In this document: positions 1 through 64,000 of the stretch, in pieces
How positions within the stretch are numbered: position 1 is the stretch's first letter
Layout of the letters: each line of letters starts with the position of its first letter
Made by a program: the position numbers and the translations under genes
The notes under the pieces: model-generated
The model's input: only the letters and a program-made list of their open reading frames with translations
Told to the model about the DNA's origin: nothing
Databases searched by the model: none
Assembly: GCA_036898135.1 (NCBI GenBank)
Contig: CM072525.1
Span: 53,280,299-53,344,298, forward strand
Direction: 5' to 3'
DNA: 64,000 bases
Origin: Oncomelania hupensis
Taxonomy: Eukaryota > Mollusca > Gastropoda > Littorinimorpha > Pomatiopsidae

Positions 1-18
1 CCATACATACATTACTCA

Positions 19-326
19 GTGCTGCACACACCATACATTCAACACTCTACTGCACACACCATACATTCAACACTCTTCTGCACACACCATACATTCAACA
101 CTCGGCTCCTGTCCTCAGTGCTGTACACACTCTACACTCAGCTACAGACCAACAAAGAAGAAGACAAGCCATTCAAATGTGTCCTTTTTAGACACTCAAC
201 AACATAGAAATAGAAAACTAGAAAAGCAAAGCCCATATGACTCAAATGTTCCTTATTGAACTGGCAATATTTAACATGAAAATGAGTGACTAGAAAAAAA
301 AAGAAAAGAAAGTATGGCCTATACTA
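19..326. repeat. Short 23-bp tandem repeat, then dispersed repeat
   Basis: About four copies of cacaccatacattcaacact at 19-105, then unique-looking DNA. Bases 215-300 (actagaaaagcaaagcccat to gaaaatgagtgactagaaa) recur at 55115-55200 with moderate identity, so they belong to a dispersed repeat family of unknown class. No gene is seen. Confidence 0.65.
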
Positions 327-457
327 TTCTATCCTATCCCATAACTCGAAGTTTGTTGGGACACAACAGATGATCGTTTAATCAGCGTACGCCATCTTTC
401 TCTGTACTCAGCAACCCTCATGGCTTCGCTAAGTGTCAAGTCAGTCCATTCTCGAAT
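327..457 (-). mobile_element. RTE LINE 3'-end fragment
   Basis: The minus-strand 3' terminus of the window's RTE family: a (tatcc)n-like tail, then about 120 bp matching the family 3' end including ccatctttctctgtactcag. It is cut off where the 35-bp minisatellite begins. Confidence 0.8.
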
Positions 458-1950
458 ACATTGATTGTACCAGACAACAGTGTATACTGACTATATTGGT
501 TGTACAAGACAACAGTGTATACTGACTACAACATCGATTGTACCAGACAACAGTGTATATTGACTATATTGTTTGTACAAGACAACAGTGTATATTGACT
601 ACATTGATTGTACAAGACAACAGTGTATATTGACTACATTGGTTATACAGGACACCAGTGTATACTGACTATAATGATTGTACCAGTCAACAGTGTATAT
701 TGATTACATTGATTGTACCAGTCAACAATGTATATCGACTACATTGATTGTACAAGACAACAGTGTATACTGACTATTTTGATTGTACACAAGCCATGCA
801 TACTTACTACATTAATTGTACATGACAACACTGTGTATTGGCTAAATGGATTGTACAAGACACAGTGTATACTGACTACATTGACTGTACCAGACAACAG
901 TGTGTACTGACTACATTGATTGTACCAGACAACAGTGTATACTGACTACATTGATTGTACCAGACAACAGTGTATATTGACTAAATTGATTGTACAAGAC
1001 AACAGTGTATACTGACTACATTGATTGTACCAGACAACAGGGTATATTGACTACATTGATTGTACAAGACAACAGTGTATACTGACTACATTGATTGTAC
1101 CAGACAACAGTGTATATGACTACATTGGTTGTATGAGACAACAGTGTATATTGACTACATTGATTGTACCAGACAACAGTGTGTATTGACTACATTGATT
1201 GTACCAGTCAACAGTGTATATTGACTACATTGATTGTACTAGACAACAATGTATACTGACTACTTTGATTGTACTAGACAACAATGTATACTGACTATAT
1301 TGATTGTACAAGACAACGATGTATACTGACTACATTGATTGTACACAAGTCATGTATACTTACTACATTAATTGTACATGACAATAGTGTATATTGACTA
1401 CATTGATTGTACTAGACAACAATACTGACTACATTGATTGTACCAGACAACAGTGTATACTGATTACATTGGTTGTACGAGACAACAGTGTATATTGACT
1501 ATAATGATTGTACAAGACAACAGTGTATACTGACTACATTGATTGTACTAGACAACAATGTATACTGACTACATTGATTGTACACAAGTCATGTATATTT
1601 ACTACATTAATTGTACATGACAATAGTGTATACTGACTACATTGATTGTACAAGACAACAATGTATACTGACTATATTGATTGTACACAAGTCATGTATA
1701 CTTACTACATTAATTGTACATGACAGTAATATATATTGACTACATTGATTGTACAAGACAACAGTGTATACTGACTACATTGATTGTACCAGACAACAGT
1801 GTATATTGACTACATTGGTTGTACAAGCCAACAGTGTATATTGACTACATTGATTGTACCAGACAACAGTGTGTATTGACTACATTGGTTGTATAACACA
1901 ACAGTTTATATTGATTACATTGATTGCACAAGACAACAGTGTATACTGAC
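455..1950. repeat. 35-bp minisatellite carrying copies of the exon 1951-2085 donor
   Basis: About 40 degenerate units of roughly 35 bp fill the intron edge. On the sense (minus) strand each unit contains TGTAGTCAGTATACACTG, which matches the exon end plus 5' splice site next door (TGCA|GTCAGTATACACTG). The array runs without a break into the exon, so the last codons (N, Q, C) belong to the repeat unit. Confidence 0.9.
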
Positions 1951-2085
1951 TGCATTGATTGATGTCCACGTTAGCGACGTAACTCTCGGGACAAAGACAC
2001 ATCTTGCTGGCGCCGTCACATGTACTGTTGGAGTCGCAGGTAGTGTTCGAGTCAGCAGCTGACCTACACTTGGCTCCCACCCGGC
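1951..2085 (-). CDS. Module exon 11 of the window (6-Cys EB-like)
   Basis: An exon of 135 nt (147 nt if the acceptor at 2098-2099 is used; both keep phase 1). The donor is TGCA|GTCAGT. It encodes GRVGAKC then six Cys spaced C-x9-C-x5-C-x6-C-x-C-x12-C, with CDSNSTC, CDGASKMCLC and a loop ending NVDINQC. The exon is squeezed between two different minisatellites: a 35-bp array that begins inside its last codons, and a 36-bp array that abuts its acceptor. Neither possible acceptor has a strong pyrimidine tract. Confidence 0.78.
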
Positions 2086-2099
2086 CTGGTGCTGGATCT

Positions 2100-2928
2100 G
2101 CACATCACATCGTTTTTGTTGGCCATGAGATAGTTACACATCACATCGTTATTGCTGGCCATGAGATAGTTACACATCAAATCGTTATTGCTGGCCATCA
2201 GATAGTTATATATCACGTCGTTATTGCTGGCCATGAGATAGTTACACATCACATCGTTATTGCTGGCCATGAGATAGTTACACATCACATCGTTATTGCT
2301 GGTCATGAGATAGTTACACATCAAATCGTTATTGCTGGCCATCAGATAGTTATATATCACGTCGTTATTCTAGCCATCAGATAGATAGTTACACATCACA
2401 TCGTTATTGCTGGACATCAGATAGTCATACATCATGTCGTTATTGCTGGCCATCAGATAGATAGTTACACATCACGTCGTTATTGCTGGCCGTCAGATAG
2501 TTACACATCACATCGTTATTGCTGGACATCAAATACATAGTTAAACATCACATCGTTAATGCTGGCCATCAGATAGTTACACATCATATCGTTATTGCTG
2601 GCGATCAGTTACACCTCACGTCGTTATTGCTGGACATCAGTTCGATATACATCAAATCGTTAGTGCTGGCATCACATCACATCGCTAATGCTGGACATCA
2701 GACAGATAGTTACACATCACATCGCTAATGCTGGACATCAGACAGACACATCACATCGCTAATGCTGGACATCAGACAGACACATCACATCGCTAATGCT
2801 GGACATCAGACAGATAGTTACACATCACATCGCTAATGCTTGACATCAGACAGATAGTTACACATCACATCGCTAATGCTGGACATCAGACAGATAGTTA
2901 CACATAACGTCGTTAGTGCTGGTCATCT
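2100..2928. repeat. 36-bp minisatellite abutting the acceptor of exon 1951-2085
   Basis: Just over twenty units built on cacatcgttattgctggcca with variable linkers. The units nearest the exon are almost identical; those towards 2930 are shorter and more divergent. The array stops at the 5' end of an RTE LINE. Open frames across it on both strands are produced by the unit length (12 codons) and are not genes. Confidence 0.9.
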
Positions 2929-4042
2929 GGGTTCGGGCACTGAATAGAATAGACCCAACGTTTCCCGACGTGTCGTAAGAGGCGACTAACAGGGGTGATG
3001 TCAGCACGGCATCACTGGGCGAAAGTCCTCTACAACGAAGTCTCTGGCCAGGACGGAGGAACCTCACGTTACTATAGATTCAACGGCCATGTGCTCGGGG
3101 CCAAGGCGAGCCAAACTGTACTCGTGAATTTCGGCTGTGGCGAACAGCCTGGAGCGGATTGCGCCCCGCCAATTCTTTGTTGCCTAAGACAACACCACAC
3201 GATGAAAAGAACCGCTCACTCCGTACCGGATCGGTCGTTGGCCAGGAGCACGAGGTGATTAGTGGAATACTGATGGACCACTTAGCAACATTTGCACCAA
3301 AGACATCATCATTGTCACAGGAACCTGGAATTTTGGGACCCTAACTGCGGAGAGAAAATTAGATGAACTGGCCCACGAGATGGGCTATCGATGGAACATT
3401 TTAGGTATCAGCGAACTGCGCTGGAAAGGCCTAGGTGAAACAACAACTGACAACAGCCACAAGCTTTATTTCAGCGGGAGAGATGACAGGCACAAACACA
3501 GCGTGGGATTCTTGGTTCACAAAGACATTCTAGTCATTGTCATGGATTGCCGCCCAGTCTCCAGTAGGCTCATTACCATATGTCTGAGAGCAGCCCCTTT
3601 CAACATCACCATCATCCAGGCCTACCCCACAACATCAGGCTATGGCAACAGCGAAGTCGAGGATTTTTATGAGCATCTGCAAGCTATCCTTGACCAAGTG
3701 CCAAGGAAGAACATAGTCATGATGCAAGGCAACTGGAATGTCAAAGTTGGCAAAGATGCGTACCACAACTGGACAGACACGTGTGGACTCAGATGATGGA
3801 CCCAGCATAGTCCCCGCGGGGAGCATCACAATCTCGTGATGTTGGCTTTCCGGCTCAATTGAGGAGAATAAACAAAGAACAATGCACTAGGATGAAGTTC
3901 GACCTGGATAAACTACAAGACTGGGAAAATGGCAGAAGTTCTCCAAGCAACAATTGGATGGAAATGCGCCCCACAGCTCATTTTGGGAGCTGGTGAAGTA
4001 GATGTCAACACCATGATCACCACCTTGAACTCTGCAGTGACA
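2929..4042 (+). mobile_element. RTE LINE, 5' part with endonuclease, internally deleted
   Basis: Starts with the family 5' end (gggttcgggcactgaataga), also seen at 10495. The endonuclease frame at 3380-3796 keeps ISELRWKGLGE, GVGFLVHK-like and GNWNVKVG motifs of the AP-endonuclease family. About 110 nt are missing near 3787 and more near 3830, and the copy stops at about 4042 before the RT domain. It is inactive. Confidence 0.85.
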
Positions 4043-4046
4043 GATC

Positions 4047-4139
4047 CGTCCTGTCCTATAACTCATAGGTCGTTGGGGCACCACAGTTGATCGTTTAACC
4101 AGCGTACTCTTTCTCCGTCCTCAGCAACCTTCACGGCTT
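4047..4139 (-). mobile_element. Older RTE copy, 3' piece split by the insertion at 4140-7427
   Basis: Matches the RTE 3' end from the tail to cacggcttc. The continuation (ctcagtgtcaaataagtcca) resumes at about 7428, so the copy at 4140-7427 landed inside this one. Confidence 0.75.
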
Positions 4140-7100
4140 CCTATCCTATCCTATCCTGTCCCATAACCCGAAGATCGTAGGGGCACCACAGATGATCGCT
4201 TAACCAGCATACTCCATCTTTCTCTGTCCTCAGCAGCCCTCATGGCTTCGCTCAGTGTCAAACCAGTCCATTCTCGAATGTTGTCCTCCCACCTCTTTTT
4301 CGGTCTCCCCCTTCTTCTACCTCCTTGCACTGTGCCTTGCAGAATGGTCTTTGCAAGGCCTGATGATCTGGTGACGTGGCCATACCATCGGAGTTTCCGT
4401 TTCTTCACCACTGTGAGCAGGTCATCGTGCTGTCCAATGGCTTGTGTGATGGTCTGTCGGACTTCAACGTTGGTGATGTGTTGGGTATAGGAAATGCACA
4501 GAAGTCTTCTGTAGCACCTCATCTCCATGCTTTGTATTCTTCGTTGGAGATCTGCTGTGAGGGTCCATGCTTCGCAAGCATATAGGAAGATGGAGATGAC
4601 CAGAGAGCGCAGCAGTCTTACTTTGGAATGTAGACTGATGGTTCTGTCTTTCCAAATGGGCTTCAACCTTGTCAGGGCAGCAGTTGTTTGTGCGATCCTG
4701 GAGAGGACTTCCTGTCGAGACCCATTGTCTGACACAATGGCTCCTAAATATTTGAAGCTGTGCACTGTGTTGAGGGATTGGCCTTGTACTTTGATGTCCG
4801 TGTTGATGCCATTGGTGTTGTTGGTCATCATTTTGGTCTTCTCTGCACTTATTTCCATTCCATAAGCTCTGGAGGTGGTGTCAAGCCTCTGTACAAGCTG
4901 TTCAAGTTCTTGTTCCTCTCCAGCCAATCCATCAATATCATCCGCAAAACGAAGATTGGAGATTGCTCTGCCCCCTATGCTGACTGTGCCTTCGTGATCT
5001 GCAAGAGCATCTGACATGATGCGCTCTAGGAAGATGTTGAAGAGTGTTGGAGAGAGTAGGCATCCTTGACGCACACCGATTGTTGTTCTGAACCAGTTCC
5101 CGATGATGCTGTTATGGAGGACTGCACTGGTAGCCTTGTCATACAGGCTTTTGATGACTTCTATAATTTTAGGGCTGATGTTGTACACTTTCATGGTTGC
5201 CCATAGAGCTGCATGCCAGACTCGGTCAAATGCCTTCTTGAAGTCTATGAACACATGATATAAATGTTGTTGGTGCTGTAGGTATTTCTCACAGATTATT
5301 CTGAGGTTGAAAATCTGTTCAGTGGTACTTCGCCCTGCCATGAATCCTGCTTGTTCTTCAGCTATGATTTGTTCAGCTTGTGGTTTCAACCTGTTGAGTA
5401 TTATTTTCAGGAGAACCTTGCTGGGATGGCTGATGAGGCTGATGGTGCGGTAATTTTCACACTCCTGAAGGTTACCTTTTTTGGGAAGAGTGATGACAAG
5501 CGACTGGGTCCATGGTGTAGGCCATTCCCCACTCTGCCAGATCTTGTTACAGATAATGGTGAGAGCATCAGTCATCGCTTCTCCTCCTGCTTGTAGCAGT
5601 TCCGCTGGTATGTTTTCCACTCCCGCTGACTTCCCTTTCTTCAGCGATTGCACTGCTGCCTCAACTTCTTCCCGGAGAATTGGGAGGATTTCTTCTTCTT
5701 CTCTGCTCTCGGGACATGCTAGAACTGATGGGTCTCCATTTGGTGTATGGTTGTAAAGGTCAGAGCAGTACTCTGTCCATCTGTCCAAGACTTCTTGTTC
5801 TTCTGTAAGGCAAATGCCAGACTTGCTTTAGATAGTGGAGACTTTGGGCTGTTTAACACTTGTCAGCCGCTTCACAGTCTGGTAGGCCTTCTTGCTGTTG
5901 TTCTTGTTCAGATTGTTCTCTATTTCCTGGCATTGATCTTCTATCCAGTTCTCCTTTGCTGTGCGCATGCCTTTTCGGATGTCATTGTTGATTTTTCGGT
6001 AGACATCAGCTCCCTGTGAGGTGTTCTTTTTCTTTTTTAACTCTCTTCGTTTATCACACAGATCCAAAAGTTCAGGTGTGATCCACGGCTTCTTCTTTGG
6101 TCGGTGCTTGCCAAGGATCTCAGTGGCGGCATCTGTTACAGCTGAGTTGAAGGTATTGGTCACGGTGTTGACATCTACTTCGCCTGCCCCCAAAATAAGC
6201 AGTGGTGCAAATTTCCCTCCAATTGTGGCCTGAAATATTTTTGCCACCTCCGGGTCTAGCAGTTTGTCCAGGTCGAACTTCAGCCTAGTGCACTTTGCTG
6301 TATTTACTCTCTTCAAATGGAGCCGGAAAGACATCATCACGAGATCGTGGTCACTTCCAATGTCTGCTCCTGGAAAAGTGCGTGTCCTGCCAATGTTGAT
6401 GCTTGATCTGAAGCTTTCTTGACCATGATGTAGTCGATCTGGTTGTGATGTTCCCCGCCGGGACTGTGCCATGTCCATCGTCTGGATTTTTTGTAGAGAC
6501 CAAGCGTGTTTGCCAGTACCAGATTGTTGTATCTGGCAAACTCCAATAGCCTCAGACCCCTGTCATTTGTCTCGTTGTTGCAGTGGGGTCCGCATGTGTC
6601 TCCCCAGTTGTGGTGCGCATCTTGGCCAACCTTGGCATTCCAGTCGCCTTGCACTATGACTATGTCCTTCTTCGGCACTTGGTCAAGGACCGCCTGTATA
6701 TTTTCATAAAAATCCTCTACTTCGCTGTCTTCATAGTCTGATGTTGGGGCATAGGCCTGGATGATGGTAATGTTGAAAGGGGTTGCTCTCAGACGGATGG
6801 TAATGAGTCTACTGGAGACTGGGCGGCAACCCATGACAGTGGCTAGAATGTTCTTGTGGACCAAGAATCCAACGCCGTGTTCGTGCCTGTCATCTCTACC
6901 GCTGAAATAGAGCTTGTGGCCTTTGTCAGTCGTTGTTTCACCTAGGCCTTTCCAGCGCAGTTCGCTGATACCTAGAACGTTCCATCGATAGTGGTCCAGC
7001 TCGTGGGCCAGTTCTTCTAATTTTCCTTCCGCAGTTAGGGTCCTGACATTCCAGGTTCCTATAACGATGTTGTTTCTCGTGCGGATCTTGCTAATTTGTC

Positions 7101-7427
7101 CATCAGTAGCATACTTTTCACCTCCGTCCTGGTGGCCAACGGAAGGCGCGGTCCTTGTGTAGCCGGGCGACGACCGATCCGGCATGGAATTAGTGGATAG
7201 CCTCATCATGTGTTGTGTCTTGGGCAAAAAAAGACCTGGCAGGGCCCAATCCTCTCCAGGCTGTTGGCCACAGCCGAAATCCACGAATACAGTGTGGCTC
7301 GCCTTGGCCCTGAGCACGTGGTCGTTGAACCTGTAGTAACGTGAGGTTCCTCCGCCCTGGCCGGTGACTTCTGTGTAGAAGACTTTCGCCCAGTGATGCC
7401 GTGCTAACATCACCCCTGTTAGTCGCC
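4140..7427 (-). mobile_element. RTE LINE, nearly full length, nested in an older copy
   Basis: A 3.3-kb copy with a 3' tail of (ggata)n and only about 60 nt missing at the 5' end. The RT frame at 4151-5788 carries the fingers/palm region, the FADD catalytic motif (FADDIDGLAGEE) and the C-terminal region ending YGTG. The endonuclease frame at 6337-7437 has TWNVR, ISELRWKG, GVGFLVHK, QGDWNAKVG and NQIDYI. The linking frame 5828-6478 is out of phase, so frameshifts separate the three. The RTE clade assignment rests on the CFDP2-like endonuclease and short-repeat tail (family knowledge). Confidence 0.92.
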
Positions 7428-7590
7428 TCAGTGTCAAATAAGTCCATTCTTGAATGTTGTCCTCTCACCTCTTTTTCTGTCCCTCTCTTCTTCTGGCACC
7501 TTGCCCCGTGTCTTGCAGGGTGATCTTTGCAAGGCCTGATGATCTGGTGACGTGGCCAAATCATCGGAGTTTCCGTTTCTTCACCACTGT
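7428..7590 (-). mobile_element. Older RTE copy, second piece
   Basis: Continues 4047-4139: gtgtcaaataagtccattct to tttcttcaccactgtc, corresponding to the C-terminal end of the RT frame. It is degenerate and truncated at 7590. Confidence 0.75.
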
Positions 7591-7635
7591 CATTATTGTA
7601 AATGTTGAATGCTAAAAGTCCCTTGTCTTGTTTCT

Positions 7636-7712
7636 CCTATCCTATCCTGTCCCGTAACTCGGAGGTCGTAGGGGCACCACAGATGATTGTTTAACCAGCA
7701 TACTCCATCTTT
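7636..7712 (-). mobile_element. RTE LINE 3'-end fragment
   Basis: A (tatcc)n tail followed by about 65 bp of the family 3' end, then a switch to a different dispersed repeat. Confidence 0.75.
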
Positions 7713-7925
7713 CTGGCTAAATTGTTACGAGTTCTCTTGGGTATACACCGTCTTACTAAGTTTGGTTTTCAGTTTTGAAATATGAATCCACCTGCAAGTT
7801 TTGCACAGACAGAGGGCGGACAGCAGACAGACGGACGGACATTTTTATAAGATGTCAGTTTGGAACTATTTTGGGATTCATCTCGCACAGATTTGCAAAA
7901 GTAAGGTTGTTTTTATTTGTGTGTG
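7713..7925. repeat. Dispersed repeat with cagacggacggac core
   Basis: Contains tacaccgtcttactaagttt, gcaagttttgcacagacaga and cagacagacggacggac, also present at 58975-59225 next to another RTE tail. It is a non-coding interspersed element of unknown class; a short related piece occurs near 10330. Confidence 0.65.
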
Positions 7926-8074
7926 TGTGTGTTTGTTTGTTTGTTTTTTTTTGGGAGGGGAATGACAAGGGGGAGGAGGGGGGGTGAATAAATAGACTCA
8001 CACATTGCTATGCATGTGAGTCAACAAAGAAAGAAGAAGGTGTTGATGATGTAGGAGAAGAAGGGGTGACTCAC

Positions 8075-8206
8075 CACATGCATCTCCCGCCTTGCTCTCT
8101 ATGAAGCCGTCAGCACAAACACACTTGCCGCTGAAATCACACGCGGCGCCTGTAGCACATTCTGACGTCTCGCTTGCATTGTTGCACTGCTTACCCAGCA
8201 TCCGCT
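8075..8206 (-). CDS. Module exon 10 of the window (6-Cys EB-like)
   Basis: A 132-nt exon, phase 1 at both ends: acceptor GATGTGTACAG|AG, donor TGTG|GTGAGT. It encodes ERMLGKQC then six Cys spaced C-x8-C-x5-C-x5-C-x-C-x12-C, with CATGAAC, CDFSGKC, CVCADGF and a loop ending GDAC. The CxCxxGF stretch is the clearest EB/EGF-like signature in the window. A (TAG)n microsatellite lies 40 nt upstream of the acceptor, and the sequence after the donor is pyrimidine-rich (TTCTTCTCC). Confidence 0.86.
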
Positions 8207-8244
8207 CTGTACACATCATCACTTTAAACCATAGCAAATACTTA

Positions 8245-8246
<2 letters not shown>

Positions 8247-8322
<76 letters not shown>
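8247..8322. repeat. (CTA)n microsatellite
   Basis: About 25 cta/act triplets with one interruption, 40 bp upstream of the acceptor of exon 8075-8206. Confidence 0.95.
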
Positions 8323-8324
<2 letters not shown>

Positions 8325-8409
8325 GATCACCGGTGAGCAGGTCGAAGGTTATGTGCTTGTGACCACCAACAGGAGTCTTAAAAACATGGCTTTCACCACA
8401 TATAGGAGC

Positions 8410-9890
8410 TACAAATGTTGGCAAACACTACTTTGGAAGTTGCAGACTATAAAGTCTACTGGAAACTGTATCAGGAGCTAGCAAACACTACTTTGGAAGT
8501 TGCACACTATAAAGTCTACTGGAAACTGTATCAGGAGCTAGCAAACACTACTTTGGAAGTTGCACACTATAAAGTCTACTGGAAACTGTATCAGGAGCTA
8601 GCAAACACTACTTTGGAAGTTGCACACTATAAAGTCTACTGGAAACTGTATCAGGAGCTAGCAAACACTACTTTGGAAGTTACACACTATAAAGTCTACT
8701 GGAAACTGTATCAGGAGCTAGCAAACACTACTTTGGAAGTTGCAGACTATAAAGTCTACTGGAAACTGTATCAGGAGCTAGCAAACACTACTTTGGAAGT
8801 TACACACTGTTACGTTGAAACGCGAATGGTGCGTATGAAATGCGCACGATGTTATGTGTGAAGCGCGTGCAATGGTAGGCTTGTGTGTGACGCGCGCGAT
8901 AGATCTGTTCGTTTTATTTTGCAACGCATGCAGTAATAGAGTGTATTTATCTTTGATTTGATTTTGCGTTGTTATTAGTAGAGGCTTTGTGTATCGTTAG
9001 TGTTTTTAGTTGGTCGATATTGTTTGAGAATTTTCTGGAATTAGTTGTTTACTATCGATCGAAGCATGTGGATTGTTCCGTTGGTTACCATGGAAGCTTC
9101 CATTCCAAATGAGGTTGTATGACGTGAGTCACGTGATGATGAAATTCATTTTGATTGGTTGTGGTGTTTTATGTAGGATTATTCTCGTTTATTCCCGCAT
9201 ATGTAGAGAGACTATATAAGCGCCGTACTGTTAAAAAAGTTGTTGATAGAGATTGATTGTTGAATTGTTGTTGATAGTGAAGTTGGAAAGTAAATTTGAG
9301 AGTGAGAAGGCGATTGTATGCAGTTGTTGATGTGTGCTGAATAAAAGTGGAAAACTTCATACGTCGACTTTGTGACTTGTATGCTGCTTGAGCGGGTTGC
9401 GTGAATAAACGAATCTGAGTTACACCCTATCAGGAATTCAGCATTGGGGCTGAATCAGATACTGATAAAGGAAAACACCAACATCAAACGGAGTGTAACA
9501 CACACTATAAAGTCTACTGGAAACTGTATCAGGAGCTAGCAAACACTACTTTGGAAGTTGCACACTATAAAGTCTACTGGAAACTTATCAGGAGCTAGCA
9601 AACACTACTTTGGAAGTTGCAGACTATAAAGTCTACTGGAAACTGTATCAGGAGCTAGCAAACACTACTTTGGAAGTTGCACACTATAAAGTCTACTGGA
9701 AACTGTATCAGGAGCTAGCAAACACTACTTTGGAAGTTGCACACTATAAAGTCTACTGGAAACTGTATCAGGAGCTAGCAAACACTACTTTGGAAGTTGC
9801 AGACTATAAAGTCTACTGGAAACTGTATCAGGAGCTAGCAAACACTACTTTGGAAGTTGCAGACTATAAAGTCTACTGAAAACTGTGAGG
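8410..9890. repeat. 60-bp minisatellite, split by an LTR-like insertion
   Basis: Seven units at 8410-8807 and six to seven at 9501-9890, nearly identical, period 60 (gcaaacactactttggaagt, then gcacactataaagtctactg, then gaaactgtatcaggagcta). The period is 20 codons, which explains open frames in one direction. The two blocks were one array before the insertion at 8808-9500. Confidence 0.92.
8808..9500 (+). mobile_element. Solo-LTR-like insertion, 693 bp, target duplication CACAC
   Basis: Starts TGTTACGTTG, ends GAGTGTAACA (inverted TGTTAC/GTAACA ends), and is flanked on both sides by CACAC from the interrupted 60-bp repeat. It has a TATA box (TATATAA at 9213) and AATAAA at 9340 and 9404 in the plus direction, as expected for an LTR with promoter and poly(A) signal. 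No internal coding region is present, so a solo LTR is the simplest reading. Confidence 0.82.
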
Positions 9891-9897
9891 CTAGAGA

Positions 9898-10060
9898 GGG
9901 ACGGTGGTCTAATGGTAGAGCTTTGGCTTGCGGATCTGAAGGTCCCGGGTTCGAGCCCTGTCCGGGCCATTGTGTTATGTCCTTGGGAAAGACACTTTAC
10001 TCCATAGTGTATGATCAAATAAAACTACTGCAGAAATCTATTATGTCAAAACCAACAATG
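9898..10060 (+). mobile_element. tRNA-derived SINE
   Basis: The head is tRNA-like with an A box (tggtctaatggtagagc) and a B box (gggttcgagccc), 72 nt long, but acceptor-stem pairing is poor. It is followed by tgtccttgggaaagacactt, typical of the body of tRNA-derived SINEs in invertebrates. It sits at the end of the 60-bp array. It is not a functional tRNA. Confidence 0.8.
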
Positions 10061-10494
10061 ATCTTGCAATGATCTTCGCATGACATATGATGCTTATGTA
10101 TTATCAAATAAACCAATGGGTCAAATATACAACCGTTCCATTGTTTGATGTCGCATTTTGATGGTTTTCACAAGACCTAAAATTATCTTGACCTTCAAGA
10201 TTGATGTAAAAACGTCCCATACATGAATATATTTCACACAAGCTGGGACGCTTGGACTTTGGACCTCTCATAGATAGAAGCCACGCTTCCATGGTCTGAA
10301 ATTCTGTGGTTCCGAATAATTAGTCAAGTTAAAGTTTTGCACAGACGTACGATTCAGATATTTGTTGGATATGATTTATAGACTATTTTGCAAAAATCTC
10401 AAAACTGTTCAATTTTGGGTGAGTACACAGACTGACATTCCTGCAGGCAGACTATTATTGGTAGACTTATTATTTCATTAGTAAGACTGGCGCT

Positions 10495-12717
10495 GTGGGT
10501 TCGGGCACTGATTAGAATAGACCCAACGTTTCCCGACGTGTCATAAGAGGCGACTAACAGGGGTGATGTCAGCACGGCATCACTGGGCGAAAGTCTTCTA
10601 CACAGAAATCACCGGCCAGGACGGAGGAACCTCATGTTACTACAGGTTTAACGACCACGTGCTCGGGGCCAAGGCGAGCCACACTGTATTCGTGGATATC
10701 GGCTGTGGCCAACAGCCTGGAGAGGACTGGGCCCTGCCAGGTCTTTCTTGCCCAAGACACACTACATGATGAATAAAACCATTTACTCCATGCCGGATCG
10801 GTCGTCGCCCGGGTCAACAAGGACCGCTCCTTCCATTGGAGACCAGGATGGAGGCGATAAGTGTGCTACTGATGGACAACTTAGCAAGATCCGCACCAGA
10901 AATAACATCGTCACAGGAACTTGGAATGTCAGGAACCCTAAATGCGAGGGAAAATTAGAAGAACTGGCCCACGAGATGGACCACTATCGATGGAACGCTT
11001 TCGGGATCAGCGAACTGCGCTGGAAAGGCATAGGTGAAACAACGACCGACAAAAGCCACAAGCTTTATTTCAGCGGTAGAGATGACAGGCACGAACACGG
11101 AGTTGGATTCTTGGTCCACAAGAACATTCTAGCCACTGTCATGGGTTGCCGCCCAGTCTCCAGTAGACTCATTGCCATCCGTCTGAGAGCAGCCCCTTTC
11201 AACATCACCATCATCCAGGCCTATGCCCCAACATCAGACTATGACGACAGCAAAGTGGAGGATTTCTATGAAAATCTACAGGCTGTCCTTGACCAAGTGC
11301 CGAAGAAGGACATAGTAATAGTGAAAGGCGACTGGAATGCCAAGATTGGCCAAAATGCGCACCACAACTGGGGATACACATGTGGACAACACTGCAACAA
11401 TAAGACAAATGAGAGGGATCTGAGACTGTTGGAGTTTGCCAGATACAACAATCTGATACTGGCAAACACGCTTGGTCTCCACAAAAATTCAGACAATGGA
11501 CATGGCACAGTCCCGGCGGGGAGCATCACAACCAGATCGACTACATCATGGTCAAGAAACGCTTCAGATCAAGCATCAACATTGGCAGGACACGCATTTT
11601 TCCAGGAGCAGACATCGGAAGTGACCACGATCTCGTGATGATGTCTTTCCGGCTTCACTTGAAGAGAGTAAACACAGCAAAGTGCACTAGACTGAAGTTC
11701 TACCTGCACAAACTGCAAGACCCTGAGGTGGCAGAAATATTTCAGGCCACAATTGGAGGGAAATTTGCACTTCTCATTTTGGGAGCTGGTGAAGTAGATG
11801 TCAACACCATGACCACCACCTTCACCTTTGCTGTGACAGATGCCGCCACTGCAATCCTTGGCAAGCACCGCCCAAAGAAGAAGCTGTGGATCACACCTGA
11901 ACCTTTGCACATGTGTGATAAACGAAGAGAGATGAAAAAGAAAAAGAACACCTCACAGGGAGCTGATGCCTACCGAAAAATCAACAATGAAATCCGAAAA
12001 GGCATGCGCACAGCAAAGGAGAACTGGATAGAAGATCAATGCCAGAAAATAGAGAACAGTCTGAACAAGAACAACAGCAAGAAGGCTTACCAGACTGTAA
12101 AGCGGCCCAAAGTCTCCACGATCCAAAGCAAGTCTGGCATATGCCTTACAGAAGAACAAGAAGCCTTGGACAGATGGACAGAGTACTGCTCTGACCTTTA
12201 CAACCACAAACCAAACGGAGACCCATCAGTTCTAGCATGTCCAGAGAACAGAGAAGAAGAAGAAATCCTCCCAATTCTCAGAGAAGTTGAGGAAGCAGTG
12301 CAACCGCTGAAGAAGGGGAAGTCAGCGGGAGTGGACAACATACCCGCGGAACTGCTTCAAGCAGGAGGAGAAGCGATGATCGACGCACTCACCATTATCT
12401 GTAACAAGATCTAGCAGAGTGAGGAGTGGCCTACACAATGGACTCAGTCGCTTGTCATCACTCTTCCCAAAAAAGGTAACCTTCAGGAATGTGAAAATTA
12501 CCGCACCATCAGCCTCATCAGCCATCGTAGCAAGGTCCTCCTGAAAATAATACTAAACAGGTTGAAACCCCAAGCTGAACAAATCATAGGTGAAGAGCAA
12601 GCAGGATTCAGGGCAGGGCGAAGTGCCACTGAACAGATTTTCACCTCATAATAATATGCGAGAAATACCTACAGCACCAACAACATCTATGTCATGTGTT
12701 CTTCGACTTCAAAATGG
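10495..12717 (+). mobile_element. RTE LINE, 5' portion, interrupted copy
   Basis: Intact 5' end. The endonuclease frame 10748-11638 has GTWNVR, GISELRWKG, GVGFLVHKN and KGDWNAKIG. Frame 11548-12414 covers the linker and start of the RT and ends in a point nonsense (a Trp codon in related copies is TAG at 12412). RT sequence continues out of frame to 12717, where a Mutator-like element with a 9-bp target duplication is inserted. Confidence 0.9.
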
Positions 12718-13025
12718 GGTTCCATGACATTTCAGCGCCAACATTTCAGCGCCAACATTTCAGCGCCGTACATTTTAGCGCCGTACATTTCAGCGCCGTA
12801 TATTTCAGCGCCGTACATTTCAGCGCCGTTCATTTCAGCGCCGTACATTTCAGCGCCGTACATTTCAGCGCCGTACATTAACATATTGAACTTTAATGAT
12901 AAAATCACATAAAACCCTGGTGCCTCGTGTCCATTTAAATCACTGACTTAGCCTATGCATCGCCATAGATGGATGGCGCTCTATCATCATCTTTAAATGG
13001 TCACCATCATCGTTTAGTGCCTCTC

Positions 13026-13292
13026 CTAAAACATGAATGCAAAAGCAATTCCCTCCATCGTGTTCATGAGAGAACGAGCCCCTGCATTGTACTGCAAGAT
13101 AATAGTTTTGACACGCCTTTGTAAGTCTTTGTACTTTCGACGCTTCGGGGCAGGTGCCTGACCTCCGATCAGACGCGTGACGTCAGCTTGAATCATAGTT
13201 TGCTCCTTTTTGAGGACCGCAATGAGCTTCCACAAATCCTTCCACACTGTTGTTGGATTTCGCTGCATCCGAAAGGACTCGGTCGTGCACAT
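13026..13292 (-). CDS. 88-codon open frame inside the Mutator-like element
   Basis: Encodes a basic protein with KKEQTMIQADVTRLIGGQ and RRKYKDLQRRVKTI stretches that looks protein-like rather than repetitive. No Asp/Glu catalytic signature or zinc finger is visible. It may be an accessory or truncated transposase exon, or chance. It lies between the two inverted terminal arrays, which is why it is tied to the element. Confidence 0.35.
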   Translation of the reverse strand: MCTTESFRMQRNPTTVWKDLWKLIAVLKKEQTMIQADVTRLIGGQAPAPKRRKYKDLQRRVKTIILQYNAGARSLMNTMEGIAFAFMF

Positions 13293-13476
13293 TCCACATT
13301 CCTATTTCGAAAAGTGGTGACTGACGAGGTCAGCCGATGTATGTGTCTTCAAAGTAATCAAATACTGGTTGGCCACGTGCGTCATAAAATGGCGATGTAG
13401 GGTCAAAGACAGTTTCAAAGGCATGCTCGATATCTCCAGGAGGCAGATATGCCAATCCCGGGAGCTTTCTCATCAA

Positions 13477-13483
<7 letters not shown>

Positions 13484-13553
<70 letters not shown>
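13484..13553. repeat. (CT)n microsatellite inside the Mutator-like element
   Basis: About 35 CT units immediately internal to the right terminal 15-bp array. Confidence 0.95.
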
Positions 13554-13556
<3 letters not shown>

Positions 13557-13699
13557 GTACGGCGCTGAAATGTACGGCGCTGAAATGTACGGCGCTGAAA
13601 TGAACGGCGCTGAAATGTACGGCGCTGAAATGTACGGCGCTGAAATGTTGGCGCTGAAGTGTTGGCGCTGAAATGTTGGCGCTTAAATGACGTGTCACC

Positions 13700-14801
13700 T
13701 CAAAATGGCGTATGACCGAGTCTGGCATGCAGCTCTATGGGCAACCATGAGAGTGTACAACATCAGCCCTAAAATTATTGAATTCATCAAAAGCCTGTAT
13801 GACAAGGCTACCAGTGCAGTCCTCCACAACAGCGCCATCGGAAACTGGTTCAGAACAACAATCGGTGTGCGTCAGGGATGCCTACTCTCTCCAACACTCT
13901 TCAACATCTTCCTAGAGCGAATCATGTCAGATGCCCTAGCAGACCATGAAGGCACAGTCAGCATAGGGGGTAGAGCAATCTCCAACCTTCGTTTTGCGGA
14001 TGACAATGATGGATTGGCTGGAGAGGAACACGAACTTGAACAGCTGGTACAGAGGCCTGACACCATGTCCAGAGCCTATGGAATGGAAATAGTGCAGAGA
14101 AGACCAAAATGATGACAAACAACACCAATGGCATCAACACGGACATCAAAGTCCAAGGCCAATCCCTCAACACAGTGCATAGCTTCAAATATTTAGGAGC
14201 CATTGTATCAGACAATGGGTCTCGACAGGAAGTCCTCTCCAGGATCGCACTTTGGCGAGGTTGAAGCCAATTTGGAAAGACAGGCCTATCAGTCTACATT
14301 CCAAGGTAAGGCTGCTGCGCTCCCTTGTCATCTCCATCTTGCTATATGCTTGCGAAAAAATTGACCCTCACAGCAGATCTCCAACGAAGAATACAAATCA
14401 TGGAGATGAGGTGCTACAGAAGACTTCTGGGCATTTCCTATACCCAGCACATCACCAACGACGAAGTCCGACAGACCATCACACAAGCCATTGGACAAGA
14501 CGAGGACCTGCTCACAGTGGTGAAGAAACGTAAGCTCGTACTCCGATGGTATGGCCACGTTACCAGATCATCAGGTCTTGCAAAGACCAGCCTGCAAGGC
14601 ACTGTGCAAGGAGATAGAAGAAGAGGGAGACCGAAAAAGAGGTGGGAGGACAACATTCGAGAATGGACTGGTTTGACACTGATCGAAACAATCAGGGTTG
14701 CTGAGGACAGGGAAAGATGGAGTACGCTGGTTATACGATCATCTGTGGTGCCCCTACGACCCCCGAGTTATGGGTTAGGATAGGATAGGATAGGATAGGA
14801 A
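13700..14801 (+). mobile_element. RTE LINE, 3' portion of the interrupted copy
   Basis: Continues the RT domain: FRTTIGVRQGCLLSPTLFN, the palm motif FADDNDGLAG and the C-terminal region, with two frameshifts (frames 13687-14112 and 14325-14783). Ends in five GGATA-type units. Confidence 0.9.
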
Positions 14802-15439
14802 GATTGGAGCAATCAATAAACTACTTGGAAATCAACTTTACGTCTATATCATCCACAGAAATAAGGGTACCTGTACATGGTATGGCAAGTCCGGAATCAC
14901 ACGTCATAATCCACAGCAAAGTCACAACACACACAGAAGGGAAAAGTCCACACACTACTTCCAGTATATGAATTTTGTGTGATAAGGTCTTCATCATCAC
15001 TGTCTTCATCATTTAGGACCTCTTGAAGCACTTCAAGTGCTGAATATCATCTAAAAACAGACCTCGTAGTACCCCCTCATCATCCACTGTCCGCCATTTT
15101 GTATCACGACTGAACACTGCGAAATACTGTAATTTCAAATATTGTGCAAAATTCAGTTTTTGCGATTTATAATGGTCAAAGGGAAGGAACTGTTGGTTGG
15201 AGATTTCTAGCTGCTCTGCCAACAGTTACTGCTGTTACCTCCCTTTATGGGTGACTACAGAATGCTGACGAATAACCCCCGAATGAGGTTCGGGATTGGG
15301 CACACAGGAAGCAGAAAATCATCCCGAATGAGGTTCGGGGGTGGGCAGTTAAGGGGTTAAATGTTAACAGTGTAGTCTGATTTTGATTAGTTTTGCATGG
15401 TCCTGATTCTGCTCTTGGCAGTTCGCTTGCTTCTTTAAA
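14802..15439. other. No gene seen; contains two copies of a short palindrome
   Basis: Unassigned intronic DNA. The palindromic motif cccgaatgaggttcggg occurs at about 15277 and 15322 in a context of aaccccttaac, suggesting a degraded small element. Short open frames have no recognisable features. Confidence 0.5.
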
Positions 15440-15650
15440 CATTGAATATCTATCTATTTATACAAGCAGACAAAGAACAACTTGTTCATATCTATCTATT
15501 TATACAAGCAGACAAAGAACAACTTGTTCCTATTTATCTATTTATACACATTGAATATCTATCTATTTATACACATTGAATATCTATCTATTTATACACA
15601 TTGAATATCTATCTTATTTATACAAGCAGACAAAGAACAACTTGTTCACC
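15440..15650. repeat. Short tandem units, tatctatctatttata family
   Basis: Alternating 41-bp units (caagcagacaaagaacaact) and 26-bp units (acattgaatatctatctatt), six or seven in all. Confidence 0.75.
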
Positions 15651-15663
15651 AATCGTCGGTTTT

Positions 15664-15945
15664 AAATACGACATAGACTGAACATTGTATTTTGAACAAC
15701 TGTACAACATGAACTGAATATTGTACTTTAAACAACTGCACAACATGGACTGAATATTGTACTTTAAACAACTGTACGACATGGACTGAATTTGAACAAA
15801 TGCACGACATGGACTGAATATTGTACTTTGAACAACTGTACGCCATGGACTGAATATTGTACTTTAAACAACTGTACGCCATTGACTGAATATTGTACTT
15901 TGAACAACTGCACGACATGAACTGAATATTGTACTTTGAACAACC
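15664..15945. repeat. 36-bp minisatellite, left block
   Basis: About eight units of gtactttgaacaactgtacg plus acatggactgaatatt, the same family as 20229-20750. The two blocks are separated by 4.3 kb of LINE-rich DNA. Confidence 0.85.
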
Positions 15946-16490
15946 CAATACAAGACTCGAAGTTTTTTGTTTTTTGCTACAAGCAAATAACATTAAAACA
16001 TTACAAGAAACAATAGGCAATACGACTTTCAACACAAAATGAACACAAGAACGGATCAAGGTTGCAATATCTTGCGCAGAAACACCCATAAACACGGACA
16101 TAACCTCAAGCACATACGCAGCGACACATAGATAAAGACACAGAAATACACACACACATACACAAACGCACACCAACTTACAAACACACACATACCCACA
16201 CACATATGTATTTACAAAACCATATACATGTGACGCGGTATAGACAATAAAACAACTCGTTAAAATTGGAAATAAAATTAAGTGTATGAACGCGAGTGCG
16301 CACACATCCATGCTGGTGTATTCACACAACATAAAATGATAACACCGACAAATATATTAAACATATAATATAATATCGCAGATCGAGAGCAGAGTCCAAA
16401 AATAAGTGACGCATATATACACCTCCCCCCCCCCCCACACTCACACACACACATGTATCTATTTAGGTCAACTCTGCGCACATCGGTCGC
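15946..16490. other. No gene seen; AC-rich unassigned DNA
   Basis: (CA)-rich stretches at 16140-16205 and a C run followed by (CA)n at 16425-16453 give Cys/Val-rich minus-strand open frames that are composition artefacts. Confidence 0.55.
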
Positions 16491-17086
16491 CTCTTGTATG
16501 CTAGAATACCCCCGTTGGGGTTTCAGTATAAATAGTATCCCCACTTTCTGGAAATGTAGTGCTTTAAATTCCCACTGTCGCTGTCTTTCTCATTTGCTCT
16601 TTCTCAGTCCTGCTCTTTTCTATCAATCTGCTATACTATCTTCTTCTTCGCTAGACCAGTCACCTACCTTTTTTCTTGAAAACTATTCCGGGACAAGACT
16701 CCTTGTTTGTGTATGAGGTCTGTTGGATCAGCTTGGGAATATTGGACGCTTTCTGCCAGGTGGTCACTAGAGCTTCCTATGATGTTATTATTTAGCAATG
16801 TAGGCATTTTATATGTATATGTTTTGTTGATAATTTATAATGATGTTTGTATTCTATTTTGTTTTTGTAAACGGGGGTTCGATAAATTAGAGTGCAGCCT
16901 CAACGTCCCCTGCGTGGGATGTCTTTATTGTAAAGTGACTGGCTGGTGGAGGGCATTCAGTTTTCCCACTAGGGTTGTTTCAGCAGATCTTTTATGCGGA
17001 TTGGGGGTTGTCCGGTCCTGATTTGGCTCGGAAGAGTCCGCTGGACCTAAAGCAACAATTATGTAATGTAATGTAATGTTGTATGC
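16491..17086 (+). mobile_element. Dispersed element with (TAATG)n tail
   Basis: About 590 bp from cccccgttggggtttcagta to tccgctggacctaaagcaac and a (TAATG)n tail. Relatives occur at 37465-38060 and 39505-40012, and tails or heads alone at 23600-23815, 34950-35000 and (43 bp, reverse) 25999-26042. The constant 3' end with a short-repeat tail and variable length point to a LINE-mobilised element. No coding capacity is evident. Confidence 0.7.
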
Positions 17087-17332
17087 CAGAAAAAGATAAC
17101 GAGCCAAATTACTGGTTATATCATCGTTTGTACATTTCAAGAGGTATGTAAAAGAGTACTCTCCTTGAATAAATTGAGCAATGTATTTGTTTCTAATAGT
17201 TGTATACTCAGGACAGTGCAATAAAAAAATGCTCCTCTGACTGTCTTGGAGCTCCGCAGGCGACATACGATGCATCAGCGGGCTTTCCGACATGCCATAT
17301 TTGAGCACTATAGTTAAGGTACAATATGCCAT
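17087..17332 (-). pseudogene. C-terminal end of a non-LTR retrotransposon protein
   Basis: Encodes HCPEYTTIRNKYIAQF and TNDDITSNLARYLFLAYN, the Cys/His-containing tail typical of LINE polymerases after the RT domain. The upstream part of the same protein continues at 18079-18300, beyond a 34-bp minisatellite. Confidence 0.75.
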
Positions 17333-18078
17333 ATTTGAGCACTATAGTTAAGGTACAATATGCCATATTTGAGCACTATAGTTAAGGTACAATATGCCAT
17401 ATTTGAGCACTATAGTTAAGGTACAATATGCCATATTTGAGCACTATAGTTAAGGTACAATATGCCATATTTGAGCACTATAGTTAAGGTAAAAATATGC
17501 CATATTTGAGCACTACAGTTAAGGTAAAAATATGCCATATTTGAGCACTATAGTTAAGGTACAATATGCCATATTTGAGCACTATAGTTAAGGTACAATA
17601 TGCCATATTTGAGCACTATAGTTAAGGTACAATATGCCATATTTGAGCACTATAGTTAAGGTACAATATGCCATATTTGAGCACTATAGTTAAGGTACAA
17701 TATGCCATATTTGAGCACTATAGTTAAGGTACAATATGCCATATTTGAGCACTATAGTTAAGGTACAATATGCCATATTTGAGCACTATAGTTATGGTAC
17801 AATATGCCATATTTGAGCACTATGGTTAAGGTACAATATGCCATATTTGAGCACTATAGTTATGGTACAATATGCCATATTTGAGCACTATAGTTAAGGT
17901 ACAATATGCCATATTTGAGCACTATAGTTATGGTACAATATGCCATATTTGAGCACTATGGTTAAGGTACAATATGCCATATTTGAGCACTATAGTTAAG
18001 GTACAATATGCCATATTTGAGCACTATAGTTAAGGTACAATATGCCATATTTGAGCACTATAGTTAAGGTACAATATG
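17306..18078. repeat. 34-bp minisatellite inside a LINE reading frame
   Basis: About 23 near-identical units of caatatgccatatttgagca plus ctatagttaaggta. LINE coding sequence lies on both sides: the 3' end at 17087-17332 and more of the C-terminal region at 18079-18300, both minus strand. The array therefore expanded from LINE coding DNA after insertion. Confidence 0.88.
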
Positions 18079-18303
18079 CCACGACGGAACTTGATTAACA
18101 CATCCCTGAAACATCTTTCTGGCACTGTGATAAAATAGCGCTCAATTTCGATGGAGGTCTTAAATTGACTGTACCGAGAATATCTTTCACTGTCATTAAG
18201 TGCTGACCACCACTCCTGGCAATAATTATCAACTAGTCTTTGCTTTAAGTCATGAATAAAACGAGACTCGTCTCTTACATGCTGGTTTATCCATTAAAAA
18301 AAA
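18079..18303 (-). pseudogene. LINE C-terminal segment between minisatellite and RTE insertion
   Basis: In one minus-strand frame it reads WINQHVRDESRFI, QRLVDNYCQEWW and FKTSIEIERYFI, then RDVLIKFRRG, typical of LINE protein C-terminal regions. The next upstream codons are at 19270 onward, on the other side of an inserted RTE copy flanked by a 10-bp duplication. Confidence 0.72.
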
Positions 18304-18311
18304 CATAAGGG

Positions 18312-19245
18312 AATCCTATCCTATCCTATCCTGTCCCATAACCCGAAGGTCGTAGGGGCACCACAGATGATCGCTTAACCAGCATACTCCATCTTTCTCT
18401 GTCCTCAGCAGCCCTCATGGCTTCGCTCAGTGTCAAACCAGTCCATTCTCGAATGTTGTCCTCCCACCTCTTTTTCGGTCTCCCCCTTCTTCTACCTCCT
18501 TGCACTGTGCCTTGCAGAATGGTCTTTGCAAGGCCTGATGATCTGGTGACGTGGCCATACCATCGGAGTTTCCGTTTCTTCACCACTGTGAGCAGGTCAT
18601 CGTGTTGTCCAATGGCTTGTGTGATGGTCTGTCGGACTTCAACGTTTGTGATGTGTTGGGTATAGGAAATGCACAGAAGTCTTCTGTAGCACCTCATCTC
18701 CATGCTTTGTATTCTTCGTTGGAGATCTGCTGTGAGGGTCCATGCTTCGCAAGCATATAGGAAGATGGAGATGACCAGAGAGCGCAACAGTCTTACTTTG
18801 GAATGTAGACTGATGGTTCTGTCTTTCCAAATGGGCTTCAACCTTGTCAGGGCAGCAGTTGTTTGTGCGATCCTGGAGAGGACTTCCTGTCGAGACCCAT
18901 TGTCTGACACAATGGCTCCTAAATATTTGAAGCTGTGCACTGTGTTGAGGGGTTGGCCTTGTACTTTGATGTCCGTGTTGATGCCATTGGTGTTGTTGGT
19001 CATCATTTTGGTCTTCTCCACACTTATTTCCATTCCATAAGCTCTGGAGGTGGTGTCAAGCCTCTGTACAAGCTGTTCAAGTTCTTGTTCCTCTCCAGCC
19101 AATCCATCAATATCATCTGCAAAACGAAGATTGGAGATTGCTCTGCCCCCTATTCTGACTGTGCCTTCGTGATCTGCAAGAGCGTCTGACATGATGCGCT
19201 CTAGGAAGATGTTGAAGAGTGTTGGAGAGAGTAGGCATCCTTGAC
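18312..19245 (-). mobile_element. 5'-truncated RTE LINE inserted in another LINE
   Basis: Carries the RT frame from RQGCLLSPTLFN through FADDIDGLAGEE to the YGTG end, nearly identical to the copy at 4140-7427 and with its C-terminal frame intact, so it is young. It is flanked by ATAAGGGAAT on both sides (left 18305-18315, right 19257-19268). The 5' junction carries an inverted duplication of atccttgacg. Confidence 0.9.
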
Positions 19246-19284
19246 GCGTCAAGGATGCGTCAAGGATAAGGGAATATAAGATCT

Positions 19285-20228
19285 TTAACTCTGGTTGCCC
19301 AGCACGACTTCCAATTTTGTCATTTTTAGCATCATTCTGTATGCTTGCTTTGGTAATCTTGTGTCAGGCATAGCAAGCAGTTTTAACCAGTATTTAATAC
19401 TTCTCAAGGTACTCTGTATGAATAATGGATGACGGCCTGATTCACCATAGACCATTCTATTTGGGGTCTTGATTGGGACATTCAAAAAACGTTTTATTGC
19501 CATGACATACAACCTCTCTAGGTTTTCAAACTTGAGCAGACCCCATACTTCTGAAGAATATAAGAGAATATGAGTTATCTGCGAATAAAAGATCTTACAA
19601 AATACATGGCTTGGCAAATCTTTCAGTGTTTTCAAAATTTTTAGATACTCCAAAGTTACTTTTCTGCCTTTTTGTACAAAATGATCAACACCACTGGCAA
19701 AACTCATTCTAATTGTGAACTTAAAACCCAAATAACCATAAATATTTACAACAACAAGCCGAACGCCATCCAAAAACCATCTTTTGCATTGCTTCAATAT
19801 ACCGCCATTTCTAAATACCATTATTTTAGTTTTATCTGTGTTAATAGTAAGTTTAAGATTAGAATAGGCATTAAAAAGACAATTAAGCTGATTTTGAAGC
19901 CCAAGAGCGGAGTGTGATATGAGGGCTATGTCGTCAGCAAACATTAGTAAGAACAACTCAATCAAACCTGGCATGAGCTGTACCTTATGCTTACCATTCT
20001 CTTTTACGTTTTCTGCGACAACATTAATGAACAGGGAAAACAAAGAAGGACGTAAAACACATCCCTGTCTCACGCCGACTGGGAACTCGAAAATGTCTGT
20101 AACACTGTTTCCCACTCGGACACAAAATAAAACTGACTTATAAATAGATTTCAATGCGTCAAATATCTATCCAAAGACGCCGACATCACATATCCTGGCA
20201 AAAAGAGAAATTCTGTTTAAAGGATGTT
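19285..20228 (-). pseudogene. Reverse transcriptase domain of a second LINE family
   Basis: Frame 19285-20154 encodes VGVRQGCVLRPSLFSLFIN, then MFADDIALISH (catalytic FADD) and thumb motifs (INTDKTKIMVF, ILLYSSEVWG). The sequence is clearly different from the RTE copies. It resembles the Jockey/CR1/L2 group; the exact clade is not determined. It is 5'-truncated where the 36-bp minisatellite begins, and its C-terminus continues in the pieces at 18079 and 17087. Confidence 0.85.
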
Positions 20229-20750
20229 ACTTTGAACAACTGTACGACATGGACTAAATATATTGTACTTTAAACAACTGTACGACATGGACTGAATATT
20301 GTACTTTGAATAACTGTACGACCTGGACTGAATATTGTACTTTGAACAACTGTACGACATGGACTGAATATTGTACTTTGAACAACTGTATGACATGGAA
20401 TGAATATTGTACTTTGAACAACTGTACGCCCATGGACTGAATGTTGTACTTTAAACAACTGTACGACATGGACTAGTGTACTTTGAACAACTGTCCGCCC
20501 ATGGACTGAATATTGTACTTTGAACAACTGTACGCCCATGGACTGAATATTGTACTTTGAACAACTGTACAACATGGACTGAATATTGTACTTTGAACAA
20601 CTGTACGACATGGACTGAATATTGTACTTTGAACAACTGTACAACATGGACTGAATATTGTACTTTGAACAACTGTATGCCCATGGACTGATTATTGTAC
20701 TTTGAACAACTGTACAACATGGACGGAATATTGTAATTTGAACAACTGCA
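20229..20750. repeat. 36-bp minisatellite, right block
   Basis: About 14 units of the 36-bp family seen at 15664-15945. It begins about 70 nt after the donor of the exon at 20820. Because 36 is a multiple of three, all minus-strand frames stay open across it; these are not genes. Confidence 0.88.
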
Positions 20751-20819
20751 CGGGTTGTACAACTGTGTGTGGAAACAATGTAGTAAGCAACAGAAAGTGT
20801 AGACAAGACGCAGACTCAC

Positions 20820-20912
20820 GGCACTGCCGCGTGCGGGTGTCACACTGAAATCCACTGGCACAGACACGTGCTGTACCGTCCGGCATCTGACAGGCCCCAA
20901 ACAACGCCACTT
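20820..20912 (-). CDS. Module exon 9 of the window (4-Cys type)
   Basis: A 93-nt exon, phase 1 at both ends: acceptor TTTTTGTGTTCAG|AA, donor TGCC|GTGAGT. It encodes VALFGAC, a nine-residue first loop, then CASGFQC and CDTRTRQC, spacing C-x9-C-x5-C-x6-C. The exon is wedged between a 26-bp array upstream (about 21000-21430) and a 36-bp array downstream (20229-20750). The following intron is the longest in the window, 12.6 kb, swollen by LINEs and a Mutator-like element. Confidence 0.77.
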
Positions 20913-20999
20913 CTGAACACAAAAACATCACCAACAATTAGATCATAATATTATATGGATTTCTCAATAGTTCCACAACAATCATGATGAGCTATAACG

Positions 21000-21432
21000 T
21001 CACACCATCAGTGTCATCCATAACGTGACAATATTAATGTCATATATAAGTCATACTGTCAGTGTCATCTATAACTTCACACTGTCAGTGTCATCTATAA
21101 AGCCACACCCTCAGTGTCGTCTATAACGTCACACCATCAGTGTCAGCTATAATGTCACACCATCAGTGTCAACAATAATGTCACATCATCAGTGTCATCT
21201 ATAACGTCACACCATCAGTGTCATCTATAATGTCACACCATCAGTGTCAGCAATAATGTCACATCATCAGTGTCATCTATAACGTCACACCATCAGTGTC
21301 ATCTATAATGTCACACCATCAGTGTCAGCAATAATGTCACATCATCAGTGTCATCTATAACGTCACACCATCAGTGTCATCTATAACGCCACACCATTAG
21401 TGTCGTCTAAAACGTCACACTATCAGTTTCAC
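21000..21432. repeat. 26-bp minisatellite upstream of exon 20820-20912
   Basis: About 16 units of gtcacaccatcagtgtcatc plus tataac, with a higher-order pattern of three units repeated near 21180-21360. Confidence 0.85.
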
Positions 21433-21912
21433 CAATAACGTGTCACACAAAAGTTTTGTCATACATCTTTAAATACTTTGATTTAGTGGGGAATCTGAAC
21501 CATCCAAAAGTCTGTCGGTATATCTGTCTGTTGTATATATAATTCATAAAATCCATTGAAAACATTGTTTAACATTTATTTCTTAAATGTAGCCTAGTGG
21601 TTTATTTCACTGTAGACTTTCGGCCACAGACTACTATGAGAACACGGCCCAACCTGAATTGTTATTTTAATGTTCCCTGGTAAAGGACATACACATTGTT
21701 GCCTTGCAATGCAGGAAGCGTGTTGAGAGCACACTTAATTGTCCACTACACTCTCTGGCAGGGAATTGCCACATTATTAGCATGAAGATAGTTTAGAGTG
21801 CAGCCCAGCAGTTATTTTAATGTAACAATACACGTTGTTTTAATATGCAAGGTGTGTGGGAATTCATTACAATGGTTTGCCGGCTTTCTTTACTTTCCTT
21901 CAGCACACAAGC
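21433..21912. other. No gene seen; unassigned intron
   Basis: Moderately AT-rich DNA without recognisable coding or repeat structure apart from cagcagttattttaatgt, present twice in variant form near 21660 and 21805. Confidence 0.5.
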
Positions 21913-22022
<110 letters not shown>

Positions 22023-22030
22023 GTACTTAC

Positions 22031-22108
22031 TACACACGTCGCCGTCACACGTGGCATCGTCAGTACACTGCTGCTTTGGTCCACCACAGCTACGACCCAC
22101 CGCTACAT
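22031..22108 (-). CDS. Module exon 8 of the window (4-Cys type)
   Basis: A 78-nt exon, phase 1 at both ends: acceptor TTTTTTGATTGCAG|AT with a good pyrimidine tract, donor TGTA|GTAAGT. It encodes VAVGRSC then CGGPKQQC, CTDDATC and CDGDVC, spacing C-x6-C-x5-C-x4-C. A pure (CT)n run of about 100 nt on the sense strand starts only 10 nt after the donor. A 41-bp tandem array lies just upstream. The intron to the next module is the shortest, 1.1 kb. Confidence 0.78.
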
Positions 22109-22124
22109 CTGCAATCAAAAAACT

Positions 22125-22442
22125 AAAGCAATACATATCACACAGTAACATGCCAGTTGTCATATAACAAAATCAGTATCACACAGTAACATGCCAGTTG
22201 TCATCTTATTAAATCAGTATCACATAGTAACATGCCAGTTGTCATCTTATTAAATCAGTATCACATAGTAACATGCCAGTTGTCATTACTAAATCAGTAT
22301 CGCACAATAACATACCCGTTGTCATAGTACTATATCAGTATCACACAATAACATGCCAGTTGTCATATTACTAAATCAGTGTCACACAGTAAAATGCCAA
22401 TTGTCATATTACTAAATCAGTGTCACACAGTAACATGCCAGT
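22125..22442. repeat. 41-bp minisatellite upstream of exon 22031-22108
   Basis: Seven to eight units built on cacacagtaacatgccagtt plus gtcatattactaaatcagta. Confidence 0.82.
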
Positions 22443-22552
22443 TGTGAGAGTGGCACAAGTGTCTGGCCATCATAGACTGTCAACTGCAGAAGAGGAAGAA
22501 ACATCAATATGCACACCACCCGTGATTCTACTGGTTGCAAGTTGGCAATGGC

Positions 22553-22915
22553 ATGCGTCACGTCACCCGAATGGGCTCCAAACAACGAGTGGAGGGATAC
22601 ACACTCATATATTATATATTATATTATTATATATATTATATTATTATAATGGCATGTGTCACGTCACCCAAATGGGCTCCAAACAACGAGTGGAGGGATA
22701 CACACTCATATATTATATATTATATTATTATATATATTATATTATTATAATGGCATGCGTCACGTCACCCAAATGGGCTCCAAACAACGAGTGGAGGGAT
22801 ACACACTCATATATTATATATTATATTATTATATATATTATATTATTATAATGGCATGCGTCACGTCACCCAAATGGGCTCCAAACAACGAGTGGAGGGA
22901 TACACACTCAAACTA
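22553..22915. repeat. 101-bp tandem repeat with AT-palindromic core
   Basis: Three and a half units with a spacing of exactly 101 bp (caaacaacgag at 22579, 22680, 22781, 22882). Each unit holds a tract of about 45 bp of tat/att that can fold on itself, followed by a GC-richer part (gcatgcgtcacgtcacccaa). Confidence 0.88.
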
Positions 22916-23165
22916 AAAAAACTAACACCAATGTCAGATGAACATTTACACTTTTATTCAACGCACACACACACATGAAAGATGGGGAAACTAACCCAAC
23001 CTCAACCCTTATTCGGACCCACAACCCCAACAATTAACAAGCAATTACCTCTCTTGACTATTCCCTAACCCCTGACACAGTACACAAGATGCGAATACAA
23101 TCAAGATACAATAATAATATGAAAATAAAGATGCAAGAATGTAACTAATGGCTTAAGTGCACTAG
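22916..23165 (-). mobile_element. LTR fragment related to 56196-58303
   Basis: On the minus strand, gggttgaggttgggttagtt, ttgaataaaag and ttggtgttagttttt match in order the 3' part of the LTR-like element ending at 58303, including the poly(A) signal AATAAA. Termini and target duplication are lost. Confidence 0.65.
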
Positions 23166-23599
23166 CAAACATTGAAGAAAAATGTATTTACTCTATGCTC
23201 AGATTATCTGTCCGATCTCCAACACAGGTTAACTAAATTGTCTGAACGTGCTACTTCACGAAAAATCACCAACTCAATCAACCTACTGCAGAACTGTTTA
23301 TATGTGTGTAAATGGGTGTATGTACGTATGATTGAGAGTGTATATAAAGCCCTGTGCACTGCAACCCAAGAAGAAGTGGTCCCCCAAGCACGTCGTTTTG
23401 CACCCTCCTGCAGGTGGAAGTAGAGTGAAACAGAGTAAGCAGCACGAAGTACGAAGTATGAAGATCGAAGAACGAAGTATGAAGTCGGAGACCAGAAGTA
23501 TGAAGTCGAAGAACCGACGCAGAAGTAGTGGAACCCAGTCATGTAGAATAAACGTAGTGGCAACAGCAAACTAGCTTTGTTGTTATGTTAGTGTTTGCA
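23166..23599. other. No gene seen; unassigned, with cgaagtatgaag-type short repeats
   Basis: A short purine-rich repeat region at about 23440-23510 (variants of gaagtacgaagtatgaagat). The open frames here overlap on both strands and have no recognisable features. Confidence 0.45.
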
Positions 23600-23815
23600 T
23601 AGATTATACCCCGCCTCCCATTCTTTCCTTGCGGGTCTGATTCTTTGTATAGTTCCGGGATCAGAGAGAATTTACTTTCATTTTTTCTTCCTCTTGTATA
23701 TATTGTCTAATTCTAGTTAAGCTCTCCTGTTGTTTTTTCTTCTATACTTATTGGATCTTGTCACATTATTTATACCCTCTGGACCTAAAGCAATAATCAT
23801 GTAATGTAATTTATA
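23600..23815 (+). mobile_element. Fragment with the ctggacctaaagcaataa / TAATG tail
   Basis: Ends in ctctggacctaaagcaataa followed by tcatgtaatgtaat, the same 3' terminus as the element at 16491-17086. The 5' part differs, so only the tail portion is assigned with confidence. Confidence 0.55.
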
Positions 23816-24113
23816 CCTTATTATAGCTGGTGTAGGTGTTTAGCATTTAGTTTTGGCATTTTATCGGAACTTCCGGTGTTTTCTAGCCGCAGTAGAACTT
23901 AGTTTTTTTTCCATTGATTTCTTGTATTTTATTGTACCAATATTAGTTCAGAGTTTTCGTTCTCTCTTTGTTGTGTTGTGACTGTATTTGTTGTTTTGGT
24001 TGTTACTTGCTGTACTACTTTCAATAGATATTTGTGTCCCTTTCATAGCAAATTACTTATAACATTTTACTTGTTAATAATTTGGATTTAAATATTTTTA
24101 GTTGTTAGTTATT

Positions 24114-26510
24114 CCAGACGATGGACATGACACAGTCCCGGCGGGGAGCATCACCACCAGATAGACTATATCATGGTCAAGAAACGCTTCAGATCAAGCA
24201 TCAACATTGGCAGGCCACGCACTTTTCCAGGAGGAGACATCGGAAGTGACCACGATCTCGTGATGATGTCTTTCCGGCTTCACTTGAAGAGAGTAAATAC
24301 AGCAAAGTGCACTAGACTGAAGCTCGACATGGACAAACTGCAAGACCCGGAGGTGGCAGAAATATTTCAGGCCACAATTGGAGGGAAATTTGCACCACTG
24401 CTCATTTTGGGGGCTGGTGAAGAAGATGTCAACATTATGACCACCACCTTCAACTCAGCTGTGACAGATGCCGCCACTGAGATCCTTGGCAAACACCGAT
24501 CAAAGAAGAAGCCGTGGATCACACCTGAACTTTTGGATCTTTGTGATAAACGAAGAGAGATAAAAAAAGAAAAAGAACACCTCATAGGGAGCTGATGTCT
24601 ACCGAACAATCAACAATGACATCCGAAGAGGTATGCGCACAGTAAAAGAGAACTGGATAGAAGATCAATGCCAGGAAATAGAGAACAGTCTGAACAAGAA
24701 CAACAGCAAGAAGGCCTACCCGACTGTGAAGCGGCTGATAAGTGTTAAACAGCCCAAAGTCTCCACGATCCAAAGCAAGTCTGGCTTATGCCTTACAGAA
24801 GAACAAGAAGTTTGGACAGATGGACAGAGTACTGCTCTGACCTTTACAACCATACACCAAATGGAGACCCATCAGTTCTAGCGTGTCCCGAGAACAGAGA
24901 AGAAGAAGAAATCCTCCCGATTCTCCGGGAAGAAGTTGAGGCAGCAGTGCAATCGCTGAAGAAAGGGAAGTCAGCGGGAGTGGACAACATACCCGCGGAA
25001 CTGCTTCAAGCAGCAGGAGAAGAGATGATTGATGCACTCACTATTATTTGTAACATGATCTGGCAGAATGGGGAGTTGCCTACACCATGGACCCAGTCGC
25101 TTGTCATCACTCTTCCCAAAAAAGGTAACCTTCAGGAGTGTGAAAATTACCGCACCATCAGCCTCATCAGCGATCCCAGCAAGGTCCTCCTGAAAATAAT
25201 ACTCAACAGGTTGAAACCCCAAGCTGAACAAATCATAGCTGATGAACAAGCAGGATTCAGAGCAGGGCGAAGTACCACTGAACAGATTTTCAACCTGAAC
25301 TCAACCTCAATAATCTGTAGGAAATACCTACAGCACCAACAACATCTATATCATGTGTTCATAGACTTCAAGAAGGCGTTTGACCGAGTCTGGCATGCAG
25401 CTCTATGGGCAACAATGAAAGTGTACAACGTCAGCCCTAACATTATTGAAGTCATCAAAAGCCTGTATGACAAGGCTACCAGTGCAGTCCTCCATAACAG
25501 CGTCATCGGAACTAGTTCAGAACAACAATCGGTGTGCGTCAAGGATGCCCATTCTCTTCAACACTCTTCAACATCTTCCTAGAGCGCATCATGTCATAAG
25601 CCCTTGCAGATCACGAAGGCACAGTCAGCATAGGGGGTAGAACAATATCCAATCTTCGTTTTGCGGATGAGATTGATAAATTGGCTGGAGAACTTGAACA
25701 GCTGGTACAGAGGCTTGACACCACCTCCAGAGCTTATGGAATGGAAATAAGTGCAAAAAAGACCAAAATGATGACCAACAACAACAATGACATCAACACG
25801 GACACGGACATCAAAGTCCAAGGCCAGTCCCTCAAAACAGTGCATAGCTTCAAATATTTAGGAGCCATTGTATCAGACAATGGGTCCCGACAGGAAGTCC
25901 TCTCCAGGATCGCACAAACAACTGCTGCCCTGACAAGATTGAAGCCCATTTGGAAAGACGGGACCATCAGTCTACATTCCAAAGTAAGACTGCTGCGCAA
26001 TACAATACAATACAATACAATACAAGGTTATTGCTTTAGGTCCAGCGCTCCCTTGTCATCTCCATCTTCCTATATGCTTGCGAAGAATGGACCCTCACAG
26101 CAGATCTCCAACGAAAAATACAAAGCATGGAGATGAGGTGCTACAGAAGACTTCTAGGCATTTCCTATACCCAAGACATCACCAACGACGAAGTCCGACA
26201 GACATCACACAAGCCATTGGACAACACGATGACCTGCTCACAGTGGTGAAGAAACGGAAACTCCGATGGTATGGCCACGTCACCAGATCATCAGGCCTTG
26301 CAAAGACCATTCTGAAAGGCACAGTGCAAGGAGGTAGAAGAAGAGGGAGACCGAAAAAGAGGTGGGAGGACAACATTCGAGAATGGACTGGTTTGACACT
26401 GAGCGAAGCAATCAGGGCTGCTGAGGACAGAGAAAGATGGAGTATACTGGTTAAACGATCATCTGTGGTGCCTCTACATCCGGGTTATGGGACAGGATAG
26501 GATAGGATAT
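24114..26510 (+). mobile_element. RTE LINE, 5'-truncated, with small insertion
   Basis: Begins in the C-terminal endonuclease region and covers linker frame 24173-24595, RT start 24788-25582 (SAGVDNIPAELLQA, FIDFKKAFDRVWHA) and C-terminal frames to 26500, broken by several frameshifts and a missing stretch around 25540. At 25999-26042 a 43-bp piece with (aatac)n and ggttattgctttaggtcc interrupts it. Ends in GGATAGGATA. Confidence 0.9.
25999..26042 (-). mobile_element. Extremely 5'-truncated insertion, about 43 bp
   Basis: Reads on the minus strand as tggacctaaagcaataac followed by a (TATTG)n tail: the last bases of the tail family seen at 17060, 23790 and 39985. It is flanked by GCGC on both sides, a plausible 4-bp target duplication. 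Confidence 0.7.
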
Positions 26511-26762
26511 TAATTGTTGCATTTACTAGGGTTTTCCGATACTTAGTTGTACCTAAACTGAATATAATCTAAACATTGTTTTTATTCTTCTTTTATTTTA
26601 TGCTGTTTCGTCAAACTTGAACTTGCTTTTGATTTCGTAATAATGTTGTCTTTATGGACCTTGGAGAAATAACTGTTGACATATATTTCATAAAGTCAGT
26701 TGTTGTAATTTTCACTAGCATAGTCCTACTGTGCAGTAAGTTTTCTTGTGTTCAACTGATCA

Positions 26763-28594
26763 TGTCTTCTGTTGAGGTGTATAATGCTCTTTTCAATTCA
26801 TTTTTGAATCAAGTCCAGAAGTTAGGTTTTACTGACCAAAAGTTACAGCAGTACATTGATCAGCGCTTTCAGAGACATGATAGGGCCAAAGAAAGAGAAC
26901 AGGAAAAGGTTAAAAAGGAACAGGGTTCTAAAAGATTGCAGGAAGAACAGGAAAGACAGGAAAAAAGATCAGAACTGGAAAGCGAGGAAAGGAGATTTGC
27001 ACATGTACGAGAGCAGAAGAAATTAGATCATCAGTTGGAACCTGACAGAGAAATCCTTAAGCTAAAGGAAAAATTAATTGAACTTCAGTTGAAACATGTT
27101 GAATTGCAAAGCGAGCACACTGCTCCTAGGACCCGAATTTCTAACTTTTCGTTTCCCCAAATCACCTGTTTTCAACGAAGATAGAGATGACATTGATTCG
27201 TTTTGTACCGGTTTGAGGGACATGCGAGAGCTCTCAATTATGATAGCAATACTGTAAATGGGTTGTTTACTTAACTGCATTGCTACAAGGCCCGGCTTTA
27301 GCTGTTTATCATTCCTTGTCTGCTGCCGGTGCAGTTTCATATGATGATCTTAAGCAAGAACTTCTTAAGAAATTTCAGTGCACTGCAGATGGATTCAGAG
27401 AAAAATTCAGATCGGTTCGGCCTGAAGTGGGAGAAAGTTTTGTAACGTTTTCAAAGCGATTTTCTCACTTGTTGTAAAGATAGATCCAACTATCGGATTG
27501 TAAACAGACTTTTGAGAGTCTGTGTAATCTTATTTTGTGTGAGCAGCAAAGAAATTTGACAAAGTTGGCGACTTTGATGGACAGTGCTGAAGCATTTCGT
27601 ATGGTTCATCCGGAAAAGAAACTGGCACGGAAGTAAGATGATTCCATTTTTGCGTCCGCATCGATATCTCAGAATGTGCCCACTCACAATGAATTCCGTG
27701 AGACGGGTCAAAGATGGAATAATTTCCGTAAATCGGGATTTCGTGACTGTCCGCGCGAGAACTTCCAATCCGCAGGTTATGTACCAAATAGGGGTTTTGC
27801 ACATCAAAACATGCATACTCAACAGGGCGCTTAAAACAATTTGGCTGCTCGTAGACGTGGCAATAGTATTCGAGACCTGGTGCTCGTTTCACAGGTAGAC
27901 CTCCTCTTAACAAAGGACAGAATAGACAGTCACAGTTTGCTATTGTTGTGGAGGTGTAGATCACATATTTTCATCTTCGTGGTGTCCTTCTGCCACTGGC
28001 AATGCTGCCGTTGCCCAAGCTGATCCAGGGCCTCAAGATGCTGAAAGTGGGTTTCCGGGAATACCAGGACCCTCCAGATGACACTCAGGTGCAGTCAGCT
28101 TTAGTCACGGAAGTCGTTTGCTCGGTTTGTAATGAAAACTGTGGTCATCTCAAGCTGGTATCATGGTACCGTAAATGGCCTCAAAGCAAATGTGCTTAGG
28201 GACACAGGTGCTACAATCTGTTGCGTACGTAAGGTTTTGCACGAGCAGAACAATGGCGAGTGTAAATGTTGGTCATTCGGGGGAAACATTGAGGAATTTC
28301 CGCTGGTCGAAGTGTGAGTGTTGACACTCCATTTTTCTCTGGCACTGTTTTGTGTTGTGTCATTGATCAACCAGTGACTGATTTGATCTTAGGGAATTTG
28401 ACAGGTGTGTCTGACCCTTTTTTCGGGCCCTACCACATCTATCAAAGATCAAGGTCATACTTGTTGTGTTACTACCCGTGCTCAAAACAAGAGACAAGGT
28501 ATCCCAAAGAAACCTTTGAGTTCGATCACGCAAGATTTGAATGTGTTGCCATCGGAATTTGCTCGATTGCAGAGACAAGATAATAGTTTATCAC
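26763..28594 (+). pseudogene. Ty3/gypsy-type retrotransposon, gag-protease portion, broken
   Basis: Frame from ATG 26763: a charged coiled-coil N-terminus (KEREQEKVKKEQ), then after a frameshift a capsid-like segment at 27280-27477 (FREKFRSVRPEVGESFV). A CYCCGGVDH zinc-knuckle-like stretch lies near 27940. A protease-like DTGATICCVRK lies at 28200, followed by VTDLILGNLTGV. All parts are in different frames with stops. The sequence continues after the LTR-like insertion: a linker motif QRQDNSL before it and YFVQNEIMHRHY after it. Confidence 0.8.
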
Positions 28595-30950
28595 TGTCAC
28601 GCTACGCAGTTTGCAGTCGTGTGCCTATGTATATAGTTTATTCACCGGCCTGTACATAGAAATAAACAGTTACCGTAGGAGGGGAAGAGTATTGAAATAA
28701 ATTAATTAAGTTTATAATTAATAAAAGTAGCGAGTGGGTCATGCTCCGTGCTAGAACGTACTAGTGTGGATTACATTAGTTGGCTATGTTTATTAGAAGA
28801 TTGATCGCTGCCATGTGATGTACTATGCGTGAAAGACGTGCTCGAATCCCGAATGTTTCTAGAAGTGAGTTATAATTAAAATAGGTCTATTCGGGAACAT
28901 TCTTAGATAGCCGCATAAAACCCCGTGCACTACCTATTTTTGGTAGGAGGAGAGCTTTTTCACATCAGAGTTGTAGGCAAACCCAATGTAAAGAAAAGTA
29001 ACAGTGGATGTGATTTTCAAGGTGTCAGATAGTGACAGTCTCTAAGAAAAGGTTTCCTTTGCGGATTGCCAACGAGGAAGAAGGTTAGGTGAGAGAGGAG
29101 GACTATAAAGTGGCGCTGTGGGAGTGCTGAATTGAACTTTATAAGCCTAAGTCGATTTAAACGTCAGCTGTATGTTTGCGACGAAACTTGAATTGTTTGC
29201 ATACAATGTCGAGTGTGCTGTGAAATCACCTATGCTATTCATGTGCCTGATTCATCTTGACTGTCTTGCCGTGCCTGAGTGTCTGTGTCGTCGTATGTTT
29301 GTCCGTGTCTTCATCAGGTCGGAGGAGTTACCACTGGTATCGTAAGTCACCTTTTTCAATTTCTCAGTTGGCCATATTGTTCGGGGGCTGGGTAGTGGAT
29401 GTGAGTGTGGACGGATAAATGATTATATTTTCTTTGCTTCAATTTTATGTTTCATACGTTTTATTTGTTGCATAAATACCAGAGGGAGGAAGAGAGAGAA
29501 GAGAGAGTAAGAAGGATTTTTTCTAATATAAATTATAAATTAAACACATGTAGGTTAGCGTGAGAGAATTCGCTGTCATATAGTGAAGAACGTCATGGGG
29601 GAGGATGAAGCTGCATGTTTGTAATGACAGAGGAGATGACAGGAAGAATGTTGTGTATGCACGCGGTGTAAGGGAGACAATCTTACTGTTAGACAGAAGA
29701 TTGTGCAATTTAATGTAATATGGTTGTTTTATGGTTATGTATTTTGTATGTGGGCTGCAGATGTACCAAAAACAGTTCCACTGCTGTCTGAACCGTGTCC
29801 AATTCTGGGTGATGTGATGTGAGGAACTCGAACGACAACATCCTTCCACTTTTCAATATTTAATTTCGGGAAGGTCATTTGTGTCGACAGGAAAGAGTTT
29901 CTTGTTTATTATGTAAACGTTTTATATTTTCTCAAATAACACACACACATCCAGCATTTACACAACAATTTAATGTAACAATCACAGGACATTTGTGTAA
30001 AAGAAATATTTATTTATATATGAAAACTTGTAAATTACAGCAGATTGAAGTATATTAAAATAGAGTCGAGGAATAATCACTTGACTTTGAGATATTAGAG
30101 TACTTGTGTAGAGTAACTTGTTGTGATGGATCCTACACAAGCCAGACCAAATGGTCTGGTAAATATCTATGATGAGGGCTTTTTAGCCCAATTTTATTGT
30201 CCTTAACTTTTTATAAAATATAGGACGTAAAGCCTCGTTTTTGCTTGCTTGTTGTTGTGATGTAACAACGCAAGAGATCCGTAGGATCTCATCTTTGATA
30301 TGATGATGATAATCATTATTGTCAGGGTGGCGACGTGGTGATCGTCCTTAACGCTGATGCAATAGGACGTTAAGCTTCGTTGTTCCTTGTTGTGATGTAT
30401 ATTTTGTTTGGGGGAATTATTTCGCCAGACAGTATTAGTTACTAGTTTGAACATTTTTTCTACAAATTTTCTTTTGTATAAAAAATAAGTTTTCTTTATT
30501 GTTCTATGTAGTGGAAAAGAATTGTTATCAGCTATTAAAACTTTAAGTGGAACAAGGATAAAATATATAAAGAATAATTTCAATTGCCTGTATTTAATAC
30601 CTTGTTCATAGCAAGCTGAACCAAACTAAATTATTACAAATCTTTTGTATATTCTGTAGACAACTATTTATTTTCAATTTTTGATTTAGATTATCATTGT
30701 TATTTTGAGTGGTTAATTGTTTTATGTACAGTTCAGGGTTATATTAGTGGGTTGAGGGTTGGTAAGGGTTGGAAGGTTTGGGAAGGGGAAAAGGGGAGTT
30801 AACTTTTGAGTGTGAATGAGTGAGTGAAATAAAGAAATTGTATCGTCAACTTCTGGTTTTGTCTTTTAGATTATATTTAAGTGTTGGGTTTATTCTCGTG
30901 TGGAAGTGCACGCATTGTCGAACCACTGTTCAGACACTTGGGACGTGACA
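28595..30950 (+). mobile_element. Solo-LTR-like insertion, 2356 bp, target duplication ATCAC
   Basis: Starts TGTCACGCTACG, ends GGGACGTGACA (7-bp inverted ends TGTCACG/CGTGACA). ATCAC occurs at 28590-28594 and 30951-30955. It interrupts the gypsy coding sequence without visible loss. The 3' portion has gtgaaataaagaaattg as a possible poly(A) signal. It shares ends and layout with 56196-58303. Long non-coding content means a solo LTR or an internally deleted element. Confidence 0.82.
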
Positions 30951-30955
30951 ATCAC

Positions 30956-31862
30956 CCTTATACGATCTATCCAAGTCAGGTCAAACAATAGGACCAGCAT
31001 CAATCTCCTACTTTGTTCAAAATGAGATTATGCACAGGCACTACAACAAAAAAGACATTAGACAAGTTAGTAGTCCCTGCCACTCTAAGATCCTCAGTCC
31101 TTGTCACAGCCCGCAACACGATCATTGCAGGTCATTGTGGCATCCGCAGAACAACAGAAAGAATATTGTCTGAATTGTTTTGGCCTGTGGTTAAAACGTG
31201 TGACATTTGCCAGAAAGCATCATCAAAAGGTCGAATCCCACCAGTTACGTTGGAAAAAATGCCGACAATTTCAGAACAATTCAAACGGGTTGCCGTTGAT
31301 CTGGTAGGAACGATTTCTCCGCCGTCTGAGGAAGGTTACAGATACAGTATATACTCAGCATCATTGATATAGCCACACGTTACCCTGAAGCTATTCCGCT
31401 CAAACACAGAGACTGGGTTTCGGTTGATGAAGCACTATTTTCCATGTTTTCTCGTATGGGATGTCCACAGCAAATTTTGTCAGACTGTGGTACTCAGTTC
31501 AACTCGGATCTCATGCGCGGTATTCGCCATTTGTTATTGATCAAGGCCATACATAGTCACCGTATCATGCACAAGCTAATGGCTGTGTTGAACGTTTTCA
31601 TGGGGTGTTGAAACCGATGTTGAAGAAACTCATTTAAAAACAACCAAAAAGCATGGCATCGGTATTATATTTGCCCGCGCTTCTGTTCGCGTGTCGAGAA
31701 CTTCCTAGTGAGAGCACTGGATTCTCACCATTTGAACTTTTGTTTAGTCGTCGCGCTCGCGGACCCATTCAACTCCTTGCAAATAGACTACTTGGTCACA
31801 AGGCTCTCAAAATTACGATGCAAAGAATTTGTACAAATATATGATTGATCTCAAAAACAAGA
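30956..31862 (+). pseudogene. Ty3/gypsy integrase portion, broken
   Basis: Frame 31013-31372 has the zinc-binding HHCC region (AGHCGIRRTTERI, FWPVVKTCDICQKA) and the start of the catalytic core (AVDLVG). The core continues in other frames: WVSVDEALFSMFSRMG, QILSDCGTQFNSD, and at 31653-31844 LPSESTGFSPFELLFSRRAR. No reverse transcriptase or RNase H region lies between protease and integrase, and this is not caused by the LTR-like insertion. Confidence 0.82.
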
Positions 31863-31903
31863 TCCTGGAATTTTGCGAGCTGGCTCAAGAGTAGTTTCAT
31901 CAC

Positions 31904-32199
31904 AGCAGATCTCCAACGAAGAATACAAAGCATGGAGATGAGGTGCTACAGAAGACGTCTGGGCATTTCCTATACCCAACACATCACCAACGACGAAGTC
32001 CGACAGACCATCACACAAGCCATTGGACAACACCTGCTCACAGTAGTGAAGAAACGGAAACTCAGATGGTATGGGCACCTCACCAGATCATCAGGCCTTG
32101 CAAAGACCATTCTGCAAGGCACAGTGCTAGGAGGTAGAAGAAGAGGGAGACCGAAAAAGAGATGGGAGGACAACATTCGAGAATGGACTGGTTTGACAT
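31904..32199 (+). mobile_element. RTE LINE internal fragment
   Basis: Covers the RT C-terminal region (ADLQRRIQSMEMRCYRR to NIREWTGLT) and is joined directly to gypsy integrase sequence at about 31903. Cut at 32199, before the 3' tail, so the fragment was produced by recombination or deletion rather than simple insertion. Confidence 0.82.
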
Positions 32200-32667
32200 G
32201 TCTATGGTTTAATAGAGGGTGTGACACATAGTTTATTGTTATGAGTTAGAGAAGTTGTGAGACGGGAGAACACGCAGATTTCCACGCACGCATACACACA
32301 ATTCTCGAAATATCCCTCTTCGTTACATCGTGAGAGCTTGTGTGTGTTGTACAAAAGTCAAACAACAAAGAAAGCAAGCGTGATTGCAAGGGACTCCATT
32401 CACATCCTAGCCCAGCACTAACAACTCCTTCCTTCCTGCCGCCGTTTTAGAGTGCCAAAGGTTTCCACAGTTAGAGTTAGAAACAGTTTCAGTACACATT
32501 CTTAATAATTGTTGACTGAAAGCTGGGAGTGTGTATGTGTTATTTATATTTATATGGGTGTGGCGTATGGGTGCACTGTATTTGGATTTTATCATTTACA
32601 ATGCAGCAATTTTACCACTATCCAGTATTCCTTGACTATTCAATATTTAACTAAAGCGTATCTTCTA
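32200..32667. other. No gene seen; unassigned
   Basis: Starts with gtctatggtttaatagaggg and contains a purine-rich stretch and short CA runs. No module exon, repeat or element end was recognised. Confidence 0.45.
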
Positions 32668-33112
32668 ATCTTCCTATACGCTTGCGAAACATGGACCCTC
32701 ACAGCAGACCTACAACGAAGAATACAAAGCATGAAGATGAAGTGCTACAGAAGACGTCTGAGCATTTTCTATTCCCAGCACATCACCAACGTCGAAGTCC
32801 GACAGACCATCACACAAGCCATTGCACAAGACGATGAACTGCTCACAGTGGTGACGAAACGGAAACTCCGATGGCATGGCCACGTCACCAGATCATCAGG
32901 CCTTGCAAAGACCATCCTGCAAGGCACAGTGCAAAGAGGTAGAAGAAGAGGGAGACCGAAAAAGAGGTGGGAGGACAACATTCGAGGAAAGACTGGCTTG
33001 ACATTGAGTGAAGCCATGGGGGTTGCTGAGGACAGAGAAAGATGGAGTATGCTGGTTAAACGATCATCTGTGGTGCCCCAACGATCACATAGTTACGGGA
33101 TAGGATAGGATA
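32668..33112 (+). mobile_element. RTE LINE, 5'-truncated 3' end
   Basis: From FLYACETWTLTADLQRR to the C-terminal residues and GGATAGGATA tail, in one frame (within 32509-33108). It is more divergent from the other copies than they are from each other. Confidence 0.88.
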
Positions 33113-33395
33113 ACTTCTAATAGCAAACCTGTAAAAAATATTATAATCATTAATTATAATTATTAAAGAATATTTTAAACAAAATATGTTTCTTAGTAAG
33201 TAGTGCAATATGTGTGTGTGTGTGTGTGCGTGTGTGTGTGTTATTATGATGTTGAAGTGTAACGAGGGTGATGTTTAGTTTTTAAATAATGTGGAATATG
33301 CATTGTAAGGATATAGTACTGTGATGGAAATGTTCATGTTCAAATGTACGTACTTGTGAGTCATTGCATGATGTATCTTCATAAATGTTTTTATA

Positions 33396-33396
33396 T

Positions 33397-33490
<94 letters not shown>

Positions 33491-33494
33491 TTAT
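33396..33494. repeat. (AAT)n/(ATT)n fold-back microsatellite
   Basis: About 22 ataat units followed directly by about ten tta units, so one arm is complementary to the other. It lies 66 nt beyond the donor of exon 33561-33641. Confidence 0.95.
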
Positions 33495-33560
33495 GTGGTG
33501 AGATAATACATTTTTCTGAATATGAATGACGATAATGAGGACCATGACGTCGCTACTTAC

Positions 33561-33641
33561 CACACTTCTGTCGCCTGCTGCAGGTCATACCTTTGAGGCA
33601 CGACACCCTGTTGTTGACGCACGACTCTTCCGCCCCGTACT
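33561..33641 (-). CDS. Module exon 7 of the window (4-Cys type)
   Basis: An 81-nt exon, phase 1 at both ends: acceptor ATGATGTACAG|AG, donor TGTG|GTAAGT. It encodes YGAEESC then CVNNRVSC, CLKGMTC and CSRRQKC, spacing C-x6-C-x5-C-x5-C. It lies in otherwise repetitive sequence and has no long open frame around it, so splice sites and Cys spacing are the only evidence. The stop TAG just beyond the donor shows the frame cannot continue into the intron. Confidence 0.72.
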
Positions 33642-33659
33642 CTGTACATCATATGTCAT

Positions 33660-34231
33660 AATGTGTAATTAATGTTTATCAGCGAGGTTGAGTAAGATTA
33701 GTTACCACACAATCGGCAGAACGGCCATCCCGCCGACCGTGGGTTGCGACTGGGCTGGTCGGCAACAGCGGGGCCGGGGAGCTCGAAGGGGCTCCCCAGA
33801 CCGACTGTATCTCCATATTCTCGGTGGATGTTTCCAACGGTGTCGCCGCTGGCGCCACCACCTCCACATCCACCACCTGATCGTCTAACCTCAAACTTCG
33901 CTTGGACCCAGACCCCCCTCGACCAAAAGGATCAGTACGCTTACGACTTGGGGAGGCCGAGACAAATTCATCAGAGACAGGCTTAGCCACTTTCGAAGGG
34001 CCTACAGAGGCGCCAGAAACGGCAGCCAAATCTTCCATCAACTTCGTTTGATTTTTTAAATCAGCTAGTTTCCTTGCTTCTTTTATCTGTTTATTTTGCG
34101 TCTTTCAGCATTTCGCTTCTGCTTTGCGCTCTGAGCTGGCAAAGCAACAGGGACGACAAAATCTGAGGCTTTCAAGTTATGTTTGCCCCTAGAGGCACCA
34201 CCACGGACTCGAATGTCTTATAATCAGCCAT
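33660..34231 (-). pseudogene. Broken open frame, possibly LINE ORF1
   Basis: A minus-strand frame starts MADYKTFESVVVPLGANI at 34231 and hits stops. A 120-codon segment follows (33679-34041) with KRTDPFGRGGSGSKRSLRL and a Pro/Ser-rich end. It is basic and low-complexity, without a zinc finger, so identity is unknown. The head motif of the 16491 element family (cattggggtgccgggggttt) occurs 0.7 kb upstream. Confidence 0.3.
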
Positions 34232-35375
<1,144 letters not shown>

Positions 35376-35398
35376 CGGTTGCAGAAGTAGTTAAATAG

Positions 35399-36504
35399 AT
35401 TAATACAGGAATGTGGGTTAATTATTCTAATGAATTATTGATGTAATAGTAATGGACATTAATTATTGCCAAACTTTTTATTCAGTTAAGGGTCTGTTGT
35501 GTTGATATTAGAATTTAATAAGAAGTAAGAATGCACAATGTATTTTATTCTTTGAACTAATGTAGCTTTTTATTCCTAAATTTAATGTGAGGGCATTTAC
35601 TGGACCATGTACGAAGTCTTTGCTCTACTGTTTTTACAAATAAACCAATGTGTTGTCATTATTCTTATTATTAATTTTAAAATAATTCTTCATACGGTGG
35701 TATCTAGACGTGTGATGTGGGTGTGCATACATGCACTAACATATTATATACTTAATATAATCTAATGCATAAATATTCACTGATTGTGTTCGATGCATTA
35801 ATCTTATTATTAATTTTAAAATGACAATTCTTGCTTATTGATAAGTTCTATGCATTTTGTTTTAAAAGAATTTCTTTTAGGAGAGAGATAGAGAGCGAGA
35901 GAAGGAGATAGAAAGCGCATGTGTATGTGTGTATGCGCACGCGAATGGGGGCATTTGTAGATAAATGTATAATGTGTATTAACCCTGAGTTATTTAATTG
36001 AATCATTCTCTTACCTTATCCCCTCGGCGAGTCTTTCAGGCCTATTTGTCTACAAAACAATCTTCCCACCCTAACATTACATTTCTTCATGACCTGCTTA
36101 TACCCGCAAGCCATACAAATATCATGGTCACCGTTAAGAGCCATCAATGTAGAATAACTTCCTTAGTAGGAAAACAAACAATGGCATATCCTCCCTTTGT
36201 GGAATTTCAGCATTCTCATCCCTCCTGGTACTTGTATATCCAGTAATAGTATCCCAAGTAATCCAGTGTGTAACTTCACTTTTCACAGCTTTATTTTGTC
36301 CTTGTTTTTCTGAGGTTTCTCTGCTGGCAGCGACACAGCGTGAGTCCGATTCCCCTTAGACTGCTAAAATCACTAACTCTATTTCTCGGATCTGTCTCTC
36401 CTTTACATATGTCACAACTAAACCATACAATAGGCCTATAGTATTTAGTTATGAACGTGACATGCGTGAGGGGTTGTGCAGCTGGATGCATCCTCTCTCT
36501 CCCA

Positions 36505-36505
<1 letters not shown>
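35399..36505. other. No gene seen; AT-rich intron
   Basis: AT-rich with a (GA)-rich stretch at 35880-35915. The 82-codon plus-strand frame at 35998 has no recognisable domain. Confidence 0.5.
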
Positions 36506-36543
<38 letters not shown>

Positions 36544-36556
36544 TGTGTGTGTGTGA
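36506..36556. repeat. (GT)n microsatellite
   Basis: About 25 GT units with one interruption. Confidence 0.95.
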
Positions 36557-36854
36557 GAGCGCATGCTTTTTTGTTGTTTTCTTTTTTTGGTAGTCTGCTT
36601 TTTTGTTTTGTTTCCTGACGACATTTGTGTGCGGTTCGCTGATGACTTGTGGGTGTGAGTGAATGACGACATTGTTGTTAGGTCCCGAGCTATTCACAGA
36701 TGTCGGGACTAATTGTGTTTTTAATTGTTATTGTCAATGATTTATGCCATTCCCAGATGCGCAAAGCAAATTCTTCTGTGTGTTACATTTGAAGCGAATA
36801 AAGAATCTTATGTCTTATGTCTAAAATAGTATCCCCACTTTATGGAAATTTAGT

Positions 36855-37475
36855 GCTTTAAATCAAATAAACCCACGAGTCACATAAGTGTGCCCAGCAT
36901 GTAATCTAGCCAATAGAGTTTCTTCTTTACGAGTGACAGCAAAGTTGGACAGCGAATAGTTTGTTATTGGTCTGACCAGACCAATCCTTCTGCCAAAGCT
37001 GTACACAATATGAGCTAGTCACACAACGCAGGTCAGAGTAAGGGACAAACTGAAAAACCTGAGAAGGAAAATCAAGTCCAAATGCTTTCTATGGTGCGTT
37101 GTCCACTGCTATATTGCCAAGTATGCCCCTGTGGCTAGGAACCCACAAAAACAAAAAAAAGTGTGAAGGTTATGAATGTCTGCCAAAAAAAGGATATGAT
37201 GTATGATAACGAAGCACATATAATTAGATAGGAATGTCTCTTAGATTGATATACTTGTTTCAGGGCTAAAAAACTAACTCTGAGCTCAGCTGTGTATATA
37301 GAGCAAAAATCAGGGAGGCACTGCTGCAGAGGTCGGTCAAGATGTCTCTCAGAAACCGATGCAGCAGCAACCGTGTGTTCTTTCTTTGAGCCATCTGTAA
37401 AAATCTTCTCATACCATTTATATAATGTACATTGTTCTAAACAAAGTCGTTTATAAATGTCTTCCTCCCCTGTGG
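36855..37475 (-). pseudogene. LINE RNase H domain remnant
   Basis: Minus strand: IFTDGSK (first catalytic Asp of RNase H), SIYTAELRVSFLAL (the Glu helix) and, after frameshifts, VGSH and GNIAVDNA-like sequence near 37110, then PYSDLRCVTSSYCVQLWQ. This is the RNase H and following part of a non-LTR element of the I/Jockey type (family knowledge). It is neither the RTE family nor clearly the LINE at 19285. Confidence 0.75.
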
Positions 37476-38060
37476 GGGTGTAGGGGGTTTCCATATAAAT
37501 AGTATCCTCACTTTCTGGAAATTTAGTGCTTTAAATTCCCACTGTCGCTGCCTTTCTCCTTTGTTCTTACTCCTACTTTATTCTATCAAACTACTATACT
37601 ATCTTCTTCACTAGACCAGTCACCTACCTTTTTCTTGAAAACTCTTCCGGGACAAAACTCCTCATTTGTGTGTGAGGTCTGTTGGATCAGCTTGGGAATA
37701 TTGGATGCTTTCTGCCAAGTGGTCACTGGGGCTTCCTATGATGTTATTATTTGGCAGTGTAGGCATTTTTGTATGTATGTGTTTTGTTGATATTTTATAG
37801 TGATGTTAATATTTTATTTTGTTTTTGTAAAGGGGGAGGGGGGTGAGGGTTCGATAAATTAGAGTATAGCCTCTGCGTCCTCTGCGTGGAATGTCTGTAT
37901 TGTAAAGTGACCGGCTGGTGGAATGCCTTCAGTGTTACCACTAGGGTTGTTTCGGCAGATCTTTTATGAGGATCAGGGGTGAGTCTTCTTTCAGCGAAGT
38001 TGAGGTCTTGATTTTGTGGTCCTGATTCGGCTGTTTGCAGTCCGCTGGACCCTGTAAGGG
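37465..38060 (+). mobile_element. Dispersed element related to 16491-17086
   Basis: Same order of blocks: tgtgggggtgtagggggttt, tataaatagtatcc, ctttctggaaatttagtgct, gttggatcagcttgggaata, tccgctggaccct, but without the TAATG tail. A small head piece of it is also present at 36825-36860. Confidence 0.7.
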
Positions 38061-38647
<587 letters not shown>

Positions 38648-38687
38648 TGTTTAGGTTTCTTCTCCATCATTCCTGGCTGTGACTTAC

Positions 38688-38813
38688 TGCACATGAAGTC
38701 TACAGGATCAACGACAAGGCCCTGTTTACACACACAGACATCGTCCTTGCACTCGGCGTTTTCATCCGCACAGGCTCCACCGCACTGTGCACTGCTTAAC
38801 CCTGGCTTGGGCA
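38688..38813 (-). CDS. Module exon 6 of the window (6-Cys EB-like)
   Basis: A 126-nt exon, phase 1 at both ends: acceptor AATTGTTTCAG|TG, donor TGCA|GTAAGT. It encodes PKPGLSSAQC, CGGAC, CADENAEC, CKDDVCVC and a 12-residue loop ending DFMC, spacing C-x3-C-x6-C-x4-C-x-C-x12-C. Its first loop is the shortest of the set. The acceptor is embedded in a 31-bp tandem array whose units copy it, and the donor is followed by a (CT)n tract of about 128 nt starting 41 nt away. Confidence 0.85.
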
Positions 38814-39190
38814 CTGAAACAATTCATGTCTGTGATATACTGGATTGAAACAGTTCATCCCTGTGATATACTGCACTGAAACAATTCAAATCTGTGATAT
38901 ACTGGACCTAAACACTTCATGTCTGTAATTTACTTCACTAAAACAGTTCATTTCTGTGCATGTGGTATACTTCACTGAAGTTCACTGTCTGTAATATACT
39001 GCACTGAAACAGTTCATGTTTGTGATATACTTCACAGAAACAGTTCGCAGTCTGTGAAATACTGCACTGAAAGAAATCAATCTGTGATATATTTTGCACT
39101 GAAAGATTTCGCAGCCTGTGATATACTGCACTGAAAAATTAAAGCCTTTAAAATATACTGCACTGAAACAATTCATGTCTGTGATATTCT
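38814..39190. repeat. 31-bp minisatellite carrying copies of the exon 38688-38813 acceptor
   Basis: About twelve imperfect units (actgaaacagttcatgtctg and gtgatatactgc). On the sense strand each reads ...CATGAATTGTTTCAGTGC..., the same as the real 3' splice site AATTGTTTCAG|TGC at 38814. The array starts at the exon boundary and runs upstream. Confidence 0.88.
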
Positions 39191-39504
39191 TACTAAAAGA
39201 TGCCTTTTAGTAAGAATGTAAAAACAAACAAAAGCCAAGATTTATTTTAAAACGAACCTTAAAATTCACATTTTGCAAGGAATGTTAAATAAACCATAAA
39301 CTAAGAGAAGGGCGCAAGACAAATACTGTAACAAGCACAGTGAAGCAACTTACTTTGACCAAACTACACCCAATTGTTGTATTGAGAACAACACATTCTC
39401 AGTGTATTGCAATCATTGTAACATAAGATATTGTCCTAAATTTATTGTGAAGATTTTATCAACCTGTGCTATGCCTGTGAAGCAGTGGTAATGGTGATTG
39501 TGTG
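39191..39504. other. No gene seen; unassigned intron
   Basis: AT-rich, with the small palindrome cttttagtaagaat / attcttactaaaag at 39186-39218. Confidence 0.45.
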
Positions 39505-40012
39505 CTCACCCCCGTTGGGGTGCCGGGGGTTTCAGTATAAATAGTATCCCCACTCTCTGGAAATTTAGTGCTTTGAATTCCCACTGTCGCTGTCTTTCTC
39601 ATTTGCTCTTTCTCATTTCTGCTCTGTTCTATCAATCTGCTATACTATCGTCTTCTTCGCTAGCCCAGTCTCCTACTTTTTTTCTTGAAAACTCTTCCGG
39701 GATAAGACTCCTTATTTGTTTATGAGGTCTGTTGGATCATATATGTATGTGTTTTGTTGATAATTTATAATGATGTTTGTATTCTATTTTGTTTTTGTAA
39801 ACGGGGGTTCGATAAGTTGGGGTGAAGCCTCAGCCGTCCCCTGCGTGGGATGTCTTTATTGTAAAGTGACTGGCTGGTGAAGAGCTTTCGGTTTTACCAC
39901 TAGGGTTGTTTCAGCAGATCTTTTATGCGGATCGGGGGTTGTCCGGTCCTGATTTGGCTCGGAAGAGTCCGCTGGACCTAAAGCAATAATAATATAATGT
40001 ACTGTAATGATT
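39505..40012 (+). mobile_element. Dispersed element with (TAATG) tail
   Basis: Closest relative of 16491-17086: head cccccgttggggtgccgggg, body with an internal deletion of about 90 bp near 39740, 3' end tccgctggacctaaagcaat. Confidence 0.75.
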
Positions 40013-40619
40013 GTGTGCTCGTGCCTAAGTAGTTTATACCGGCTTTTCTATTAGCTCCCGCTGGGTTTTCTGTACATGTCTATTTAGAACGTATCACAGT
40101 GATTTTTGAGTTTGCTATTTAAAACTGCTTATTTATTAATTGATTTATATGTTGACATGAAGCATTGATCTTTGGCAGAATTAATCTAAACTCATTTTTA
40201 CCTTTCAAGGTCAAAACTACATTCGTAAGTTGTTGCTCTCTTTTGGTCTGTCGTTTAATAAGCGGCGTAAATCCAGTAAAAAAAAAATTTAAATGCAAAC
40301 ATAACAGTTGATATTAAAAAAAAAATTCCAGAGTGCGTCGACGGGATGTCTGTTTTTTGACCTCTCGGCTTACCAAGGATAGAAAAAGGCGAGGCAAGAC
40401 AATAAGTTTATTACTGTTTCAGGCAACAACATCTTTCACAAGTAAGAAGCACAATGTCACCAAATCAAAAGAGAAAAACAAGTACTCAAATCCAAAATCA
40501 TCAAACAAATAACAGGAAACAAAGTTAGAACATTAGGCATAGTATCCTGACTTCCATCCACACTCTTTCAACAACTAATAAATAAATAAATAAATAAATG
40601 TATAGGTTAAAAGTAGTAC
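40013..40619. other. No gene seen; unassigned intron
   Basis: AT-rich, ending in (aaat)n at 40577-40600 just after the donor of exon 40620-40742. Confidence 0.5.
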
Positions 40620-40742
40620 CACATATGCCTTGTTTTTCGGTAGAGATGGAGGTGTCGCAAGCACATTTGTTGTTGCTACCACACGCTGCACCAGCCATAC
40701 AGCCCCCCTGTATCGGACTGCACGACTCTTGCGCCTGTATTC
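40620..40742 (-). CDS. Module exon 5 of the window (6-Cys EB-like)
   Basis: A 123-nt exon, phase 1 at both ends: acceptor TTGTACACAG|GA, donor TGTG|GTACTA, a weaker donor than its neighbours. It encodes IQAQESC then six Cys spaced C-x6-C-x5-C-x5-C-x-C-x11-C, with CMAGAAC, CGSNNKC, the CAC pair and a final loop ending QGIC. The fourth to sixth Cys give the C-x-C plus long-loop ending typical of EB modules. The sequence after the donor is T-rich with (TTTA)n. Upstream is a 20-bp array. Confidence 0.8.
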
Positions 40743-40849
40743 CTGTGTACAATCTTCATCATAATTTCCATAATTACTGAGGAAATGTTTTGTTTTGCAA
40801 ACATGTTATCAGGAAATTTATGTTAACATTGTCGGTAATCACAGTGTGT

Positions 40850-41590
40850 TAGCTTGTCGGTTTGTGCCAGCTTGTAGGTCTGTCTGTTAGCTTGTAGGTC
40901 TGTCTATCAGCTTGTAGGTCTGTCTATCAGCTTGTAGGTCTGTCTATCAGCTTGTAGGTTTATCAGCTTGTAGGTCTATCTATCAGCTTGTCTATCAGCT
41001 TGTAGGTCTGTCTATCAGCTTGTAGTTCTGTCTATCAGCATGTAGGTCTGTCTATCAGCTTGTAGGTCTATCAGCTTGTAGGTCTGTCTATTAGCTTGTA
41101 GGTCTGTCTATCAGCTTGTAGGTCTGTCTATCAGCTTGTAGGTTTATCAGCTTGTAGGTCTATCTATCAGCTTGTCTATCAGCTTGTAGGTCTGTCTATC
41201 AGCTTGTATGTCTGTCTATTAGCTTGTAGGTCTGTCTATTAGCATGTAGTTCTGTATATCAGCTTGTAGGTCTGTCTATCAGCTTGTAGGTCTGTCTATC
41301 AGCTTGTAGGTCTATCAGCTTATTAGGTCTGTGTAGGTCTATCAACTTGTAGGTCTGTATATCAGCGTTTAGGTATGTCTATCAGCTTGTAGTTCTGTCT
41401 ATCAGCTTGTAGGTTTATCAGCTTATAGTTCTGTATATCAGCTTTTAGGTCTGTCTATCAGCTTGTCAGCTTGTAGTTCTGTATATCAGCGTGTTGGTCT
41501 GTCTGTCTGTCAGCTTGTAGTTTTGTATATCAGTTTGTTGGTTTGTCTGTCAGCTTGTTGGTCTGTCTGTCAGCTTGTAGATCTGTCGGT
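40850..41590. repeat. 20-bp minisatellite upstream of exon 40620-40742
   Basis: More than 30 degenerate units of cagcttgtaggtctgtctat with shorter variants. Confidence 0.88.
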
Positions 41591-41693
41591 ATTTTTCTCG
41601 CCATGTTTCAAGGACCTTTGAACCTATTTTTTCCGAACCTCATAAAATTATTACTTACTGTAGGTAAGTGGCCAATCTGCCGCTCCATCATAT

Positions 41694-41833
<140 letters not shown>

Positions 41834-41869
41834 GTAAATTCGTATACTGCAGTTTCTCCTGCTGTGCTC

Positions 41870-42260
41870 ACACTTACTGCGCTGTATTTATTTAATAATT
41901 CTAGGACATGAGCGTCCAGATCTTTAAAGTACGTGCTATGTAATGCGTGCGTACACAGACTTGACCACGCTTTATAGTCTCATCGGAAGGAGTACATGTA
42001 GTCAGTAATATTGTTTGAACAGACGTGTTTTGAGTGCTCAAATGAGTGGTTGGAAGATGAAGGATATTTCTGGTAAAGTGTTCCACCATTGTTTCGGGGC
42101 AAGGTAAACGATTGCTCTCTCTCCATAGGATGTCCTACGGATTCTAGGGATGCACAGTGTGCGCCAATAAGCAGAGGAGAGGAAACTATTGGCCAGAAGG
42201 AGTGTATACCGAGGGTAGTTGAGACGGAAATATAAAGATGCATAGACCGAAGGTATTTGG
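41870..42260. repeat. Dispersed repeat, copy also at 54770-54870
   Basis: ctaggacatgagcgtccaga, gtacacagacttgaccacgc and ctcatcggaaggagt recur in order and with substitutions at 54774-54860. Minus-strand open frames here are short; class unknown. Confidence 0.6.
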
Positions 42261-42949
42261 CATAGATATTAAAGGCCGAAATCAGTAAAGAGATTGTGGC
42301 AAAGAACAGATCAACTATGCACTTTGGAACTCTGTCCTTTTATTTCATAACACATAGTTTTAACCATCAATACAGCAAAAAGTAATACGTCCAGGGGACG
42401 TTTTTGCAAACAAACAAACAAAAATGGTTGGGAAAAAAACAAGAAACAAGCCTAAATGGCAACACAAAAACACATTTCATGTCACGTGGACATTCACTTG
42501 ATTCTTATCAGTTTAAAACAAACTGCAAACAAGGAGAAAAAAAATACAATTACTGAAAAAGTATTGGAAAATTACTTGTTTTTCCCTGATGAAATACCAA
42601 TAATTAAAAATTCACTTTCGTAATTCATTATAACATTTTAATTAGCTAGGGTAGGCACGACAAAGTCAAGAAATGAAAATTAAGAGTAAAATCTTGTCTG
42701 CTAAAAAGGCGTTTGCCAGGACAAAAGTCGGTGGAAATAAATGTATTGCTATTATTTAAATAATGACAATACAATATTTATAGAAATCAACCTTTTCTTG
42801 GACTTCAAATTCATTAACTGTCGTAATTTCAACATGAAGTTCTAAATTCTGTCATTAAAGGATTTCAAAAAGTAAGTAGATCTTGTATAGGCAATCCGTA
42901 TTTGTACAGAAAGCCAATGCAAGGTAGTTTATGGAGTAGTCGTCTTATC
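42261..42949. other. No gene seen; AT-rich intron
   Basis: No tandem repeat, element end or module exon recognised. Confidence 0.5.
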
Positions 42950-43190
42950 ATTTCAATGATGACGACGATGTTAATAAAAACAGCCAACCATTATGATCTC
43001 GCTTTTTAGCCTTAAGGACAAGCGTTGTTGCTGAGTTTTGAACTTTCTTTAATTTACTAATAATTTGATTTGGGCATCCTGACAAAAGAGTGTTAAAATA
43101 ATGTATTCCGGACAGCACAAAAGCACAAAATAAAGACAGGTCAAAACCAATGGAACTGAATATTTGATCTACCGCAAGTGTCAACGTCAC
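42950..43190 (-). pseudogene. LINE RT C-terminal fragment (L2/CR1-like)
   Basis: Encodes LFCAFVLSGIHYFNTLLSGC and KKVQNSATTLVLKAKKRDH, the strongly conserved thumb region of L2/CR1-type LINE polymerases. Only this piece remains. Confidence 0.72.
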
Positions 43191-43390
43191 TGGAGTCACT
43201 TTGTTGCCAAATAGGTTTTGCTAATATCGCAACAACGGCAGAACTGAATTTGTTGATGTGGGTACTTCAACTCATAACAAATGTCAATGTCACTGGAGTC
43301 ACTTTGTTGCCAAATAGGTTTTGCTAATATGGCAACCACGGCAGAACTGAATGTGTTTATGTGGGTACTTCAACTCATAACAAATTTAGC
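43178..43390. repeat. 104-bp direct duplication
   Basis: Two adjacent copies (cactggagtcactttgttgc at 43188 and 43292) with a few substitutions. Confidence 0.85.
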
Positions 43391-43530
43391 TCTCATAAAA
43401 AAAATTACCAATATCTTACAAGATACCGACTAACAATAATATAAAGTCATCGGACCCAAATAACTCTAAAAACGGTCCGTGACTTTATTATTATTGTTGT
43501 TGTTGTTCTTGTTCTAATTCTTTTTCTCCT

Positions 43531-43534
<4 letters not shown>

Positions 43535-43581
<47 letters not shown>

Positions 43582-43628
43582 GAGAGAGAGGGAGAGACAG
43601 AGAGACAGGTAGACAGGAAGAGGGAGAC
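43535..43628. repeat. (GA)n microsatellite, (CT)-rich on the sense strand
   Basis: Pure GA to about 43577, then imperfect GA/GGGA/GACA to 43628, ending 3 nt from the donor of exon 43633-43710. Confidence 0.95.
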
Positions 43629-43632
43629 TTAC

Positions 43633-43710
43633 TACAGACTTGTTGACTATCACAGCCATGACCGCTAGTGCACTCGTCCGTCTTGTTACACGCGCTTCCC
43701 TGAATCTTGC
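43633..43710 (-). CDS. Module exon 4 of the window (4-Cys type)
   Basis: A 78-nt exon, phase 1 at both ends: acceptor TTTTGTTAAG|GC, donor TGTA|GTAAGT. It encodes KIQGSAC then CNKTDEC, CTSGHGC and CDSQQVC, spacing C-x5-C-x5-C-x5-C. An in-frame TAA just upstream, overlapping the acceptor, confirms that the open frame starts at the splice site. The longer open frame here is another frame and has no Cys pattern. The donor is followed within about 3 nt by pyrimidine-rich sequence that grades into (CT)n. Upstream lie three copies of a roughly 70-bp repeat. Confidence 0.72.
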
Positions 43711-43724
43711 CTTAACAAAATATA

Positions 43725-43960
43725 GACAGACAGACAGTTGTGACAATTGTGGGAGTAACTGTGAGGGAAAGGAAATGTAGATAGAGAAAGAGGTGGAAAG
43801 ACAGACAGACAGACAGATGTGACAATTGTGGGAGTAACTGTGAGGGAAGAGAAATGTAGATAAAGAAAGAGGTGGAAAGACAGACACAGACAGATGTGAC
43901 AATGGTGGGAGTAACAGTGAGGGAAGGGAAATGTAGATAGAGAAAGAGGTGGAAAGAGTG
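43725..43960. repeat. 70-bp repeat, three copies, upstream of exon 43633-43710
   Basis: Three copies of a unit containing gatgtgacaattgtgggagt, aactgtgagggaagggaaat and agaaagaggtggaaagacag. The first copy starts 14 nt upstream of the exon acceptor. Confidence 0.82.
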
Positions 43961-43994
43961 GAGGATTAAGAGAGAGTTTCCACATGGGCGTTTT

Positions 43995-44089
43995 TTGTTG
44001 TCACAATTACGGCACAGGCATCATATTTACGACACAGGCATCATATTTACGACACAGGCCTCACATTTACGACACAGGCGTCACACTTA
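43995..44089. repeat. Left remnant of the 20-bp donor minisatellite
   Basis: Four to five units of the same 20-bp family (tttacgacacaggcrtcaca) as 51526-52920, ending exactly where the hAT terminus cagggccggacc begins. This places the 7.4-kb transposon inside the array. Confidence 0.85.
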
Positions 44090-44674
44090 CAGGGCCGGAC
44101 CTAAGTTTTTAAAGGGGGAAGAGGGGGGGGGGGGGTGGGGGGGGAGGGCCAAACTTGTTATTGGGTTAAGCGAAGGCGCCAAGCGCCGAGCCTTTTAGAA
44201 GGTCTGGGGCATGCCCTTCCCCCCCCCCCCCCTCCCGGAATTTTTTTTAAAGGATGCAAAATGGTGCAATCTTAGTGTTTTAGATCACGTACATTTTGAG
44301 GTATTATACCTCTTGGCGTCCAAAATCACGTAAAAGAGTGCCAGAGAAGAGGTCTGATCACGTAATGGTTTTTCTGAAAACGTAAAGAAATGTATCAGCG
44401 GAGGTACGGTCATGTAGGCTATCGCAACTTGCGCAATGGACTTATGTAGGTTCCGCATTTTTTTTAAGTTGTCTGTTCTGAGATTCGATGATCACTAGCA
44501 GGAATTGCAACGTTCAAGTGCCTATGCGCTTCCGTAGCAAACGACCGATCATGACGTATCCACAAGGGAAGAAAGTCTACTTCGGTTCGGTCACTTCTCT
44601 TCGTTCCATGTGTACATGGCGCCGAGTTTCGACTTTTTTCTGTTGCACTGTGGCTTTGTTTCAATTCAACATTC

Positions 44675-45075
44675 ATGCGGCCTCCGTCAAAGCCAACAAA
44701 GAAAAGGAAAGCAGAAGAAGCTGCGCCAGGGAATCAACAACAAAGTATAAGTATGTTGAAGTTTTTGAAAGTAGTTAAAGGTGATAAAACTGGATCATCG
44801 TGTGATCAGCAGAAAAATCTGCCTGAATTAGGCTTAAATCGATACATTTAAGAAGGCTTCTATTACGCAAGGAAACACTTCTACCAACGAGTTTGACCCT
44901 TGTGCTTCCACGTCGTCATCTACGACCGAGTCTGACCCTTGTGCTTCCACGTCGTCATCTACGACCGAGTCTGACCCTTGTGCTTCCACGTCGTCATCTA
45001 CGACCGAGTCTGACCCTTGTGCTGAGCCTCTGTATGGGAGTTTAGAATGTGTTTTAATTCAGTTCATGCTATGAA
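44675..45075 (+). pseudogene. hAT-type transposase N-terminus, frameshifted
   Basis: ATG at 44675 opens a 58-codon frame (MRPPSKPTKKRKAEEAAPG, then QQQSISMLKFLKVV) ending at TAA 44851. A one-base shift leads into a frame with three to four copies of a 13-residue repeat (DPCASTSSSTTES, 39-bp DNA unit), then a stop. A basic nuclear-localisation-like start and Ser/Thr linker are usual for TTF/hAT transposases; the catalytic part is missing. It is opposite in strand to the main transposase frame. Confidence 0.6.
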
Positions 45076-46112
45076 TAGCATGTGATGAGTCTGGAGCTGA
45101 TTCATGTAACTGTTGTTGCGTCCTTTTCTGCCATTTCAAAATGACAAATTAAAGTTGTTTCAGCCTTACTTATACTATCAACAAGCTTGAAGTGATGAAC
45201 ACAGTACACAATTTGTACTAATTTTTTTTAAGAGAACATCTCTCTCTCTCCCTCTCTTTCTTTGTTGTTGTGGACACTAAACAGGAGATGATTACATGAA
45301 ACAATATTTCCATCTTGAATATTTCAAAACTTTATTAAGTCAAGAACAGTATGTTTTGCTTCACAACATGCTAGACAGTGTCACAATATCATATGTAATG
45401 ATGTCAAGAAACTTGCATACAAATTAATGAAGCAAAAACAACAAAGTACTTGCGAATGATTGTACCCTTTGAAAATCCAGCTGGAGGTATGAATACCCTT
45501 TACATTTTGACTCAGGAGGTATGAATACCCTCACATTTTTTTTTTAAATCTTAAACACTGAATCTGGCGCTATCTGAACCTTGAAAAATGGATCTTACAA
45601 AAGTGACTAAAAACTGCAGTGTTTTAATTTAAAAACAATAAATAAATAAATAAATAATTTGGAACCCTCTTTGCAACGTTTATCAAAAACAGTGAATATT
45701 TTTTTTTCTTTTGAGGGGGCATTGGGTTTGACAGACAACACACATGCGAAGGACAAACTGAGAAATGTTGTTTATTGCAACTGATAAAACATTTGGAAGA
45801 CATTATTCGTAGCTTAAAAAAAAAGATTCTTTATGATTAGTATAAGTTACTAATGGTGATGGCGATAGTAGTCAAGTGTTTTAATTAATGATCTCACTGA
45901 TAATGAGAACGGGTTAGGAAAGGGACGTGGAACCTTAATAAATGACGCAACGCAAAACAAAACCTACAGTACTCCCAGTTTTTGCGCTCTTTTGAAGCAT
46001 ACCTCGAACACATCAGGAGTTGGCAACTTCTACACTCACATAAGTGTTCCGTTTCCAAGCAAAATACGCAGACACAAGGGCTTATGGTTTGACATAGAGC
46101 TAGACACCTTAT
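45076..46112. other. No gene seen; hAT interior
   Basis: AT-rich with a short duplication ggaggtatgaatacccttya (45485 and 45517). This is the presumed 3' untranslated side of the minus-strand transposase. Confidence 0.5.
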
Positions 46113-48353
46113 TTACGTCAAGAGATCGTCTGTTTTCAATGCCATCATTGTTAAATACTTTCTGGCAAAGACATTTAACACTTGTTGCACATCGACTGGC
46201 CTGTCTCTGTGGATGCGCATCAGTGCTAACCCATTTAATCGATCTTGACCAATGGAGGAACGTAGACATGTCTTCAGAGGTTTTAGTCTGAAAATCGTTC
46301 TTTCACATTCCGCCGTAGTGATTAGCAGGGTACACAGCGGTTTTATCAGGATGTGGATATTTGGAAACATGTCACTGTCACATGCCTTTAACGCTGCTGT
46401 GGTCGTTTGTGGCGTTTCAAAGTTGGAATTACGCCATTTGTTCACCCAGTCATTCCACTCAGCAGGGATGTCTTGGCTGCTTTGCATATCGGCCTCCCAC
46501 AGTTTAGCCAGGTCTGCGACGCCTGCTGGAACAGTGTTGAATCCAGGGTGCGCTGACTTCAGTAAAGCTGACGGCATTAAAATCAGCCCGTTAGCTGCAA
46601 CTTCAGCTTGGCCAAATCTTTGTTGAAGTTGGAGCAGAAGAAAATCTACAATGGGATAGCCACAGACCTTCGGTAGTACTGCTCTGGTGTGTCAGCGCGT
46701 GGGTTGCCTATCATGGTCTGCCTGTTGCCCTGTCGGTTGACTTCGAGGTCAACTCCAGCATCTGCAGCAAAGTCTGTGGCTTGTCGAAACCAGTCCTCAA
46801 ATGTAGCAGCCATGGAATTTCGCAAGCCTTGCAAACAGGAGATCACATTCCGTATCTCCTGATACACACTTGTGATGTCATTCTCTTTCTTCTGCAACTG
46901 CACGGTGGGACATTAATGTATCCCAAGCCATTCTTTGCAGTTACCAGCGCAACAATGAAACTGCTGCTTTGAAGGCTCTTGAGTAGGCCCGACGATCGAG
47001 GTAAAGTGTCTGCGTCCCAGCTGCCTAGTCTTTCAGCCACCATTTGACCGCGGCAATCGCATACACTGCTGTGCATTTCATAGAACGTGTCCAGTGCCTT
47101 CAGCCGCTCCATCCATCTTGTTCTACACAGAGCTACCAGCTTCTTCTTTTTTGTGCCATTTGAATTGCTGCTCAAGACCTCTTCAAGTTTCCGTTGGCGC
47201 TTTTGAGAACAAGAGAAGAAAAGAGATATTTCCTTTACTGTAAGTCACTGAACATGCTCATAATTTGGGGGTACACTGCACGCTTTCATGACGCAAAGAT
47301 TCAGGCAGTGGCTGGCGCAATGGACGTACGTTGATCTGTCGTATGCGGGCCTGCACCCCTTGAACTCTGCCCGCCATGTTAGCTGCGCCATCATACCCTT
47401 GTCCTCTGAGATCCTGTGGGTGTAAACGCCAATTGTCTAGGCACTGGAGTATGTTGTTTGCGATGGTTTCCTTTGTTATCTTGTGACAGGAAACAAAACA
47501 CAAGAATTCTTCCCTGACGTTAAAGTCAGAATCCACAAACCTTAAGACGACGGACAACTGCTCCCAGTTGCTGACATCAGTGACTTCATCCGCCAGAACA
47601 GTGAAGTACTTTGCTTCGCGGACCTCAAAAAGCAGATTCGCTGTGATTTGATGAGCAATGATGTCAATTATTCGATTTTGGGTGGTCTTTGAGACGTAGG
47701 TAGTACGAGCGAGGCACGTCTTTAAATGTTCGCCGAGACTTTCGTGCCCTGCCTAGATGCGAAATTCAAGCAGTGTGTTGAAGTTGCTAGCGTTCTCTTC
47801 CTCTAATACCCCGTCATCTCTGAAGCCCCTCAGTGCACTCCCTTGCCGTCCGCACAACAGAACAGTCTCAGCAACGCTTGCAAGAATCTTGCGGTTGAAT
47901 TCAACCCTTTCCGCAGCTTGAGTATCAAGCAAACTGATCCCGCTTGTTGCCGGCTTGCTCATTGTTTGAAGAAAATTCTCATTCCGTTCCAGTGCATCTT
48001 GGTGATATTTACAAGCAGAATGTTCTTTGAACTTCCTAGTGTTTTCTTCCAGTGTTTGAAGGTACAGGACACAAACTGTCCAGCAGGAATGCTTCCTGAA
48101 GTGGTAAAGAACACGCAGTGTTTGCAGTACAACCCATCTTCTGCAGGAGAATAAGCTAGCCATGGATAAGCTTTCAGCCACCTGCCTTGGCAAAGTCGTG
48201 AATGTCCTGACTGTGTCCTAATAGGAAACTGATATTTCTCTGAAGGGGTCCAATGTTCAGTGAGGAGAGAGAACTTGTTGTCATTCAAAGTGGACAGTAT
48301 CTCATCACCAACACACTTTTCAAAGTCCGGCCGGGTTTTGTGAAGTGAACTGT
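46113..48353 (-). pseudogene. hAT transposase main exon (TTF-finger/DUF4371-like), frameshifted
   Basis: Minus strand. Acceptor TTTTCCAG|AC (phase 1) at 48354. In order it encodes KTRPDFEKCVGDEI, a TTF-type zinc-binding region (LAYSPAEDGLYCKHCVFF), LRGQGYDGAANMAGRVQG of the catalytic region (47258-47557), and the hAT C-terminal dimerisation motif ECERTIFRLKPLKTCLRSS with RLNGLALMRIHRD, stop at 46113. Frames are 47959-48384, 47753-48193, 47258-47557, 46646-47175 and 46113-46577, so at least four frame changes inactivate it. It belongs to the ZMYM1/P52rIPK-like hAT group (family knowledge). Confidence 0.82.
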
Positions 48354-48465
48354 CTGGAAAATTAACATGCCAAAAAACCAACAATCAGTAATAATGATAA
48401 AGTCAGAACTAGACTTGGCTGATTAATAATCTACAAATTAACCTCAACATTTTTCAGTATTTTTC

Positions 48466-48511
48466 TTCTTCTTCTTCTTCTTCTTCTTCTTCTTCTTCTT
48501 CTTCTTCTTCG
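48466..48511. repeat. (CTT)n microsatellite
   Basis: About 15 CTT units inside the hAT, in the intron before the main transposase exon. Confidence 0.95.
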
Positions 48512-48614
48512 TTGTTGTTGTTGCCTTTAATAGTTTGAACAGAAGTTTGAACTATAGTTTTAAAAAACCAACAACTAATAATTGAATAACTCAATGAATT
48601 GAGATAACAACTAC

Positions 48615-48838
48615 TTACATTTAGGCTCCGTTGTAGTTTGTCTAGTAGCAATGGAAGTTTACATTTAGGCTCCGTTGTAGTTTGTCTAGTAGCACTGGAA
48701 GTTTACATTTAGGCTCCGTTGTAGTTTGTCTAGTAGCACTGGAAGTTTACATTTAGGCTCCGTTGTAGTTTGTCTAGTAGCAATGGAAGTTTACATTTAG
48801 GCTCCGTTGTAGTTTGTCTAGTAGCAATGGAAGTTTTG
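48615..48838. repeat. 44-bp tandem repeat containing an exon end and donor
   Basis: Five units (donor position recurring at 48617, 48661, 48705, 48749, 48793). Each holds gagcctaaat|gtaa on the minus strand; only the outermost has the full gtaagt. Confidence 0.9.
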
Positions 48839-48902
48839 TGGGGAGCAGCTGAAGTTAGACGTGGAGGGTTGAGGAGTGTCTGGCGTGCAGGGCCTGGGCA
48901 CA
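48795..48902 (-). pseudogene. Candidate upstream exon of the hAT transposase
   Basis: Acceptor CCTACTGCCAG|TG and donor AAAT|GTAAAC give a 108-nt phase-1 exon encoding LTSAAPHKTSIATRQTTTEP, a Thr-rich linker that would splice in phase to 48353. The strong donor GTAAGT exists only at 48618, after four extra 44-bp copies of the exon end; reading to it meets a stop. The exon model is therefore uncertain. Confidence 0.4.
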
Positions 48903-49249
48903 CTGGCAGTAGGACTGTCGCCTGTACAAAGAACATTCAGGGACTGTTATGTGTATGTGTGTGTGTATGACACTGTAGTGACTGTGTACTGAGAACATAA
49001 ATAGATCATGCTAAGTTTTGAACAGAAAAAACAAACACACAAAAGCTGACGATAATTTAATTTCTAATGATAATTCCGTGAATATAATAACGAAGAGAGG
49101 GAGTGGCGAGAAAAAGTAGGGTGCGGGTAGGGGTGGTCAGTAGGAGGGGAAGAAGCAGAAGACAGTTTAGGAAATATAATAGATTGCTCCAATTGTTCAC
49201 AGTAAAGGGACAAAATACAGAAGAGAGACAAGATCATGATACACCTTAC

Positions 49250-49366
49250 CTACGGAATGCAAAGTAGTGGTTGTAAAACGTTCTTCTTCCTGGGATGTAG
49301 AACCCTCAGGCTTTGGTGTAGCGGAGGTGGGTGACACATTCAGATTGGTGCAAGTCCGATTGCCAC
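49250..49366 (-). pseudogene. Ser/Thr-rich linker exon of the hAT transposase
   Basis: A 117-nt exon, acceptor GTTCATTACAG|GT, donor GTAG|GTAAGG, phase 1 at both ends. Encodes GNRTCTNLNVSPTSATPKPE and EEERFTTTTLHS. It could be mistaken for a module exon of the host gene, but it has one Cys, lies inside the transposon, and splices in phase between the candidate exons at 49652 and 48795 or 48353. Confidence 0.6.
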
Positions 49367-49651
49367 CTGTAATGAACAAAACATGCTATTTTAACCACAA
49401 ACGGCCTATGCACAAAGTATAGCGATGAAGATAAACAGAATCAGTTGTGCGTGGGCACTCGTGTTTGAGATAATCTTGTTCAAAATGTATTTTCTTTTCT
49501 TTAATTTCTTCAAGTTTAATGGCGTTTTCACTCGTCATTTAGGCTATGTGATTGATCCAGTGTAGCCATTTTGGATATAGTCAGTGTACTTTCTCATTGT
49601 CAAGACATGCTGAGCTCATTCTGTATACAAAAGTAGTCATTATTTATTTAC

Positions 49652-49770
49652 CTGACTTTTGCCAAAACGATTCCAGACGTTTTGTACCTGCGGCCTCCAC
49701 AGGTTTTAGAGCTTTCCTTTTTGGCGTATTGTCAAAATTTCGGCGCAAAAAAACACTTCCAAAGTCGGAA
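49652..49770 (-). pseudogene. Candidate first coding exon of the hAT transposase
   Basis: Ends TCAG|GTAAAT in phase 1 and encodes NTPKRKALKPVEAAGTKRLE then SFWQKS, a basic N-terminus like that of hAT transposases. No in-frame ATG is found before an upstream TGA, so the true start is lost or in another exon. The upper limit is approximate. Confidence 0.45.
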
Positions 49771-50188
49771 GTGAGATTATGTCATAGCGGGTCAGCCAGC
49801 GTCTTTTGACCGCTTTGCAAACGAAATCTCGGTAGGCCTAACATAGTATACGTACTACACACCGACTCAACCAAAGCTTTTAGGTTTTGAAGCTAGTTCA
49901 GCCAGGCTAGCTATAAATAGCTTTGCCAGTGCTCTTCTTTCCTATCCTTTCACTGAAAGGGAGGGTGTAGGCAAGCTATAAATAGCCCGCAGCCAGCAAA
50001 ATGTGGGATAACCTAAGAGTGCTATTCACATAGGCATTGAGCTGCTGTGACTACTTATAGAAGTTAGTCGACTTCAGAGACCGCAAAATAGGATACGCAA
50101 AACATTCAACACTACCTTCTAATATTCTTTGTTTTATCGTTTGTTGATTTTATGTTTTTGTTTGTTTGTCTTTCGTTCTTTCTTCTTA

Positions 50189-51373
50189 TGGCCTTCGCAC
50201 ACTGGCGTCTAAATCTTGGCGCTTGCGTCAAAGCGTCTTTGACGCGACGACGCCTGCAACTTGCTGCGTGCGTCATGGCTCGCACACAGGCGGCTTTTGA
50301 CGCGCGCTTCTTTTGTGTACTTTCCATATTTGGAAAGTAGGCCTGGTTGAATTTTTTTCCTAAATGAGATGTGTAGCCATAGAGGTATAATTAGCTAGTT
50401 TTATCTCTATACATGTGTGGTAGTGCCTGTGCATAGGTCACTATATTACGTCATTTCATTATTGACGTAAACAATCGCTGATGTGTTGGGGACAATAATC
50501 TATGAAACGTAAACAAGCGCAAGCGGTCGATCCCGGCGGCTTTCGACGCGCGCTTTTTTTGTGTACTTTCCATATTTGGAAAGTAGGCCTGGTTGATTGT
50601 TTTTCCTAAATGAGACGTGTAGCCATAGAGGTATAACTAGCTAGTTTTATCTCTATACATGTGTGGTATGCATATGCCTGTGCATAGGCTAGGTCACTAA
50701 ATTACGTCATTTCATTATTGACGTAAACAATGGCTGATGTGTTGGGGACTATAATCTATGAAACGCAAACAAGCGCAAGCGGTCGATCCCGGCCGTTTCT
50801 GTTGAGTCTGATCTTTTCTCGCACTTCAGAAACACGTGTAGCACATTCCTACATAGCATGTGGTCACACAAGGCCTAATAATATCCGACACTACGTACTG
50901 ACAAGCTGATAATTCAGAGCCGATCCACACACTGACAGATTTAGAACTTAAAGTCAAAGAGACAACATCAGCAAAATATTTGGTCATCCACTTAGTCTAC
51001 CACTCCAGCCCTTGTTCATGACACTGGCGATGTAGACCATGCTCTCCCTGTTCTTATCCCTATCATGGTATGATTTCAACCCTGAATTTTACAAGTTCTC
51101 CTGACTCTGAAATAATTCAATCAACAACAGCACCTCATCTTCTTTCAAATCCGCCATTTTGCTTTTGAGAACGAGCGAGAGCTGCATTCTGATTGGTGAA
51201 GCCGCGCGCCTTGCCGCTTGGAAATAGGATGGATTCTATTCTTGCGGTGACGCGCCGCGTCCGAACGCGCGCAGCAGTCGCGGACGCGAGGAAGTCTCGC
51301 ACACAGAGCAGCGCGCCCAAAACTTAACGCGACGTACCAAAACTTGACGCGTTGACGCTAGTGTGCGAAGGGC

Positions 51374-51374
<1 letters not shown>
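50189..51374. mobile_element. PIF/Harbinger-like non-autonomous element, 1.19 kb, target duplication TTA
   Basis: Inverted ends GGCCTTCGCACACTGGCGTC (left) and, on the complement of the right end, GCCCTTCGCACACTAGCGTC, flanked by TTA (50186-50188 and 51375-51377). Subterminal gacgcg motifs recur at both ends. An internal direct duplication of about 245 bp (50291-50537 and 50536-50793) contains gtgtactttccatatttgga. No coding sequence. It is nested in the hAT. Confidence 0.75.
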
Positions 51375-51428
<54 letters not shown>

Positions 51429-51450
51429 ACACACACACACACACACTCTC
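51375..51450. repeat. (AC)n microsatellite
   Basis: About 35 AC units with interruptions between the Harbinger-like element and the hAT right end. Confidence 0.95.
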
Positions 51451-51525
51451 ACAATTTTGTTTTTGAGGGGGATTAGGGGCGGAGGGGCCAGGGCCTCCTG
51501 GGCCCCTATAGCAGGTCCGGCCTTG

Positions 51526-52920
51526 TACTTACGACACAGGCGTCACACTTACGACACAGGCGTCACACTTACGACATAGACGTCACACTTGCCGCTCAGG
51601 CAGTGTCACATTTACGATACAGGCGTCACTTTTACGACACAGGTGTCACATTTACGACACAGGCGTCACACTTACGACATAGACGTCGCACTTGCCGCAC
51701 AGGCACTGTCACACTTACGACACAGGCGTTACACTTACGACAAAAGCGTTACACTAACGACAACACAGGCGTCATGCTTACGACACGGGCGTCACGCTTA
51801 CGACACAGGCACACCACTTACGACACTGGCGTCGCGCTTACGACACAGACGGCACATTTACGATGCAGGAATCACACTTACCACACAGGCGTCACATTTA
51901 CGACACAGGCATCACATTACGACACAGGCGTCACAATTGCCGAACAGGCGGTGTCACATTTACGACACAGGCGTCACACATACGACATAGACGTCGCGCT
52001 CGCCGCTCAGGTATTGTCACAGTTACGGCATAGGCGTAACACTTAGGACACAGGCGTCACAACGACACAGGCGTCACACTTAAATACAAACGGCACTCGT
52101 ACGACACAGGCGTTCTTTGTTGTCACACTTAGGTCACAGGCGTTCTTTGCTGTTACACTTGCGACAAAGGCGTTCTTTGCTGTCACACTTGTGACACAGG
52201 CGTTCTTTGTTGTCACACTTTCGACACAGGCTTTACACTTACGACACAGGCGTTCTTTGTTGTCACACTTTCGACACAGGCTTTACACTTACTACACAGA
52301 CGTTTTTTGTTGTCACACTTGCGACACAGGCGTTCTTTGCTGTCACACTTGCGTTCTTTGTTGTCACACTTGCGACACAGGCTTTAGACTTACGACACAG
52401 ACGTTTTTTTGTTGTCAACTTATGACACATGCGTCACACTTACGACACCGCAGTTCTTTGTCACACATACGAAACAGCCGTTCTTTGTTGTCACACTTAC
52501 GACATAGGCGTCACACTTTCGACACTTTCGTCACATTTACGACACAGTCGTCACTCTTACTACACAGGCGAAACACTTAAGACACATTCTCAACAATTAC
52601 AACACAGGAGAAACACTTAGGACACATTCGTCACACTTACGGCACCGGCGTCACACTTACGACACAGGCGTTATACTTAAGAAATTGATGTCACACTTAC
52701 CACACAGGTGTCACACTTATGACACAGGCGTCACACTTACGACACAGGCGTTAAACTTACAATATACACTTCACACTTACTATGCAGGGGTCACACTTAT
52801 GACATATGCGTCACACTTATGACACACGCGTCACACTTACGACACAGGCATCATATTTACGACACAGGCGTCATACTTGCGACATAGACGTTATACTTAC
52901 GACACAGACGTCATACTTAC
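51526..52920. repeat. 20-bp minisatellite carrying copies of the exon 52921-53004 donor
   Basis: Some 60-70 units of roughly 20 bp. The sense-strand unit is GCCTGTGTCGTAAGTGTGAC; the neighbouring exon ends CTGTGTC|GTAAGTATGACG. Most units keep CGTAAGT intact. Some units between 52100 and 52500 carry an extra gttctttgttg block. A further four or five units lie at 43997-44089, on the other side of the hAT insertion, so the array was once continuous. Confidence 0.92.
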
Positions 52921-53004
52921 GACACAGCTGTTGGCGGCCGTCACACTGAGATCCAGTCTCACAGGCGTCTTGATCTTTACTGCAGTCCGCGTTGATATTC
53001 AGTC
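52921..53004 (-). CDS. Module exon 3 of the window (4-Cys type)
   Basis: An 84-nt exon, phase 1 at both ends: acceptor GTTGTTCAG|GA, donor TGTC|GTAAGT. It encodes LNINADC then CSKDQDAC, CETGSQC and CDGRQQLC, spacing C-x6-C-x5-C-x6-C. The donor lies at the very edge of a 20-bp minisatellite (51526-52920) whose units copy the exon end and splice site. The downstream intron is 9.2 kb because a 7.4-kb hAT transposon sits inside that same array. Confidence 0.8.
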
Positions 53005-53299
53005 CTGAACAACGCAATACAATAGCAGTCAAGTCAATACATCGGTATTGTAGATGAACTGGAAAAGTGTTGTTAGGAGCGTAGGCTACTAAGGCCATAG
53101 TAAAACTATTCACTGGTTAGTGTTGGATCACTTCCTAAATCTCAACATTAGGAACAGCAAGAGGTTGTTGTTGATACAGCTCCTGTCCGAGAATGTTGAT
53201 GAGCAGAGAGGTGAGTTTTACCACCATAGTGTAATTCAAATCAGTAGGCTTTGATTTCTATGGAACAGGGACTATTCCCACTGTTGTCAACACAATTGC

Positions 53300-53935
53300 A
53301 GTCATTTATGTACAGAGGTGTAGAAAAGTTGTATACAGTGGTGGACATTGTAACTGATGTCAGTAGTACTACATTTGTGTACAGAGGTGTAGACGAGTTG
53401 TATACAGTGGTGGACATTGTAACTGATGTCAGTAGTACTACATTTGTGTACAGAGGTGTAAAGGAGTTGTATACAGTGGTGGACATTGTAACTGATGTCA
53501 GTAGTACTACATTTGTGTACAGAGGTGTAGAGGAGTTGTACACTGTGGTGGACATTGTAATTGATGTCAGTAGTACTACATTTGTGTACAGAGGTGTAGA
53601 GGAGTTGTACACTGTGGTGGACATTGTAATTGATGTCAGTAGTACTACATTTCTGTACCGAGGTATGGAGTTGTACACTGTGGTGGACATTGTAACTGAT
53701 GTCAGTAGTACTACATTTGTGTACAGATGTGTGAAGGAGTTGTACACAGTGGTGGACATTGTAACTGATGTCAGTAGTACTACATTTGTGTACAGAGGTA
53801 TGGAGTTGTACACTTTTGTGGACTTTGTAACTGATGTCAGTAGTACCACATTAGTGTACAGAGGTGTGAAGGAGTTGTATACAGTGATGGACATTATAAC
53901 TGATGTCAGTAGGACTGCATTTGACCCAAGCAACA
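53300..53935. repeat. 69-bp minisatellite, about 9 units, open on both strands
   Basis: Period 69 (cagtagtact at 53361 and 53430), which is 23 codons, so 230-codon open frames exist on both strands. It lies in the 1.3-kb intron between the module exons at 54317 and 52921. No ATG-led, Cys-bearing or otherwise recognisable protein is seen. Confidence 0.88.
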
Positions 53936-53940
53936 CGTGT

Positions 53941-54298
<358 letters not shown>

Positions 54299-54316
54299 CT
54301 GGGGTGAGAAACTGAC

Positions 54317-54397
54317 TACATTTGCCGTCGGTTGAGCATTGGGTATTTTTAGGACAAAAGGTAGGATCCGCGATGCAGTTGTCGCCCACTCCCAGAG
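54317..54397 (-). CDS. Module exon 2 of the window (4-Cys type)
   Basis: An 81-nt exon, phase 1 at both ends: acceptor AATGTGCAG|CT, donor TGTA|GTCAGT. It encodes LGVGDNC followed by CIADPTFC, CPKNTQC and CSTDGKC, spacing C-x6-C-x5-C-x5-C. About 17 nt after the donor, in transcript direction, a pure (CT)n tract of about 110 nt begins (54187-54297 on the minus strand). The intron to the next module is short, 1.3 kb, and contains a 69-bp tandem array. Confidence 0.76.
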
Positions 54398-54414
54398 CTG
54401 CACATTGTCATCAA

Positions 54415-54620
54415 ATCAAAAGTTAGATCAAAGTCAAAACAAAAATTACAACAAAGGCAGACAAAAGTCAAAACAAAGTCACAATAAAGTTAGATACAAG
54501 TCAAAACATAGTCACAATAAAGTTAGACATAAGTCAAAACAAAGTCACAATAAAGTCATACACAAGTCAAAGTCACAACAAAGTCAGACAAGGTCAAAAC
54601 AAAGTGACAGCAAGTCAAAA
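54415..54620. repeat. Short tandem repeat, aaagtcacaataaagt family
   Basis: About seven degenerate units of 26-28 bp (caaaacaaagtcacaataaa, gttagacacaagt) just upstream of exon 54317-54397. Confidence 0.75.
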
Positions 54621-54896
54621 AATGTTAATAAACTGGCAGTTGGACATTGGGATTTTATTCCTCACCGGTGCTAGTGAAATTCCGGACGCTCTCAGCGAAA
54701 GCGCATTCCAGGACAAAGAGGAACATGACCCATAGTGCAGGCTGGGTGTATTGATGTTTCTGGCACTCACTCGCTAGGACGTGAGCGTCAAGATAGTCCG
54801 TGTGATGGAATGCCTGCGAGCACAGACTAGACCTCGGTATATTCTCTCATCCGAAGTTACAGATGACCACCGATTATGTCATCTTCATCATCATAA

Positions 54897-54990
54897 GCAG
54901 CAGCAGCAGAAGAAGAAGAAGAAGAAGAAGAAGAAGAAGAGGAAGAGGAAGAAGAAGAGGAAGAAGAAGAAGAGGAAGAAGAAGAAGGCA
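54897..54990. repeat. (AGA)n microsatellite with AGG variants
   Basis: About 30 purine triplets. Frames of Lys/Arg or Arg only are artefacts. Confidence 0.95.
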
Positions 54991-54997
54991 ACGACAA

Positions 54998-55711
54998 CAA
55001 TTAGACTATAGTGAACTTGAACAGGCGGTATTTCTAATTCACAGTGGATGCCTATCTGGCACTGTACACCAATAAGGAAGAAAATACAACGGAAGCGCGA
55101 CAAAACCTATCCACCGCACTAGAAAAGCAAAACCCATTTGACTCACATAATCCTAATTGAACTTGCAATATTTTACATTAAAATGAGTGCCCAGAAAGAA
55201 AAAAAAGACAATGAAACAGTGGCATTAAAATGCAAAGTAAATCCGACTTTGATCATTTGATGCTCTTGAAATTAAAATGACCATGACCACCTGCTCCAAA
55301 TACACATGCACGATCAAATAAACTATTGCAAAAGATGTATTACGTAAACAAGTACACTTGGGATGACCTTGAACTTAGATGACCTTGACCTTGGGATGAC
55401 CTTGACCTTCATGTGAACGCTGATGCTCATGTTACTAAATATAGATTCATTCCATTGTATTTTGAAACATTGTTTTAATGTTTTTGGAAGGTCTAGAATG
55501 CTCTCACAGTTTATCGTAAAGGTCACTTCAAAGTAGCCTACCAATGCGAACCGACTTTGGAAAGCTCCAGTGACCTTGACATTGAAGCGAGGTTGACCAA
55601 ACTGACGTAGTATGGGCATCTTTTAGATATCTATCATTCGCGAAAGAATCGTACATTTTATGTTAATAACTTTGAATAAGTCCAATTCTGTGAAATTGTA
55701 ATATTAATCTG
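54998..55711. repeat. Dispersed non-coding repeat with gaccttgacctt motifs
   Basis: 55115-55200 matches 215-300. 55330-55420 has tandem gatgaccttgaccttggg. The rest is AT-rich. Class unknown, no gene seen. Confidence 0.55.
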
Positions 55712-56195
55712 TTAGAAATACCTACAGCACCAACAACATTTATATCATGCGTTCATAGACTTCAAGAAGGCGTTTGACCGAGTCTGGCATGCAGCTCTAT
55801 GGGTACCAATGAAAGTGTACAACATCAGCCCTAAAATTATTAAAGTCATCAAAAGCCTGTATGACAAGGCTACCAGTGCAGTAAACAAACAGCGCCATCG
55901 GGAACTGGTTCAGAACAACAATCGGTGTGCGTCAAGGATGCCTACTCTCTCCAACACTCTTCAACATCTTTCTAGAGCGCATCATGTCAGATGCTCTTGC
56001 AGATCATGAAAGCACAGTCAGCATAGGGGGTAGAGCAATCTCCAATCTTCGTTTTGCGGATGACAATGATGGATTGGCTGGAGAGGAACAAGAACTTGAA
56101 CAGCAGGTACAGAGGCTTGACACCACCTCCACAGCTTATGGAATGGAAATAAGTGCAGAGAAGACCAAAATGATGACCAACAACACCAATGGCAT
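55712..56195 (+). mobile_element. RTE LINE, 5'-truncated, first piece
   Basis: RT palm region (FKKAFDRVWHAALW at 55760, RQGCLLSPTLFN and FADDNDGLAGEE in frame 55927-56220). A 5-base-scale indel near 55880 breaks the frame. Interrupted at 56195 by an LTR-like insertion. Confidence 0.88.
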
Positions 56196-58303
56196 TGTGA
56201 CGACACGAGTTTTCAGATAGCAGGGAGAATCATACTTTTTACGAAGTTGCACTTCTCTGTTTGTAGTGTATATAGAATAGCGTGACCGGTTTACTTTTGT
56301 GTACGAAAGGTGCAGTATCGTAAAATCCGTGCGTAACGAAGAAGACAGGGGGTAGGCCAAATTCAGAACAGGGCTATGCGTAATAAGGAATGTGTATACT
56401 GACGAGAGCTCGACGTTTTGCTTGTGGCCGGTGCGTTTTTGGTAGGGCAGAGTGGTTTGAGATGCTTTTGTGAGAAGGTCGAATCTAACCAGGCAGCAAC
56501 CCTGTGACAGAGGTCATTGTAGTATAGGGTTCTGTTGGAAGGGTGTGATTATTGTTTATATAGCCACCCAAGGTCTTACACCCTCGTCGGGGTAAGGATG
56601 TTTAGAATTCGAAAGAGGAGGAATATTAACTGCCGTTTGTGTATGAACGTAGGGTTGTCTTCCTAAGGTGCGTGTAGTTCTCTATTGAACACCCACCGAG
56701 ACTTAGTGTCTGTTGCAGAACTAAGGTGACCTCGTCCTCATTTTATAAGTGTTATTTGGGAAGTGAAATAACCAGCAATAGAAGTGACTCTCAAAAGACT
56801 AACCAGTTGTATCTGTGACAGTGCTGTGTTGTGTTGTGGTGTTGGGGGAAGGTGTATCACAAGCCGGGGCCTATAAGGTGAGCAAACCCTGTTATCCAAT
56901 TCCTTAGTGGCGCACTCCGAGAACTGCGTACGCGTATGAGTGGTGATGAGTGTGGGGAAGGGGATGTATAACCAGGATGCATAATGATTTTATTGATTTT
57001 ATATGATTTTCTTATGATTTTCTTATTGTGTATGTGATGGGGAAATGTCGTTGCTGCTGTTGTTATAAAAGTGGGTCAAAGGCGACGATGGGGAATGTAG
57101 AGAGGGAGAGAGAGGGGAGGGTGTATGTATGGAGAGAGCGATAAAATGTACTATGCTGAACAAAGATGAAGTGATGATTATGAAGAAAGCATGTTTACAG
57201 TATGGTACGGCAAGATAGTATGAATGAAGGGAGATAATCGTGATGGGTTATAACCGTTGGGGGTGATAGCGATGGTGAAGGGAGGTGGAATGAATCAGGA
57301 CTGTATGATGAAGTGTGGTTGCAATAATTATGTATATTGATATAAATGTCTGTGTTTATAGAAGATGTGAATTATTAAGCATCAAAGGTTGATCTATATT
57401 ATTGAAATGTGTGCATAGCATCTTGTATTAATATCATTGTATGCATAAACAGGTCAAGATGGTGGACGGAGGACGGCGCGGCGTGTTATATTATATAGTG
57501 TTTATGTCTTGTAAGCAGACTGTTAAGACTGCGTATATGCTTACAGGTTTGGGCTGCTTCTTATGCTGCTGCTTCTTATGCTGTTGCTTATGTTGCCGTT
57601 GACGTTTTGTTGCTGTTGTTGATGCTGATGATGCGGTTGTACCTGTCATCGCCAATGTTTATGCTGATTGGTTTCTAGCCAGCCTGGGGTGTGCCGTTGC
57701 CTCTACAGCAGGAAGTGTTGTGGTGGTCTCTGCCACTGCTGCGTGTTTTGCCTATGTGTCGAGGCAACACTATTACAGGAGGTTTTCACACCTAATTCAC
57801 GCACACACAGACTCGCACTGCACCACACCTAAAAAACATATTCATTTAGTTAGAGAATCATCCACTTGTTGTGAAAGAGACTGTTTAGCTCTCTGAGCTA
57901 CTTGACAAAAACATTTGAACAGTGCTTCAGTGCTTCAGCTTCACCCGGATAGTAGTTTAAGATTAAAGATTCATAACGCCATCATTCTTATTTGAAGATT
58001 TATATTTTGAATTGATTTATTGATTGTGATTTTGCTGTACACATTTTGTAAAGAAACTGTTGCTGTTTAGTTCTGTTGGGGTTAAGCAAGGGGAGGTAAT
58101 TGTTAGTTAATACTGGGACGGGGGTCTTGATAGGGGTTGAGGGTGGTTAGTTTCCCATTTGTCCTGTGCGTGTATGTTAATTGTTGAATAAAAGAGTGTG
58201 ATTGTATTCTGGCATTTTGTGTTAGTTTATTTTGTTTGAGTTTTTATTCCTTTTCACTCGCTTTATGTGCTGAAGTCACGGAACCCGCTCGGGGGCCGTG
58301 ACA
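56196..58303 (+). mobile_element. Solo-LTR-like insertion, 2108 bp, target duplication GGCAT
   Basis: Starts TGTGACGACACG, ends GGGGGCCGTGACA. GGCAT is duplicated at 56191-56195 and 58304-58308 in RTE sequence. The 3' region has ttgaataaaagagtgtg (poly(A) signal). Related in termini and 3' layout to 28595-30950 and to the fragment at 22916-23165. No coding sequence found in 2.1 kb. Confidence 0.85.
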
Positions 58304-58970
58304 GGCATCAACACGGACATCAAAGTCCAAGGCCAATCCCTCAACACAGTGCATAGCTTCAAATATTTAGGAGCCATTGTATCAGACAACGGGTCCCGAC
58401 AGGAAGTCATCTCCAGGATCGCACAACAACTGCTGCCCTAACAAGGCTGAAGCCCATTTGGAAAGACAGGACCATCAGTCTACATTCCAAAGTAAGACTG
58501 CTGCGCTCCCTTGTCATCTCCATCTTTCTATATGCTTGCGAAGCATGGACCCTCACAGCAGATCTCCAACGAAGAATACAAAGCATGGAGATGAGGTGCT
58601 ACAGAAGACTTCTGGGCATTTCCTATACCCAACATATCACCAACGATAAAGTTCGACAGACCATCGCACAAGCCATTGGACAACACGATGACCTGCTCAC
58701 AGTGGTGAAGAAACGGAAACTCCCATGGTATGGCCACGTCACCAGATCATCAGGCCTTGCAAAGACTATTCTGCAAGGCACAGTGCAAGGAGGTAGAAGA
58801 AGAGGGAGACCAAAAAAGAGGTGGGAGGACAACATTCGAGAATGGACTGGTTTGACACTGAGCGAAGCCATCAGGGCTGCTGAGGACAGAGAAAGATTGG
58901 AGTATGCTGGTTAAACGATCATCTGTGGTGCCACTACGACCTCATGGTTACGGGACAGGATAGGATAGGT
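58304..58970 (+). mobile_element. RTE LINE, second piece of the copy at 55712
   Basis: Continues from the duplicated GGCAT through the RT C-terminal frame 58585-58914 (EMRCYRRLLGISYTQHI, NIREWTGLTLSEAIRAAEDR) to GGATAGGATAGG. Confidence 0.9.
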
Positions 58971-59229
58971 AGTTTTTGACCAACATTTGTTCACTTTGTG
59001 ACCTTTACCTTGCAGTGAAGTCATTCAGTCATTGATAATTTTGGAGGGGTCTTAGTTATACACCACCTTACCAAGTTTCGTTTTGATAGTTAAAATACGT
59101 TCCCAGATATTAAGCCACTTGGAAGTTTTGCACAGACAGACAGCGGACAGATGGACGGACGGACCGACATTTTTTAAAATGTAATTTTTAGACTATTCAG
59201 GACACATCTCGGACAGGTGTCAAAAATCT
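58971..59229. repeat. Dispersed repeat with cggacagatggacggacgga core
   Basis: Same family as 7713-7925 (gttttgcacagacagacagc), again directly after an RTE tail. Confidence 0.65.
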
Positions 59230-59585
59230 TGAAATTTATTTGGGAGGGAAAGGGCTAGGTAGGGGTGTGTGGAGGGGAAGGACAAGGTAGGGGTGTGTGG
59301 AGGGGAAGGGCTAGGTAGGGGTGTGTGGAGGGGAAGGGAAAGGTAGGGGTGTGTGGAGGGAAAGGGCAAGGTAGGGGTGTGTGGAGGAGAAGGGCAAGGT
59401 AGGGGTGTGTGGAGGGAAAGGGCAAGGTAGGGGTGTGTGGAGGGGAAGGGCATGGTAGGGGTGTGTGGACGGGAAGGGCAAGTTAGGGGTGTGTGGAGGG
59501 AAAGGGCTAGGTAGGGGTGTGTGGAGGGAAAGGGCAAGGTAGGGGTGTGTGGAGGGGAAGGTAGGGGTGTGTGGAGGGTAAAGGG
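59230..59585. repeat. 28-bp minisatellite, G-rich
   Basis: About 12 units of gtaggggtgtgtggagggga plus agggcaag. All Gs are on the plus strand, so runs of GGGG recur about every 10 bp. Confidence 0.88.
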
Positions 59586-59639
59586 GGACATGCTGTTGTC
59601 GGGTGTGAGTACACAAACTGACACTGCTATGCTATAGCC

Positions 59640-60090
59640 ACCATTAACAAAGACCAAAAATAAGTGATAACAAAGACCTAAAATAAGTGATAACAAAGAC
59701 CTAAAATAAGTGATAACAAAGACCAAAAAAACGTGATAACAAAGACCTAAAATAAGTGATAACAAAGACCTAAAGGAAGTGATAATAAAGACCTAAAGTA
59801 ATTGATAATAAAGACCTAAAGTGATAACAAAGACCTAAAGTAAGTGATAACAAAGACCTAAAATAAGTGATAACAAAGACCTAAAATAAGTGATAACAAA
59901 GACCTAAAGTAAGTGATAACAAAGACCTAAAAAAAGGTGGTGATTACAAAGACCTAAAGCGATAATAAATATATAATGTAAGTAATAATAAAGACCTAAC
60001 GTAAGTGATAATAAATATCTAATGTACGTGATAACAAAGTGATAATAAAGACCTAAAGTGGGTGTAACAAAGACCTACATTTGCTGATAT
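59640..60090. repeat. 23-bp minisatellite
   Basis: About 19 degenerate units of gataacaaagacctaaaata plus agt. Confidence 0.85.
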
Positions 60091-60285
60091 TGGAGGCCTA
60101 CACTTGTACTTGCTGATAACAGAGCCAGCATTTGTCCAAACACATCCCAAACACGCGTACAAAGAACACGCTTTCAACGAACACGCTTTCAACGAACAAC
60201 GCTTTTACAGAAAAAAAAAATCCCTGTCCAAGTTGGTCTTATTTATTACTTTAAACTTTACAGACACAACGAACACGGTCACAAG

Positions 60286-61169
60286 CAGGGTTGATAGTCT
60301 TTACTTTTTTTCTTTAAAGAAATAAATTTTCTTTAAAATGGGTAAAACGTTAAAGAAATAAATTTTCTTTATTTTTTTGTGAAAATTAAATAACTTAATT
60401 TGTGTTATTGTTTTTAAAAATAAATAAATTTGCTTTAAATACATGAATGATTATTTATTACTCAGCTCAGACCCAAAAAAGTGGTATGCAGTTAAAAAAA
60501 ATTACATGCAACTTGTGTTAAAACCCATGTAATCTATGAACAAACTGAAAAAAAATCAAGAACAAATAATGTGATTTGATTTAATATTTTATTAACAACA
60601 AGAATAGAGATATTAGACTAATTTTTTTTTTCTAATCTGTCCTTGCAACACTCATTCACACCCCTTCCAAGCATTTTAACCCACGCACACCAACGAGACG
60701 AAGAAATTAAGCTAGGCATTCAAATACAGCAGCTACAATAAAAAGAATCTCTCACATACACATTATGTTTATAATATACACATATTTACAGAAATTCCCC
60801 AAAATTCTCCTTTACAGATTTTGGGTTGCATTTTAAATTTGTACATAATTTCTCAGACAGGCATACACAATCAAGACAACAATACCCATGCTTTGGACTG
60901 ATGCAGGGTAGACTAGCAGCAATATCTACATAGGCTAATCCAAACCGCCTCAAACTGGCTGCAACAGGGTCAAACCGGCTTCGCGCATGTTGTTGTTCGT
61001 GGTGGAAAATCAAACTGAAGTAACGAAAGTTTTAAAGAAAATAATCGATAATCGTTACTTTTATTTTTTTTATTCGTTGAATTTTCTTTAACTTTTTAAC
61101 AACATTAAGGCGTTAAATTTTCTTTAACCACAAATTTTAATCGTTAAATCGTTAAATCTTCCAACCCTG
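60286..61169. mobile_element. Non-autonomous hAT element, 884 bp
   Basis: Ends CAGGGTTGATAG and, complemented, CAGGGTTGGAAGAT. Flanked by an 8-bp duplication GTCACAAG/GTCACGAG (60278-60285, 61170-61177). The subterminal regions are rich in ttctttaa/ttaaagaa on both sides. Contains a 75-codon minus-strand frame (60786-61013) with a possible Cys cluster but no transposase motif. Confidence 0.82.
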
Positions 61170-61177
61170 GTCACGAG

Positions 61178-61582
61178 GTAGCTTCGCTTACACCCAATGT
61201 ATTTTCTTATCCCAGACACCACAATAGCTTTAAGTACGAAAACATCACAAATGACGTAAATTCGCGGAAATTAAGCGCAAATGACACAAATGACGTAAAT
61301 GCGGAAATGTTTAGTCATTCGGGTAGCTGTAGAAAGACCCACATGCTTTATTTGCAGTTTCTTCAGAACCCTTTGAAAACGGCATAATTTTGCAAAGTAC
61401 AAGTTTAAAAGGCATGTCGTTTTTAGATCTCGCAAAAAGGGACAGGCCTAACTTTTTTCTTTTTGTTCTTGGTACCCAGAAACGTTTCACAGGTTAAATG
61501 GAAGTATTCATTTTTTGACAGTAAAATGATTGAATTTTCAAAATGTCTCAGAGTAAAGTACGTGAATGTGTATTTCCTGAAG
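61178..61582. other. No gene seen; unassigned intron
   Basis: Includes the short repeat aaatgacgtaaat (61249, 61281). No element ends or module exon. Confidence 0.5.
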
Positions 61583-62466
61583 AAATATACAAGGTAGTGT
61601 GTTACTGTGTTCTTACTCCAGGACACCTTGAATGAAGAAAGAAATATACAAGGTAGTATGTTACTGTGTTCTTACTCCAGGACACCTTGAATGAAGAAAG
61701 AAATATACAAGGTAGTGTGTTACTGTGTTCTTACTCCAGGACACCTTGAATGAAGAAAGAAATATACAAGGTAGTATGTTACTGTGTTCTTACTCCAGGA
61801 CACCTTGAATGAAGAAAGAAATATACAAGGTAGTATGTTACTGTGTTCTTACTCCAGGACACCTTGAATGAAGAAAGAAATATACAAGGTAGTATGTTAC
61901 TGTGTTCTTACTCCAGGACACCTTGAATGAAGAAAGAAATATACAAGGTAGTATGTTACTGTGTTCTTACTCCAGGACACCTTGAATGAAGAAAGAAATA
62001 TACAAGGTAGTATGTTACTGTGTTCTTACTCCAGGACACCTTGAATGAAGAAAGAAATATACAAGGTAGTATGTTACTGTGTTCTTACTCCAGGACACCT
62101 TGAATGAAGAAAGAAATATACAAGGTAGTATGTTACTGTGTTCTTACTCCAGGACACCTTGCATGAAGAAAGAAATATACAAGGTAGTATGTTACTGTGT
62201 TCTTACTCCAGGACACCTTGAATGAAGAAAGAAATATACAAGGTAGTATGTTACTGTGTTCTTACTCCAGGGCACCTTGAATGAAGAAAGAAATATACAA
62301 GGTAGTATGTTACTGTGTTCTTACTCCAGGACACCTTGAATGAAGAAAGAAATATACACGGTAGTATGTTACTGTGTTCTTACTCCAGGACACCTTGAAT
62401 GAAGAAAGAAATATACAAGGTAGTATGTTACTGTGTTCTTACTCCAGGGCACCTTGAATGAAGAAA
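61583..62466. repeat. 59-bp minisatellite, about 15 near-identical units
   Basis: Very homogeneous units (period 59, shifting by one base per 60-base line) with only a few substitutions, so recently amplified. On the minus strand each unit contains TGGAGTAAGAAC, a good match to a 5' splice site, but no exon with the module pattern was found at its edge. Confidence 0.92.
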
Positions 62467-63189
62467 AGGTATGGCTTATAACCCCCATCATTACCACTGA
62501 GACTATCACTGCTTTCAAAAGGCTAAAAGGGTTAAGATCATGGCGGCAAAATGGAAATGAATTCAGCTAATTCCGATAGTGAGCTTGAATTAATATCGCA
62601 TGTGGGAGCGCATGCGCTCAAGAAAAAACACTGATAAGCCAAGTTATTTGAAATTCCACCATCAGCTCTGAGCACCTCTTACAATACACAATACAGACTA
62701 TTCAGCCAAATGATCACAGTTACATTGCTTATTGAACATTGGCCAGATGTTGGTAAACAAGTCACACACACAGGCAGATATCATCATTCCTGCAGTAATA
62801 AATCTCACGCACAAAACACTTTACAATACTTCAAAATCTGAAAGACACCATTGCAACATTGGACGTAATGACACTGGACACACACAATATCAAACATGAA
62901 CATAAGCTTATGTCTATAATAGACAAGCCAATTATACAGAATGCTAAAAGAAAGGAAGCACGGATGCACACACTCACAAGAAGGCACATCAATATTTGTT
63001 TAAAAGAACATATTGCAATGAGAGAACACAAGAAACATCTATATGAATAAAAGTGCATGTTAACTTACACAGAAAACATAGCTCTCCTCCCTCTCTCTCT
63101 CATGAGACACTTCACAGAAAACGGCATAAGCACGCGTGCTTAATCGCGCACACACAGATACTCATTCACCTCACACTTTCGCGCCCAGG

Positions 63190-63191
<2 letters not shown>
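62467..63191. other. No gene seen; unassigned intron
   Basis: Overlapping open frames on both strands around 62800-63060 have no recognisable domain and no Cys-module pattern with splice sites. Confidence 0.5.

Positions 63192-63268
<77 letters not shown>
63192..63268. repeat. (CT)n microsatellite
   Basis: About 38 CT units on the plus strand, so (GA)n in the gene direction, 260 nt after the donor of exon 63529-63615; opposite in sense to the tracts next to the other donors. Confidence 0.96.
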
Positions 63269-63269
<1 letters not shown>

Positions 63270-63528
63270 ATCACCTTTATATGGCAAAAGTCTTGTAAAA
63301 TCAACCCATTTTGCCAAAACATGACGTCAATACAGTATGACGTAAATCTTACATCAAAGACTCATTTTAGAGACACGACGGCTAATATCGAATACAAACA
63401 CACCAGTCAGCCACTAACCGTCGATTACGGGTACCACAAACTTGTGATATAACCAAGGAAAAATGTTTTCGTTATAAGCGCGTTCGATTGTACAAACACA
63501 TAGTGAATAGAAATGGCGGACTACTTAC

Positions 63529-63615
63529 CGCAGACGTATTTGTTTCCGGTTTGTTTACAGTCCAAGCCATCAGAACATTGCTTGTTGCCATCACAGTTTT
63601 CGTGCGGAGGAACCA
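63529..63615 (-). CDS. Module exon 1 of the window (4-Cys type)
   Basis: The most upstream module exon seen, 87 nt, phase 1 to phase 1. Its acceptor TGTGTGTAG|TG sits in a short (TG)n run and the donor is TGCG|GTAAGT. It reads VPPHENC, then Cys spaced C-x5-C-x5-C-x8-C (CDGNKQC, CSDGLDC), ending in the YVC codon plus one base. The last loop is the longest of the 4-Cys exons. The intron to the next exon is 9.1 kb and holds a hAT element and a 59-bp minisatellite. The poor pyrimidine tract makes the acceptor the least certain part. Confidence 0.7.
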
Positions 63616-64000
63616 CTACACACACACACACCCACGCACACACAGAGGCCAAAGTTTAATCCAGGACTAAATCCAAACTGGTGATAGTTGTTGAGATCTC
63701 TCCGTGCACGAACCAACTTGATGAGAGACTGTCTTGCCGTCCTGTGTGCCATTATTCAAACAGGGCTTGCCACCAATATTTTTTTGTGTTATTACCCTTT
63801 CAGCTAAATAATCTTTATACAGAAGCATATTTTCTAAATAATCATTTGTTTACAAACAATGTAAGATTTCTCTAAATAATATATATTTGTCCTTAAATAA
63901 CGTTTTGTTTATATAAACAATACATTGTTTACCTAAATAAATCATGATATAGGTAAATAAGCATTGTTGCCAAATAATGAATTATTTACCTTTATAATGC
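63616..64000. other. No gene seen; AT-rich end of window with ctaaataat units
   Basis: (CA)n at 63616-63645, then from about 63785 a degenerate repeat of ctaaataatcatttgttta type to the window end. Confidence 0.5.

Follow-up and report, generated by a model that had tools for sequence, protein, structure and literature searches.

When an exon is followed directly by dozens of copies of its own donor site, it may be asked where these copies came from, whether splicing makes any use of them and how one donor among many is chosen. Such an exon end lies in the window analysed here, a stretch of 64,000 nucleotides of the Oncomelania hupensis assembly GCA_036898135.1 (contig CM072525.1, positions 53,280,299 to 53,344,298), and all coordinates below are positions in this window. 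In lancelets, tandem repeats whose units run across the border between exon and intron, on the 5′ or the 3′ splice site, have been described as ‘mirages’ (PMC3087553, PMC3902484), and this name is used below for the arrays of the snail that are discussed in the same terms. Splice junctions are marked by a slash.

The array and its repeat unit

Array 1 (mirage 1) occupies 51527-52927 on the minus strand, where about 70 units of 20 bp (CTGTGTCGTAAGTGTGACGC) extend over 1,401 bp and form the start of the intron after a predicted exon at 53004-52921. TRF reports a period of 20, 67.7 copies, 66% matches and the unit ACTTACGACACAGGCGTCAC, the reverse complement of the unit given in a first-pass annotation of this DNA, and a wrap-around parse yields 71 units, 59 of them register-safe. 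In the minus-strand reading the unit is CTGTGTC/GTAAGTGTGACGC, and unit 1 consists of the last 7 nt of the predicted exon together with the true donor. The 15-mer core TGTCGTAAGTGTGAC, with up to two mismatches allowed, is found 45 times in the window (0.25 expected), 43 times in array 1 and twice at 44.0 kb. TRF, the parse and the 15-mer count therefore all confirm the 20-bp minisatellite spanning exon end and donor that the first-pass annotation had described, although the interval assigned to it there (51526..53004) includes the exon as well as the array.

The same annotation had placed a donor in every unit, which is true of some units only, as GTAAGT occurs 22 times in array 1 and TGTCGTAAGT 16 times; the full donor is kept in roughly one third of the units, and about two thirds lack GTAAGT. 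Over the 7,441 nt of intron that follow, GTAAGT is found once, and the minus strand outside array 1 has 15 copies of it. Internally the array is heterogeneous: its middle part (approximately 52102-52461) consists of 30-bp variant units with 10 extra bases, and the higher periods of 50 and 63 bp that TRF detects show block duplication. An exon-like open stretch, RKCDSKERLCRKCDNKKRLC, stands before a GTAAGT at 52293-52355, within the 30-bp part.

The adjoining exon and the predicted gene

The predicted exon beside array 1 (52921-53004, minus strand) is 84 nt long, of phase 1-1 and Cys-rich (peptide LNINADCSKDQDACETGSQCDGRQQLC), and lies between the acceptor TTGTTCAG/GA and the donor CTGTGTC/GTAAGTATGACG. 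It most likely starts at 53004; an alternative acceptor at 53058 is likewise open in frame, and the last exon base, 52921, is the same with either. The scan favoured 53058 over 53004 and, at another exon of the gene, 38801 over 38813; both 53004 and 38813 were picked by eye, the latter after the array at 38811-39187 had been noticed.

The gene around array 1 is a prediction from exon structure alone. Eleven predicted exons were kept, all of them on the minus strand, of phase 1-1 and ending in TGY N/GT, a uniformity that is partly built in, since the scans required 1-1 frames and the second of them also a TG ending. An initial motif list, which made no demand on splice sites or phase and contained many matches to microsatellites and arrays, provided seven minus-strand exons, picked by eye. 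A scan for Cys-rich 1-1 frames gave nine candidates on the minus strand and one, a microsatellite, on the plus strand; five loci were retained from the nine, the others being a microsatellite, part of a hAT element, and further possible starts of the same exons. The second scan, in which a TG codon before the donor was also required, gave 12 minus-strand candidates (including alternative starts and one stretch inside array 1) versus two on the plus strand. Ten of the 11 exons are loci of this second scan; the eleventh, 40742-40620, was missed by all scans, and its donor, GTACTA, is weak.

Three single exons show weak matches to the Pfam EB module (E 3.6e-4, 0.0072 and 0.0028), all of them under Pfam's cut-off; the best, at 8075-8206 on the minus strand, reaches 21 bits, the cut-off being 24.3. 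No EB match was obtained in Pfam for exon 40742 alone or for the spliced proteins. The spliced protein had no match in PDB (E up to 1), in Pfam or in the protein collection (E up to 10), the searches of the latter covering proteins of 0.55-1.75 times the query length, so that longer annotated proteins would escape. Rfam gave no match at the gathering threshold.

Origin of the array and its probable division by a transposon

Apart from its last 7 nt, the exon has five 8-mers in common with the unit of array 1, namely those of GACGCCTGTG (52969-52960) and AGTGTGACG (52947-52939). Only 1 of 5000 codon shuffles shares as much, and among the 10 other exons eight share no 8-mer and two share one. 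Exon 53004-52921 and its junction would together supply three pieces from which the unit can be composed.

The second copy of the unit, at 43990-44089 on the minus strand, appears to be the severed tail of array 1 (TRF gives 44001-44090 and 4.5 copies; the limit at 43990 is an extension by eye that adds one unit of the 30-bp type). Between the two parts lies a probable hAT transposon of about 7.4 kb (44090-51525, minus strand, that is, in gene sense), recognized by inverted ends and transposase domains. It begins with CAGGGCCGGACCT at 44090, matched by the inverted AGGTCCGGCCTTG that ends at 51525, and separate open frames in gene sense encode the domains DUF4371 (E 9.2e-16) and Dimer_Tnp_hAT (E 1.9e-6). 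Transposons of the hAT type create an 8-bp target duplication; here ACTTA flanks the element on both sides, and the duplicated stretch is ACTTA only, with no clean 8 bp. The phase of the units is continuous from the main array across the element into the tail. Together, the inverted ends, the hAT domains, the flanking ACTTA and the continuous phase indicate that array 1 was once about 1.5 kb long and was split by a hAT insertion.

The view of the first-pass annotation that ‘the array grew from the splice junction itself’ is thus borne out as regards origin: the 8-mers in the exon and the tail split off by the hAT element make it a well-supported reading of the sequence that array 1 was made from the splice junction of exon 53004-52921. 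The sharing between exon and unit may also stem from conversion of the exon by array 1. As for the direction of growth, an outward gradient from the junction was not found in array 1 when identity to unit 1 was compared with distance (Spearman rho 0.03). An A at position +7, as in the true donor, is present in units 1-4 and in five of the other 67, which are scattered.

The donor copies and competing explanations

The donor columns of array 1 are conserved at 0.879 versus 0.852 for the remaining columns, a value that 24% of random six-column sets attain; among the 20 contiguous six-column windows of the unit the donor ranks third, which may reflect weak constraint. In two further arrays of the gene, at 457-1961 (mirage 2) and 38811-39187 (mirage 3), the splice columns reach 0.888 versus 0.909 and 0.875 versus 0.848, with 69% and 37% of random sets as high. 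By column conservation, then, none of the three arrays shows purifying selection on its splice columns, and the units of array 1 have decayed with no clear preference for donor retention.

The first-pass annotation had proposed scoring all units for 5′ splice strength. A crude model of U1 pairing energy gives -7.6 kcal/mol for the true donor; 13 other sites of array 1 are equal to it and two are stronger (-11.0), so that the true donor is surpassed within its own array, and in mirage 2 as many as 36 of 215 GT sites exceed the true donor. When all 28 donor-like sites of array 1 (GTRAG, or a U1 energy of -6 kcal/mol or lower) are considered, the true donor alone is predicted to give a stop-free frame, the 27 decoys leading to a frameshift or a stop; an in-frame stop is found 17 codons into the exon extension. 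The region 52700-53004 folds somewhat better than shuffled sequences (z -2.56, 1 of 100 as good), and the z values of seven 200-nt windows of array 1 range from -4.72 to +0.81. Concealment of the decoys by RNA structure was considered and rejected, as the predicted accessibility of the true donor does not exceed that of the decoys. Unit 1 is thus marked out neither by strength alone nor by predicted accessibility, and the donor at the exon edge would rather be chosen by position.

Several explanations can be weighed against these data. The donor copies might be a functional platform that recruits U1 snRNP, thereby aiding exon definition or guarding a long intron from premature polyadenylation, as U1 telescripting has been reported in animals. 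Their density (22 GTAAGT in 1.4 kb versus the single one in the following 7,441 nt) and the sites that tie or exceed the true donor are in keeping with this, as is the distribution of sense-strand polyadenylation signals further down the intron, where three AATAAA and eight ATTAAA occur, all inside the hAT element and none in array 1. However, the hAT element with its signals is younger than the array, most units have no GTAAGT, the donor columns are not clearly more conserved than the rest, and in mirage 2 the donor has lost its +5 G in 20 of 43 register-safe units, all of which makes such a platform unlikely. Alternatively, the copies could be regulated alternative donors, with some transcripts being spliced from internal units to frameshifted, decayed or altered products in the manner of human IFI6; in favour of this are the 13 internal sites that equal the true donor in U1 pairing, the two that surpass it, and predicted accessibilities by which the decoys are not shielded. 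Yet every one of the 27 decoys is predicted from sequence to break the frame or meet a stop, and in lancelet mirages aberrant mRNAs are reported as absent in the accounts consulted (PMC3902484, PMC3087553); this kind of regulation is distinctly unlikely. The roles envisaged in the first-pass annotation (exon definition, U1 titration, suppression of polyadenylation, a shift in donor use) hence remain unsupported.

Two further explanations concern the source of the repeat rather than its use. The 30-bp unit could be the older one, with ten in-frame codons, and array 1 could have been coding until a donor cut the repeats off. Its translation, K C D S K E R L C R, resembles the exon's S Q C D G R Q Q L C R; 13 of the 21 bases upstream of CTGTGTC match when the register is held fixed, a score reached by 104 of 20000 shuffles of the codons and by 22 of 20000 shuffles of the bases; another 30-bp unit is situated at the far end of the severed tail; and intronisation of duplicated exon sequence has been put forward as an idea (PMC2891723, PMC3087553). 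These points suggest, with modest support at the sequence level, a ten-codon ancestral unit of 30 bp, but 83 other places in the window match equally well, local alignment with the register left free lacks significance, 671 of 2000 codon shuffles doing as well, and the ending TGY N/GT shared by the predicted exons, partly a product of the scans, implies that the donor is probably older than the array. An intronised coding repeat is therefore considered very unlikely. The least credible explanation is that a dispersed satellite landed beside the exon by chance. This was also the outcome that the first-pass annotation had regarded as contrary to its own reading; the copy at 44.0 kb might seem to favour it, but that copy, the sole other one in the window, is the array's own tail beyond the hAT insertion, and a satellite dispersed within the window was rejected on this ground. 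Pieces of the unit inside the exon itself also argue against it, as does, more weakly, the fact that an exact 22-mer of the unit is absent from viral contigs.

Array 1 is probably, then, a mirage-type minisatellite derived from the exon end and its donor, spliced at unit 1 and otherwise near-neutral. A short stretch over the exon end and the donor would have been duplicated in tandem, the first copies perhaps being put together from exon and junction pieces joined at the short homologies GACG, CTGTG and AGT; the tandem copies would then have expanded to about 1.5 kb by unequal exchange or slippage, and the hAT transposon would later have divided them. Splicing would stay at unit 1, whose donor lies at the edge of the exon, while the other copies would be silent or rarely used and the array would be tolerated. 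At least one further array of the gene, and probably two, would have arisen likewise. In all likelihood, therefore, the array does not work as a splicing device but is a by-product that the gene tolerates.

Further arrays and crowding at exon edges

Mirage 2 is a donor array of 43 copies of a 35-bp unit (457-1961, minus strand) after a predicted EB-like exon at 1951-2085 (its start may be 2097; minus strand) with the donor AATGCA/GTCAGTATA. The unit comprises the last 11 nt of that exon (10 of 11 alike) and its donor, and the splice signals consist of GTCAGT (19) and GTAAGT (3). Another predicted EB-like exon, at 38688-38813 on the minus strand (126 nt, phase 1-1, acceptor TTGTTTCAG/TGC), is preceded by 12 copies of a 31-bp unit that contains TTGTTTCAG/TGC (38811-39187, minus strand), many of the units carrying TTTCAG. 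This mirage 3 is an acceptor array if the acceptor is 38813; with the other acceptor, 38801, the array stands 10 nt before the exon and not over the splice site. Neither for mirage 2 nor for mirage 3 are there 8-mers common to unit and exon body, so that only 11 bases (mirage 2) and 3 bases (mirage 3) link the units to their exons. In addition, a 36-bp array (2101-2926, minus strand) ends right before the CAG of acceptor 2097, at 3 nt from the exon and with the splice site not included.

Arrays that reach over a splice site, defined as overlapping the exon edge by up to 12 nt, are present at 3 of the 22 exon edges, where random placement gives a mean of 0.24 and 22 of 10000 random sets reach three (an earlier run of 5000 gave a mean of 0.25 and 12 sets as high); with acceptors 38801 and 53058 the count is 2 of 22, which 274 of 10000 random sets reach. 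For tandem arrays of any kind, 10 of the 22 edges have one no farther than 30 nt away (1.49 at random) and 15 have one no farther than 100 nt away (3.61 at random); none of 3000 random sets is as high in either case, transposon regions having been masked by hand for these controls. The alternative acceptors leave both counts unchanged (1.54 and 3.59 at random, the counts being reached by 1 and 0 of 3000 sets), and in the first eight exons minus the one beside array 1, 10 of 14 edges are within 100 nt of an array versus 1.96 at random. It is conceivable, and we propose it only tentatively, that the exon edges of this gene are favoured birthplaces of tandem arrays, a local process at the splice junctions giving rise to them again and again, in part with the neighbouring splice signal included, and that its introns have largely been renewed from their own ends. 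If this were true, mirages would represent a general way in which introns grow, and new introns might also come from them.

Other repeats and elements of the window may be recorded here. In gene sense, (CT)n runs start 13-44 nt past the donors of four exons (54097-54297, 43534-43605, 21914-22018 and 38518-38644); CU-rich tracts bind PTB. Arrays before acceptors at 20992-21441, 22136-22445, 40868-41587 and 54419-54620 contain the branch-point-like motif CTRAY in sense and none in antisense. Of the arrays near acceptors, 3 of 5 have about one CTRAY per unit, and of the other arrays 4 of 24 have one or more for every two units, a post hoc comparison that is not conclusive. Directly before exon 43710-43633 lies an array of three 79-bp copies (43724-43957), two of which have acceptors like CTTCCCTCACAG or TTTCCCTCACAG. 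LINE-type pieces with endonuclease and/or reverse transcriptase domains occur in both orientations (4151-7464, 10652-11638, 18326-20166 and 24749-26136). Among the best 120 of 1762 matches to the window's reverse transcriptase, animal proteins reach up to 77% identity, and the few named ones include sea spider, tubeworms, brittle star, crab and fish, with no lancelet.

Comparison with known systems

In lancelets, mirages have been reported in Adh3, the globins BflGb6 and BflGb9, troponin C and, in an imperfect form, PGBD5, with units of 10-72 bp in Adh3 and 150-160 bp in the globins (PMC3087553, PMC3902484). According to the same accounts, splice signals are retained in many units, boundary units escape homogenisation and regular splicing is undisturbed, and a model of intron gain has been built on these repeats (PMC3087553, PMC3902484). 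Likewise, the unit of array 1 spans the boundary of the predicted exon (7 exon nt and the donor), and splice signals are present in copies of arrays 1, 2 and 3. The difference is one of scale, as approximately 70, 43 and 12 units are found here, in up to three arrays of one gene, whereas the two haplotypes of the BflGb6 mirage have 6 and 3 units (PMC3087553, PMC3902484). A genome-wide survey of mirages was not found in the literature searched, which does not rule out that one exists.

Human genes offer parallels at donor sites. Like array 1, the human IFI6 array is a minisatellite that provides donors where an exon ends; the use of its units as splice donor sites was reportedly described by Turri, Cuin and Porter in 1995. 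The units of IFI6 (6-16, G1P3) are indeed recorded as acting as splice donors at the exon end (PMC4526556). Use of two downstream units there gives rise to three mRNAs, whereas the decoys here are predicted to break the frame or to meet a stop. The 31-bp VNTR of human CBS, which affects donor use, likewise crosses an exon end into the intron at a donor. Listed as c.1444_1467+7(16_21), it runs from exon into intron (PMC2630376). It differs in having 16-21 copies of a constant 31 bp, array 1 having about 70 diverged ones. The formation of introns from tandem arrays is said to have been treated by Zhuo and others in 2007. Internal tandem repeats of human segmental duplications, located at exon-intron boundaries like array 1, have been suggested to form novel introns (PMC2812944); they are recent and nearly identical, on average 30-bp units in four copies, unlike the diverged array 1.

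Array 1 is accordingly a further example of a kind already described in lancelets and in human IFI6 and CBS, and of interest are the size of the array, the presence of two or three such arrays in one gene and the clustering at exon edges. With 13 equal and two stronger U1 sites in tandem after the true donor, it is a case made by nature in which the choice of a donor can be studied: should splicing use unit 1, position and not strength must select the donor. The gene also brings together arrays at both kinds of splice site, and whether clustering at exon edges is a way for introns to grow or to be gained can be examined across whole genomes.
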